Shown: piece after piece, positions 1 through 64,000 of the stretch
Position numbering within the stretch: the stretch's first letter is position 1
Layout of the letters: each line of letters opens with the position of its first letter
Assembly (NCBI RefSeq): GCF_003573695.1
Contig: NC_039359.1
Span: forward strand, 77,886,783 to 77,950,782
DNA: 64,000 nucleotides
Direction of reading: 5' to 3'
Origin: Papaver somniferum
Lineage: Eukaryota; Streptophyta; Magnoliopsida; Ranunculales; Papaveraceae
The notes under the pieces: generated by a model
What the model was told of the DNA's origin: nothing
Seen by the model: the letters and a program-made list of their open reading frames with translations, nothing else
Databases searched by the model: none
Translations under genes and position numbers: made by a program

Positions 1-755
1 CCTCACCAGTTCTCCTTTCCCAAATTTGGTCAGCCAAAACACAAACCCGATCATACCATCTCAGGTGATTACTTAAGATTGGTTTCACTAATAAAAGTCA
101 TACAAATACATAATTCAGGCCTCTGTGAATAGTTTTACCAAGAACACAAACAAGTTGTGAGCGGTTATACTCAATCACACATATTGGTTGTTTATAAGAT
201 AAGAAATGAATAACAAAACCAATAACACCTGGAAATTTCCTTTTCGGTTCACAAACAAGTTTATGAACTTACTTCCTTAGAACACATGTAAAAAATTGTT
301 CCCTAGGATGAAATCCTCACCTCATACCCATACATAATCACATTAGCATTCAAATGATTATGGCGATATATTATCTACAAAGTTTAATGGATAAACAATA
401 AACCTCGTATTGTATTCCTTAATATGTCTATCTAGAGTTCAAATATGATTCGCAGTTATATTTTCAATATGCACGACTTGAAAGATACATTAGGGAATGA
501 AACAGTTCAAGTCAAATATCACTAACCTCAAGTGGAAGGATGCTTGTTGTCGTTGTATCTCCTTGCTTCTTCACATATTTAAGTCTTCGCAATACTTGTA
601 ATGTCTCATATCCTAATACTTTCAAGCTAACCTATACGAAGTTGACTCTAATACATAATCAAGCGACTCTTAATATGATTTTTGATTCACTAAAATATTA
701 CAACCAAACTTGACATACCAACACTTGGTGGGTTCAACCGAGCTATGCTCTAACA
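1..755 (-). mobile_element. Ty1/copia LTR fragment (start of LTR)
   Basis: The right edge (755) reads on the minus strand TGTTAGAGCATAGCTCGG, a near match to the start of the copia LTR that ends at 5463 (TGTTAGAGCATTGCTCGG). The rest is AT-rich, runs off the window and has no coding potential. The flank after 755 (atatgaaac) has no polypurine tract, so this is the outer end of a 5' LTR or a solo LTR, not a 3' LTR. The family assignment rests only on the terminal similarity and general composition. Confidence 0.6.
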
Positions 756-1320
756 ATATGAAACATACCAGTTCTCTCAGAGATCCCAATCATTTGGGCG
801 CGTGTCACTCAAGGTTCAGCGCGTGCTGGATGATGTTGTTACCACTCGTCATGTGGATAACCAATTGTTTAGGAAGTCAACAATAATGGTCACTACTGTA
901 GATTGCGCCATAGCTGATTGGTTCCTTCATATTTCTGATCAGGCAACTCCACAACTTCTTTGATATACTTTAACCTTGGAGGCTGTATCTGCGCTCATAT
1001 CTCCGTCCTACCTTCAGGATGAATTAGCGCGTTTGTTAGTATTGAGAGACGAGATAGGTATGTTGTGGACCCTCAGGATGATTTATCAAGACAAGACGCG
1101 TAAAGATTATGATGATCACGAAGATACTCTTTCATTTGCGCGATGGTCACAGGCTTCTGATAAGATTATGTGAGACATTCACAAGCTGGTGGATGAAGCT
1201 GATTGGGCTTTAGATTTGGTTGGTGTTCAGCGTGGGGGGGGGGAGCGTTTAATGGTGGAGGCTCTGGACGCAGATATTGTTCGTTGTCGTGCATTGATAG
1301 CCGGTTAGATTGTACGTCGG
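756..1320 (+). pseudogene. unrecognised plus-strand ORF remnant, helical
   Basis: I do not recognise this gene. Plus-strand frames stay open over most of the stretch (the longest runs 976-1173, 65 codons) with stops at about 958, 1171 and 1306. The predicted peptide is rich in Leu, Asp, Arg and Glu, fits alpha helix or coiled coil, and has no transposase, gag or PMD motif that I can name. It is cut on the left by the copia LTR at 755 and followed on the right by tandem repeats and then a minus-strand integrase end. That position, antisense and downstream of integrase, is where some Tat-lineage Ty3 elements carry an extra antisense ORF, so it could be the tail of one. A run of nine or so G at about 1236-1245 looks like decay or sequencing noise. 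Confidence 0.3.
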
Positions 1321-1519
1321 AGTGTAAGGGTTAATTTCTAGTTTTGTCTGTTTTTTGTTTTTATTATCCCTTGGGGCTGTCTTTATTTTGTGTGTATATA
1401 TATTTCATGTTGGTGTCTCACTTGGTATACGATTATTATTATTATTATTCGTTTCGGGGTTTTCCATTTGTGTAGGTGGGGGTATCACCTTCCCCTCCCC
1501 CTTCCCCTAGTGGTTATAT
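1321..1519. other. non-coding AT-rich spacer
   Basis: The stretch has T-rich tracts and a short (TTA)n microsatellite at about 1433-1450. I see no gene in it. It joins the ORF remnant to the 88-bp repeat array. Confidence 0.5.
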
Positions 1520-2110
1520 CTATTGGCGGAACAGGCGTTTACTCCCTCCCTCGTTTTTCCTTAGATGGAGCGCATCATTTGATGTTTTGCCTAGGTTGGG
1601 TGGGAAGGACGTGTGTGCGCTACACGCCTACTCCCCCATCTTTTTCTCTTAGATGGAACGTGACGTTTTGGTGTTTCGCCTCGGTGGGGTGGGCAGGGCG
1701 TATGTAAAACGCGCCTACTCCCGCCCCTCTTTGTGTTTTAGATGGAACACAACGTTGGGTATATTTCCTTGGATGGGTGGGTAGGAAGTGTGTGTAGAAC
1801 GCGCATACTTCGCCTCTTTTTGTCTTAGATGGAACGCGGTGTTTGATATTTTTCCTAGGTTGGGTGGGAAGGACGTCTGTGTGGAACACGCCTACTCCCC
1901 CTCTTTTTGTTTTAGATGGAGCACGATCTTGGGTATATTTCCTTGGTGGGGTGGGATGGGCATGTGTAAAACGCGCCTACTCCTCCTTTAATTTTTCCAA
2001 AAAATGGAATAGTTGAAGCGCGCCATGTGGCGATGTTGGAGGGAAATTGGGTTGGGAGGGGTGTAAAACGCGCCTACTCCCCCCCCCCCTCCATATTGTT
2101 TTCCTAGATG
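1520..2110. repeat. 88-bp tandem repeat array, 6-7 degenerate units
   Basis: The phrase 'ttagatggaacg...' followed by 'ggtggggtggg' and 'aaaacgcgcctactcc' recurs at about 1565, 1652, 1741, 1829, 1916 and 2003, giving a period of 87-89 bp. Units differ by substitutions and small indels, and the last ends in a poly-C run near 2085. Short ORFs on both strands here are by-products of the repeat. Tandem repeats between integrase and the 3' LTR are known in Tat/Ogre Ty3 elements. On the minus strand this array lies downstream of the integrase remnant at 2670-3044, which fits that plan. Confidence 0.8.
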
Positions 2111-2149
2111 CGGCGTTTGATTTTGAGCCTTTGCAAGTTTATTAGTTGG

Positions 2150-2655
2150 ATGAGCGTTTTTAGCGTCTCAAGGCCTTCAGTAGATTCATCAGCCGACCGG
2201 GTGCCTTTGGCATCCCGTATCCTTTTATAAATTCATCGTTCGATCGGGTGCCTTTGGCATCTAGTAGACTTTTGTAAATTCATCATCCGACCGGGTGCCT
2301 TTGGCATCCCGTAGCCTTTTGTAAATTACTCAGCCGACCGGGTGCCTTTGCATCTCGTAGACTTTTGTAAATTCGTCAGCCTACCGGGTGCCTTTGTCAT
2401 CCCATAGCCTTTTGTAAATTCGGAAGCCGACCAGATGTCTTTGCATCCCGTAGCCTTTTGTAACTTCATCGGCTGACCGGGTGCCTTTGGCATCCCGTAG
2501 CCTTTTGTAGATTCATCAGCCGACCGGGTTACTTTGGCATCTCGTAGACTTTTGTAAATTCGTCAGCCGTCCGGGTGCCTTTGGCATCTCATAGACTTTT
2601 GTAAATTATTCAGCCGACCGGGTACCTTTGGCATCCCGTAACCTTTTTGTAAATC
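2150..2655. repeat. 47-bp minisatellite, copy 1 (10 units)
   Basis: Units contain a CCGACCGGGTGCCTTTGGCA core followed by 'tcccgtagccttttgtaaatt'. Cores recur every 46-48 bp at about 2194, 2242, 2288, 2335, 2383, 2430, 2474, 2521, 2568 and 2614. The array lies directly downstream (minus strand) of the integrase end. The left breakpoint of the large triplication (2211) falls inside its first unit. Confidence 0.85.
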
Positions 2656-2669
2656 TTTTTGCATATTGT

Positions 2670-3044
2670 TCATTGTTGATAACCGACCTTTATCATGTGA
2701 AGTAGGTGCTTGTACATAAGGTAACTTATGTATGTAAACTCTTTTAACCATTTGTCATTGGTGGGCAACTTGACTTTGGTACCATCCGTTTGTCTTAGTT
2801 TGTATATATGCTCTCGGCCACCTTTGTAACTTTCAACAGGCCGTCCCAGTTTGTTGCGAACTTTCCCGCGCTGGCATTCCTTTGTACGTGGAGGGAAATT
2901 TTGAGCACTAGGTCGTCAACCTTGAAAATTATTTCTTTGACACCATGGTTGCAGTAGTTAGTTGTTCGCTTCCTATATTCCTTAGCAAACCGTTCTGCTC
3001 GCGTCCTTCTCTCTTCTATTGTGTCCAGGTGTGCAAATCGACTT
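2670..3044 (-). pseudogene. Ty3/gypsy integrase C-terminal remnant, copy 1
   Basis: The minus strand encodes the end of a retroviral-type integrase, the enzyme that inserts element cDNA into chromosomes. Visible is a basic helix rich in Arg/Glu/Lys, then FKVDDLVLK and GKFATNWDG...KVTKV. These match the chromodomain-less GPY/F module typical of Ty3 integrase ends (usual form GK...NWEGPY.V). A frameshift at about 2805 breaks the frame; the other frame continues to a TGA at 2670-2672. The zinc-binding and catalytic core domains are absent because the copia LTR begins at 3045 inside the gene; the first ten or so residues of the open frame come from that LTR. The minisatellite follows immediately. 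Composition and the trailing repeats suggest the Tat/Ogre lineage. Confidence 0.75.
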
Positions 3045-5463
3045 TGAAAAAGCGGAGGTAATATTTCACTTAGCAATCTGTATGGACTAACTCGAATATA
3101 CTTTTAAGAGAATCAACAAGACTCAATCAATTAAAAGTATATCAACGAGTTTATATCTCTCTTCTTGATTTGATTTACTCAAGCAGGAACTTCGATTCTA
3201 AACAAATGCAAGGAATAACTTGGATGGTACCAAACACCAATATCCAAGGATCAATCAATGACAATCAACAACCAAAGGTTGGATTAATCTAATTGATGAT
3301 CTGACGCACAACCTGTATTATTTCAATTATAAAGATAAAACAATATAATGCGGAAATTGAAATAACACAAACACCAGAAATTTTGTTAACGAGGAAACCA
3401 CAAATGCAGAAAAACCCCGGGACCTAGTCTAGATTGAACACACATTGTATTAAGCCGCTACAAACACTAGCCTACTCCAAGCTAACTTCGTACTGGACTG
3501 TAGTTGAACCCCAATCTATCTCCCACTGATCCAAGGTACATTTATGCTCCTACGCCTCTGATCCCATCAGGATACTGCGCACTTGATTCCCTTATCTGAT
3601 CTCACCCAAAACTAAGAGTTTTTACGACCCAAAATCGCATGCTTTGACAATAAACAAATATGTCTCCCACAGACAAGTATATCAAAGGATCAATCTGTCT
3701 CCCACAGATAAACCCTAAAGGTTTTGTTCCGTATTTTGATAATAATCAAGGTGAACAGGAACCAATTGATAATCCAGTCTTATATTCCCGAAGAACATCC
3801 TGGAGTTATCAATCACCTCACAACAATCTTAATCGTATGGTAGCAAAAAAAGATGTTGCGAAATCACAAACAATGAGACGAAGATGTTTGTGATTACTTT
3901 TTATATCTTGCCTATCGGAGATATCAATCTCAAGCCAATCAATCTGATTTTACTCGTATGATAGAAGATGCAAGATCAGATCACATAACTACGATAAAAG
4001 TAGTATCGGTCTGGCTTCACAATCCCGATGAAGTCTTTAAGTCGTTAACCTGGTTTTAGAAGAAGAAAACCAAAGGTTAAAGGACTCTAGTATGCAAACT
4101 AGTATCACACGTGAGGTGTGGGGATTAGTTTTGCACAATACTAGACGTCTCCTTTATATAGTCTTTCAAATCAGGGTTTGCAATCAATGTTAGCTTAGTA
4201 ACAAAGCATCCAATATTCACCGTTAGACGAACACCTGATTTAGATTCAAGCTAATATTTCTCAACCGTTAGATCGAAAACTTAGCTTGTTATACACACTT
4301 GACAATGCACACTTCTAGGTTTGTTAACCATACCCAAACGTATGCACTTATTGGTTCAACAATAGTTAACCAAAAGGTTAGCCATATGAGCATTTCATAT
4401 CACCCATGTTCTTCTTCACCATAACTAGTTCAAATGACTTCAAATGAACTAGTTAGAGAGTTGTTCAATTGCAAGGAAATCTTATGTACTACACAAGACA
4501 CAATTGAAGCAAAGATGATTTGATTCACTTGAATCGGTTCATAAACTTTTATATCCACGGTTTGCAAACTGCATTCCTTAGTCCTTTTAAGTTTAAGTTC
4601 AGAAATATTCTTCAGATATATAACCTTCTCAAGTTCGCAGACTTAAGTTACCGGGAAGAGTTTACAAACTCCAGCAGAAATTCTTGGGAATGAGAACTTC
4701 GTCGGTTCGCGGACTGGGTTCGCGGACTTCGCTTCACGCACATAGTTTGTCAACTCCAGCAGAAATTCTCGGGTTTGAGAACTTCGGCAGTTCGAGACTG
4801 AGTTCGCGTACTTGGCTCACGCCATTTTTCCGGTTCTCTTGATCAATAAAGTTCGCAAACTTTGGTTTAAGGAATAGGACTTATACATAAATGTGTTTCC
4901 ACAATAATGCTTGTGTCCACCATTGGTTATGTAATCTAAACTCTCATTTCAATCATTGAAACATTCTTAGAGGACGTTATATAGTTTTTACACCATTTCT
5001 TGTCAAAGCAATTTTAAAGATGATTGAAACATAACATGTCTTTCGTCACATGGTAAAGATAAACTTGATCGAATTGAAAAGCTTACCAACACATATTTCG
5101 AGATATAGATAGGCGAGGTATACTCGGCTCAAAATACCAAATGTGTATAATCCAAGTCTATATATTTAGCATACGACTTCTTGTATCAAAGAGTAGGAGA
5201 TAGAGTAGATAGACTTTTGAGTAACAGATAAGTTCAAGTCTTCACATACCTTTTTGTCGAGAAGTTCCACTGGTTCCTTGAGTAGTTCTTCCACTTGTAT
5301 GATGAATCTCCATGAAGTCCTTGAGCTCAACTACACTTTCTATCCTAGTCCGAGACTTAGCTATAATAGACTAGAAATCAAGACTTCTAGTTTTGACCAC
5401 TAACATTGACAAACATGCTTGAGATTGCAACACATGCGAGCTCGACCGAGCAATGCTCTAACA
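3045..5463 (-). mobile_element. Ty1/copia 3' LTR, copy 1 (complete, 2.42 kb)
   Basis: The plus strand begins TGaaaaagcggagg and ends ctctaACA, so both ends carry the TG/CA dinucleotides. On the minus strand the LTR starts TGTTAGAGCATTGCTCGG straight after a purine tract (5464-5476), marking it as the 3' LTR. The part up to about 4491 matches the other LTR at 8731-10181. A roughly 15-bp stretch near the TG edge (after AATATT) is missing relative to that LTR. The left flank is integrase coding sequence (possible target duplication gactt, 3040-3044), so the element inserted into a Ty3 integrase gene. Small ORFs inside (for example 3660-3893) have no coding support. Confidence 0.8.
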
Positions 5464-5476
5464 ATCTCCCCCTTTG
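5464..5476 (-). promoter_or_regulatory. polypurine tract of the copia element, copy 1
   Basis: Minus strand CAAAGGGGGAGAT lies directly upstream of the LTR start TGTTAGAG. It is the expected primer site for plus-strand DNA synthesis. Two similar tracts lie further inside, at about 5751-5757 and 5786-5792 (plus-strand CCCCCTTA). Equivalent sites are at 18175-18187 and 30889-30901. Confidence 0.75.
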
Positions 5477-8315
5477 TCAATTTTAGTGACAAAACTATCA
5501 ATACATATGGAATACAAAAAAGATAAAGAGACCTTAGTAGCTCCTATTCCACATGTCTAATCGTCACTTCCAAGTACTCCAATGATCCCAAAGGTTAAGT
5601 TTAGTATCACCGCTGTTGAAGATCCGTAGCTATAACAATGAGAAAGCATCGGTCTCGATCATGTTATACAGTATCATAGTATTATTACACAACGTCAAAG
5701 TTCAATTGTATCACAACTTCAACAATAATACTATGGTGATATGTATCTCTCCCCCTTATTCAATATTCCATCTCACATGGAAACCACTCCCCCTTACACA
5801 ATGATCCGAAAACCATATGTATTTGTAGTGTGAACTACATATTAATTCTCTCCTTTTTTGTCAATAAAATTGGAAAGGTACAAGAACGGGATCATAATGA
5901 AATTTCCGAGAGAGACATTTCATGACAAAAAAAAATACATATCAACTAATTTAGATGCAATCATAAAGCCGAATCTAAATGCATTCATCAAGGAGTTTAA
6001 AGATACAAGATAACCCCTCTAAAATTCTACATCCGCACACCCCTCAAGATACGACCATTAATCACAAGTTCAAAAGAACTCTTCCCCATTTGATATCATT
6101 CCCGAAAGAACAACAACGAGCGACCTTAATTTCAAACGAAAAGAGTGATTTTTATTGGACACCAAAAACCATGAGAATGATTTTCTATATCCAAAAACTC
6201 AATCAAATTAATTACAAGTAAACCCATGATTAATTTAATCGGAATACACAACCAAATTAAATACAAAAAGTGATCAATTAAATTGATCATGCTCAACATA
6301 AGAGGATTTATGGAGACACAAAAATACTCAACTAGATTAATTACAAGAGAATCCATAATTAATCTAATTGGAATACATAAACAAACTAATTACAAAGATA
6401 ATCAATTTAATTGTCATTTGTTTTGCTCTACATAAGATACTTATGGAGCAATAACCAAATAACCAAATAAGATGATTTTTAGTTCAATATGCTCGACATA
6501 ACATATCTCACGGAACAACAACTAAGCTAAGAAAATCAACTTGGTTGTATAATGCTCAACATAAGATACATTATGGAGCCTCACAGTAATACATAAAAAT
6601 ATGGATCAGGGATGATCAATACTGCGGAATATACAAGGATTCATTCTATCTTCAATCACTATTTGCATAACGACAATAATAGAAATAATCCTTGAAAACA
6701 AAAGATTTTAACCTATCTTCCATCAAATAATTGACAATATAGGCTTAAATTTTGTATTTTTCAAAAGTACATTCATTCTTTTACTAGTACTTGAATACCG
6801 AACACGACTTTACTTTTGACAAAGTATGGGACAAACATGGTTCACGGATGTAAACACCCATATCCCATAACATATTGCAATCTAACAAATCATAAAGATT
6901 AAATACTGCAAAAATCATCTTCAAAACAAATTTAGAGTTTAAACCAATAAATCTAAAAACATGAAGATGAAAACGTTGAACATAGCTATGTGTAATTTTC
7001 TATTCCAAACTCTAGTAATCCTTCTCAAAAACAAGAATAAATTCTCATAAGAAGTTTCCTAGGCATCAAGACAAACTCGTAATGCACATATAAGATGATT
7101 TTTCCTTAGAGGGTAGAATCAATCTTTTTCACCCGGATTTATACTAAGTAGCTACCAAAGTCATACAAAAAGATTTTCTTAACAAAGAAGAACATACAAA
7201 TGACCATCCACCAGAGTTCACATAAAATAGTTGTGAACATTCAAGAATCCCATAGTAATGCGTACTACAACCCATTCTTGAAATTCCTTTTTTTTGATTC
7301 ACCAAAAACATTCTTGTTAAAGCTACAAATGAGCATAGAATAGTAGTACTCCAAGAATTCAAGTGCCCAAGTCCAAGAGAAGTGGAACAAGTGCAACGAA
7401 ACTAAGCAAAACACTCAAAAACAAGATACAGGAAAAATACCAATCTTAACTCATCCAAATACAATAATTCTCATACCCATTTTTAAGACAATTCAAATAG
7501 GAAGAGAATGCAAAAAGAATGAGGTCATTCCGAGTTCGTACGAAGAAGTTACGGCCAAAACAAGTTTACCGAATATCAACGTCAAGTATGCATACGGGTT
7601 TGCAAACAAATTTTCAAGTCTGCGAACTTAAACCCCTGGATTTTGATTTCAAAATATGTTATGCATACCTGGTAGGTTTACCATGAAGTCCAGACATCCC
7701 GAACTACTATTTTCAAACCTAAACGTTCAAGAACCTTAAACACAGATCAAGTTAGGTAGAAAAGAACGATAAGAAAGGTACGTGAATCATTATAAGTTCT
7801 CTAAACAAATAAAAGAACAAATCTTTCTCAAGTTTATATACATACCTTTTTAGATGAATCTAGTTGATTTTTACAGCCTTTACGAACATAATCTGTGCGC
7901 CCCACTTTTCCGTGCTTCTCTCACCATATACATAGCAGGGCATTTCTTGGTGAGGATGTACTTTCAACACAAATAAGTTGTGTTGAGGTGAACAGTGACT
8001 TGCTCACCATGGCACCAAGAAACAGTTTCTTTCCAACAACTCTTAAATCTTGTATTGTTGAGAAACACCCAAGGAACTGTTTTTATAAGTCTATCAAAGA
8101 ACTTCAAGAGAACTCAAAAAAATTTGTGTTTCTGATTTCTTGTTTTCCAACTTATAAAAAAAAGTTTCTGCAGATAGTTTTTAGTACTGCGAAGGGAAAC
8201 TCTTTTGATAAAAAGAGACGTTCTAGATTCTTCATAAAAGAAGACAATACTACTATCTCGATAGGAAGTATCGGGAATTGAGCAACGAATCAATTCATGA
8301 TTTTAGGTGATACAC

Positions 8316-8603
8316 TCAGATGACTGAGTGTAATTCATTTAGTTTATCACAACTAATTGGATTATGCAGAGGAGGAGCATTGCCCTCACTGATTAGTAAA
8401 TCAATATCAACCTCAACATGAATATTATTCATCATAACTTGATTTAGCCTGTCAAGAGATTCTTGCTCTTTCTGGAGGTATAACTCAACATCAAGAGATA
8501 AGCTCTCAAGCTTCTTTTCAAGCCCTGAAAACACTTCAAGGGATTCTAAACCTGGTGGAGGTTTAGATAGAATTTTTTCTACGGATTTTATTAAATCAGT
8601 CAT
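8316..8603 (-). CDS. copia leader ORF (possible gag N-terminus), copy 1
   Basis: A 95-codon minus-strand ORF starting 114 nt downstream of the primer binding site, where gag of a copia element would begin. The peptide is acidic and Leu/Glu/Ser-rich, opens MTDLIKSVEKIL, and probably forms helices. I see no gag core or zinc knuckle, so it may be the truncated first part of gag or a leader peptide left after deletion of gag-pol. The start is the first ATG after the primer site in all three copies. The stop falls where copies differ by one base, so the C-terminus is uncertain: copy 2 extends to 99 codons. Confidence 0.4.
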   Translation of the reverse strand: MTDLIKSVEKILSKPPPGLESLEVFSGLEKKLESLSLDVELYLQKEQESLDRLNQVMMNNIHVEVDIDLLISEGNAPPLHNPISCDKLNELHSVI

Positions 8604-8716
8604 GGAAGAATTCTGAAATCCCTAGATCTGGTGGTGCATTTATTGAGATAGCATTACTTCCCATAGAGTCAGATCGCTACAAACACAGACTTTTAAGGTC
8701 TTGAACGTGTTTGCCT

Positions 8717-8728
8717 GCTCTGATACCA
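8717..8728 (-). promoter_or_regulatory. primer binding site (initiator Met-tRNA), copy 1
   Basis: Minus strand TGGTATCAGAGC, two bases inside the LTR end. It is the standard plant copia primer site, complementary to the 3' end of initiator methionine tRNA. It fixes the element on the minus strand and 8731-10181 as its 5' LTR. Confidence 0.9.
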
Positions 8729-8730
8729 AT

Positions 8731-10181
8731 TGAAAAGGCGGGGGTCTAACAACAACACCCAATATTTCGCTTAGCAATCTATATGGACTAACTAGAATAT
8801 AATTTTAAGAGAAAAAACAAGACTCAATTAATTAAAAGTATATCAACGAGTTTATATCTCTCTTCTTGATTTGATTTACTCAAGCAGGAACTGCGAGTTC
8901 TAAACAAATGCAAAGAATAACTTGGATGGTACCAAAGACCAATATCCAAGGATCAATCAATGACAATCAACAACCAAAGGTTGGATTACTCTGATTGATG
9001 ATCTAACGCACAACCTGTATTATTTCAATTATAAAACAATATAATGCGGAAATTGAAATAACATAGACACCAGAAATTTTGTCAACGAGGAAACCGCAAA
9101 TGCATAAAACCCCAGGACCTAGTCCAGATTGAACACACACTGTATTAAGCCGCTACAGACATTAGCCTACTCCAAGATAACTTCGGACTGGACTGTAGTT
9201 GAACCCCGATCAATCTCCCACTGATCCAAGGTACAGTTATGCTCCTACGCCTCTAATCCCAGCAAGATATTGCGTATTTGATTCCCTTAGCTGATCTCAC
9301 CCACAACTAAGAGTTGCTACGACCCAAAATCTCAGGCTTTGACAATAAACAAATCTGTCTCCCACAGACAAGTCTATCAACGGATCAATCTGTCTCCCAT
9401 AGATAAACCCTCAAGGTTTTGTTCCGTGTTTTGATAATAATCAAGGTTAACATGAAGCAATTGATAATCCGGTCTTATATTCCCGAAGAACAACCTAGAG
9501 TTATCAATCACCTCACAACAATCTTAATAGTATGGTAATGAAACAAGATGTTGCGTAATCACAAACAATGAGATGAAAATGTTTGTGATTACTTTTTATA
9601 TATTTCCTATCGGAGATATCAATCTCAATCCAATCAATCTGATTGTACTCGTACGATAGAAGATGCAAGATCAGATCACACAACTACGATAAAAGTAGTA
9701 TCGGTCTGGCTTCACAATCCTAATGAAGTCTTTAAGTCGTTAACCTGGTTTTAGAAGAAAAAAACCAAAGGTTAAAGGAGAATCGACTCTAGTATGCAAA
9801 CTAATATCACACGTGAGGTGTGGGGATTAGTTTTGCACAATACTAGACGTCTCCTTTATATAGTCTTTCAAATTAGGGTTTGCAATCAATGTTATCTTAG
9901 TAACAAAGCATTCAATATTCACCGTTATATGAACACCTGATTTAGATTCAAGCTAATATTTCTCAACCGTTAGCTTGTTATACACACTTAACAATGCACG
10001 CTTCTAGGTTTGTTAACCGTACCCAAACATATGCACTTGTTGGGTCAACAATAGTTAATCAAAAGGTTAGCCATACGAGCATTTCATATCAACCATGTTC
10101 ATCTTCACCATAACTAGTTCAAATGACTTCAACTGTACTAGTTAGAGAGTTGTTCAATTGCAAGGAAATCTTATGTACTAC
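8731..10181 (-). mobile_element. Ty1/copia 5' LTR, copy 1, truncated
   Basis: It begins (plus strand) TGAAAAGGCGGGGG next to the primer site and is collinear with 3045-4491 of the other LTR, with moderate divergence by eye. It stops at gtactac (10181), where the LTR-like segment starts with TGTTTGAGGG. About 970 bp of the LTR (the U3 start, equivalent to 4492-5463) is missing and is not found elsewhere in the window. This suggests either insertion of the next element into this LTR with loss of its far side, or a recombination join. Confidence 0.8.
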
Positions 10182-10550
10182 TGTTTGAGGGTGAAAATGA
10201 TTTCTGTTGATTTTGGTAATTTCGGGTGTGTGGCTGAGAAACGAATTTAAACCCTAAAAAATGTACTACAAGGGAGTACTTTAGATTTGAGAGATCAATC
10301 TGTACAAACCCGTCCTAAACCAAGAAATGGTTGTTCCAGACTTTTTTCGGTCACAAAGTGAAGGAGAAGGGTTGGTTTTGGGGAGAGAAGCGAAAAAAGT
10401 GTTGAGACCAGAATAGTTGATTCTGGAAGAGTAGTTGTTTCACGACTTGTATCAGAAAGTGGGAAGCGAACAGATGAAAATCTAGAAAATGTTTTATGAG
10501 TGTTGTATCTTCCTGACCATGAACTTGTTATTCAGTGGAAATAGGTAATG

Positions 10551-10560
10551 CATATTTATA
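10551..10560 (-). promoter_or_regulatory. candidate minus-strand TATA box, copy 1
   Basis: Minus strand TATAAATATG, 370 bp from the TG edge at 10182. If the segment is an LTR on the minus strand this would be its U3 promoter. Equivalent sequence is present in copies 2 and 3. No transcription evidence is available from sequence. Confidence 0.35.
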
Positions 10561-11094
10561 CAAGTCGAAGTGAAACGTACTCTGGTCTCATTAAGAAACG
10601 GAAAACGGGTGAGTAAATGGGAGGAGGTGGTAACCGGTAACGCTTGGAATTGATGTTCCATAAAAGAAAGCGTTTCATCATTACTCCATGTATTTACTAA
10701 CCGCCTCATCCTTATGACACTTTCTTATAACGAGCATAGTGTACGCCGCACGCTGTAAACCGCCAAACCAATACCCAATGAGCATCCCCCAGTTTCTGAC
10801 ATGTGTTGATGTCTCGAGTGTTTTCGCGGAAAACATGTAGCATGTTATTGTTTTCTGGCAAGTTGAGCTTGGGAGACTTGCCGGATCGGTGGTGACCTTC
10901 AACGGTCGAGATTTTCCATCTTAAGAGGAAGGTATCCGTTGATTACTGCAACCTTTCATTTGGTAGCCAGTGGAATGAAAGTATGATCAATATGGCTTTA
11001 ATATGGCCCAGTTTAGGCGCAGCCAAAAGTTAGGGTTTTGGCTTTGTTTAGGCGCGACCAAACTAGGGCCAAAGGTTGCCATGTGTTAGCTGGT

Positions 11095-12860
11095 AACCTT
11101 GGACGGCTAAGATCTGCATCTTAGATGAAAAAGTGGTCCTTGATTATTGCGGGCTTTTGTTTTGGTAGCCAAATAGGGAAGACCGGCATGGTATGGCGCG
11201 GCAAGGTGGTTGGCATGCCATTGGCACATGTGGCATGCCATGCCTTGGCGCGGTTTGGCATGGACAAAACTAGGGTTTTGGGCCAAAGGTTACCATGGTT
11301 GTTTGGCGACCTTAGACGACTAGGATTTGCATCTAGGATGGAAGGGTGGCCGTTGATCGTCGCACGCCTTCGTTTTGGTAGCCGCATGGGGAAGGACGGC
11401 ATGGTATGGCGCGGCAAGGTGGTTGGCATGCCATTGGCACATGTGGCATGGCATGCCTTGGCGCGGTTTGGCGTGGCCAAAACTAGGGTTTTGGGCCAAA
11501 GGTTACCATGCGTTGTTTAGCAACCTTGGACGGATAGGATTTGCATCCAGAATGGAAGGGTGGCCGTTGATCGTCACACGCCTTCGTTTTGGTAGACGCA
11601 TGGGGAAGGCCGGCATGGTATAGCGCGGCAAGGTGATTGGCATGCCAGTGGCACATGTGGCATGGCATGCCTTGGCGCGGTTTGCCGTGGCCAAAACTAG
11701 GGTTTTGGGAATAAGGTTACCATGGTTTTTTGGCGACCTTGGACGGCTAGGATTTGCATCTAGGATGGAAGGGTGGCCGTTGATCGTCGCACGCCTTCGT
11801 TTTGGTAGCCGCATAGAGAAGGCCGGCATGGTATGGCGCGGCAAGGTGGTTGGCATTCCATTGACACATGTGGCATGGCATGCCTTGGCGCGGTTTGGCG
11901 TGGCCAAAACTAGGATTTTGGGCCAAAGGTTACCATGAGTTGTTTGGCGACCTTGGACGGCTAGGATTTGCATCTAGGATGGAAGGGTGGTCGTTGATCG
12001 TCGCACGCCTTCGTTTTGGTAGCCGCATAGGGAAGGCCGACATGGTATGGCGCAGCAAGGTGGTTGGCATGCCATGCCTTGGCGGGATTGGCGTGGCCAA
12101 AACTAGGGTTTTGGGCCAAAGGTTACCATGCGTTGTTTGCTGACCTTGGACGAATAGGATTAACATCTAGGATGGAATGGTGGCCGTTGATCGTCGCATG
12201 CCTTCGTTTTGGTAGCCTCATAGGGAAGGACGACATGGTATGGCGCGGCAAGGTGGTTGGCATGCCATTGGAACATGTGGCATGGCATGCCTTGGCGCGG
12301 TTTGGCGGGACCGAAACTAGGGTTTTGGGCCAAAGGTTACCATGCGTTGTTTGGCGACCTTGGATGGCTTGGATTTGCATATATGATGAAAGGGTGGTCA
12401 TTGATCGTTGCACGCCTTCGTTTTGGTAGCCGCATAGGGAAGGCCGACATGGTATGGCGCAGCAAGGTGGTTGGCATTCCATGCCTTGGCGCGGATTGGC
12501 GTGGCCAAAACTAGGGTTTGGGGCCAAAGGTTACCATGCGTTGTTTGCTGACCTTGGACGAATAGGATTAACATCTAGGATGGAATGGTGGCCGTTGATC
12601 GTCGCATGCCTTCGTTTTGGTAGACTCATAGGGAAGGACGACATGGTATGGCGCGGCAAGGTGGTTGGCATGCCATTGGAACATGTGGCATGGCATGCCT
12701 TGGCGCGGTTTGGCGGGACCGAAACTAGGGTTTTGGGCCAAAGGTTACCATGCGTTGTTTGGCGACCTTGGATGGCTTGGATTTGCATATAGGATGGAAG
12801 GGTGGTCGTTGATCGTCGCACGCCTTCGTTTTGGTAGCCGCATAGGGAAGGCCGGCATGG
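11095..12860. repeat. ~185-215-bp satellite array, copy 1 (9 units)
   Basis: Units start near 'accttggacgg.taggatttgcatctaggatgg' and end 'gggccaaaggttaccatg.gttgtttgg'. Starts fall at about 11095, 11306, 11519, 11734, 11948, 12130, 12354, 12549 and 12765. Shorter units lack a segment around 'ccattggcacatgtggcat'. The pair 12130-12548 looks like a direct duplicate of 12549-12860 and onward (a dimer of about 410 bp). The GC-rich, stop-poor units give long ORFs in several frames on both strands (up to about 156 codons); these are compositional and are not annotated as genes. Confidence 0.9.
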
Positions 12861-13445
12861 TGGGGCCAAGGCCAATGACGCGGATGGCTTGGCATAGTGG
12901 GGCCAAGGGTTTGGTATAGACGTCTTGGCATGGTGGGGCCAAGGAAAGGTGCGGTTGGCATGGCATGGTGGGTCCAAGGGTTTGACATGTCATTGGCGCA
13001 TGGTGCGGCTAGCATGGTTGGGTCCAAGGCAAGGTGCAGTTGGCTTGGCATGGTGGAGCCAAGGGTTTGGCATGCCATTGGCGCATGGTACGGATAGCAT
13101 GGTTAGCATGCCTTGGCGCAAGAGATGTGGGTGGCATGGTTTTCCATTGGCACAGTGGTGCGGCCGGTATGGTTGGCATGCCTTGGCGCGGAGATGTGGT
13201 TGGCATGCCTTGGCGCGGAGATGTGGCTGGCATGGTTTTCCATTAGCACAGTGGTGCGGCTGGCATGGTTGGCATGCCTTGGCACGGAGATGTGGCTGGA
13301 ATGGTTTGCCATTGGCACAATGGTGGGCTGGCATGGTTGGCATGCCTTGGCGCGGAGATGTGGATGGCATAGTTTTCCATTAGCACAGTGGTGCGGCTGG
13401 CATGGTTGGCATGCCTTGGTGTGGTATCATGAGAATTAGGGTTTG
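12861..13445. repeat. GGCATGG-rich degenerate short repeats, copy 1
   Basis: The array moves from 'catggtggggccaagg' units to units of about 70 bp carrying 'ggcatgccttggcgcggagatgtgg' and 'ttttccattagcacagtggtgcggc', repeated at least four times between 13100 and 13430. The sequence has no stops in several frames, which creates false ORFs such as 12925-13383. It is probably an evolved offshoot of the adjacent satellite, since both share the GGCATGCCTTGGCGCGG core. Confidence 0.8.
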
Positions 13446-14560
13446 GCATAGATGATGTCGGTCAATGTTAAGGGTACCCTGGTAATTCTTACGTAGGCAT
13501 GATGATCGATTCAATAAATGTGCTAATGGTCATAGTGACGTCATGTCAGTTGTACGGTTTTACGATTTTAACCCTAAGCTAAAAACCACCATCAACATTA
13601 AGTCCCCTGCTTTGCTCGGAACAGGAGCATTGTTGCGAGGTAAGCATAAGATGGTGACAGGCAAGGACAAAAATCGAAACGAAAAGTCGTGGAAAGATGA
13701 CCAGGAAGGTCCGACTAACCTTTTCAAGAGGTAAGGAGAGTCCATGATCCTCGTGTTTGGCGGCCTTGCGTAGATTCTAATCATGGTGTAGACCGTGAAG
13801 TGGCGAGATGAAGATCGTCGGCTTAGTCTGGCTATGCATCACCTTGGATGGGTTAGGGAACATCATGATGCTGGATTGGCGAGTTGTCGGTGTTGGTGCG
13901 GCAAGTCATGGCGCGGACGGCTTGGCATGGTGCGGCCAAGGAAATGGCGCAGTTTGGTGAGGCAAAGCATGCACGGACGACTTGGCATGTGGGACCAAGG
14001 CATGGCGCGGTCCTGGCGAGGCAAGCATGGCAGACGGCTTGGCGTGGTGGGGCCAAGGCAATGGCGCGAACGGTCTTGGCATGGTGATTGGTCTTCGCGG
14101 GCCCGGTTGCCCCTTTTCCTTACTTGACTCAAATAGGAAGTATTTTCCTTATTCAAACTCCCAAGTATCACTCCTATAAAAGGAGGGTCGGCCTTTCCTT
14201 TTACATCACACCTATATTTTTTTTATTCTGGCTGTGTGGTAACAGTAAAGCGGACGAGCAAACCCTAGCTGTAGGCGTACCTTTTCATGAACTTGTATAA
14301 ATGTTGTCCTTCTGCATTGGTATGAATCCTAGTTGTAGGTATGCTTTGCACGAACTTGTAGTATCATTTAGGCGTGAATACCGTAGTGATGTTGGCCGCC
14401 TCAATTACCGCGCAAAGTAGGCATGCGTGAGCTGGTAACTGTCATTCCCTTCCCGCGAAAACCTAGCTTCTAGGGTTTACTCCTTTTTCCTGGTGTGAGC
14501 GCGTGTATGGTTCCCGTGGTGGGGCGCGCCTCCTCGGCCGGGAGAAAATTTCCCGCTACA
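13446..14560. other. unique part of LTR-like segment, copy 1
   Basis: The stretch carries further GGCATGG-rich sequence at 13880-14090, the plus-strand TATA box at 14175, and a tail of about 380 bp ending CCCGCTACA. ORFs here (for example 13795-14127) share the repeat composition and have no recognisable domain. Confidence 0.5.
14175..14182 (+). promoter_or_regulatory. candidate plus-strand TATA box, copy 1
   Basis: TATAAAAG within ctccTATAAAAGgaggg, a strong TATA match with a pyrimidine-rich likely start region about 30 bp downstream (ttttacatcacacc). Equivalents are at 26883-26890 and 39194-39201. In copy 3 it lies about 0.6 kb upstream of the open PMD frame on the same strand. Confidence 0.5.
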
Positions 14561-14880
14561 GGGTATGGTCTTGGCATGAGGTGGTGATGCAGGGTCTGTC
14601 AGTGCCCATTTCTTTGCTTATGTGCATTATGACTTTGAAACAAATTGGCTTGCGTCCAGTATGGATCTCCTGTGTCTGATAAAATAATTTCCATGCACTT
14701 TCCGTAATAATTTGTCTTCGTACAGTTCCATTGTAGTTATATCGAAGGTGGAAGTATCGTGAGAGAATGTTTGTTAGGATGTCATTTTAGAAAAGTTCTG
14801 CCGTACTGAAAGATGTTGGCAATTCCAAACCAAACATAGATGATTAATTCTTTACAACATCCGCCACGATTAGGAGAAAT
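14561..14880 (+). other. leader between LTR-like segment and triplication junction, copy 1
   Basis: This 320-bp stretch ends at the CATCCC junction into copy 2. In copies 1 and 2 it carries an in-frame TAA where copy 3 stays open into the PMD gene (gattaattc against gatgagttc). No gene is seen. Confidence 0.5.
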
Positions 14881-15372
14881 CATCCCGTATCCTTTTATAA
14901 ATTCATCGTTCGATCGGGTTCCTTTGGCATCTAGTAGACTTTTGTAAATTCATCATCCGACCGGGTGCCTTTGGCATCCCGTAGCCTTTTGTAAATTACT
15001 CAGCCGACCGGGTGCCTTTGCATCTCGTAGACTTTTGTAAATTCGTCATCCTACCGGATGCCTTTGTCATCCCGTAGCCTTTTGTAAATTCGGCAGCCGA
15101 CCAGATGTCTTTGCATCCCGTAGCCTTTTGTAACTTCATCGGATGACCGGGTGCCTTTGGCATCCCGTAGCCTTTTGTAGATTCATCAGCCGACCGGGTG
15201 TCTTTGCATCCCGTATACTTTTGTAAATTCATCGGCCGACCGGGTTACTTTGGCATCTCGTAGACTTTTGTAAATTCGTCAGTCGTCCGGGTGCCTTTGG
15301 CATCTCGTAGACTTTTGTAAATTATTCAGCCGACCGGGTACCTTTGGCATCCCGTAGCCTTTTTGTAAATCT
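14881..15372. repeat. 47-bp minisatellite, copy 2 (10 units)
   Basis: Same repeat as at 2150. It starts at the junction and contains one extra internal unit (about 15186-15232) not found in copy 1, and it lacks the first unit that lies left of 2211. Confidence 0.85.
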
Positions 15373-15385
15373 TTTTGCATATTGT

Positions 15386-15760
15386 TCATTGTTGCTAACC
15401 GACCTTTATCATGTGAAGTAGGTGCTTGTACATCAGGTAACTTATGTATGTAAACTCTTTTAACCATTTGTCATTGGTGGGAAACTTGACTTTGGTACCA
15501 TCCGTTTGTCTTAGTTTGTATATATGCTCTCGGCCACCTTTGTAACTTTGAACAGGCCGACCCAGTTTGTTGCGAACTTTCCCGCGCTGGAATTCCTTTG
15601 TACGTGGAGGGAAATTTTGAGCACTAGGTCGTCAACCTTGAAAATTATTTCTTTGACACCATGGTTGCAGTAGTTAGTTGTTCGCTTCCTATATTCCTTA
15701 GCAAACCGTTCTGCTCGCGTCCTTCTCTCTTCTATTGTGTCCAGGTGTGCAAATCGACTT
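15386..15760 (-). pseudogene. Ty3 integrase C-terminal remnant, copy 2
   Basis: Collinear with 2670-3044 with the same frameshift before the stop at 15511. A few residues differ from copy 1 (for example an Ala to Ser in the QRN.SAGK stretch). It is fused to the copia LTR at 15761 in the same way. Confidence 0.75.
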
Positions 15761-18174
15761 TGAAAAAGCGGAGGTAATATTTCACTTAGCAATCTGTATG
15801 GACTAACTCGAATATACTTTTAAGAGAATCAACAAGACTCAATCAATTAAAAGTATATCAACGAGTTTATATCTCTCTTCTTGATTTGATTTACTCAAGC
15901 AGGAACTTCGATTCTAAACAAATGCAAGGAATAACTTGGATGGTACCAAACCAATATCCAAGGATCAATCAATGACAATCAACAACCAAAGGTTGGATTA
16001 ATCTAATTGATGATCTGACGCACAACCTGTATTATTTCAATTATAAAGATAAAACAATATAATGCGGAAATTGAAATAACACAAACACCAGAAATTTTGT
16101 TAACGAGGAAACCACAAATGCAGAAAAACCCCGGGACCTAGTCTAGATTGAACACACATTGTATTAAGCCGCTACAAACACTAGCCTACTCCAAGCTAAC
16201 TTCGTACTGGACTGTAGTTGAACCCCAATCTATCTCCCACTGATCCAAGGTACATTTATGCTCCTACGCCTCTGATCCCATCAGGATACTGCGCACTTGA
16301 TTCCCTTATCTGATCTCACCCAAAACTAAGAGTTTTTACGACCCAAAATCGCATGCTTTGACAATAAACAAATATGTCTCCCACAGACAAGTATATCAAA
16401 GGATCAATCTGTCTCCCACAGATAAACCCTAAAGGTTTTGTTCCGTATTTTGATAATAATCAAGGTGAACAGGAACCAATTGATAATCCAGTCTTATATT
16501 CCCGAAGAACATCCTGGAGTTATCAATCACCTCACAACAATCTTAATCGTATGGTAGCAAAAAAAGATGTTGCGAAATCACAAACAATGAGACGAAGATG
16601 TTTGTGATTACTTTTTATATCTTGCCTATCGGAGATATCAATCTCAAGCCAATCAATCTGATTTTACTCGTATGATAGAAGATGCAAGATCAGATCACAT
16701 AACTACGATAAAAGTAGTATCGGTCTGGCTTCACAATCCCGATGAAGTCTTTAAGTCGTTAACCTGGTTTTAGAAGAAGAAAACCAAAGGTTAAAGGACT
16801 CTAGTATGCAAACTAGTATCACACGTGAGGTGTGGGGATTAGTTTTGCACAATACTAGACGTCTCCTTTATATAGTCTTTCAAATCAGGGTTTGCAATCA
16901 ATGTTAGCTTAGTAACAAAGCATCCAATATTCACCGTTAGACGAACACCTGATTTAGATTCAAGCTAATATTTCTCAACCGTTAGATCGAAAACTTAGCT
17001 TGTTATACACACTTGACAATGCACACTTCTAGGTTTGTTAACCATACCCAAACGTATGCACTTATTGGTTCAACAATAGTTAACCAAAAGGTTAGCCATA
17101 TGAGCATTTCATATCACCCATGTTCTTCTTCACCATAACTAGTTCAAATGACTTCAAATGAACTAGTTAGAGAGTTGTTCAATTGCAAGGAAATCTTATG
17201 TACTACACAAGACACAATTGAAGCAAAGATGATTTGATTCACTTGAATCGTTCATAAACTTTTATATCCACGGTTTGCAAACTGCATTCCTTAGTCCTTT
17301 TAAGTTTAAGTTCAGAAATATTCTTCAGATATATAACCTTCTCAAGTTCGCAGACTTAAGTTACCGGAAGAGTTTACAAACTCCAGCAGAAATTCTTGGG
17401 AATGAGAACTTCGTCGGTTCGCGGACTGGGTTCGCGGACTTCGCTTCACGCACATAGTTTGTCAACTCCAGCAGAAATTCTCGGGTTTGAGAACTTCGGC
17501 AGTTCGAGACTGAGTTCGCGTACTTGGCTCACGCCATTTTCCGGTTCTCTTGATCAATAAAGTTCGCAAACTTTGGTTTAAGGAATAGGACTTATACATA
17601 AATGTGTTTCCACAATAATGCTTGTGTCCACCATTGGTTATGTAATCTAAACTCTCATTTCAATCATTGAAACATTCTTAGAGGACGTTATATAGTTTTT
17701 ACACCATTTCTTGTCAAAGCAATTTTAAAGATGATTGAAACATAACATGTCTTTCGTCACATGGTAAAGATAAACTTGATCGAATTGAAAAGCTTACCAA
17801 CACATATTTCGAGATATAGATAGGCGAGGTATACTCGGCTCAAAATACCAAATGTGTATAATCCAAGTCTATATATTTAGCATACGACTTCTTGTATCAA
17901 AGAGTAGGAGATAGAGTAGATAGACTTTTGAGTAACAGATAAGTTCAAGTCTTCACATACCTTTTTGTCGAGAAGTTCCACTGGTTCCTTGAGTAGTTCT
18001 TCCACTTGTATGATGAATCTCCATGAAGTCCTTGAGCTCAACTACACTTTCTATCCTAGTCCGAGACTTAGCTATAATAGACTAGAAATCAAGACTTCTA
18101 GTTTTGACCACTAACATTGACAAACATGCTTGAGATTGCAACACATGCGAGCTCGACCGAGCAATGCTCTAACA
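15761..18174 (-). mobile_element. Ty1/copia 3' LTR, copy 2
   Basis: Complete LTR with the same TG/CA ends as copy 1 and a polypurine tract at 18175-18187. It is about five bases shorter than copy 1. Several of the missing bases (15950, 17250, 17366, 17538) are at sites where copies 1 and 3 disagree. Confidence 0.8.
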
Positions 18175-21023
18175 ATCTCCCCCTTTGTCAATTTTAGTGA
18201 CAAAACTATCAATACATATGGAATACAAAAAAGATAAAGAGACCTTAGTAGCTCCTATTCCACATGTCTAATCGTCACTTCCAAGTACTCCAATGATCCC
18301 AAAGGTTGTAAGTTTAGTATCACCGCTGTTGAAGATCCGTAGCTATAACAATGAGAAAGCATCGGTCTCGATCATTGTTATACAGTATCATAGTATTATT
18401 ACACAACGTCAAAGTTCAATTGTATCACAACTTCAACAATAATACTATGGTGATATGTATCTCTCCCCCTTATTCAATATTCCATCTCACATGGAAACCA
18501 CTCCCCCTTACACAATGATCCGAAAACCATATGTATTTGTAGTGTGAACTACATATTAATTCTCTCCTTTTTGTCAATAAAATTGGAAAGGTACAAGAAC
18601 GGGATCATAATGAAATTTCCGAGAGAGACATTTCATGACAAAAAGAAAAATACATATCAACTAATTTAGATGCAATCATAAAGCCGAATCTAAATGCATT
18701 CATCAAGGAGTTTAAAGATACAAGATAACCCCTCTAAAATTCTACATCCGCACACCCCTCAAGATACGACCATTAATCACAAGTTCAAAAGAACTCTTCC
18801 CCATTTGATATCATTCCCGAAAGAACAACAACGAGCGACCTTAATTTCAAACGAAAAGAGTGATTTTTATTGGACACCAAAAACCATGAGAATGATTTTC
18901 TATATCCAAAAACTCAATCAAATTAATTACAAGTAAACCCATGATTAATTTAATCGGAATACACAACCAAATTAAATACAAAAAGTGATCAATTAAATTG
19001 ATCATGCTCAACATAAGAGGATTTATGGAGACACAAAAATACTCAACTAGATTAATTACAAGAGAATCCATAATTAATCTAATTGGAATACATAAACAAA
19101 CTAATTACAAAGATAATCAATTTAATTGTCATTTGTTTTGCTCTACATAAGATACTTATGGAGCAATAACCAAATAACCAAATAAGATGATTAATTTAGT
19201 TCAATATGCTCGACATAACATATCTCACGGAACAACAACTAAGCTAAGAAAATCAACTTGGTTGTATAATGCTCAACATAAGATACATTATGGAGCCTCA
19301 CAGTAATACATAAAAATATGGATCAGGGATGATCAATACTGCGGAATATACAAGGATTCATTCTATCTTCAATCACTATTTGCATAACGACAATAATAGA
19401 AATAATCCTTGAAAACAAAAGATTTTAACCTATCTTCCATCAAATAATTGACAATATAGGCTTAAATTTTGTATTTTTCAAAAGTACATTCATTCTTTTA
19501 CTAGTACTTGAATACCGAACACGAACGACTTTACTTTTGACAAAGTATGGGACAAACATGGTTCACGGATGTAAACACCCATATCCCATAACATATTGCA
19601 ATCTAACAAATCATAAAGATTAAATACTGCAAAAATCATCTTCAAAACAAATTTAGAGTTTAAACCAATAAATCTAAAAACATGAAGATGAAAACGTTGA
19701 ACATAGCTATGTGTAATTTTCTATTCCAAACTCTAGTAATCCTTCTCAAAAACAAGAATAAATTCTCATAAGAAGTTTCCTAGGCATCAAGACAAACTCG
19801 TAATGCACATATACGATGATTTTTCCTTAGAGGGTAGAATCAATCTTTTTCACCCGGATTTATACTAAGTAGCTACCAAAGTCATACAAAAAGATTTTCT
19901 TAACAAAGAAGAACATACAAATGACCATCCACCAGAGTTCACATAAAATAGTTGTGAACATTCAAGAATCCCATAGTAATGCGTACTACAACCCATTCTT
20001 GAAATTCCTTTTTTTTGATTCACCAAAAACATTCTTGTTAAAGCTACAAATGAGCATAGAATAGTAGTACTCCAAGAATTCAAGTGCCCAAGTCCAAGAG
20101 AAGTGGAACAAGTGCAACGAAACTAAGCAAAACACTCAAAAACAAGATACAGGAAAAATACCAATCTTAACTCATCCAAATACAATAATTCTCATACCCA
20201 TTTTTAAGACAATTCAAATAGGAAGAGAATGCAAAAAGAATGAGGTCATTCCGAGTTCGTACGAAGAAGTTACGGCCAAAACAAGTTTACCGAATATCAA
20301 CGTCAAGTATGCATACGGGTTTGCAAACAAATTTTCAAGTCTGCGAACTTAAACCCCTGGATTTTGATTTCAAAATATGTTATGCATACCTGGTAGGTTT
20401 ACCATGAAGTCCAGACATCCCGAACTACTATTTTCAAACCTAAACGTTCAAGAACCTTAAACACAGATCAAGTTAGGTAGAAAAGAACGATAAGAAAGGT
20501 ACGTGAATCATTATAAGTTCTCTAAACAAATAAAAGAACAAATCTTTCTCAAGTTTATATACATACCTTTTTAGATGAATCTAGTTGATTTTTACAGCCT
20601 TTACGAACATAATCTGTGCGCCCCACTTTTCCGTGCTTCTCTCACCATATACATAGCAGGGCATTTCTTGGTGAGGATGTACTTTCAACACAAATAAGTT
20701 GTGTTGAGGTGAACAGTGACTTGCTCACCATGGCACCAAGAAACAGTTTCTTTCCAACAACTCTTAAATCTTGTATTGTTGAGAAACACCCAAGGAACTG
20801 TTTTTATAAGTCTATCAAAGAACTTCAAGAGAACTCAAAAAAATTTGTGTTTCTGATTTCTTGTTTTCCAACTTATAAAAAAAAGTTTCTGCAGATAGTT
20901 TTTAGTACTGCGAAGGGAAACTCTTTTGATAAAAAGAGACGTTCTAGATTCTTCATAAAAGAAGACAATACTACTATCTCGATAGGAAGTATCGGGAATT
21001 GAGCAACGAATCAATTCATGATT

Positions 21024-21323
21024 TTAGGTGATACACTCAGATACTGAGTGTAATTCATTTAGTTTATCACAACTAATTGGATTATGCAGAGGAGGAGCAT
21101 TGCCCTCACTGATTAGTAAATCAATATCAACCTCAACATGAATATTATTCATCATAACTTGATTTAGCCTGTCAAGAGATTCTTGCTCTTTCTGGAGGTA
21201 TAACTCAACATCAAGAGATAAGCTCTCAAGCTTCTTTTCAAGCCCTGAAAACACTTCAAGGGATTCTAAACCTGGTGGAGGTTTAGATAGAATTTTTTCT
21301 ACGGATTTTATTAAATCAGTCAT
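21024..21323 (-). CDS. copia leader ORF, copy 2 (99 codons)
   Basis: Same as the 95-codon ORF at 8316-8603, but one base is missing near 21042, which removes the original stop and adds four codons. That base is one of the positions where copies 1 and 3 differ, so the change is suspect. No gag domain is visible. Confidence 0.35.
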   Translation of the reverse strand: MTDLIKSVEKILSKPPPGLESLEVFSGLEKKLESLSLDVELYLQKEQESLDRLNQVMMNNIHVEVDIDLLISEGNAPPLHNPISCDKLNELHSVSECIT

Positions 21324-21436
21324 GGAAGAATTCTGAAATCCCTAGATCTGGTGGTGCATTTATTGAGATAGCATTACTTCCCATAGAGTCAGATCGCTAC
21401 AAACACAGACTTTTAAGGTCTTGAACGTGTTTGCCT

Positions 21437-21448
21437 GCTCTGATACCA
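21437..21448 (-). promoter_or_regulatory. primer binding site (initiator Met-tRNA), copy 2
   Basis: Minus strand TGGTATCAGAGC, identical in position relative to the LTR edge at 21451. Confidence 0.9.
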
Positions 21449-21450
21449 AT

Positions 21451-22892
21451 TGAAAAGGCGGGGGTCTAACAACAACACCCAATATTTCGCTTAGCAATCT
21501 ATATGGACTAACTAGAATATAATTTTAAGAGAAAAACAAGACTCAATTAATTAAAAGTATATCAACGAGTTTATATCTCTCTTCTTGATTTGATTTACTC
21601 AAGCAGGAACTGCGAGTTCTAAACAAATGCAAAGAATAACTTGGATGGTACCAAAGACCAATATCCAAGGATCAATCAATGACAATCAACAACCAAAGGT
21701 TGGATTACTCTGATTGATGATCTAACGCACAACCTGTATTATTTCAATTATAAAACAATATAATGCGGAAATTGAAATAACATAGACACCAGAAATTTTG
21801 TCAACGAGGAAACCGCAAATGCATAAAACCCCAGGACCTAGTCCAGATTGAACACACACTGTATTAAGCCGCTACAGACATTAGCTACTCCAAGATAACT
21901 TCGGACTGGACTGTAGTTGAACCCCGATCAATCTCCCACTGATCCAAGGTACAGTTATGCTCCTACGCCTCTAATCCCAGCAAGATATTGCGTATTTGAT
22001 TCCCTTAGCTGATCTCACCCACAACTAAGAGTTGTACGACCCAAAATCTCAGGCTTTGACAATAAACAAATCTGTCTCCCACAGACAAGTCTATCAACGG
22101 ATCAATCTGTCTCCCATAGATAAACCCTCAAGGTTTTGTTCCGTGTTTTGATAATAATCAAGGTTAACATGAAGCAATGATAATCCGGTCTTATATTCCC
22201 GAAGAACAACCTAGAGTTATCAATCACCTCACAACAATCTTAATAGTATGGTATGAAACAAGATGTTGCGTAATCACAAACAATGAGATGAAAATGTTTG
22301 TGATTACTTTTTATATATTTCCTATCGGAGATATCAATCTCAATCCAATCAATCTGATTGTACTCGTACGATAGAAGATGCAAGATCAGATCACACAACT
22401 ACGATAAAAGTAGTATCGGTCTGGCTTCACAATCCTAATGAAGTCTTTAAGTCGTTAACCTGGTTTTAGAAGAAAAAAACCAAAGGTTAAAGGAGAATCG
22501 ACTCTAGTATGCAAACTAATATCACACGTGAGGTGTGGGGATTAGTTTTGCACAATACTAGACGTCTCCTTTATATAGTCTTTCAAATTAGGGTTTGCAA
22601 TCAATGTTCTTAGTAACAAAGCATTCAATATTCACCGTTATATGAACACCTGATTTAGATTCAAGCTAATATTTCTCAACCGTTAGCTTGTTATACACAC
22701 TTAACAATGCACGCTTCTAGGTTTGTTAACCGTACCCAAACATATGCACTTGTTGGGTCAACAATATTAATCAAAAGGTTAGCCATACGAGCATTTCATA
22801 TCAACCATGTTCATCTTCACCATAACTAGTTCAAATGACTTCAAGTAACTAGTTAGAGAGTTGTTCAATTGCAAGGAAATCTTATGTACTAC
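21451..22892 (-). mobile_element. Ty1/copia 5' LTR, copy 2, truncated
   Basis: Collinear with 8731-10181 and cut at the same gtactac before TGTTTGAGGG. It carries the densest cluster of single-base losses compared with copies 1 and 3 (21884, 22034, about 22178, 22253, about 22766). Confidence 0.8.
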
Positions 22893-23802
22893 TGTTTGAG
22901 GGTGAAAATGATTTCTGTTGATTTTGGTAATTTCGGGTGTGTGGCTGAGAAACGAATTTAAACCCTAAAAAATGTACTACAAGGGAGTACTTTAGATTCG
23001 AGAGATCAATCTGTACAAACCCTCCTAAACCAAGAAATGGTTGTTCCAGACTTTTTTCGGTCACAAAGTGAAGGAGAAGGGTTGGTTTTGGGGAGAGAAG
23101 CGAAAAAAGTGTTGAGACCAGAATAGTTGATTCTGGAAGAGTAGTTGTTTCACGACTTGTATCAGAAAGTGGGAAGCGAACAGATGAAAATCTAGAAAAT
23201 GTTTTATGAGTGTTGTATCTTCCTGACCATGAACTTGTTATTCGTGGAAATAGGTAATGCATATTTATACAAGTCGAAGTGAAACGTACTCTGGTCTCAT
23301 TAAAAACGGAAAACGGGTGAGTAAATGGGAGGAGGTGGTAACCGGTAACGCTTGGAATTGATGTTCCATAAAAGAAAGCGTTTCATCATTACTCCATGTA
23401 TTTACTAACCGCCTCATCCTTATGACACTTTCTTATAACGAGCATAGTGTACGCCGCACGCTGTAAACCGCCAAACCAATACCCAATGAGCATCCCCCAG
23501 TTTCTGACATGTGTTGATGTCTCGAGTGTTTTCGCGGAAAACATGTAGCATGTTATTGTTTTCTGGCAAGTTGAGCTTGGGAGACTTGCCGGATCGGTGG
23601 TGACCTTCAACGGTCGAGATTTTCCATCTTAAGAGGAAGGTATCCGTTGATTACTGCAACCTTTCATTTGGTAGCCAGTGGAATGAAAGTATGATCAATA
23701 TGGCTTTAATATGGCCCAGTTTAGGCGCAGCCAAAAGTTAGGGTTTTGGCTTTGTTTAGGCGCGACCAAACTAGGGCCAAAGGTTGCCATGTGTTAGCTG
23801 GT

Positions 23803-25568
23803 AACCTTGGACGGCTAAGATCTGCATCTTAGATGAAAAAGTGGTCCTTGATTATTGCGGGCTTTTGTTTTGGTAGCCAAATAGGGAAGACCGGCATGGT
23901 ATGGCGCGGCAAGGTGGTTGGCATGCCATTGGCACATGTGGCATGCCATGCCTTGGCGCGGTTTGGCATGGACAAAACTAGGGTTTTGGGCCAAAGGTTA
24001 CCATGGTTGTTTGGCGACCTTAGACGACTAGGATTTGCATCTAGGATGGAAGGGTGGCCGTTGATCGTCGCACGCCTTCGTTTTGGTAGCCGCATGGGGA
24101 AGGACGGCATGGTATGGCGCGGCAAGGTGGTTGGCATGCCATTGGCACATGTGGCATGGCATGCCTTGGCGCGGTTTGGCGTGGCCAAAACTAGGGTTTT
24201 GGGCCAAAGGTTACCATGCGTTGTTTAGCAACCTTGGACGGATAGGATTTGCATCCAGAATGGAAGGGTGGCCGTTGATCGTCACACGCCTTCGTTTTGG
24301 TAGACGCATGGGGAAGGCCGGCATGGTATAGCGCGGCAAGGTGATTGGCATGCCAGTGGCACATGTGGCATGGCATGCCTTGGCGCGGTTTGCCGTGGCC
24401 AAAACTAGGGTTTTGGGAATAAGGTTACCATGGTTTTTGGCGACCTTGGACGGCTAGGATTTGCATCTAGGATGGAAGGGTGGCCGTTGATCGTCGCACG
24501 CCTTCGTTTTGGTAGCCGCATAGAGAAGGCCGGCATGGTATGGCGCGGCAAGGTGGTTGGCATTCCATTGACACATGTGGCATGGCATGCCTTGGCGCGG
24601 TTTGGCGTGGCCAAAACTAGGATTTTGGGCCAAAGGTTACCATGAGTTGTTTGGCGACCTTGGACGGCTAGGATTTGCATCTAGGATGGAAGGGTGGTCG
24701 TTGATCGTCGCACGCCTTCGTTTTGGTAGCCGCATAGGGAAGGCCGACATGGTATGGCGCAGCAAGGTGGTTGGCATGCCATGCCTTGGCGTGGATTGGC
24801 GTGGCCAAAACTAGGGTTTTGGGCCAAAGGTTACCATGCGTTGTTTGCTGACCTTGGACGAATAGGATTAACATCTAGGATGGAATGGTGGCCGTTGATC
24901 GTCGCATGCCTTCGTTTTGGTAGCCTCATAGGGAAGGACGACATGGTATGGCGCGGCAAGGTGGTTGGCATGCCATTGGAACATGTGGCATGGCATGCCT
25001 TGGCGCGGTTTGGCGGGACCGAAACTAGGGTTTTGGGCCAAAGGTTACCATGCGTTGTTTGGCGACCTTGGATGGCTTGGATTTGCATATATGATGAAAG
25101 GGTGGTCATTGATCGTTGCACGCCTTCGTTTTGGTAGCCGCATAGGGAAGGCCGACATGGTATGGCGCAGCAAGGTGGTTGGCATTCCATGCCTTGGCGC
25201 GGATTGGCGTGGCCAAAACTAGGGTTTGGGGCCAAAGGTTACCATGCGTTGTTTGCTGACCTTGGACGAATAGGATTAACATCTAGGATGGAATGGTGGC
25301 CGTTGATCGTCGCATGCCTTCGTTTTGGTAGACTCATAGGGAAGGACGACATGGTATGGCGCGGCAAGGTGGTTGGCATGCCATTGGAACATGTGGCATG
25401 GCATGCCTTGGCGCGGTTTGGCGGGACCGAAACTAGGGTTTTGGGCCAAAGGTTACCATGCGTTGTTTGGCGACCTTGGATGGCTTGGATTTGCATATAG
25501 GATGGAAGGGTGGTCGTTGATCGTCGCACGCCTTCGTTTTGGTAGCCGCATAGGGAAGGCCGGCATGG
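23803..25568. repeat. ~185-215-bp satellite array, copy 2 (9 units)
   Basis: Unit order and the duplicated dimer match copy 1 (11095-12860). Confidence 0.9.
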
Positions 25569-26153
25569 TGGGGCCAAGGCCAATGACGCGGATGGCTTGG
25601 CATAGTGGGGCCAAGGGTTTGGTATAGACGTCTTGGCATGGTGGGGCCAAGGAAAGGTGCGGTTGGCATGGCATGGTGGGTCCAAGGGTTTGACATGTCA
25701 TTGGCGCATGGTGCGGCTAGCATGGTTGGGTCCAAGGCAAGGTGCAGTTGGCTTGGCATGGTGGAGCCAAGGGTTTGGCATGCCATTGGCGCATGGTACG
25801 GATAGCATGGTTAGCATGCCTTGGCGCAAGAGATGTGGGTGGCATGGTTTTCCATTGGCACAGTGGTGCGGCCGGTATGGTTGGCATGCCTTGGCGCGGA
25901 GATGTGGTTGGCATGCCTTGGCGCGGAGATGTGGCTGGCATGGTTTTCCATTAGCACAGTGGTGCGGCTGGCATGGTTGGCATGCCTTGGCACGGAGATG
26001 TGGCTGGAATGGTTTGCCATTGGCACAATGGTGGGCTGGCATGGTTGGCATGCCTTGGCGCGGAGATGTGGATGGCATAGTTTTCCATTAGCACAGTGGT
26101 GCGGCTGGCATGGTTGGCATGCCTTGGTGTGGTATCATGAGAATTAGGGTTTG
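25569..26153. repeat. GGCATGG-rich degenerate short repeats, copy 2
   Basis: Collinear with 12861-13445 and near-identical to it. Long ORFs on both strands are compositional. Confidence 0.8.
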
Positions 26154-27588
26154 GCATAGATGATGTCGGTCAATGTTAAGGGTACCCTGGTAATTCTTAC
26201 GTAGGCATGATGATCGATTCAATAAATGTGCTAATGGTCATAGTGACGTCATGTCAGTTGTACGGTTTTACGATTTTAACCCTAAGCTAAAAACCACCAT
26301 CAACATTAAGTCCCCTGCTTTGCTCGGAACAGGAGCATTGTTGCGAGGTAAGCATAAGATGGTGACAGGCAAGGACAAAAATCGAAACGAAAAGTCGTGG
26401 AAAGATGACCAGGAAGGTCCGACTAACCTTTTCAAGAGGTAAGGAGAGTCCATGATCCTCGTGTTTGGCGGCCTTGCGTAGATTCTAATCATGGTGTAGA
26501 CCGTGAAGTGGCGAGATGAAGATCGTCGGCTTAGTCTGGCTATGCATCACCTTGGATGGGTTAGGGAACATCATGATGCTGGATTGGCGAGTTGTCGGTG
26601 TTGGTGCGGCAAGTCATGGCGCGGACGGCTTGGCATGGTGCGGCCAAGGAAATGGCGCAGTTTGGTGAGGCAAAGCATGCACGGACGACTTGGCATGTGG
26701 GACCAAGGCATGGCGCGGTCCTGGCGAGGCAAGCATGGCAGACGGCTTGGCGTGGTGGGGCCAAGGCAATGGCGCGAACGGTCTTGGCATGGTGATTGGT
26801 CTTCGCGGGCCCGGTTGCCCCTTTTCCTTACTTGACTCAAATAGGAAGTATTTTCCTTATTCAAACTCCCAAGTATCACTCCTATAAAAGGAGGGTCGGC
26901 CTTTCCTTTTACATCACACCTATATTTTTTTTATTCTGGCTGTGTGGTAACAGTAAAGCGGACGAGCAAACCCTAGCTGTAGGCGTACCTTTTCATGAAC
27001 TTGTATAAATGTTGTCCTTCTGCATTGGTATGAATCCTAGTTGTAGGTATGCTTTGCACGAACTTGTAGTATCATTTAGGCGTGAATACCGTAGTGATGT
27101 TGGCCGCCTCAATTACCGCGCAAAGTAGGCATGCGTGAGCTGGTAACTGTCATTCCCTTCCCGCGAAAACCTAGCTTCTAGGGTTTACTCCTTTTTCCTG
27201 GTGTGAGCGCGTGTATGGTTCCCGTGGTGGGGCGCGCCTCCTCGGCCGGGAGAAAATTTCCCGCTACAGGGTATGGTCTTGGCATGAGGTGGTGATGCAG
27301 GGTCTGTCAGTGCCCATTTCTTTGCTTATGTGCATTATGACTTTGAAACAAATTGGCTTGCGTCCAGTATGGATCTCCTGTGTCTGATAAAATAATTTCC
27401 ATGCACTTTCCGTAATAATTTGTCTTCGTACAGTTCCATTGTAGTTATATCGAAGGTGGAAGTATCGTGAGAGAATGTTTGTTAGGATGTCATTTTAGAA
27501 AAGTTCTGCCGTACTGAAAGATGTTGGCAATTCCAAACCAAACATAGATGATTAATTCTTTACAACATCCGCCACGATTAGGAGAAAT
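26154..27588. other. unique LTR-like tail and leader, copy 2
   Basis: Matches 13446-14880. It ends at the second CATCCC junction (27589). It holds the TATA box at 26883 and the same in-frame TAA in the leader as copy 1. No gene is seen. Confidence 0.5.
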
Positions 27589-28080
27589 CATCCCGTATCC
27601 TTTTATAAATTCATCGTTCGATCGGGTTCCTTTGGCATCTAGTAGACTTTTGTAAATTCATCATCCGACCGGGTGCCTTTGGCATCCCGTAGCCTTTTGT
27701 AAATTACTCAGCCGACCGGGTGCCTTTGCATCTCGTAGACTTTTGTAAATTCGTCATCCTACCGGATGCCTTTGTCATCCCGTAGCCTTTTGTAAATTCG
27801 GCAGCCGACCAGATGTCTTTGCATCCCGTAGCCTTTTGTAACTTCATCGGATGACCGGGTGCCTTTGGCATCCCGTAGCCTTTTGTAGATTCATCAGCCG
27901 ACCGGGTGTCTTTGCATCCCGTATACTTTTGTAAATTCATCGGCCGACCGGGTTACTTTGGCATCTCGTAGACTTTTGTAAATTCGTCAGTCGTCCGGGT
28001 GCCTTTGGCATCTCGTAGACTTTTGTAAATTATTCAGCCGACCGGGTACCTTTGGCATCCCGTAGCCTTTTTGTAAATCT
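27589..28080. repeat. 47-bp minisatellite, copy 3 (10 units)
   Basis: Same unit order as copy 2, including the extra internal unit absent from copy 1. Confidence 0.85.
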
Positions 28081-28093
28081 TTTTGCATATTGT

Positions 28094-28468
28094 TCATTGT
28101 TGCTAACCGACCTTTATCATGTGAAGTAGGTGCTTGTACATCAGGTAACTTATGTATGTAAACTCTTTTAACCATTTGTCATTGGTGGGAAACTTGACTT
28201 TGGTACCATCCGTTTGTCTTAGTTTGTATATATGCTCTCGGCCACCTTTGTAACTTTGAACAGGCCGACCCAGTTTGTTGCGAACTTTCCCGCGCTGGAA
28301 TTCCTTTGTACGTGGAGGGAAATTTTGAGCACTAGGTCGTCAACCTTGAAAATTCTTTCTTTGACACCATGGTTGCAGTAGTTAGCTGTTCGCTTCCTAT
28401 ATTCCTTAGCAAACCGTTCTGCTCGCGTCCTTCTCTCTTCTATTGTGTCCAGGTGTGCAAATCGACTT
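28094..28468 (-). pseudogene. Ty3 integrase C-terminal remnant, copy 3
   Basis: As in copies 1 and 2, with the same frameshift. Two substitutions (Thr to Ala in the basic helix, Ile to Arg before FKVDD) make it the most divergent copy, and its VKERIF reading looks closer to the usual Ty3 form. Confidence 0.75.
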
Positions 28469-30888
28469 TGAAAAAGCGGAGGTAATATTTCACTTAGCAA
28501 TCTGTATGGACTAACTCGAATATACTTTTAAGAGAATCAACAAGACTCAATCAATTAAAAGTATATCAACGAGTTTATATCTCTCTTCTTGATTTGATTT
28601 ACTCAAGCAGGAACTTCCATTCTAAACAAATGCAAGGAATAACTTGGATGGTACCAAAGACCAATATCCAAGGATCAATCAATGACAATCAACAACCAAA
28701 GCTTGGATTAATCTAATTGATGATCTGACGCACAACCTGTATTATTTCAATTATAAAGATAAAACAACATAATGCGGAAATTGAAATAACACAAACACCA
28801 GAAATTTTGTTAACGAGGAAACCGCAAATGCAGAAAAACCCCGGGACCTAGTCTAGATTGAACACACACTGTATTAAGCCGCTACAGACACTAGCCTACT
28901 CCAAGCTAACTTCGTACTGGACTGTAGTTGAACCCCAATCTATCTCCCACTGATCCAAGGTACATTTATGCTCCTACGCCTCTGATCCCATCAGGATACT
29001 GCGCACTTGATTCCCTTATCTGATCTCACCCAAAACTAAGAGTTTTTACGACCCAAAATCGCATGCTTTGACAATAAACAAATATGTCTCCCACAGACAA
29101 GTATATCAAAGGATCAATCTGTCTCCCACAGATAAACCCTAAAGGTTTTGTTCCGTATTTTGATAATAATCAAGGTGAACAGGAACCAATTGATAATCCA
29201 TCCTTATATTCCCGAAGAACATCCTGGAGTTATCAATCACCTCACAACAATCTTAATTGTATGGTAGCAAAACAAGATGTTGCGGAATCACAAACAATGA
29301 GACGAAGATGTTTGTGATTACTTTTTATATCTTGCCTATCGGAGATATCAATCTCAAGCCAATCAATCTGATTTTACTAGTATGATAGAAGATGCAAGAT
29401 CAGATCACATAACTACGATAAAAGTAGTATCGGTCTGGCTTCACAATCCCGATGAAGTCTTTAAGTCGTTAACCTGGTTTTAGAAGAAGAAAACCAAAGG
29501 TTAAAGGACTCTAGTATGAAAACTAGTATCATACGTGAGGTGTGGGGATTAGTTTTGCACAATACTAGACGTCTCCTTTATATAGTCTTTCAAATCAGGG
29601 TTTGCAATCAATGTTAGCTTAGTAACAAAGCATCCAATATTCACCGTTAGACGAACACCTGATTTAGATTCAAGCTAATATTTCTCAACCGTTAGATCGA
29701 AAACTTAGCTTTTTATACACACTTGACAATGCACACTTCTAGGTTTGTTAACCGTACCCAAACGTATGCACTTGTTGGTTCAACAATAGTTAACCAAAAG
29801 GTTAGCCATATGAGCATTTCATATCACCCATGTTCTTCTTCACCATAACTAGTTCAAATGACTTCAAATGAACTAGTTAGAGAGTTGTTCAATTGCAAGG
29901 AAATCTTATGTACTACACAAGACACAATTGAAGCAAAGATGATTTGATTCACTTGAATCAGTTCATAAACTTTTATATCCACGGTTTGCAAACTGCATTC
30001 CTTAGTCCTTTTAAGTTTAAGTTCAGAAATATTCTTCAGACATATAACCTTCTCAAGTTCGCAGACTTAATTTACCGAGAAGAGTTTACAAACTCAAGCA
30101 GAAATTCTTGGGAATGAGAACTTCGTCGGTTCGCGGACTGGGTTCGCGGACTTCGCTTCACGCACATAGTTTGTCAACTCCAGCAGAAATTCTCGGGTTT
30201 GAGAACTTCGGCAGTTTGAGGACTGAGTTCGCGTACTTGGCTCACGCCATTCTTCCGGTTCTCTTGATCAACAAAGTTCGCAAACTTTGGTTCAAGGAAT
30301 AGGACTTATACATAAATGTGTTTCCACAATAATGCTTGTGTCCACCATTGGTTATGTAATCTAAACTCTCATTTCAATCATTGAAACATTCTTAGAGGAC
30401 ATTATATAGTTTTTACACCATTTCTTGTCAAAGCAATTTTCAAGATGATTGAAACATAACATGTATTTCGTCACATGGTAAAGATAAACTTGATCGAATT
30501 GAAAAGCTTACCAACACATATTTCGAGATATAGATAGGCGAGGTATACTCGGCTCAAAATACCAAATGTGTATAATCCAAGTCTATATATTTAGCATACG
30601 ACTTCTTGTATCAAAGAGTAGGAGATAGAGTAGATAGACTTTTGAGTAACAGATAAGTTCAAGTCTTCACATACCTTTTTGTCGAGAAGTTCCACTGGTT
30701 CCTTGAGTAGTTCTTCCACTTGTATGATGAATCGCCATGAAGTCCTTGAGCTCAACTACACTTTCTATCCTAGTCCGAGACTTAGCTATAATAGACTAGA
30801 AATCAAGACTTCTAGTTTTGACCACTAACATTGACAAACATGCTTGAGATTGCAACACATGCGAGCTCGACCGAGCAATGCTCTAACA
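28469..30888 (-). mobile_element. Ty1/copia 3' LTR, copy 3
   Basis: Complete LTR (2,420 bp) with TG/CA ends; polypurine tract at 30889-30901. It differs from copies 1 and 2 by scattered substitutions, more than those two differ from each other. Confidence 0.8.
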
Positions 30889-33743
30889 ATCTCCCCCTTT
30901 GTCAATTTTAGTGACAAAACTATCAATACATATGGAATACAAAAAAGATAAAGAGACCTTAGTAGCTCCTATTCCACATGTCTAATCGTCACTTCCAAGT
31001 ACTCCAATGATCCCAAAGGTTGTAAGTTTAGTATCACCGCTGTTGAAGATCCGTAGCTATAACAATGAGAAAGCATCGGTCTCGATCATTGTTATACAGT
31101 ATCATAGTATTATTACACAACGTCAAAGTTCAATTGTATCACAACTTCAACAATAATACTATGGTGATATGTATCTCTCCCCCTTATTCAATATTCCATC
31201 TCACATGGAAACCACTCCCCCTTACACAATGATCCGAAAACCATATGTATTTGTAGTGTGAACTACATATTAATTCTCTCCTTTTTTGTCAATAAAATTG
31301 GCAAAGGTACAAGAACGGGATCATAATGAAATTTCCGAGAGAGACATTTCATGACAAAAAGAAAAATACATATCAACTAATTTAGATGCAATCATAAAGC
31401 CGAATCTAAATGCATTCATCAAGGAGTTTAAAGATACAAGATAACCCCTCTAAAATTCTACATCCGCACACCCCTCAAGATACGACCATTAATCACAAGT
31501 TCAAAAGAACTCTTCCCCATTTGATATCATTCCCGAAAGAACAACAACGAGCGACCTTAATTTCAAACGAAAAGAGTGATTTTTATTGGACACCAAAAAC
31601 CATGAGAATGATTTTCTATATCCAAAAACTCAATCAAATTAATTACAAGTAAACCCATGATTAATTTAATCGGAATACACAACCAAATTAAATACAAAAA
31701 GTGATCAATTAAATTGATCATGCTCAACATAAGAGGATTTATGGAGACACAAAAATACTCAACTAGATTAATTACAAGAGAATCCATAATTAATCTAATT
31801 GGAATACATAAACAAACTAATTACAAAGATAATCAATTTAATTGTCATTTGTTTTGCTCTACATAAGATACTTATGGAGCAATAACCAAATAACCAAATA
31901 AGATGATTAATTTAGTTCAATATGCTCGACATAACATATCTCACGGAACAACAACTAAGCTAAGAAAATCAACTTGGTTGTATAATGCTCAACATAAGAT
32001 ACATTATGGAGCCTCACAGTAATACATAAAAATATGGATCAGGGATGATCAATACTGCGGAATATACAAGGATTCATTCTATCTTCAATCACTATTTGCA
32101 TAACGACAATAATAGAAATAATCCTTGAAAACAAAAGATTTTAACCTATCTTCCATCAAATAATTGACAATATAGGCTTAAATTTTGTATTTTTCAAAAG
32201 TACATTCATTCTTTACTAGTACTTGAATACCGAACACGAACGACTTTACTTTTGACAAAGTATGGGACAAACATGGTTCACGGATGTAAACACCCATATC
32301 CCATAACATATTGCAATCTAACAAATCATAAAGATTAAATACTGCAAAAATCATCTTCAAAACAAATTTAGAGTTTAAACCAATAAATCTAAAAACATGA
32401 AGATGAAAACGTTGAACATAGCTATGTGTAATTTTCTATTCCAAACTCTAGTAATCCTTCTCAAAAACAAGAATAAATTCTCATAAGAAGTTTCCTAGGC
32501 ATCAAGACAAACTCGTAATGCACATATACGATGATTTTTCCTTAGAGGGTAGAATCAATCTTTTCACCCGGATTTATACTAAGTAGCTACCAAAGTCATA
32601 CAAAAAGATTTTCTTAACAAAGAAGAACATACAAATGACCATCCACCAGAGTTCACATAAAATAGTTGTGAACATTCAAGAATCCCATAGTAATGCGTAC
32701 TACAACCCATTCTTGAAATTCCTTTTTTTTGATTCACCAAAAACATTTTTAAAGCTACAAATGAGCATAGAATAGTAGTACTCCAAGAATTCAAGTGCCC
32801 AAGTCCAAGAGAAGTGGAACAAGTGCAACGAAACTAAGCAAAACACTCAAAACAAGATACAGGAAAAATACCAATCTTAACTCATCCAAATACAATAATT
32901 CTCATACCCATTTTTAAGACAATTCAAATAGGAAGAGAATGCAAAAAGAATGAGGTCATTCCGAGTTCGTACGAAGAAGTTACGGCCAAAACAAGTTTAC
33001 CGAATATCAACGTCAAGTATGCATACGGGTTTGCAAACAAATTTTCAAGTCTGCGAACTTAAACCCCTGGATTTTGATTTCAAAATATGTTATGCATACC
33101 TGGTAGGTTTACCATGAAGTCCAGACATCCCGAACTACTATTTTCAAACCTAAACGTTCAAGAACCTTAAACACAGATCAAGTTAGGTAGAAAAGAACGA
33201 TAAGAAAGGTACGTGAATCATTATAAGTTCTCTAAACAAATAAAAGAACAAATCTTTCTCAAGTTTATATACATACCTTTTTAGATGAATCTAGTTGATT
33301 TTTACAGCCTTTACGAACATAATCTGTGCGCCCCACTTTTCCGTGCTTCTCTCACCATATACATAGCAGGGCATTTCTTGGTGAGGATGTACTTTCAACA
33401 CAAATAAGTTGTGTTGAGGTGAACAGTGACTTGCTCACCATGGCACCAAGAAACAGTTCTTTCCAACAACTCTTAAATCTTGTATTGTTGAGAAACACCC
33501 AAGGAACTGTTTTATAAGTCTATCAAAGAACTTCAAGAGAACTCAAAAAAATTTGTGTTTCTGATTTCTTGTTTCCAACTTATAAAAAAAAGTTTCTGCA
33601 GATAGTTTTTAGTACTGCGAAGGGAAACTCTTTTGATAAAAAGAGACGTTCTAGATTCTTCATAAAAGAAGACAATACTACTATCTCGATAGGAAGTATC
33701 GGGAATTGAGCAACGAATCAATTCATGATTTTAGGTGATACAC

Positions 33744-34031
33744 TCAGATAACTGAGTGTAATTCATTTAGTTTATCACAACTAATTGGATTATGCAGAGG
33801 AGGAGCATTGCCCTCACTGATTAGTAAATCAATATCAACCTCAACATGAATATTATTCATCATAACTTGATTTAGCCTGTCAAGAGATTCTTGCTCTTTC
33901 TGGAGGTATAACTCAACATCAAGAGATAAGCTCTCAAGCTTCTTTTCAAGCCCTGAAAACACTTCAAGGGATTCTAAACCTGGTGGAGGTTTAGATAGAA
34001 TTTTTTCTACGGATTTTATTAAATCAGTCAT
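33744..34031 (-). CDS. copia leader ORF, copy 3 (95 codons)
   Basis: Identical in length and sequence, as far as I can see, to the copy 1 ORF at 8316-8603. Intact start downstream of the primer site; no gag domain recognised. Confidence 0.4.
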   Translation of the reverse strand: MTDLIKSVEKILSKPPPGLESLEVFSGLEKKLESLSLDVELYLQKEQESLDRLNQVMMNNIHVEVDIDLLISEGNAPPLHNPISCDKLNELHSVI

Positions 34032-34144
34032 GGAAGAATTCTGAAATCCCTAGATCTGGTGGTGCATTTATTGAGATAGCATTACTTCCCATAGAGTCAG
34101 ATCGCTACAAACACAGACTTTTAAGGTCTTGAACGTGTTTGCCT

Positions 34145-34156
34145 GCTCTGATACCA
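34145..34156 (-). promoter_or_regulatory. primer binding site (initiator Met-tRNA), copy 3
   Basis: Minus strand TGGTATCAGAGC adjoining the LTR edge at 34159. Confidence 0.9.
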
Positions 34157-34158
34157 AT

Positions 34159-35609
34159 TGAAAAGGCGGGGGTCTAACAACAACACCCAATATTTCGCTT
34201 AGCAATCTATATGGACTAACTAGAATATAATTTTAAGAGAATCAACAAGACTCAATTAATTAAAAGTATATCAACGAGTTTATATCTCTCTTCTTGATTT
34301 GATTTACTCAAGCAGGAACTGCGAGTTCTAAACAAATGCAAAGAATAACTTGGATGGTACCAAAGACCAATATCCAAGGATCAATCAATGACAATCAACA
34401 ACCAAAGGTTGGATTACTCTGATTGATGATCTAACGCACAACCTGTATTATTTCAATTATAAAACAATATAATGCGGAAATTGAAATAACATAGACACCA
34501 GAAATTTTGTCAACGAGGAAACCGCAAATGCATAAAACCCCAGGACCTAGTCCAGATTGAACACACACTGTATTAAGCCGCTACAGACATTAGACTACTC
34601 CAAGATAACTTCGGACTGGACTGTAGTTGAACCCCGATCAATCTCCCACTGATCCAAGGTACAGTTATGCTCCTACGCCTCTAATCCCAGCAAGATATTG
34701 CGTACTTGATTCCCTTAGCTGATCTCACCCACAACTAAGAGTTGTTACGACCCAAAATCTCAGGCTTTGACAATAAACAAATCTGTCTCCCACAGACAAG
34801 TCTATCAACGGATCAATCTGTCTCCCATAGATAAACCCTCAAGGTTTTGTTCCGTGTTTTGATAATAATCAAGGTTAACATGAAGCAACTGATAATCCGG
34901 TCTTATATTCCCGAAGAACAACCTAGAGTTATCAATCACCTCACAACAATCTTAATAGTATGGTAGTGAAACAAGATGTTGCGTAATCACAAACAATGAG
35001 ATGAAAATGTTTGTGATTACTTTTTATATATTTCCTATCGGAGATATCAATCTCAATCCAATCAATCTGATTGTACTCGTACGATAGAAGATGCAAGATC
35101 AGATCACACAACTACGATAAAAGTAGTATCGGTCTGGCTTCACAATCCTAATGAAGTCTTTAAGTCGTTAACCTGGTTTTAGAAGAAAAAAACCAAAGGT
35201 TAAAGGAGAATCGACTCTAGTATGCAAACTAATATCACACGTGAGGTGTGGGGATTAGTTTTGCACAATACTAGACGTCTCCTTTATATAGTCTTTCAAA
35301 TTAGGGTTTGCAATCAATGTTATCTTAGTAACAAAGCATTCAATATTCACCGTTATATGAACACCTGATTTAGATTCAAGCTAATATTTCTCAACCGTTA
35401 GCTTGTTATACACACTTAACAATGCACGCTTATAGGTTTGTTAACCGTACCCAAACATATGCACTTGTTGGGTCAACAATATTTAATCAAAAGGTTAGCC
35501 ATACGAGCATTTCATATCAACCATGTTCGTCTTCACCATAACTAGTTCAAATGACTTCAAGTGAACTAGTTAGAGAGTTGTTCAATTGCAAGGAAATCTT
35601 ATGTACTAC
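34159..35609 (-). mobile_element. Ty1/copia 5' LTR, copy 3, truncated
   Basis: Collinear with 8731-10181 and cut at the same point. All three copies share the truncation, so it predates the triplication. Confidence 0.8.
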
Positions 35610-36532
35610 TGTTTGAGGGTGAAAATGATTTCTGCTGATTTTGGTAATTTCGGGTGTGTGGATGAGAAACGAATTTAAACCCTAAAAAATGTACTACAAG
35701 GGAGTACTTTAGATTCGAGAGATCAATCTGTACAAACCCATCCTAAACCAAGAAATGGTCGTTCCAGACTTTTTTCGGTCACAAAGTGAAGGAGAAGGGT
35801 TGGTTTTGGGGAGAGAAGCGAAAAAAGTGTTGAGACCAGAATAGTTGATTATGGAAGAGTAGTTGTTTCACGACTTGTATCAGAAAGTGGGAAGCGAACA
35901 GATGAAAATCTAGAAAATGTTTTATGAGTGTTGTATCTTCCTGACCATGAACTTGTTATTCGGTGGAAATAGGTAATGCATATTTATACAAGTCGAAGTG
36001 AAACGTACTCTGGTCTCATTAAAAAACGGAAAACGGGTGAGTAAATGGGAGGAGGTGGTAACCGGTAACGCTTGGAATTGATGTTCCATAAAAGAAAGCG
36101 TTTCATCATTACTCCCTGTATTTACTAACCGCCTCATCCTTATGACACTTTCTTATAACGAGCATAGTGTACGCCGCACGCTGTAAACCGCCAAACCAAT
36201 ACCCAATGAGCATCCCCCAGTTTCTGACATGTGTTGATGTCTCGAGTGTTTTCGCGGAAAACATGTAGCATGTTATTGTTGTCTGGAAAGTTGAGCTTGG
36301 GAGACTTGCCGGATCGGTGGTGACCTTCAACGGTCGAGATTTTCCATCTAAAGAGGAAGGTAGCCGTTGATTACTGCAACCTTTCATTTGGTAGCCAGTG
36401 GAATGAAAGTATGATCAATATGGCTTTAATATGGCCCAGTTTAGGCGCGGCCAAAAGTTAGGGTTTTGGCTTTGTTTAGGCGCGACCAAACTAGGGCCAA
36501 AGGTTGCCATGTGTTAGCTGGTAACCTTGGAC

Positions 36533-37878
36533 GGCTAAGATCTGCATCTTAGATGAAAAAATGGTCCTTGATTATTGCGGGCTTTCGTTTTGGTAGCCAA
36601 ATAGGGAAGACCGGCATGGTATGGCGCGGCAAGGTGGTTGGCATGCCATTGGCACATGTGGCATGGCATGCCTTGGCGCGGTTTGGCATGGCCAAAACTA
36701 GGGTTTTGGGCCAAAGGTTACCATGCGTTGTTTGGCGACCTTAGACGACTAGGATTTGCATCTAGGATGGAAGGGTGGTCGTTGATCGTCGCACGCCTTC
36801 GTTTTGGTAGCCGCATGGGGAAGGACGGCATGGTATGGCGCGGCAAGGTGGTTGGCATGCCATTGGCACATGTGGCATGGCATGCCTTGGCGCGGTTTGG
36901 CGTGGCCAAAACTAGGGTTTTGGGCCAAAGGTTACCATGCGTTGTTTAGCAACCTTGGACGGATAGGATTTGCATCCAGGATGGAAGGGTGGTCGTTGAT
37001 CGTCACACGCCTTCGTTTTGGTAGACGCATGGCGAAGGCCGGCATGGTATAGCGCGGCAAGGTGGTTGGCATGCCAGTGGCATGGCATGCCTTGGCGCGG
37101 TTTGGCGTGGCCAAAACTAGGGTTTTGGGAATAAGGTTACCATGGTTGTTTGGCGACCTTGGACGGCTAGGATTTGCATTTAGGATGGAAGGGTGGCCGT
37201 TGATCGTCGCACGCCTTCGTTTTGGTAGCCGCATAGAGAAGGCCGGCATGGTATGGCGCGGCAAGGTGGTTGGCATTCCATTGACACATGTGGCATGGCA
37301 TGCCTTGGCGCGGTTTGGCGTGGCCAAAACTAGGATTTTGGGCCAAAGGTTACCATGAGTTGTTTGGCGACCTTGGACGGCTAGGATTTGCATCTAGGAT
37401 GAAAGGGTGGTCATTGATCGTTTCACGCCTTCGTTTTGGTAGCCGCATAGGGAAGGCCGACATGGTATGGCGCAGCAAGGTGGTTGGCATTCCATGCCTT
37501 GGCGCGGATTGGCGTAGCCAAAACTAGGGTTTTGGGCCAAAGGTTACCATGCGTTGTTTGCTGACCTTGGACGAATAGGATTAACATCTAGGATGGAATG
37601 GTGGCCTTTGATCGTCGCATGCCTTCGTTTTGGTAGCCTCATAGGGAAGGACGACATGGTATGGCGCGGCAAGGTGGTTGGCATGCCATTGGAACATGTG
37701 GCGTGGCATGGCATGCCTTGGCGCGGTTTGGCGGGACCGAAACTAGGGTTTTGGGCCAAAGGTTACCATGCGTTGTTTGGCGACCTTGGACGGCTTGGAT
37801 TTGCATATAGGATGGAAGGGTGGTCGTTGATCGTCGCACTCCTTCGTTTTGGTATCCGCATAGGGAAGGCCGGCATGG
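36533..37878. repeat. ~185-215-bp satellite array, copy 3 (7 units)
   Basis: Unit starts at about 36533, 36735, 36950, 37154, 37368, 37560 and 37782. The duplicated dimer present in copies 1 and 2 is absent, consistent with loss or gain by unequal exchange. Confidence 0.9.
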
Positions 37879-38463
37879 TGGGGCCAAGGCCAATGACGCG
37901 GATGGCTTGGCATAGTGGGGCCAAGGGTTTGGTACAGACGTCTTGGCATGGTGGGGCCAAGGAAAGGTGCGGTTGGCATGGCATGGTGGGTCCAAGGGTT
38001 TGACATGTCATTGGCGCATGGTGCGGCTAGCATGGTTGGGTCCAAGGCAAGGTGCAGTTGGCTTGGCATGGTGGAGCCAAGGGTTTGGCATGCCATTGGC
38101 GCATGGTACGGATAGCATGGTTAGCATGCCTTGGCGCAAGAGATGTGGATGGCATGGTTTTCCATTGGCACAGTGGTGCGGCCGGTATGGTTGGCATGCC
38201 TTGGCGCGGAGATGTGGTTGGCATGCCTTGACGCGGAGATGTGGCTGGCATGGTTTTCCATTAGCACAGTGGTGCGGCTGGAATGGTTGGCATGCCTTGG
38301 CGCGGAGATGTGGCTGGCATGGTTTGCCATTGGCACAATGGTGTGGCTGGCATGGTTGGCATGCCTTGGCGCGGAGATGTTGATGGCATAGTTTTCCATT
38401 GGCACAGTGGTGCGGCTGGCATGGTTGGCATGCCTTGGTGCGGTATCATGAGAATTAGGGTTT
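37879..38463. repeat. GGCATGG-rich degenerate short repeats, copy 3
   Basis: Collinear with 12861-13445 with a handful of substitutions. False ORFs on both strands. Confidence 0.8.
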
Positions 38464-39193
38464 GGCATAGATGATGTCGGTCAATGTTAAGGGTACCCTG
38501 GTAATTCTTACGTAGGCATGATGATCGATTCAATAAATGTGCTAATGGTCATAGTGACGTCATGTCAGTTGTACGGTTTTACGATTTTAACCCTAAGCTA
38601 AAAACCACCATCAACATTAAGTCCCCTGCTTTGCTCGGAACAGGAGCATTGTTGCGAGGTAAGCATAAGATGGTGACATGCAAGGACAAAAATCGAAACG
38701 AAAAGTCGTGGAAAGATGACCAGGAAGGTCCGAATAACCTTTTCAAGAGGTAAGGAGAGTCCATGATCCTCGTGTTTGGCGGCCTTGCGTAGATTCTAAT
38801 CGTGGTGTAGACCGTGAAGTGGCGAGATGAAGATCATCGGCTTAGTCTGGCTATGCATCACCTTGGATGGGTTAGGGAACATCATGATGCTGGATTGGCG
38901 AGTTGTCGGTGTTGGTGCGGCAAGTCATGGCGCGGACGGCTTGGCATGGTGCGGCCAAGGAAATGGCGCAGTTTGGTGAGGCAAAGCATGCGCGGACGAC
39001 TTGGCATGTGGGACCAAGGCATGGCGCGGTCCTGGCGAGGCAAGCATGGCAGACGGCTTGGCGTGGTGGGGCCAAGGCAATGGCGCGAACGGTCTTGGCA
39101 TGGTGATTGGTCTTCGCGGGCCCGGTTGCCCCTTTTCCTTACTTGACTCAAATAGCAAGTCTTTTCCTTATTCAAACTCCCAAGTATCACTCC

Positions 39194-39201
39194 TATAAAA
39201 G
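39194..39201 (+). promoter_or_regulatory. candidate TATA box upstream of the PMD gene
   Basis: TATAAAAG in ctccTATAAAAggaggg, about 615 bp upstream of where the PMD frame opens (39810) and on its strand. It is a plausible promoter for a PMD transcript starting in the LTR-like segment; this is inference. Confidence 0.45.
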
Positions 39202-40054
39202 GAGGGTCGGCCTTTCCTTTTACATCACACCTATATTTTTTTTATTCTGGCTGTGTGGTAACAGTAAAGCGGACGAGCAAACCCTAGCTGTAGGCGTACC
39301 TTTTCATGAACTTGTATAAATGTTGTCCTTCTGCATTGGTATGAATCCTAGTTGTAGGTATGCTTTGCACGAACTTGTAGTATCATTTAGGCGTGAATAC
39401 CGTAGTGATGTTGGCCGCCTCAATTACCGCGCAAAGTAGGCATGCGTGAGCTGGTAACTGTCATTCCCTTCCCGCGAAAACCTAGCTTCTAGGGTTTACT
39501 CCTTTTTCCTGGTGTGAGCGCGTGTATGGTTCCCGTGGTGGGGCGCGCCTCCTCGGCCGGGAGAAAATTTCCCGCTACAGGGTATGGTCTTGGCATGAGG
39601 TGGTGATGCAGGGTCTGTCAGTGCCCATTTCTTTGCTTATGTGCATTATGACTTTGAAACAAATTGGCTTGCGTCCAGTATGGATCTCCTGTGTCTGATA
39701 AAATAATTTCCATGCACTTTCCGTAATAATTTGTCTTCGTACAGTTCCATTGTAGTTATATCGAAGGTGGAAGTAGCGTGAGAGAATGTTTGTTAGGATG
39801 TCATTTTAGAAAAGTTCTGCCGTACTGAAAGATGTTGGCAATTCCAAACCAAACATATATGATGAGTTCTTTACAACATCCGCCACGATTAGGAGAAATC
39901 ATCCCAAGTATGTGTTAATTCTTCTGACTGGTCCGGAAAGTGAAGGAGAGGCCCGGTCGGTTCGGCCAGGGGGTGTAATAAGGTTTTGCCTTCAGAGGAA
40001 AGAGTATCATGCTTCTCCTATTGACTTTAAAATCTCTGTGAGTCCGTTGCGTCC

Positions 40055-41551
40055 TGATGGTTATTTTCAATGATGTTGTAGTAAGATGGTTCGTTCAAGA
40101 CTTGTGAAAGCAGATTTTTTTAGACTTAAATTTTATAAATGATAATAATAAACTCAAATAAAAAGGTGATGTGAATATTGTGGAGAGATTGGGGCTAGGA
40201 TTCCACCAATGGTCGATATTAGTTATTTAATAAAACAATAATTTCGCAACTCAACATTCAAATTGATTCTAATAGTATTGCCTAGACATGTAGATTTTGA
40301 AAAGAATAGATGTTAATCCAAGCATAGAATATCAAAACTCTAAAGCAAGCACATTCTATCAAGAGAAAATACACCTAACTAATCAAAATCATATAATCCA
40401 TTTTTAGATCAATGCAAAAATCATAATAGAATTGCTATAATTAATTTAAAATAAAGATATATCACTTTTACCGAAACAATGGCTTCCTCCATAGCCCCGA
40501 GGATTGGGTTTAACTCTTCATCATGGAAACACACTCAAAAAGATAATTCATTGCTCAAAAATTGCTTATAAGGATGATAATATGGGAGAAAATAATTAAA
40601 AACCGAGTTCGTAACAGTTATAAGTGTTACAAACCAGCTGTTACAGAGAACGATATATGTGAACCGTCACTGATGCTGTAGCATCGACCCTCACCCCTCT
40701 GTCGTTGTCACTGTTGATAAACGACTGTCTCTGTGCGTCTAAAGTTCTTCGTGTTCTTCAGTGCACCAACAGAAAACGTTATTCCTGCAACTTCATTTTC
40801 AGCTATGTTGAAGCTCTAAACTGCTCCCCAAACTCTCCTTCCTCGACTCTACTCCTTAGAAACAACTTATATAGCCTTATGGTACCGAAAATAATCTCTA
40901 ATAACTCCAAATATTCCCAATTGAATGCGATTATTCTTCACGTCCAGATTAGGGAATAGTTTCCATTTTTGGTTTCTCCACGCGGTATTCTGAAGACAAC
41001 ACACTCCAATCATGCTCAAAAGACGTCTCAGAAGAATATCTACATGCTCTGACTCGTGCAAATCGTGCAAATCTTCCAAGTCCCGAGAATATTCTCACGG
41101 GAAATATACCAGTCCTGAGTTCTTCGATTGGTGATTATCTAGCCAAATTGGATTGAATCCAACACCCATACCGTTCCTGTGTTGACAATTAAAACAAACC
41201 CGAGTGATTTCAACCATTGAATCTCCCTAGAAATTCTTCAAATTCCCAACCTTAATTTTGTTCCAGTTTCCCGCCATATTTCTAAATTCAAACTAAGCGG
41301 ATGAAGTCTCCTTAACCAGACTGGGGGTGCGAATAGCAGATGTCCCACTGAGGTGCCCCTTATCCAAAACTGGGGTCCGTTTAGCAGTTTTCCTTCGGGG
41401 GTGTTCCGCATAATTTTGCGAGCCGATTTTTCCAAAAATGTTTGTTTTCCAAAAATACCTACAAACACACAAAACACCAAAATAAGCACAAATCCGAGTA
41501 CCAACAATACAGAAAATTGAGGAAAACTTAGACACAAAAATGTGTCTATCA
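40055..41551 (-). repeat. Athila 3' LTR
   Basis: Plus strand TGATGGTT...TCTATCA. On the minus strand it starts TGATAGACACATTTTTGTG directly after the polypurine tract. ORFs inside (for example 41238-41562) are non-coding artefacts. Confidence 0.85.
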
Positions 41552-41567
41552 AATACCCCCAAACTTA
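41552..41567 (-). promoter_or_regulatory. Athila polypurine tract
   Basis: Minus strand TAAGTTTGGGGGTATT next to the LTR start, the characteristic Athila form. The related phrase ccccaaactta also occurs at about 42534, 43105 and 43202. Confidence 0.8.
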
Positions 41568-42863
41568 TTATTTGCTAGTCCTCGAGCAAAAATAATCTAG
41601 AAAATAAAATGACTACACTTAGCACGTGCAGCAAGTCGTTAAACCGCTAGGTGGCCCTAGCGGCGGAGTGTTGTCTCCGTAGGGTTTAACAGAGGTGTAC
41701 TCACAAAACCTTTACTCTAGACCCTAGCTATCTACGCAGAACCTTGGAAGTCACTAACGAATCTCCTTGGTTGGCATACAAACATTGACTATAGGAGGAA
41801 GTACCCTGATGCGAAATTCCAATTGTTGTACACGAGTTTGCACTCAGCATACTATAATTCATATATAAGTGACAGAGCTCTACTCAGATAGTTTCTAAAC
41901 ATCATAACCGGAGTCAACCAATCACATGGAAAGATTAAGAAGATGGATAAAGAGAAAAATAGATGGTTTAAAGTGAACGGTGTTTCCCATATATGTCTGA
42001 AGGCCTCTGCCAAGATGAGCCTATCCTAATGGACTGAGATACCAGTCTGACTAATATCAACACAACTGGAAAATACAAGGGAACCAGTGGTCGATAAACC
42101 TAAATCTAGGTCAACACAACTGGCATATACAAGGGCACCAGTGGTCGATTTTATTGAATTTATTCCGGTTGGTCTGATGGTCTAGTCAATTTTTTTTTCA
42201 TGGTATCTCAATCACCATATTTCACCCTAGCAATGGTAACAACTTGAATCGTGTGCCCCACCAAATTACTTAAAAAAATAAAAACAGAAGGATTAGGATT
42301 CAACGAGATATGGCAAAACTACCATGTTTGTTTTTTAATTCTAACACCTGAGCTATGTGCTTTTATGAATAGACTCTTTAGATGTTTCCATCTAATCAGA
42401 TTGGTTCCTCAACTCCTATAACCAAGATGTTCTCATCCACTTAGATTGGTTAGTGCCAACCTTAATAAGCATAAATTTCTAGGCTCCGGAGTTTATTTAT
42501 TGCAGCTAAGAGCTAACAAAAAGTTTCTTCCCCACCCCCAAACTTAAATCTAACATTGTTCTCAATGTTCTAATGATGAAATTAAAAGCATGAACAAGAA
42601 GAAATTGTTACCACTTGATGGATGGAAAAGAAATAAGGAAGGATATTACCGTAAGCATGAGCGTGGGTACCTCCCAGGAAATGCTAAATTTAAAGTCTTT
42701 AGCTAGACATCAAATACCTCAAAAAGGATTGTCACCTTCCAAAGTCATATATCAATAGTCGAAACAATTGTGGGTCCATCAGACCAAATAGAGCTGACAC
42801 CAGTATGAGATAACTGCACTGGTTCAGAAAAATGAAAAGAAGGAGCACGTCCTCATCTAAGGT
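41568..42863 (-). other. Athila 3' non-coding region
   Basis: About 1.3 kb with no ORF and no env-like sequence between the linker ORF and the 3' LTR. A phrase 'gtcaacacaactgg.a.atacaagg..accagtggtcga' is repeated twice at about 42055-42150. RT-RNase H-integrase would be expected upstream of here but is missing. Confidence 0.6.
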
Positions 42864-43424
42864 TTATGTTAAGACAAATGGGTTTATCTGCGGTGCGTAA
42901 TTGAATTTCATATGTGTGTCTCGATAAATAGATTCATCCGAAAAACGGGTTTCTAATACCTGGGTTACACCCTGGACAGTATCAGGAGGATCAGGTTGCG
43001 GAGTCTGAAAAGACTCAAGTAATATCTCATATGCACAAGGCTCGAGTCCCAAGTTAGGGACTCTAATTAGGGATACGATACAATCACAAGAACCATCACT
43101 ACCCCCAAACTTAGGGTTTACAGACAAACCTCTAACTATTGCTTGAATTTCTGGATCTTCAGAGTCCTTCAAATACTCAAGAGATTCTTCTAGTTCTCTA
43201 CCCCCAAACTTAGGGTCATCATTATTCTCAGAAAAACCTGAAACTATTGCCTGAATTTCTAGGTCCATAGAATCTTTAAAATACTCAAGAGCTTCTTCTA
43301 AAGATTGATCACATGTCTGATCTAAGAGAATGGTTTCCTCAAAATCATCTAAAGAATCTACCAGTAAAGTGTCAAGCCAATTATCCTGAACCAAATCCTG
43401 AACTAAAATGCTAATCATATTCAC
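42864..43424 (-). CDS. Athila protease-RT linker ORF
   Basis: A 186-codon ORF just after protease, starting four bases beyond its stop. It is very acidic (Asp/Glu-rich) with an internal duplication of a block resembling LEYLKDSEDPEIQAIVRGLS (first copy about 43205-43290, second about 43125-43190). It has no enzymatic motif. In longer Athila elements an acidic, poorly conserved stretch separates protease from RT; here the RT that should follow is deleted. It ends in a TAA at 42864. Confidence 0.5.
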   Translation of the reverse strand: MNMISILVQDLVQDNWLDTLLVDSLDDFEETILLDQTCDQSLEEALEYFKDSMDLEIQAIVSGFSENNDDPKFGGRELEESLEYLKDSEDPEIQAIVRGLSVNPKFGGSDGSCDCIVSLIRVPNLGLEPCAYEILLESFQTPQPDPPDTVQGVTQVLETRFSDESIYRDTHMKFNYAPQINPFVLT

Positions 43425-43427
43425 TTC

Positions 43428-44225
43428 TTATAAATCATCGTTCTCAGAAGGTTGTCTAGTAACATTAAAGACATTTAGTTCAGTGGTCATATTACCAAAG
43501 GATATGTTCATAAGCCCAGTCCTACAGTTGATGACAGCGTTAACTGTGTCTAAAAATGGGCGACCTAAAATTACTGGGATTTGAGAACTTGAGTCCTGAA
43601 CAGGCTGGGAGTCTAGAACAACGAAATCCACTGGATAAATAAACTTATCAACCTCAATCAGAACATCCTCTATGACACCACGAGGGACTTTGACAAACCT
43701 ATCATCTAATTGTAGTGTCATTTTAGTCGGTTTCAACTTACCAAGACCTAGCTGGGTGTATAGATGATACGGGAGTAAGTTAACACTATCTCCTAAGTCA
43801 AGTAAAGCTTTATCGACCATGTGATTACCGATCGCACAAGATATGGTGGGGCATCCGGGGTCCTTATACTTAGGGGGTGTTTGGTTCAGAGGGATGGAAC
43901 TTACTTGACCAGCTAAAAAGGCTTTCTTATGGACACTAAGCTTACGCTTTCGTGTACAAATATCTTTAAGGAACTTGGCATAGGCAGGCATCTGCCTAAT
44001 TGCTTCTAATAACGGAATTTTGATGTTCACCTTCTTAAATGTTTCCATTATCTCATTGAAAGTCGACTCCTTCTTTGTTGGGGCTAAAATATGTGGATAT
44101 GGGGGTCTAGGCACAAAGTTAGTTCTATCAGGAATTTATTGGGAATCCTTAGATACTGTTTCAGTTTCCTCGTCTACGGGCTCCTCTTGGGAAGTAGAAG
44201 GTGGAACTACAGTATGTAGGCATGG
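43428..44225 (-). pseudogene. Athila aspartic protease region
   Basis: This is the retroviral-type protease that cuts the Gag-Pol polyprotein. Visible are a basic CTRKRKLSVHKK stretch, then DLGDSVNLLPY where Athila proteases usually read DLGASVNLLPY, then the flap-region signature LQLDDRFVKVPRGVIEDVLI and ILGRPFLDT near the end. The catalytic Asp is retained, but Ala to Asp next to it is unusual. The frame is shifted relative to the gag tail at about 44225, so gag and protease are no longer one ORF. The open stretch starts at 44114 and ends 43428. Confidence 0.75.
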
Positions 44226-45597
44226 CTACCTTATTGTCTAACGTTTTACCACTCCTAAGGGTTATTATCGAGTTCACATGGTTTGATGATTTCTCGCCAG
44301 CTAAAGATATTTGATGGACTCCCCTAGGGTTGGGTTGTGGTTGACTAGGAAACTTTCCGTTTTCTCTCAATGTCTCATTTATCTGACTAACTTGAGTTTT
44401 CAACTCGGAAATAGCCTGAGAGTTAGCCTGACCTATTCTCTTATTTTCTTCTAAACCTTGAGCAACAGATTGCTGAAACTATACAGTGTTACAAGTTAAT
44501 AAAGCAAGATACTCTTCTTAACTCATAATCTTCTTATCCGAAGGGTTCTGAAACTGTATCGGAGCTGAAGGATTCTTAGTATAGCCAAAACCCGGGGGAA
44601 CCTGAGAGTTACTAGACTGACCTTGATTCCGGCCCTTAGACCAAAAAAGGTTGGGATGGTTTCTCCAGCCAGGGTTATAGGTTTCTGAATATGGGTCAAA
44701 CTTCTGACGGTTATCGAATCTAGTGTTGTTATAAAGAGCATTGGCTTGCTCCTCAACAGTATGTCCTTCCCAAAAAGGCTTTATTCTACCACCACTAGAA
44801 TGACCTAATTCTAAGGCTTCTAACATTTTGGCTATGGCTTCTATTTTAGCATCTGACTCATAAGATCCTTCTACCCTATTGACATTTCCTCTACTTAGAA
44901 GAATTGTTTTCTGGGGTTCCCTACTATTTTCCCATTGTTGGGTCTTATCGGCGATTTCATTCAAAAATGTCATCGCCTCATCAATAGTTTTATTCTCAAA
45001 CCCACCTATGCATAAGGACTCAACCATGGTTGTTGTTGAATAATATAAACCCTCGTAGAGGATCTGAACTAACCTAACCATCTCTAAACCATGATGAGGA
45101 CATTGAGATATTAAGTCATTGAACCTTTCTAAATACCTATATAAAGATTCTCCCTCTTGTTGAGTAAAAGTACAAATTTGTGTCCTAATAGACGATGTTT
45201 TGTTCCTTGGGAAAAAATTCTGTATAAAGGCAGATGTAAGTTGGTCATAGGTTTCAATTGACTCAGAAGTCAAACTATACAACCAATATTTGGCTTTATC
45301 TTTTAATGAAAGGGGGAATAACCTAAGTTTCAACGCATCATCACTAAGGTTTTTAATCTTCAGATTACTACAAACTTCCTCAAATTCCCTAACATGAAAA
45401 TAGGGGTCCTCATTCTCTTTTCCTAAAAAGATTGGGAGCATCTGTAAAGTCCCAGGTTTGAGTTCATAATTTTCCTCGGTTTCATCTAACTTGATACAAG
45501 ACAGATGAGAGGTCCTAGTTGGGTTTAATAAAGCTTTCAAAGTTTCCATTTCAGGCACTACCAAAGGACTAGGAGTACTTTCTTCACTAATTGTCAA
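44161..45597 (-). pseudogene. Athila gag
   Basis: Gag forms the particle that packages element RNA. The frame opens at 45597 (359 codons) with METLKALLNPTRT near the start. The retrotransposon gag core follows at about residues 85-190 (LRLFPLSLKDKAKYWLYSL, FFPRNKTSSIR, GESLYRYLERFNDLISQCP), then the conserved spacer PGWRNHPNLFW. A TAA at 44518-44520 stops the frame where the second copy reads Leu. A second in-frame stop near 44487 sits at the same codon as a stop in the second Athila. The frame continues to 44161 with a PRGVH and TLRSGK tail. No zinc knuckle is seen. Confidence 0.8.
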
Positions 45598-46856
45598 GTT
45601 TTCAAAGATGAAATTTCCAAAGACAGGGCTCTCAAAAGAAGAGTCTTCGATCTACCTGCCTTCACAAAAAGAACTACTAGGTTTATTACTAATCAAACGA
45701 CTTAGAATGTTTATTTTCCAAGCCCGCTCTCTAATAACTTCGGGCATACACTAGAAAAACAAAAGAAAAAGAAAGAAATCCTAAAAGGAAGGGAAGTTCT
45801 ATGCAAACACAAACAAGGCTGACTCCACCACAGCAAACCTACTGATTTCTAGCAAACAAAAAGCATGATGGCTCCACTTAGATTGTTTCTAGACCAGCTT
45901 CTAATCCTTCGAAAGGGAATTCGTTACAATTTAAGCAAACCCCTCTGGAATCAATCCGAGTTAAAGTAAGTTGAATCCAGACGAGGGAAGCTCAGTGGAG
46001 CTTTGATACCCAAGGCCTCACCGGGGTTACAAGGAGGCGTATTCAACTCACAGAAACCATCATAAACTTTGAAGCATGCTTAAAAGAGTAACCAATATTT
46101 TTCGAATGACTTCCCTATTAAGCTCGTTACCCTATAGGTCTCGTTCTAGTCAAATTTTAGGCTTACGTTTGCGTTTGGTTTCGTTTTCCTAAGGCGGGCA
46201 AGAAGGGAACGGTGATGAAATCCGAACCCTTATCTTGTATGGCCAGTCCTTGCCCTTTACTAAGAAATTAAATCAGTCGCTTTCAAATCCTCAGCATATA
46301 TGCAAACGAAGGAATACAGTAACTCGCTGACATGGAATTCGCGAGTGTTTCGACAAACTTACCTCCCGTACCAGACGGGGGATGAACTGTTGTAGTCGAC
46401 TCGGGCCACGAGTCCTATGTCATGTACGAACACGAGGGGCCGAGGCGATATCGTAATCGTCGTCCTTCTCTGCAAACAATTGATATTTAAACTACCCTTC
46501 CGTAGGGTTTAAAAAAAATAAAAATAAATAAACCAAAGTCCACAGTCCACGGTCCAAAAATATAGTGCAAAAGAAAAGGAAAGTCGAAAAAAAATAAAAA
46601 AAAAACTCTAAAGAATAAAAACAAAATAAAATGTCTCTCTCTTTTTTTTTATTAATTTTTTCTTCTTCTTTTCTTTCACTCCTTTCGCTTTGCTTTTACT
46701 CCAAATCTTTAAGTATTCACCAAAAGCTTTGGCAAATTTTTCCTTCGCTCCAAATTCCAAAATCTATAAGGAAAAGACAAAAATCCAAAAACGTAAAGAA
46801 GAACAAATAAAATCCTAAAAAAAAAAATCTAAAAATTCTAGCCTAAAAACAAGTTC
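45598..46856 (-). other. Athila 5' leader
   Basis: About 1.26 kb of untranslated sequence between primer site and gag. It has A/T-rich low complexity at 46500-46650 and a block around 46020 that is conserved in the second Athila at about 52980. No ORF. Confidence 0.6.
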
Positions 46857-46876
46857 GCGTCGGCGGCGCCGAAAAT
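46857..46876 (-). promoter_or_regulatory. Athila primer binding site
   Basis: Minus strand, just after the LTR end: tttCGGCGCCGCCGACGCG. It resembles the TGGCGCCG-type primer site of Athila elements with one or two mismatches. The same position in the second copy reads TGGCGCCGCCGACGCGG. Confidence 0.65.
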
Positions 46877-48373
46877 TGATGGTTATTTTCAATGATGTTG
46901 TAGTAAGATGGTTCGTTCAAGACTTGTGAAAGCAGATTTTTTAGACTTAAATTTTATAAATGATAATAATAAACTCAAATAAAAAGGTGATGTGAATATT
47001 GTGGAGAGACTAGGGATAGGATTCCACCATTGGTCGATATTAGTGATTTAATAAAATAATAATTTCGCAACACAACCTTCAAATTGATTATAATAGTATT
47101 GCCTAGACATGTAGATTTTGAAAAGAATAGTTGTTAATCCAAGCATAGAATATCAAAACTCTAAAGCAAGCATATTTTATCAAGAGAAAATACACCTAAC
47201 TAATCAAAATCATATAATCCATTTTTAGTTCAATGCAAAAATCATAATAGAATTGCTATAATTAATTTAAAATAAATATATATCACTTTTACTGAAACAA
47301 CAGCTTCCTCCATAGCCGCAAGGATTGGGTTTATCTCTTCATCATGGAAACACACTCAAAAAGATAATTCATTGCTCAGAAGGTGCTTACAAGGATGATA
47401 ATATGAGAGAAAATAATTAAAAACCGAGTTTGTAACAGTTATAAGTGTTACAAACCAACTTTTACAGAGAACGATATATGTGAACTGTCATTGATGTTGT
47501 AGCATCGACCCTCACCCCTCTGTCGTTGTCACTGTTGATAAACGACTATCTCTGTGCGTCAAAAGTTCTTCGTGTTCTTCATTGCACCAGCAGAAAACAA
47601 TTTTCCTGCAAATTGATTTTCAACTCTGTTGAAGCTCTAAACTGCTCCCCTAACTCTCCGTCCTCGACTCTACTCCTTAGAAACAGTTTATATAGTCTTA
47701 TGGTACCAAAATAATCTCTAAAAACTCCAAATATTCCCCATTGAATGCGATTATTCTTCAAGGCCAGATTAGGGAATAATTTTCATTTTTGGTTTCTCCA
47801 CACGGTATTTTGAAGACAGCACACTCCAGTCATGCTCAAAAGACGTCTTAGAAGAATATCTCCATGCTCTGACTCGTGCAAATCGTGCAAATCTTCCAAG
47901 TCCCGAGAATATTCTCACGGGAAATATACCAGTCCTGAGTTCTTCGATTGGTGATTATCTAGTCAAATTGGATTGAATCCAACACCCATTTTGTTCCTGT
48001 GTTGACAATTATAACAAACTCGAGTGATTTCAGCCATTGAATCTCCCTAGAACTTCTTCAAATTCCCAACCCTAATTTTGTTCCAGTTTTCCCGCCATAT
48101 TTCTAAATTCAAACGAAGAGGATGAAGTCCCATTAACCAGAATGGGGGTGCGAATAGAAGATGCACAACTGAGGTGCCCCTTAGTAATATAGGTGCCCCT
48201 TATCCAAAACTGGGGTCCGTTTAGCAGTTGTCATTCGGGGGTGTTCCGCATAATTTTTCGAGCCGATTTTTCCAAAAATACCCACAAACACACAAACACC
48301 AAAATAAGCACAAATCCGAGTACCAACAATACAGAAAATGGAGGACAACTTAGACATAAAAATGTGTCTATCA
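46877..48373 (-). repeat. Athila 5' LTR
   Basis: Collinear with 40055-41551. It carries a local duplication of 'aggtgcccctta' (about 48171-48200) and lacks a short 'tgtttgttttccaaaaa' piece relative to the 3' LTR. It ends TCTATCA at 48373, followed by the target duplicate cgtct and PMD coding sequence. Confidence 0.85.
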
Positions 48374-49802
48374 CGTCTCTTTGAGAAATGGATGCGATTC
48401 ATGATGAGCCAGGAATGTGTAAAAGTCAGTTTTACCAAGGCGCAGATCATTGATTCTGTCGCGGCTTCCGCAGTGCTTCAAATTAGGAAAGATATTCCAA
48501 GCTTGGTTGTTTTTATTTTCAGATGGTGTCCAGACACTCACACGTCCATATGCAGGTGGGGTGAAATGACTATCTCCTTAGAGAGCGTGGCAGTGTTGCT
48601 GAACCTTCCTGTAATAGGAAATCTCGATGTCAAATTGTCTGCAGATGAAGAAGAAATGCGCACCGCTCTGGTTGCGAAATAAAAAGGATTCGTTCGGAAA
48701 GAAAACGAGACGAGGTGCTTCTATGGCTGGTGGGTGTTTCAGTGGTTTCCCGATGAGTTGGAGCTGAATCAGGAGAATAGTACGCTTCATGTCGCGGCGT
48801 TCTTGGCTCTTTGGTTATCCAGAGATATTTTCGATGACGGCTCGGGTAAGAAGGAGATAAGACAGGAACTTATCAAGTTTTCCATAAAATTGGCAAAAGG
48901 TGTCGTTCTCCCTATTGGCGGATTTTTTATTGGTTCTCTGTACACACACTTGGATCAGCTGGTCGCGGACATGCGCGCTTCAAATGGTTACATGAAAGTG
49001 GATTCGTATATTCATGCCGCCTTTCTCCAAGCGTGGCTGTGGGAGCACTTCGAAAGGTATGCTCCAAAACCGTTGGCCGTACTTCCCAAGTCTTGGGGTG
49101 GCTCTAGGATACTGCGCTGGTCGAATAGGCGCCCAAAGATTGGTTCGAACCTGGTTGGATTCCTTGACAACTCCCACACGGTCAATTTTCGTCCATGGGC
49201 TCCGGTGCATGCGTCCATAACTCAGATCAGTACCTTTGCTCCTACTCCTGCTCCGAGCATGTCTTTATCTTCTGATAAAGAGGATATGGGTGTTGGAGAG
49301 ATGGTGTTCATGCGAAGATGCATACCCGGTTATGTGTCGTCTTTCTTTCGAGGATCTTGCAAAGCAGTCTCTTACAATATCGATAAGGAGGCTTGTAATG
49401 GGTTTTGACCAAGGGGTCCCACTTGTTCGTCAGCCGGTTGTTCCAGAAGTCTCGTTGCCAACTGTTCTCGATGCTACTATTCTTGTGTCGGCTAAAAGTC
49501 TCCTTTTCCTGCTTGTGGAACGAAATCCATCAACAACCTCCAAATATAACATATTTTGGCAGGATGAGTTTGTCGTTTTCCATGGATTCGTGAATGATGT
49601 GGTAGAAAACCGTCACGGTAAGCCTTCTTCTGTGGTTTTAGAGGAGCATCCACTGCTGAGGGATCCTTCTTAGCGCAAGCGGAAATCCGTTAGCCCGAAT
49701 GCAGATAGTCCCCAAGTGAAGGAGCAAGGATATAAAAGCCGTGCAGATGGTTCCCAGTTAGTTTCTACATCCCTACCGACTTTCAGTTCGTCCAATATGC
49801 GG

Positions 49803-49887
49803 GTACGTGTGATTTTCCTCTTGACTTTAGTTGGATCGTGTATATCCTTGTTTCTTTCCTGAGTATCCGTCTTTCTATGTTGCCTAG
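49803..49887 (+). other. probable intron 1 in the PMD gene
   Basis: Donor GTACGT at 49803 and acceptor TTGCCTAG ending 49887. It joins two exons in phase 0 (codons CGG and GGT), and the downstream frame then stays open through a Ser/Glu-rich exon. The interior is T-rich, as plant introns usually are. Confidence 0.55.
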
Positions 49888-50088
49888 GGTCTTAGCAACG
49901 TGAATGCCTTTACCAAACTTGCAAGCAGTCAGAAAAAATTGTTTCTCGAGACGGAGGGTGGCGGTTCTGAGCCTATCCGTGGCGATGGGGAACCCGAGAA
50001 GGATGAAAGCTCAGAGTTCAGTGATGGTGAGAGTAGTTCTTCCGACAGCAGTGTTGAATCTTCCTCTATCCAGTCTGAAAGCGAATCA

Positions 50089-50147
50089 GTTAGTCTCCCG
50101 CATGTTTTTTTTTCTCTTTGGAAAATATCTAATCCGTGATGTCATAG
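50089..50147 (+). other. probable intron 2 in the PMD gene (59 bp)
   Basis: Donor GTTAGT at 50089, acceptor GTCATAG ending 50147, phase 0 on both sides, T-rich interior. It is short for a plant intron, so a decayed coding stretch is possible. Confidence 0.45.
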
Positions 50148-50783
50148 GGGGAAACCGTTTCTGAAAATGGCCCTGAGATGGAGACTGGTGGTGATACAGC
50201 TTTGTCTCCAATTGTGGTAGCCGCACCGGGCGACCTTGGAATGGATGTTGATCGATATGAAAACTTCGTTGTGACTCAGACAATGGAGAGTACTCCAGTG
50301 GCCACAGGTGCAATTTTCGTTAGGAATCCCTTGTCGGTTGTTGATGTAGACGCGGGCGCCACTTTTAACCCTCCATACCTAGTTCTTTATCCGGATCATG
50401 TGTTGATTGGGGGATTTAGCGTGTCAGTCAAACATGAGGCGCTATACACCAAGATATGGGAAAGCTACGGACATATTGCCACAAACCAAGAAGGTTACTA
50501 GTCGATTTGCGTTGGTTAAGCCTGTGGACGAAGCTTTTTCTTCGATTGACGACGTGTGCAACATGACCGGTAATACTTTTTCTGAGGATGTAATCTCTAG
50601 ATGGAGGTTCCATCGTGACATGTGTGTAAAATTCGAGTTCAATGTTCCTTGGTTCGTTGAAGGTTTCTCTGAGGTTTAAAAGTTGCTGCTTGAAACAGCC
50701 GAAGGTCAATCTGCGGATATGGTAAAGAACCAGGAAGCGGAAGTCGAAAAATTGTACAGGAAGCTGAAGATGACGAGGGCGTC

Positions 50784-51418
50784 TCACCAAGTCCTAGCTC
50801 TAAGTATACATGGAATGGCAGTAAGTTCACACTGGCTCCTAAGTCAAGTAAATATTTTTCTACCCGGAAGTTACCTATTGTGCAAGCAATGGTAGGAGAA
50901 CCTGGGTCTTTGTACTTTGGAGTTGTGGTGTTCTGAATGATTGAACTTACGTGACTAGCTAAAAAGGATTTCTTATGGACGCTAAGTTTTCTCTTTCGCG
51001 TACACATATCCTTAAGGAACTTGGCATAAGCAGGAATTTGCCTAATTGCATCTAATAAGGGAAGGTTTATGGTAACTTGCTTAAAAACCTCCACTATGTC
51101 ATTAAAGTTCGATTCCTTCTTTGTTGGTACTAATAGCTGAGGAAATGGGGCTCTAGGACTAAAATCAGACCTTTCAGGAACCGAATTCACATTATCAGAA
51201 ACTTTATCAGTCTCTTCAGCTACTGGTCCTGAGAGGTGAGATCCTGAGGGGTGAACTACAATATGTTCACTATCGGGCATGGTTACCTTATTGTCTACAA
51301 CTCTACCACTTCTAAGGGTTCTAACAGCATTCAATTGATTCGATGGTTTTGCACCTAATTCATGAACTCCTCTAGGGTTGGGTTGTGTTTGACTAGGAAA
51401 CTTACCTTTTTCTCTCAA
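50784..51418 (-). pseudogene. second Athila gag tail and protease N-half
   Basis: Same frame as gag after its stop. It keeps the PRGVH and TLRSG tail, LVPTKKES, the basic CTRKRKLSVHKK stretch and the catalytic LLDLGASVNLLPF, then breaks off after LELGLG at the junction. About 50 codons of antisense PMD sequence are appended to the open frame and are not protease. Confidence 0.75.
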
Positions 51419-51526
51419 AGAATCACTTATCGTACCAACCTGGGTTTTTAACTCGGAAATAGCCTGACTATTTTCTTGTCCAATCCTGTTACTAGCTTGT
51501 AGACTCTGTTCTACGGATAACTGAAA

Positions 51527-52636
51527 TTATGCAGTTTGCTGAGTTAACAAGGCGAGAGATTCCTCTAAACTTAAGATTTTCTTATCAGAATGATTCTGAA
51601 ACTGAGTTAGTCCTGAGGGATTCTTAGTATAGCCAAAACCTGGGGGAGCATTAGAATTACTAAACTGACCTTGACTTTGGCCCTTAAACCACGAAAGGTT
51701 CGGATGGTTTCTCCAACCAGAATTATAGGTTTCTAAATATGGGTCAATCTTTTGACGGTTATCAAATCTAGTGTTCTTATAAAGAGCATTGGCCTGCTCT
51801 TCAATATTCTGTCCTTCCCAAGAAGGCTCCACTCTACCACTAGTCTGGCCCACTTCTAAGGCTTTTAACCTTTTTGCTATAGCAGCAATTTTGGCATCTG
51901 ATTCATAGCCTCCTTCTACCCTATTAATGTTTCCTCTACTTAAAAGAATTCTTTTCTGGGGTGCCCTACTATTTTCCCATTACTGGGTTTTTTCGGCGAT
52001 TTCATTAAAAAATTCCATCGCCGCATCAACAGTTTGGTTTTCAAATCCACCAGTGCATAGAGACTCAACCATGGTCGTTGTGGAATAATCTAAACCCTCA
52101 TAAAGGATCTGAACTAGCCTAACCTTTTCTAAACCATGATGAGGACACTGGGATAATAAATCATTGAACCTTTCCAAATACCCATATAAAGATTCTCCCT
52201 CTTGTTGTGAAAATGTGCATATTTGCGTCCTAATAGACGATGTTTTGTGCCTAGGGAAAAACTTATTAAAAAAGGCAGATGTAAGTTGTTCATATGTCTC
52301 AATTGAATCAGAGTCCAAACTATACAGCCACGACTTGGCCTTATCTTTCAGGGAAAATGGGAATAACCTAAGTTTCAAAGCATCATCATCTAAGCCTCTA
52401 ATTCTTAGAGTACTACAAATTTCCTCAAAATCCCTAATATGGTAATAAGGATTTTCATTTTCTTTCCCTAAAAAGATTGGGAGCATCTGTAAGGTCCCGG
52501 GTTTCAGTTCATAGGGTGCCTCCGTTTCAGCTAACTTAATACACGAAGGACGGGTTGTCCTAGTTGGATTCAACAAAGCTTTCAAAGTTTCCATTTCTGG
52601 CGCTATCGGAGCAACAGGGATTTTCTCCTCAGTCAA
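51527..52636 (-). pseudogene. second Athila gag
   Basis: Starts at 52636 with METLKALLNPTRT near the N-terminus. Gag core motifs LRLFPFSLKDKAKSWLYSL, FFPRHKTSSIR and GESLYGYLERFNDLLSQCP follow, then the PGFGYTKNPS tail. One in-frame TAA at 51980-51982 replaces the Gln found in the first copy (TQQWENS), a C to T change. The frame ends at a stop at 51527 that coincides with a stop in the first Athila. Confidence 0.8.
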
Positions 52637-53828
52637 AGAACGTTCAAAAACAGACTCTTCAAAAGCCGGACTTTCTAGATTAAGGTAATCTAGACGTTTC
52701 GAACTAAAGGTTTCTCTTTAACAAATCTACCTAGTGCGTCTGTTTTACGTTCAGGCATACAATATAATTTTCTAAATTGGAAGGGTAAGCAAACACAAAT
52801 CAAGGCCGACTCAACCAAATCAAACCTATTGATTTCTAGCAAACAAAAAGCATGATGGATCCACTTAGATTGTTTCTAGACCAGCTTCTAATCCTTCGAA
52901 CGGGAATTCGTTACAATTTAAGCAAACACCTCTGAAATCAATCCGAGTTAACGTAAGTTGAATAGAGGCGAGGGAAGCTCGGTGGATCTTTGATACCCAA
53001 GGCCTCACCGGTATTACAAGGCGGCGCAGTCACGCATTCAACTTACAGAAACCGTCAAGAACTTCGAAGTATGCTTAAAAGAGTAACCAATATTTTTCGA
53101 ATGACTTTCCTGTTAAGCTCGTTACTCTATCGGTCTCATTCTAGTCAAAATTTTAGGCTTAGGTTCGCGTAGGTTACGTGTTCCTAAAGCGGTCAAGAAG
53201 AGAACGGTGATGAAATCCGAACCCTTATCTTGTATGGCTAGGCCTTGCCCTTTACTAGAAAAATAAATGTCCGTATTCAGTCCTCAACATATATGCATAC
53301 GAAGGAGTCCAATAACTCGCTGACAGGGGATTCGCGAGTGTTTAGAATCTTACCTCCCGTTCCAGACGGGGGATGAATAGGTTATAGTCGACTCGGGCCA
53401 CTGACTCCGATGTCTAGTGTACGAACCCAAGGTGCAAAGACAATATCGTAATTTTCCTCCTTCTCTGCAAACAGTTTATATTTAAAGTACCCTTCCGTAG
53501 GGTAATAAAAAAAATAATGTCCCAAAGTCCAAAAGTCCAAAAAAATAAATAAAAATTACAAAAATAATAAACCCTAATACAATTTTTTTTTAAATAAAAT
53601 AAACAAACCCTAAACTAAAATTGTCTAAAATAAAATTGTCTTCTTTTCTGTTCTTTTTGCTTTAATCTTTAGCTCCAAATTTTTATGAAATCACCAAACT
53701 CCTTGGCTCAATTTTCTTTATGATCCAGAACCTGTAGACATAAGATAAACACCCAAAATCATAAAAAGGGACAAAAATAATAAAAAATAATAAAAAATAA
53801 ATAAATCTAAAACCCTAAAAACAAGTCC
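52637..53828 (-). other. second Athila 5' leader
   Basis: Untranslated leader matching 45598-46856 in part (for example around 52800-52960 and 53210-53420), with A-rich low complexity at 53510-53620 and 53760-53810. No gene. Confidence 0.6.
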
Positions 53829-53848
53829 GCGTCGGCGGCGCCAAAAAT
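53829..53848 (-). promoter_or_regulatory. second Athila primer binding site
   Basis: Minus strand TTTTTGGCGCCGCCGACGC right after the LTR end, a TGGCGCC-type Athila primer site. Confidence 0.7.
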
Positions 53849-55401
53849 TGATGTGATTTGTAGATAGTGGTAAAAGTGGTTCGATTCTCAGACTTGTGAA
53901 GGATATTAATTAGACTTAAATTCTAATACTAAAATAGAAAACTCACTAAAAATTATAGCAAACTCAATTAAAGATGATATCAATACTAAAAGAAACACTG
54001 AGGCTAAGATTCCACTATTTTCCAAATTCAAAATGATTAAATCAATACTTATATTTGTGCAATTTTCTTGTTTAATTTGATTCTAAAATATTGCAACAAG
54101 TAGATTTTCAAAAGTAATAATTGTAAATACCAAGTATGAAGCATCAAAAGTCTTAAAACTAAGCATACTCCATCAAAATAGATCACAATCACTCAAATAA
54201 AAATCATATTCAATAATAGTTCAAGGCGAATAATCATATAATTATTGCAAATAAAAAGATAAAATAGAATATACCACTTTTTGTTGGAAAAATAGCTTCC
54301 TCTATCGCCTCAGCAATGGGGTTTAGCTCCTCATATTAATCATGATCTCAAAATACGTGTTTGTTGCTCAAAAGATGATTAAAAGAGTGAAAAGTAATAA
54401 CACAGATTTTTTGCAACAGTGTATTGGTGTTGCAAAACAGCTGTTACAATGGAACTGTTACAGAAAAATTGTTGCTTTGTCGCTGATTTTAAGACCCTAG
54501 AATAAGACTGCCCTGAACATCTTAATGTTCTTCAGCTGCTAAACAACGACACTTTTCTGCGACTGTCTACCGAGCGTCAATGTTCTTCGCGTTCTTCTTC
54601 TTCTTCAGCAGCAGCAGAAACAGAGTTTGGTAAAGCTCTGATTTCTTCTTCTCTGGCTCTCCTTAGGTTCCCAAACTCTCGACACCTCTTCTATATGACC
54701 GAAGACATCTATTTATATCAAAAATACCGATTAAATCTTTACCAAATCTTCCAAAATCTCTTTCCTTCTCTTCACGGCCAAGTTGTGACAATTTCTTGTT
54801 TTAGGATTTCTACGCGTTTCTTAGCTTTCCTTTTTATTCTAAACTCTTCCTTAGATAGATACAAATCTTTGGGAAGGTTTACATCGCTTTAATCTCTCTA
54901 AAATTCCCTAAAACAGGTCACACACGTGACTTTCCATATTTTCTTGTTGTGAGAAAAATCCGTCGATTGAGCTCATTCTAATCTATTTAAACACCCATAT
55001 CAGATTCCTAGACCCATAAGGAGTCTATCCTATGAAAATCAGAGGTTTAATCGATCTCAAACTCCTTCAAATCACGATTGCCAAAACTGCACTTTTTTCC
55101 CGCCAAAAACCTGATTTTTGAATGTTGAAGATGGTTGCCCCTTATCCAGAGTAGGGGTGCGATTAGCAACTGCCTGGAAATGGGATGCCCCTTAGTAATT
55201 AGGTTACCCCTTATCCAAAGTGAGAGTCCGAATAGCAAATGTCCTCCAGGTGCTTTCCGATAACTTTTCGAGCCAATTTTTTCCAAAAATGTTTATTGGC
55301 AAAAAATACCTACAAACAAATAAAACACCGTAATAAATACAAAATTGAGCCCTAACAACATATAGAATCGAGACAAATCGGACACAAAAATGTGTTTATC
55401 A
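53849..55401 (-). repeat. second Athila 5' LTR
   Basis: Plus strand TGATGTGATTTG...GTTTATCA. It shares with the first Athila LTR the 'gacttgtgaa', 'cagcttcctc.atcgcc' and 'gacacaaaaatgtgt.tatca' blocks in the same order. ORFs within it are non-coding. Confidence 0.8.
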
Positions 55402-55830
55402 CCAACAAGAGGTCCTTCCCGTCAAGATAGGATTGGAAGCTATATATGCTATCGGGTTTGTCGTGGCTACTATAATCGTCTCGTCCGCTAGTAATATGGA
55501 CGTAGCTTCTGTGCAGCGTAGATAAGAGGTAGACATGCTTGCTCCACGCGCGGGTATCTAAGTTCCACCTCACGTAAAAATCGGCAGACATAATAGATAG
55601 GTGATAACTGGTAGCCCTCATATTTTGTGCCAATACGGCCCCTATGGCCAAGTTGGTAGACGCTATGTACAAATATAAGGGGACTCATTTCATAGGTGGC
55701 CTGAGGACTTGTGGGCTAACGAGGCAATGCTTGAGTTTTTGAAATGTCGTGTGTTGTGTCTCTCCCCATGTGAATACGGCATTTTTCCTAAGTAATGGCA
55801 GAAACGCGGATAGTAACTAAGCGATCCCTG
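55402..55830 (-). pseudogene. Tat-like Ty3 RNase H remnant
   Basis: RNase H removes RNA from the cDNA hybrid. The minus strand keeps a connection-domain phrase (FTWGETQHTTFQKLKH) and RNase H pieces LYLYIASTNLAIGAVLAQ, PIYYVCRFL, RYPRVEQACLPLIYAAQKLRPYY in shifting frames, with several stops. It is cut on the left by the second Athila LTR at 55401. Integrase, expected next, is absent here; an integrase end on the same strand lies at 2670-3044. Confidence 0.65.
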
Positions 55831-56796
55831 GTATGAAACGTCATATGTGCGATATCCTCCCAATGGATGCCTGCAACTCCTTGGCTGGTGGTGTCATGGT
55901 TGTAATGGCGTCAACTTTATCCGGGTCCACTTGGATCCCTTCACTGGTCGCTACAAAACCTAGTAAATTTCCCGATGTTACTCCAAAGGCGCATTTGAGG
56001 GGATTCATTTGGAGCTTGAACTTCCTGCATCTCTCAAAGACTGTTTTCAGGTGCGAGATGTGGTTCTCGGGAACCTGCGATTTTACTATGATGTCTTCGA
56101 CGTATACTTCTATTGTTTGATGCAATGGGTCATGAAATATGGATGTCATGACGCGTTTATAGGTGGCACCTGCGTTTTTTTAGGCCGAATGGCATTACGA
56201 CGTAACAGAAGTTCCCATATGGGGTTTGGAAAGAAGTCTTCATTACGTCTGACGTAGCCATCCGTATCTGGTTGTACCCGCTAAAGCAGTCCATGAAGGA
56301 GAATATTTTCTTACCCCTTGTCGCGTATACCGTTATGTCGATGTTTGGCAGTGGGAAATCATCTTTGGAAAATGCCCGATTTAGATCTTTATAGTCCACA
56401 CAACACCTGATTTTTCCATTCTTCTTTGCCATGGGTACGATGTTATCCATCCAAGAGGGGTGTTGGATAGGCTTGATGAATTTAGCTTTTAGCAATCTCT
56501 CTATCTCTTCTTTTATGGAAACGGTCGTGGCTCTTGGGAACTCACGACTCCTTTGTTTTATTGGTTTGAACTCGGGTGACACACTGAGATTGTGGGCGAA
56601 GACATCTCGCCCCAGCATGTCGTCGGGTGACTGCTGTCCAGCCCCAGCATGTCGTCGTAATTGAGGCGAAGACATACTTGTATTCTATGAACAGTTTGAT
56701 CAGTGTTTCCCTCTCTTCTTTGCTCAGGTTTTTTCCGATCATGATGGAACGCTTGTCTTCTTCGGTTCCATTGTTGATTTCCTCCGTACCATCCAC
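55831..56796 (-). pseudogene. Tat-like Ty3 reverse transcriptase remnant
   Basis: RT copies element RNA into cDNA. In order: LSKEERETLIKLFIEYKYVFA (linker), EFKPIKQRSREFP, IKEEIERLLKAKFIKPIQHPSW, VDYKDLNRA, FMDCFSGYNQIRM (catalytic Asp kept), YVVMPFGLK, then VYVEDIIVKS, where YVDD is expected, so one catalytic Asp is Glu. A one-base excess in an A-run at about 56177-56183 shifts the frame between MPFGLK and the YVED block. A local duplication of 'ccccagcatgtcgtcg' at about 56611 and 56641 disrupts the linker. The gene cannot be functional. Confidence 0.8.
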
Positions 56797-57268
56797 GGTG
56801 AGGTCTTTAGGTGTTCACTCTTCAGACGTACGTACTGACTCCGAATATCTTCGTCATTAATTGTTCCAAAAGGTATCTCAAGTAATTAATTTCATGGTTG
56901 TCGTTTTCTAAAGGAACTTCCGCTTCTTCATCGATTGACGATATGGTGCAGCCATGTATATCTGCAGGAGTTCCCTTGGATAATTATTTTAATCGGTACA
57001 CGTTCCCCCCCCCCCATCTGGCTTTGAAAAGCGTTGAAACCTAGGGTGATCCTCTTGTTTCCTCTTCTTTTACGTTGGGTATACCATTCTGGGAAGGGTT
57101 GAACACGAACTTAGCTGGCCTTTCCTTCTCTTCTTCTTCCCACTTGGGTAGTGAAGTGACCTACACTTCAGGTATCTCATCCGATTCTTTAGGCGTGTCG
57201 TAGAAGACTGCATCCTCCATGTATGCTTCCTCTGGGTCGAAGGGATTGCTTGTCTCGGGTATCCAATA
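56797..57268 (-). other. protease-RT linker of the Tat-like element
   Basis: Decayed coding spacer without a recognisable motif, including a poly-C run at about 57006-57018. Acidic codons (Glu/Asp-rich on the minus strand) suggest a former linker. No independent gene. Confidence 0.45.
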
Positions 57269-57772
57269 CTATTTATCCCTTATGTTAGTCTTGACGTACT
57301 GATGATATGTCGAGGCCACTAGCTTGTGATTAAGCATCCATCCTCGCCCTAGCAGCACGTGGAACATAGTGTCGTCTTCTAGGACGTAAAACGGTGTGAG
57401 CGCTCGGATGGGTCCAACCTTCATTACTAAGTTAATAATCCCGATAGTTGTTTGCGTGTGTCTGCCGAATCCTTTCACTGTAGTGGTTCACATCCGAATA
57501 GCGGATCGTTGTACTCCTAAGACGTTTAGCGCATGCATAGATATTAGATTCAAATATGCGCCTCCATCCACAAAAGCTCTCTTCAGCAGTTGTCTGTTGA
57601 TGTAGACTGTTAGGTATAAAGGCCTGAGATGTTCTCCCGGATAACAGATATCCTCGTCAGTGAACACAATCGCCCCTTTGGGCATAGGGTTGTAGGGCGC
57701 TGCTATTGCTTTGGACGTTTTCTTGATTTGGTTCTCACTGAACCCTAGTGAGTCGAATAACTGTTTGTGCAA
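57269..57772 (-). pseudogene. Tat-like Ty3 protease remnant
   Basis: Minus-strand pieces in two frames. The first (57772-57488) contains GAIVFTDEDICYPGEHLRPLYLTVYI and a catalytic-type VDGGAYLNLIS. The second (57478-57269) contains FYVLEDDTMFHVLLGRGWM and NHKLVASTYHQYVK, matching the end of Tat protease domains (usually LLGRPW). A frameshift with a stop separates them at about 57480. A DGG active site rather than DTG/DSG is common in this lineage. Confidence 0.7.
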
Positions 57773-58219
57773 ACTTACTAGCTACGCCATCCATGTTATC
57801 GAATGTAGGAATTTCCATCTCGACTTAGCACACCTCGTCATTGTCATCTTACCATGGCCTCCATACATCCCCGCTTGGTTCTTGGGCAAGCATCATGACT
57901 TGGTGCTGGTTAGGATTATCGCATTCTGGGTTACTCATCTCGATTTCTCATGCTTCGAGTTTTCTCTGGAAGATCCTTCGGAGGTTAAAACATTCGACTG
58001 TGGGGTGTTGTATTCTTCGGTGGAAATGGAAATACCTGGCGTCCTTTTTGTCGATGGTGTTGAGGTCTGTCCTTGCCGGAGGTAGTTGGGCCTCTTTGTT
58101 TGCCAACCAATATTCCAGTAATTCCACAATATGTTCTTTACTGCATGGTAGAGGAAGTGGATACGCTTGCTGCTAATCTCTGGCGCCTTCTCGGTTGTAA
58201 GGTTGGATCGCATGTGTAT
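57773..58219 (-). other. gag-protease spacer of the Tat-like element
   Basis: Degenerate coding sequence with stops. The best frame (57935-58213) has a Ser/Thr-rich tract and IGWQTKRPNYLRQGQ, a position where Tat gag has its Cys-poor spacer. No zinc knuckle is seen. Confidence 0.4.
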
Positions 58220-59230
58220 TCAATCCCTCCTGGTTGTTATTTGCGCGAATGTTTCACGGGCGGTTGATGCGGAGTTGACCGTATTGCGCCACGTGTAATC
58301 CGTGTTAGATTTATCCACGCAGTCAGAAATTCTTACCGCTGCCTCCTCCAGTTCGACGAAGGTTTGGAATCGAAAGTTTACCAGTCTTCTCTTGAGAAGG
58401 GGTGTCCTTCCTCGTACATAGATTTCTAAAAACGCCTCATCCTTGATGTCCTTGTGAGAGTCTAGTGCAAAATGGCGAAACCTGGTGATGTATTTCCTAT
58501 TTCTTCTCTCATGCGCTGGCCGCATCTGCTCAGATCTGTAGTTGTGATCTTTCTCTTGACTGAATAGAATTTTCTGAGGAAAAGGGTGGACATAACCGAC
58601 CACGAGATGATGCTTCCTGGCTTTAGGTTGTCATACCAAGTGAACTCTGTGTCAGTCAGTGATTTTGGGAATTCCCTCAAACCGAGTTTTCCTTCAGCCG
58701 TGCGATCATTCATGGCAGACAAGAATCGTCTAAGGTATTCACACGCATTTTCTTGTCCGTTATATACTTCGAATTTTGGTGAAGTATGATCCTTAGGGTA
58801 TTGATAATATGTGACTTCGAAGAGTATGGACTGGTCATGAAGTCGTAGTTGTCCTTCTTTACTACTTGGTAATTTGCTTCTAGGTACTTAGCCATCGCCT
58901 CTTGTGACATGACTACTGGCTCTTCCTCTCCAATATTTTTCTCCGCTTATTTGGTGTTCTATTCGGTTTCGGCTGCTTTTAACAACTTCCTCGGCTCTTA
59001 CTCTCCCCGGACGTGGTCATCCAATTCTTCTACATTTCTTCCATGAAGGGTCGCGTGGGAGGTGCATCCCCTGCTGCTGGCTGTTTGTCTTTCTCATGTG
59101 ATGCATCTGGTATTCTTTCTTGTGTGATTGGGCTCGACACTATTCCCACTCTCTTGCCTTCCAGGTTGGGCAGCTGGTTGATCAACTGGTTCTCTAACGC
59201 GCCTGCGCTAGTGCTTCCTTGGTGTGTCAT
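58220..59230 (-). pseudogene. Tat-like Ty3 gag remnant
   Basis: The first ATG after the LTR is at 59230 (66 codons to a stop at 59030). Further pieces in other frames are LGLREFPKSLTDTEFTWYDNLKPGSI (retrotransposon gag core), TLFLRKFYSVKRKITTTDL, and YITRFRHFALDSHKDIKDEAFLEIYVRG with FRFQTFVELEEAAVRI. At least three frame changes separate them, so the gene is dead. It lies directly downstream of the LTR and upstream of protease, giving the usual gag-PR-RT-RH order of a Ty3 element on the minus strand. Confidence 0.7.
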
Positions 59231-59271
59231 GGTGGGCTAGGCACGAGCCTCCTGGTGTGGCCTCCAAATGT

Positions 59272-59628
59272 TGAGGGGTGAATATGATATTGGTTCTATC
59301 CGTCCTAATCACACCTAATGACAACACTTTCTATGAATGGTATGAGAGAGAACTTGCTTTCCATTGTACTATCTACCTCTTTATGTAGACTTTCCCAAAA
59401 GCCCTTCCTTTTATGACGTCATGCCACATGTTCTAAACCTTCTTAATTACAACATATGCCACCCCTTCTCTAATACAACCTTCTCCTTTCCCAATTCCCT
59501 CCTTGTACTTTCCTCATTATGGGTACTTCTTAATGGACTTGGGCTTTAGTCCCCGTATCTCAAGTTGAGTTTGGCTCCTCTTTAAGGGCTCCCTAGCCTT
59601 GCTAAGGGGTAATAATTGTCATGTATCA
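59272..59628 (-). mobile_element. 5' LTR of the Tat-like Ty3 element (~357 bp)
   Basis: Plus strand TGAGGGGTGAATATG...TGTCATGTATCA. On the minus strand it starts TGATACATGACAATTATT (or seven bases later at TGACAATT) and ends CATATTCACCCCTCA. A TATA-like CATAAAAGGAAGG (minus) lies near 59420, about 150 bp before the LTR end. It is followed, after ACAT, by TTGGAGGCCACACCAGG, a possible primer site I cannot assign to a tRNA. The second LTR is not in the window. Confidence 0.6.
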
Positions 59629-60326
59629 ATAATTATGTGTTGGTCGTTATTTTAGTGTAATTACGACCATGCGAACCAACAACAATCAAACACTTGTTTT
59701 CTTGTGTATAATTGTGCAATTAGTCGTCACGGTTTTTGAAACCTAGTCTGCCGACTATTGGTTGGTCGTCACGTTGGTGCATTTTCCACTATGACGACCG
59801 CATCAACCGTTAAAAAAAAGAATGTTTTTTGTGTCCCATTTTGCTTTTTGGTCGGCATGCTATTTGTTGGCGAGCATGACGACTTTTCATACCTGAAAAT
59901 CCTGAAAGTGTTAATTTCTTCTGTAATTTGAATAATTAAACCAACAAAACTCGGTTGAATACCATCTTGAGAAGTGTTTGACTAGAGTAATTCATTTTCG
60001 TTACAAAATTCTCGAAAACCCAAATTTTTCAAGAAAAAGAATTCTACCAAGATTCATAAGTTAAATCTAACAAAAATAACAATGAAAATGTTTAATTAGC
60101 AAATTTAATCTAATATTATTAACTTAACTTATTCGATAGATTAGTGCTAATTAATTAGGAGGCAAATTAGGCATTACCAATGGATAAGGGGTTTTGAATT
60201 TTACTTTCAAATGACCCTATATTGTCTTATTCCTATACCCCATAGTTTGGGTATACCCCAATCTCGCGAGTAGTCTCAAGGTCTTATTTAACTAACTTTA
60301 TTTGATTTTAGGATGAGGTGGTCTTA
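59629..60326. other. AT-rich intergenic sequence
   Basis: No ORF or recognised element. A short stretch (59640-59880) repeats GTCGTCA/GACGAC motifs on both strands, possibly a decayed inverted-repeat element. Confidence 0.4.
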
Positions 60327-60519
60327 AGACCAAATATCATGAAGAAAGTCTAATCTAGAATTTCTCTTTTACCCCCACTTAGCCATGTAATCTTTCTTTA
60401 GGACTTTTTCCACCAAATTTAGTTTCCAATGCAAGGGTCAAGATAATAAAGAAAGATAACATGACTAAGTGGGGGTAATGGAAATTTTTTAGATTAGACT
60501 TTCTTCATAGTCTTGGGTC
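60327..60519. mobile_element. MITE-like hairpin element (193 bp)
   Basis: Two arms of about 73 bp (60327-60400 and 60447-60519) are inverted copies sharing 'atgaagaaagtctaatcta' and 'acccccacttag.catgt.atctttcttta', with a spacer of about 46 bp. The dinucleotide TA flanks both ends (60325-60326 and 60520-60521). The layout fits a foldback or Tc1/mariner-type MITE; the terminal bases are not the classic Stowaway ends, so the superfamily is open. Confidence 0.7.
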
Positions 60520-61458
60520 TATGAAGTGATGACTTCGTCAACTCATAAGATATAAAAGAGAATTCAAAATATGTGTAAGTTGGCGGACTCAAAAATTTAT
60601 GGGAAGCATTCGAGCCTTTAGGTTCGCAAACTCAAAAGCTTAGGTTCTCGAACTCAAAGGCTCAAAAAGTCACAGGAAATTTTCTTATACTAGGTTCGCG
60701 AACTCACCTTTTTAGCTTCGTAAACTCAAATCACGTTAAGTCTCAGGAGAAATTTTCTTTTCTATTATCAGGCATGCTTTTTCTTATTCGTATATAAATA
60801 AAAAAAATCGAGGTAATAGGTGTTTACCCGTACTAAAAATTGTAAATTATTATATACACATTAAAATTATTTAATTAACATTTATCCACATTTTCTTAAA
60901 CCTAAAGTACTTTTCGATTTAGGATTTGCAGAACCCCAAATTTGTTTATGTATATGTATATTGATCGCGCCACTTTTAAATTGTTGGAGAAAATATATTT
61001 TTAAAAAAGTTAGTTTGCACATGCGAATTTATTAATATGATTTATTTTCTTGTATTTGAAAACTGGACTAGATCCCGGGATTTTTGGGCCTTGCAGTTTT
61101 CCTCGTTAAATTTTGTTGTTATGATAATTTACTTTACTTTCCACATTATAATTATTGTTATAGTTATAATTAAAATAATAGCATTGTACGTTAATCAAGC
61201 ACTTGGTACGATCCTATAGAGTGGTCCAGTTGCGAACTTAAGTTATTTACTAAGTGTAAATCTTGTTGAAGTAATCTTCTAAAAAAAATTGTTTATTTTA
61301 TATTATACAAGGTATGCCTGTAGTAGGTTAATCCGAACAGATTGTGGTATACTTGGTACCCTCGTCATTTCAGATAATAAATAAATTATGGTTCTTATCT
61401 CCAGTACTACCCAAAAATGATTCAGTCTTTTTTTGGAACTCAAGCATTCACCGAGGAT
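60520..61458. other. AT-rich intergenic sequence
   Basis: No coding support. The stretch 60590-60740 has several TTCGCGAACTCA/TTCGCAAACTCA phrases resembling a piece of the copia LTR (about 4690-4740), perhaps a decayed LTR fragment. Confidence 0.4.
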
Positions 61459-61820
61459 CAAGGTTTTTAAAGCGTGAAGCGGAGCGCTACTCGTTTTTGT
61501 ATTTCTAAGAAGCGATGCGTATGTTGAAGCGTGAAGCGTCGCTTCATGGTTTACAGTTGAAGTGGATAAATGTAGGAAGATAATATTTATATACATGTAA
61601 TATATGTCTAAGTATTATCAAAAATTAAGGCATGGCACAATGGTTCAGTTTGCTCCATGTAAATGGAACGTCAGGGCTTCGAACCCCCTCAATGTTACGA
61701 TTGAAGATGCGCTTCAATCGGTTGAAGATGCGCTTCAATGTTACGAGTCGAAGCGATTTGTCGGATTTTGAAGCGAAGCGTACGCTTCGAAACGTGAAGC
61801 ATACGCTTTTAAAAACCATG
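61459..61820. mobile_element. hAT-type MITE (362 bp) with 8-bp target duplication
   Basis: CCGAGGAT occurs on both flanks (61451-61458 and 61821-61828), the 8-bp duplication typical of hAT elements. The ends are inverted: CAAGGTTTTTAAAGCG on the left and CATGGTTTTTAAAAGCG on the right (reverse complement). The interior has many GAAGCG/CGCTTC motifs, a direct repeat of about 23 bp (TTGAAGATGCGCTTCAAT at about 61702 and 61725), and a tRNA-like stretch. No transposase, so it is non-autonomous. Confidence 0.75.
61631..61695 (+). ncRNA. tRNA-like sequence inside the hAT MITE
   Basis: An A-box-like TGGCACAATGGTT (61634-61646) is followed about 30 bp later by a B-box-like GCTTCGAACCCCC (61677-61689), with a possible anticodon-type stem TCCAT...ATGGA between. 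The acceptor stem does not pair well and there is no poly(A), so this is a tRNA-derived relic (SINE head or captured tRNA), not a working tRNA gene. Confidence 0.35.
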
Positions 61821-62559
61821 CCGAGGATTATGTAAAGTTTAACTAAAATTGCAAACCACGGTTATATGTTGGTGCTCGCTCTAAATCTTTTAAATAAAAA
61901 TTATAGAAAACCAAGTAATGTCACTGAGCTAGCATTTATAAATAGACATTCGCTTATTGTTCACAATACAAACACATTCGAGCTCCTCGTAATGTTCAGG
62001 GAACAAGATTTTATTGACGCTATCCCGTTGTCATTCGTTTTCTTAGCATAACGCTTTTAAAAAAAATTCAACTAGACACACTTAATCCGTGGGATTTTGG
62101 CTTTCTAAAATTTGAGTTTCCATCTGTCGCAGTTGAGTACAGTTCAAGCCATTTTATTCATCTTCCTTCTAACTCCCACTTTGGTTTGTAAAATGGAACT
62201 AAATCTCCCTCTCATCTAATTTGCAACAATATGTACAAATCTAATAGTTAATGTAATTGATATAACCAATATTTTCATAATTAAATTTTGTGTATATCGA
62301 TAATTTGACAAATACCTAAACTGGATGTAAATAATTTTGAACAATTTGAGTCCTACGATTTCTAGATATTATTAGATATAAACGCCATCAAGAATATCTT
62401 CAGACTCTATCTCCAACAGCAGGGGATTGTACTCGAACATCTTTTCGAACTCAGACTAACTGCCTCTTAGAGTGACTGGATTAACTCGTTCTGGATGGCT
62501 AGATATATGCATAGGAATATACCATGACCATCATATTCTCTAACCTTTTGAAACTCATG
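61821..62559. other. AT-rich intergenic sequence
   Basis: Nothing recognisable. A 61-codon ORF at 61866-62051 has no domain and ordinary AT-rich composition. Confidence 0.4.
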
Positions 62560-62640
62560 CTTTTTTCTTTTTTTTTTTGATCGGTAAATAATTTGATGCT
62601 GGCAAGTTTCGAACTCAGACCACTGGTATCATCACCCAAT
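62560..62640 (-). mobile_element. 5'-truncated SINE (or LINE tail) with target duplication
   Basis: The nine bases AAACTCATG flank the insert exactly (62551-62559 and 62641-62649). On the minus strand the insert carries a B-box-like GAGTTCGAAACTTGCC, then GCATCAAATTATTTACCGATC and a terminal poly(A) (plus-strand poly-T 62561-62578). The A box is missing, so it is truncated or a short non-LTR tail. Confidence 0.65.
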
Positions 62641-62837
62641 AAACTCATGTTCTTTATTCTGCTCATAGTTTAATCCATTCACTGGGTCGCCGATTGATCA
62701 TTTGACTTTTTTGTTTCTTTTTGTTCTTGGATTATACATTTTGAAGAAGAACTTAGTACAATAAAAACTTGGAGAAAAATAAAAATAAAGGTTTAGAATG
62801 ATTTTTTATTTTTCTAATGAACAAGGGGGAGAAAGTG
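62641..62837. other. AT-rich intergenic sequence
   Basis: No gene. It ends with AACAAGGGGGAGAAAG at 62820-62835, which looks like a polypurine tract but precedes an LTR edge of the opposite orientation. Confidence 0.4.
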
Positions 62838-64000
62838 TTGTAGTTTTTCAAAAGTGATAAATAAGAGTTCGTTGCTCGGACTTGTAAAGATTTAAAAATA
62901 AAGATATATACAGAAAATATGTCATAAGATCAAGAGGAACCAGGACTCAGGATCCCAATGTGTTTCATATTCAAGTGGCTCAGAAAATAATCCTAGGCGA
63001 TTATAGCTCAAAATAAAACAAATATTAACTCTATCTTTGCCAAATTAGATTCCATAAAATATTACTTGTATCTTATAAGCATGGCACATCAAGAATCCCT
63101 AGGACTAAGCATATTTCATCAAACAAAATCACAAGTAATTAATTGAAATCATAAATCAATTAAAATCGGTGCAAAAAGTGAATTAAGAATTATTTAAATA
63201 ACCACATGGCTGAAAAACAGCTTCCTCCATCATCCCAGTATTGGGGTTTAGCTACTCATAATAATAATGTTCTCAAAATACATAATTGATGCACAAAATA
63301 TGATTAAAAGAGTGAAAAATATAAAACAGTGAAACTACGACCCCCTATAAGCGTCCAGAGAAGAACGATACCAGGAAACTGCAGTAAAGGAACGACACTC
63401 CTCTGCTGCTGTTAATGCTGCGGAAAATAAGACTGCTATGTGCAGTCTGTTCTTCGTGTTCTTCAAGGTCCTCTAATGGCAGCGGCAGCAGGTGGGAATT
63501 GCTGCTAATCCTTCTTCTTCGCTCCTCTGCGTCCCAAACCTTCCCCAAACTCTTGATAAACTTTTGTGAACCCATCCCATGTTATTTATACACACACAGG
63601 GCGATTAAAATCCGAGATAAATCCGAGTATAACTCGGTTTCCTTGTTTTTCACGGAACCCTCTTTACGCGTCTTCTTTAGGTCTCCAACTTATCCCAAAC
63701 TCATAGTTAGATATAGAAGAATCTATAGGAATGTATATCCACAACTTAGTCACGCTGGAAATCCAAATTCGACTCAAACAAAACCCAACAGAGTCCGAGT
63801 TTTTCTTCTTCCCTGTTTTATCTCCAATCGGTTCTCACGGCTTATCCAGCCACTTCTGGCCCTTACAATCACCCTTGTTAGCTTCCTATAAGTCCATAGA
63901 GTAAGCCCAAACATTTCCAGCCCTTTAATCGCACTATAGCTCCTTCAAAAATTCCGATCAAAAACTGCCAGTTAACAAACTCACTTTCCCGCCAAAACTT
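62838..64000 (-). mobile_element. third Athila-type LTR, partial (runs off the window)
   Basis: It shares with the two Athila LTRs the ordered blocks 'gttcg...gacttgt.aa', 'agattcca..a.tatt', 'aacagcttcctcca', 'ggggtttagct.ctcat', 'gattaaaagagtgaaaa' and a final 'tcccgccaaaa'. The left edge is TGTTGTAG (62838) or the TGATAAAT a few bases later. No primer site lies to its left, so it is the outer end of a 3' LTR or a solo LTR whose element would lie beyond 64000. The 158-codon plus-strand ORF at 63415-63891 is antisense LTR sequence, not a gene. Confidence 0.6.

What the first reader, a model, noticed from the sequence alone, without database searches (positions are those of the whole stretch)
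39580..50783. PMD gene seemingly carried by a giant-LTR Ty3 element, possibly as an antisense ORF
A plant mobile domain ORF with introns begins within about 230-340 bp of a TG...CA segment of about 4 kb that looks like a Tat/Ogre LTR. On the left of the window a minus-strand integrase end is followed by tandem repeats and then an opposite-strand (plus) ORF remnant at 756-1320. This is the plan of Tat elements with an antisense ORF between integrase and 3' LTR. If the PMD frame is that antisense ORF, this would be a retrotransposon family that keeps a host-type, gene-silencing-related PMD protein under an antisense LTR promoter. PMD domains in transposons are known in general; this exact arrangement I cannot place. 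Against it: no clear primer site or polypurine tract at the right LTR edge.
Basis: partly seen in the sequence, partly recalled or inferred. Interest (0 to 1): 0.8.

Follow-up and report, generated by a model that had tools for sequence, protein, structure and literature searches.

The report
Broken poppy retrotransposon with PMD gene
A damaged gene with a plant mobile domain, known from plant gene-silencing proteins and from some jumping elements, sits right beside a 4-kb repeat that looks like the end of an old retrotransposon in a poppy-like genome; it is probably a passenger gene of that element, a kind already described, and which way round it was carried is not settled.

Summary
The PMD gene is real (PF10536), multi-copy in Papaver somniferum and dead here. 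I count four stops and two frameshifts; a second element cuts the frame at 50783. Its right edge shows neither primer site nor polypurine tract, and no paired LTR or gag-pol of this element was found in the window, so both 'LTR' and orientation are inferred. Antisense is slightly favoured: left edge resembling the end of a minus-strand LTR, introns in PMD. A sense, 5' Ogre-type ORF1 is a close rival. The deciding genome search did not complete (11 tries). PMD in Ogre elements, antisense ORFs before the 3' LTR, and a counter-silencing role are all in print. Verdict: new member of a known kind.

The parts
35610..39579 (-). LTR-like segment of element F (TGT...ACA), proposed 3' LTR in minus orientation; holds 214-bp tandem repeats
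   Evidence: no paired LTR found; orientation inferred
10182..14560 (-). copy 1 of the same LTR-like segment in the tandem triplication
22893..27268 (-). copy 2 of the same LTR-like segment
39798..40052 (+). PMD protein, N-terminal exon (stop at its fourth codon)
   Evidence: tblastn of Papaver PMD proteins; translation
48374..49802 (+). PMD protein, main exon with PF10536; stops at 48680 and 49671, frameshift near 49393
49803..49887 (+). PMD intron 1 (GT-AG)
   Evidence: similarity to P0013 and P0019 resumes at 49888, weakly (E 0.006 and 0.88)
49888..50088 (+). PMD exon
50089..50147 (+). PMD intron 2 (GT-AG)
   Evidence: similarity to P0019 resumes at 50148
50148..50783 (+). PMD protein, C-terminal part, frameshift near 50478, stop at 50677, cut off by element B at about 50783
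14779..14886 (+). truncated copy of PMD N-terminus in tandem unit 1
27487..27594 (+). truncated copy of PMD N-terminus in tandem unit 2
40055..48373 (-). element A: gag (PF03732) and protease-like frames; LTRs 40055-41551 and 46877-48373, 91.9% alike; inserted in the PMD frame, flanks CGTCC/CGTCT; Athila-like (label recalled)
   Evidence: protease hit is below its curated cut-off
50784..55401 (-). element B: relative of A by DNA (79% over 1.8 kb of the gag-protease part), 5' LTR 53849-55401, left part deleted into PMD; CACCAAG on both sides of the join
   Evidence: its piece 50642-51526 has no Pfam hit
55402..59268 (-). element C: RT (PF00078) and gag (PF03732) remains, RNase H- and protease-like pieces by eye; its 5' LTR appears to begin at 59269
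   Evidence: Tat label recalled from motifs
2173..39898 (.). 12.7-kb tandem triplication (2173-14880, 14881-27588, 27589-39898); join shares CATCCC
3045..10181 (-). element D in unit 1: Ty1/copia-like, LTRs 3045-4493 and 8731-10181, exact match to a recalled tRNA-iMet primer word at 8717-8728
2798..3043 (-). integrase-like C-terminus of an older element H
   Evidence: motif recalled, no Pfam support
1548..2654 (.). 87-bp (1548-1987) and 47-bp (2173-2654) tandem arrays of element H
754..1305 (+). frame remnant opposite to the integrase-like frame of H, type unknown

Best explanation
Shown: a decayed, intron-bearing PMD gene runs on the plus strand away from a 4-kb TGT...ACA segment and was later hit by one nested LTR element and cut by another; its relatives are a dispersed multi-copy family in Papaver somniferum. 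Inferred: the 4-kb segment is the 3' LTR of an old Tat/Ogre-type Ty3 element F lying on the minus strand, and PMD is F's extra ORF, antisense, between the lost pol and the 3' LTR. F would have been copied as a minus-strand RNA from an LTR promoter, while a second promoter near the other LTR edge drove PMD the opposite way; because its introns carry no splice signals in the genomic RNA, they survive copying. The protein (PMD, an RKRK basic patch, an acidic stretch and a C-terminal tail) would act in the nucleus, most likely by interfering with the host PMD (MAIN/MAIL1-PP7L) silencing route in favour of the element. That last step is speculation, already printed by others (PMC8616336).
For: Element-borne: 13 named P. 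somniferum proteins on 7 contigs (told apart by length) plus 5 unnamed ones, 53-87% identical to the query; the LTR-like edge is 219 bases from the PMD start; a plus-strand TATA word lies 386 bases before that edge. Minus orientation: the left edge read on the minus strand, ATCATTTTCACCCTCAAACA, resembles the apparent 3' end of the minus-strand element C's LTR, ATCATATTCACCCCTCAACA; that score (13) is reached elsewhere in 5 of 830 windows on both strands, all five from one site repeated in the three tandem units. C's edge was chosen partly by this likeness. A minus-strand TATA word lies 379 bases before that edge. The last 370 bases are more pyrimidine-rich read on the minus strand (0.578 and 0.584 for copies 1 and 3) than on the plus (0.535 and 0.554), as in 5 of 5 LTR copies (three elements) of known orientation (weak). 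Two GT-AG introns. A second old element H shows integrase-like end, tandem arrays and an opposite frame in that order.
Against: No polypurine tract at 39580. No second LTR or gag-pol of F found in the window; C's LTR region does not match F's LTR along its length. TATA words exist on both strands. The lack of a primer site at 39580 (four recalled words, 2 mismatches allowed) is weak: the same scan also missed the expected primer sites of elements A and B, which are 4 and 3 of 12 bases off the recalled Asp word, and found only D's. Classical Ogre carries an extra ORF in sense between 5' LTR and gag (passage in PMC1142308). H's opposite frame is not recognisable as PMD. AlphaFold gave no usable PMD model (mean pLDDT 35.6).
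Confidence: 0.46

Rival explanations
1. Sense arrangement: F is a plus-strand Ogre; 35610-39579 is its 5' LTR and PMD is its ORF1 between 5' LTR and gag, as in classical Ogre.
For: PMD is reported in 57% of Ogre elements (PMC6317226); Ogre has very long LTRs (1.9-6.5 kb, PMC6431247) and a 550-codon ORF between LTR and gag (PMC1142308); plus-strand TATA words 386 and 265 bases before the edge.
Against: No primer site recognised at 39580, although LTR pairs in the same nest are still 92% alike, but that scan is insensitive; the introns would have to escape splicing; the left edge looks like an LTR 3' end on the minus strand.
Confidence: 0.37
2. A host PMD gene, or a PMD gene of another transposon, that merely lies next to an LTR-like segment.
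For: Introns; no LTR pair demonstrated; host PMD genes occur across angiosperms (PMC5418596).
Against: Many diverged copies on at least 7 contigs; PMD starts 219 bases from the segment. The three segment copies in the window, all followed by PMD codons, are one duplication and so count once.
Confidence: 0.14
3. Assembly artefact joins the pieces.
For: Three near-identical 12.7-kb units in tandem.
Against: The units differ by about 1% (unit 1 against 2) to 4% (last 3.4 kb against unit 3) and in length; element A has near-matching target duplications.
Confidence: 0.03

Closest known systems
Ogre elements (Tat lineage, Ty3/gypsy) with PMD extra ORFs
   Same: PMD extra ORF; very long LTR; tandem repeats; angiosperm host
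   Different: Pea Ogre's extra ORF is in sense upstream of gag; here the orientation is unsettled, introns are present and no gag-pol of the element was found
Retand/Grande elements with antisense ORF between pol and 3' LTR
   Same: Proposed order: pol, opposite-strand ORF, 3' LTR, with tandem repeats; in Grande the ORF has a promoter of its own (PMC7264820)
   Different: The Retand domain is mainly Transposase_28, and the LTRs of recently active Retand clusters are 315-1194 bp (PMC11963269); here PMD and about 4 kb
Host PMD-C genes MAIN/MAIL1
   Same: PMD domain
   Different: Host genes act in silencing; the gene here is multi-copy, broken and LTR-adjacent; clade not tested

Membership tests
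Tat/Ogre Ty3 element | extra ORF with plant mobile domain (reported for 57% of Ogre) | tested here: met
   PF10536
Tat/Ogre Ty3 element | two matching long LTRs | tested here: inconclusive
   one LTR-like segment (three tandem copies); no second LTR found in the window
Tat/Ogre Ty3 element | gag-pol of the same element with extra RNase H between RH and INT | not testable with these tools
   deleted or outside the window; the neighbouring RT and gag belong to element C
Tat/Ogre Ty3 element | primer site for tRNA-Arg | tested here: inconclusive
   no match within 2 mismatches of one recalled word near 39580, but the scan also missed the sites of elements A and B, and none is expected beside a 3' LTR
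Antisense (3'R) extra ORF as in Retand/Grande | ORF between pol and 3' LTR, opposite strand | tested here: inconclusive
   indirect signs only
Retand | Transposase_28 domain in the antisense ORF | tested here: not met
   the scanned pieces of the ORF of F hit PMD only; three pieces of the H frame give no Transposase_28, only two unrelated hits below cut-off
PMD-A (Gypsy) clade versus host PMD-C | position in a PMD tree | not tested
   no reference PMD-A or MAIN/MAIL sequences in hand

The most novel reading that the evidence does not exclude
A poppy Ty3 family keeps an intron-bearing PMD gene in antisense under a bidirectional long LTR, so that one LTR makes both the genomic RNA and a PMD protein that may counter host PMD-based silencing.
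Probability: 0.38. Interest if true: 0.5.

Novelty: new member of a known kind. Interest (0 to 1): 0.3.

Why it matters
If intact relatives show the antisense plan, introns and a second promoter, Papaver would offer a concrete family in which to test whether element-borne PMD proteins act on the host MAIN/MAIL1 silencing route, a question left open in print. As it stands the locus is a decayed, nested example of a described association.

Tried and rejected
Rejected: the 8.3-kb gap in PMD as an intron (it is element A with LTRs, gag and near-matching flanks). C as the gag-pol of the PMD element (its LTR region does not match). H's opposite frame as the PMD C-terminus (no similarity; the known PMD proteins may simply not reach that far). 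AlphaFold of PMD was poor, so no fold search was run. Three scans of IMG/VR with PMD, RT and integrase pieces confirmed no relative. PDB by sequence: one antibody chain at E 0.98. A search with the C-terminal half of P0013 found only itself and P0019. Primer words Arg, Asp, Met, Lys are recalled; Ala and Trp, also used by this group, were not scanned.

Literature: searches. Seen in part: PMC7264820 (abstract, parts 1 and 2 of 3 of its main section); PMC11963269 (abstract and passages); PMC9289625 (passages and one section); passages only of PMC6317226, PMC5418596, PMC7156037, PMC7004042, PMC11152179, PMC8616336, PMC1142308, PMC6431247. Steinbauerova 2011 was not read, only seen cited. That I saw no text giving the orientation of PMD ORFs in Ogre rests on these searches and passages; the supplements were not available.

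Changed on checking: one search recounted the edge likeness on both strands and showed that the primer-site scan misses the sites of A and B; I therefore lowered antisense from 0.5 to 0.46 and the novel case from 0.4 to 0.38, and raised sense from 0.33 to 0.37. In some searches the right edge of LTR copy 1 was taken as 14548; the true edge is 14560, so distances from it are 12 too small.
Full report
What is there. The right part of the finding holds a real plant mobile domain gene. Two open pieces on the plus strand match PF10536. A protein search found 18 relatives, 13 of them named Papaver somniferum proteins on 7 contigs (told apart by length) and 5 without a name. The window therefore probably comes from a poppy or a close relative (inference). 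tblastn of these proteins places the start of the protein at 39798 and its continuation at 48374.

What interrupts it. Between 40055 and 48373 lies element A: LTRs of 1497 bases, 91.9% alike, a gag frame (PF03732, E 5.9e-19) and a protease-like frame (below its cut-off) on the minus strand, and flanks CGTCC and CGTCT. It sits inside the PMD reading frame. At about 50783 the frame stops against element B, a DNA relative of A whose 5' LTR ends at 55401; CACCAAG lies at the join on the PMD side and fits B's side as well (A's equivalent reads TTACCAAG). Right of B, on the minus strand, are RT (PF00078) and gag (PF03732) pieces of element C; its RNase H- and protease-like pieces are called by eye and have no Pfam hit above cut-off. 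The PMD frame has stops at 39807, 48680, 49671 and 50677 and frameshifts near 49393 and 50478, so this copy is dead.

The LTR-like segment. Its TGT...ACA edges are at 35610 and 39579. The left edge meets the end of a copia-like LTR (element D, whose other LTR is followed on the minus strand by an exact match to a recalled initiator-Met primer word). The segment is present three times because a 12.7-kb unit was triplicated in tandem. Units 1 and 2 are 99.2% alike; against unit 3 they are 98-99% alike over 10.3 kb and 96% over the last 3.4 kb. CATCCC is shared at the join. Each unit contains the 47-bp repeats, the integrase-like end, D, the LTR-like segment and the PMD start; in units 1 and 2 PMD stops after about 36 codons.

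Which way round. No second LTR and no gag-pol of the PMD element were found in the window. C's LTR region does not match the segment along its length. Signs for minus orientation, hence antisense PMD: likeness of the left edge to the apparent 3' end of C's LTR (score 13; elsewhere reached in 5 of 830 windows on both strands, all from one site in the three units); a minus-strand TATA word 379 bases from that edge; pyrimidine content (weak); two GT-AG introns in PMD. Signs against: no polypurine tract at the right edge, plus-strand TATA words as well, and the published sense ORF1 of Ogre. The absence of a recognised primer site at the right edge says little, because the same scan misses the sites of A and B. 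I put antisense at about 0.46 and sense at 0.37.

The left end. An integrase-like C-terminus on the minus strand (motif recalled), 47-bp and 87-bp arrays and a plus frame of 184 codons with two stops follow one another. The frame is more open than chance (4 of 500 shuffles), but neither the protein database nor seven PMD targets recognise it. It supports the general Tat plan, not PMD in that place.

What is known. PMD was found in 57% of Ogre elements (PMC6317226). It was the most frequent of the atypical domains found in plant LTR retrotransposons in a survey of 121 genomes, all in Gypsy-type elements (PMC9289625). The PMD-A clades are reported as exclusively Gypsy-borne (PMC5418596). Antisense ORFs before the 3' LTR are described as relatively frequent (PMC7264820), with Transposase_28 typical for Retand (PMC11963269). 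That element-borne PMD proteins might counter silencing is stated in PMC8616336. [quoted passage not shown]

Verdict. A decayed, nested, partly triplicated PMD-carrying segment, most likely a Tat-type element, in a poppy-like genome; ordinary in kind, with one open point, the strand, that a genome search would settle.

Noticed in passing
2173-39898: 12.7-kb tandem triplication of nested retrotransposons, units differing by about 1-4%, joined at a shared CATCCC between a 47-bp array and a PMD exon.
   Followed up: partly
52131-52230: Rfam snoR71 (44.6 bits, gathering 40) on the plus strand, opposite the gag frame of element B.
   Followed up: no
60327-60520: Two 74-base inverted arms, 84% complementary, 46 bases apart, like a small inverted-repeat element.
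   Followed up: no
61463-61820: Stretch bounded by GGTTTTTAAAGCG-like inverted ends with many GAAGCG words, like a MITE (seen by eye; not reported by the repeat search with its settings).
   Followed up: no
40055-48373 and 50784-55401: Two related elements with gag; among frames of 120 aa or more in A no RT was seen, perhaps a non-autonomous family.
   Followed up: partly
3045-10181: Copia-like element with an intact primer word but only one frame of 120 aa or more, of unknown kind, between its LTRs.
   Followed up: no
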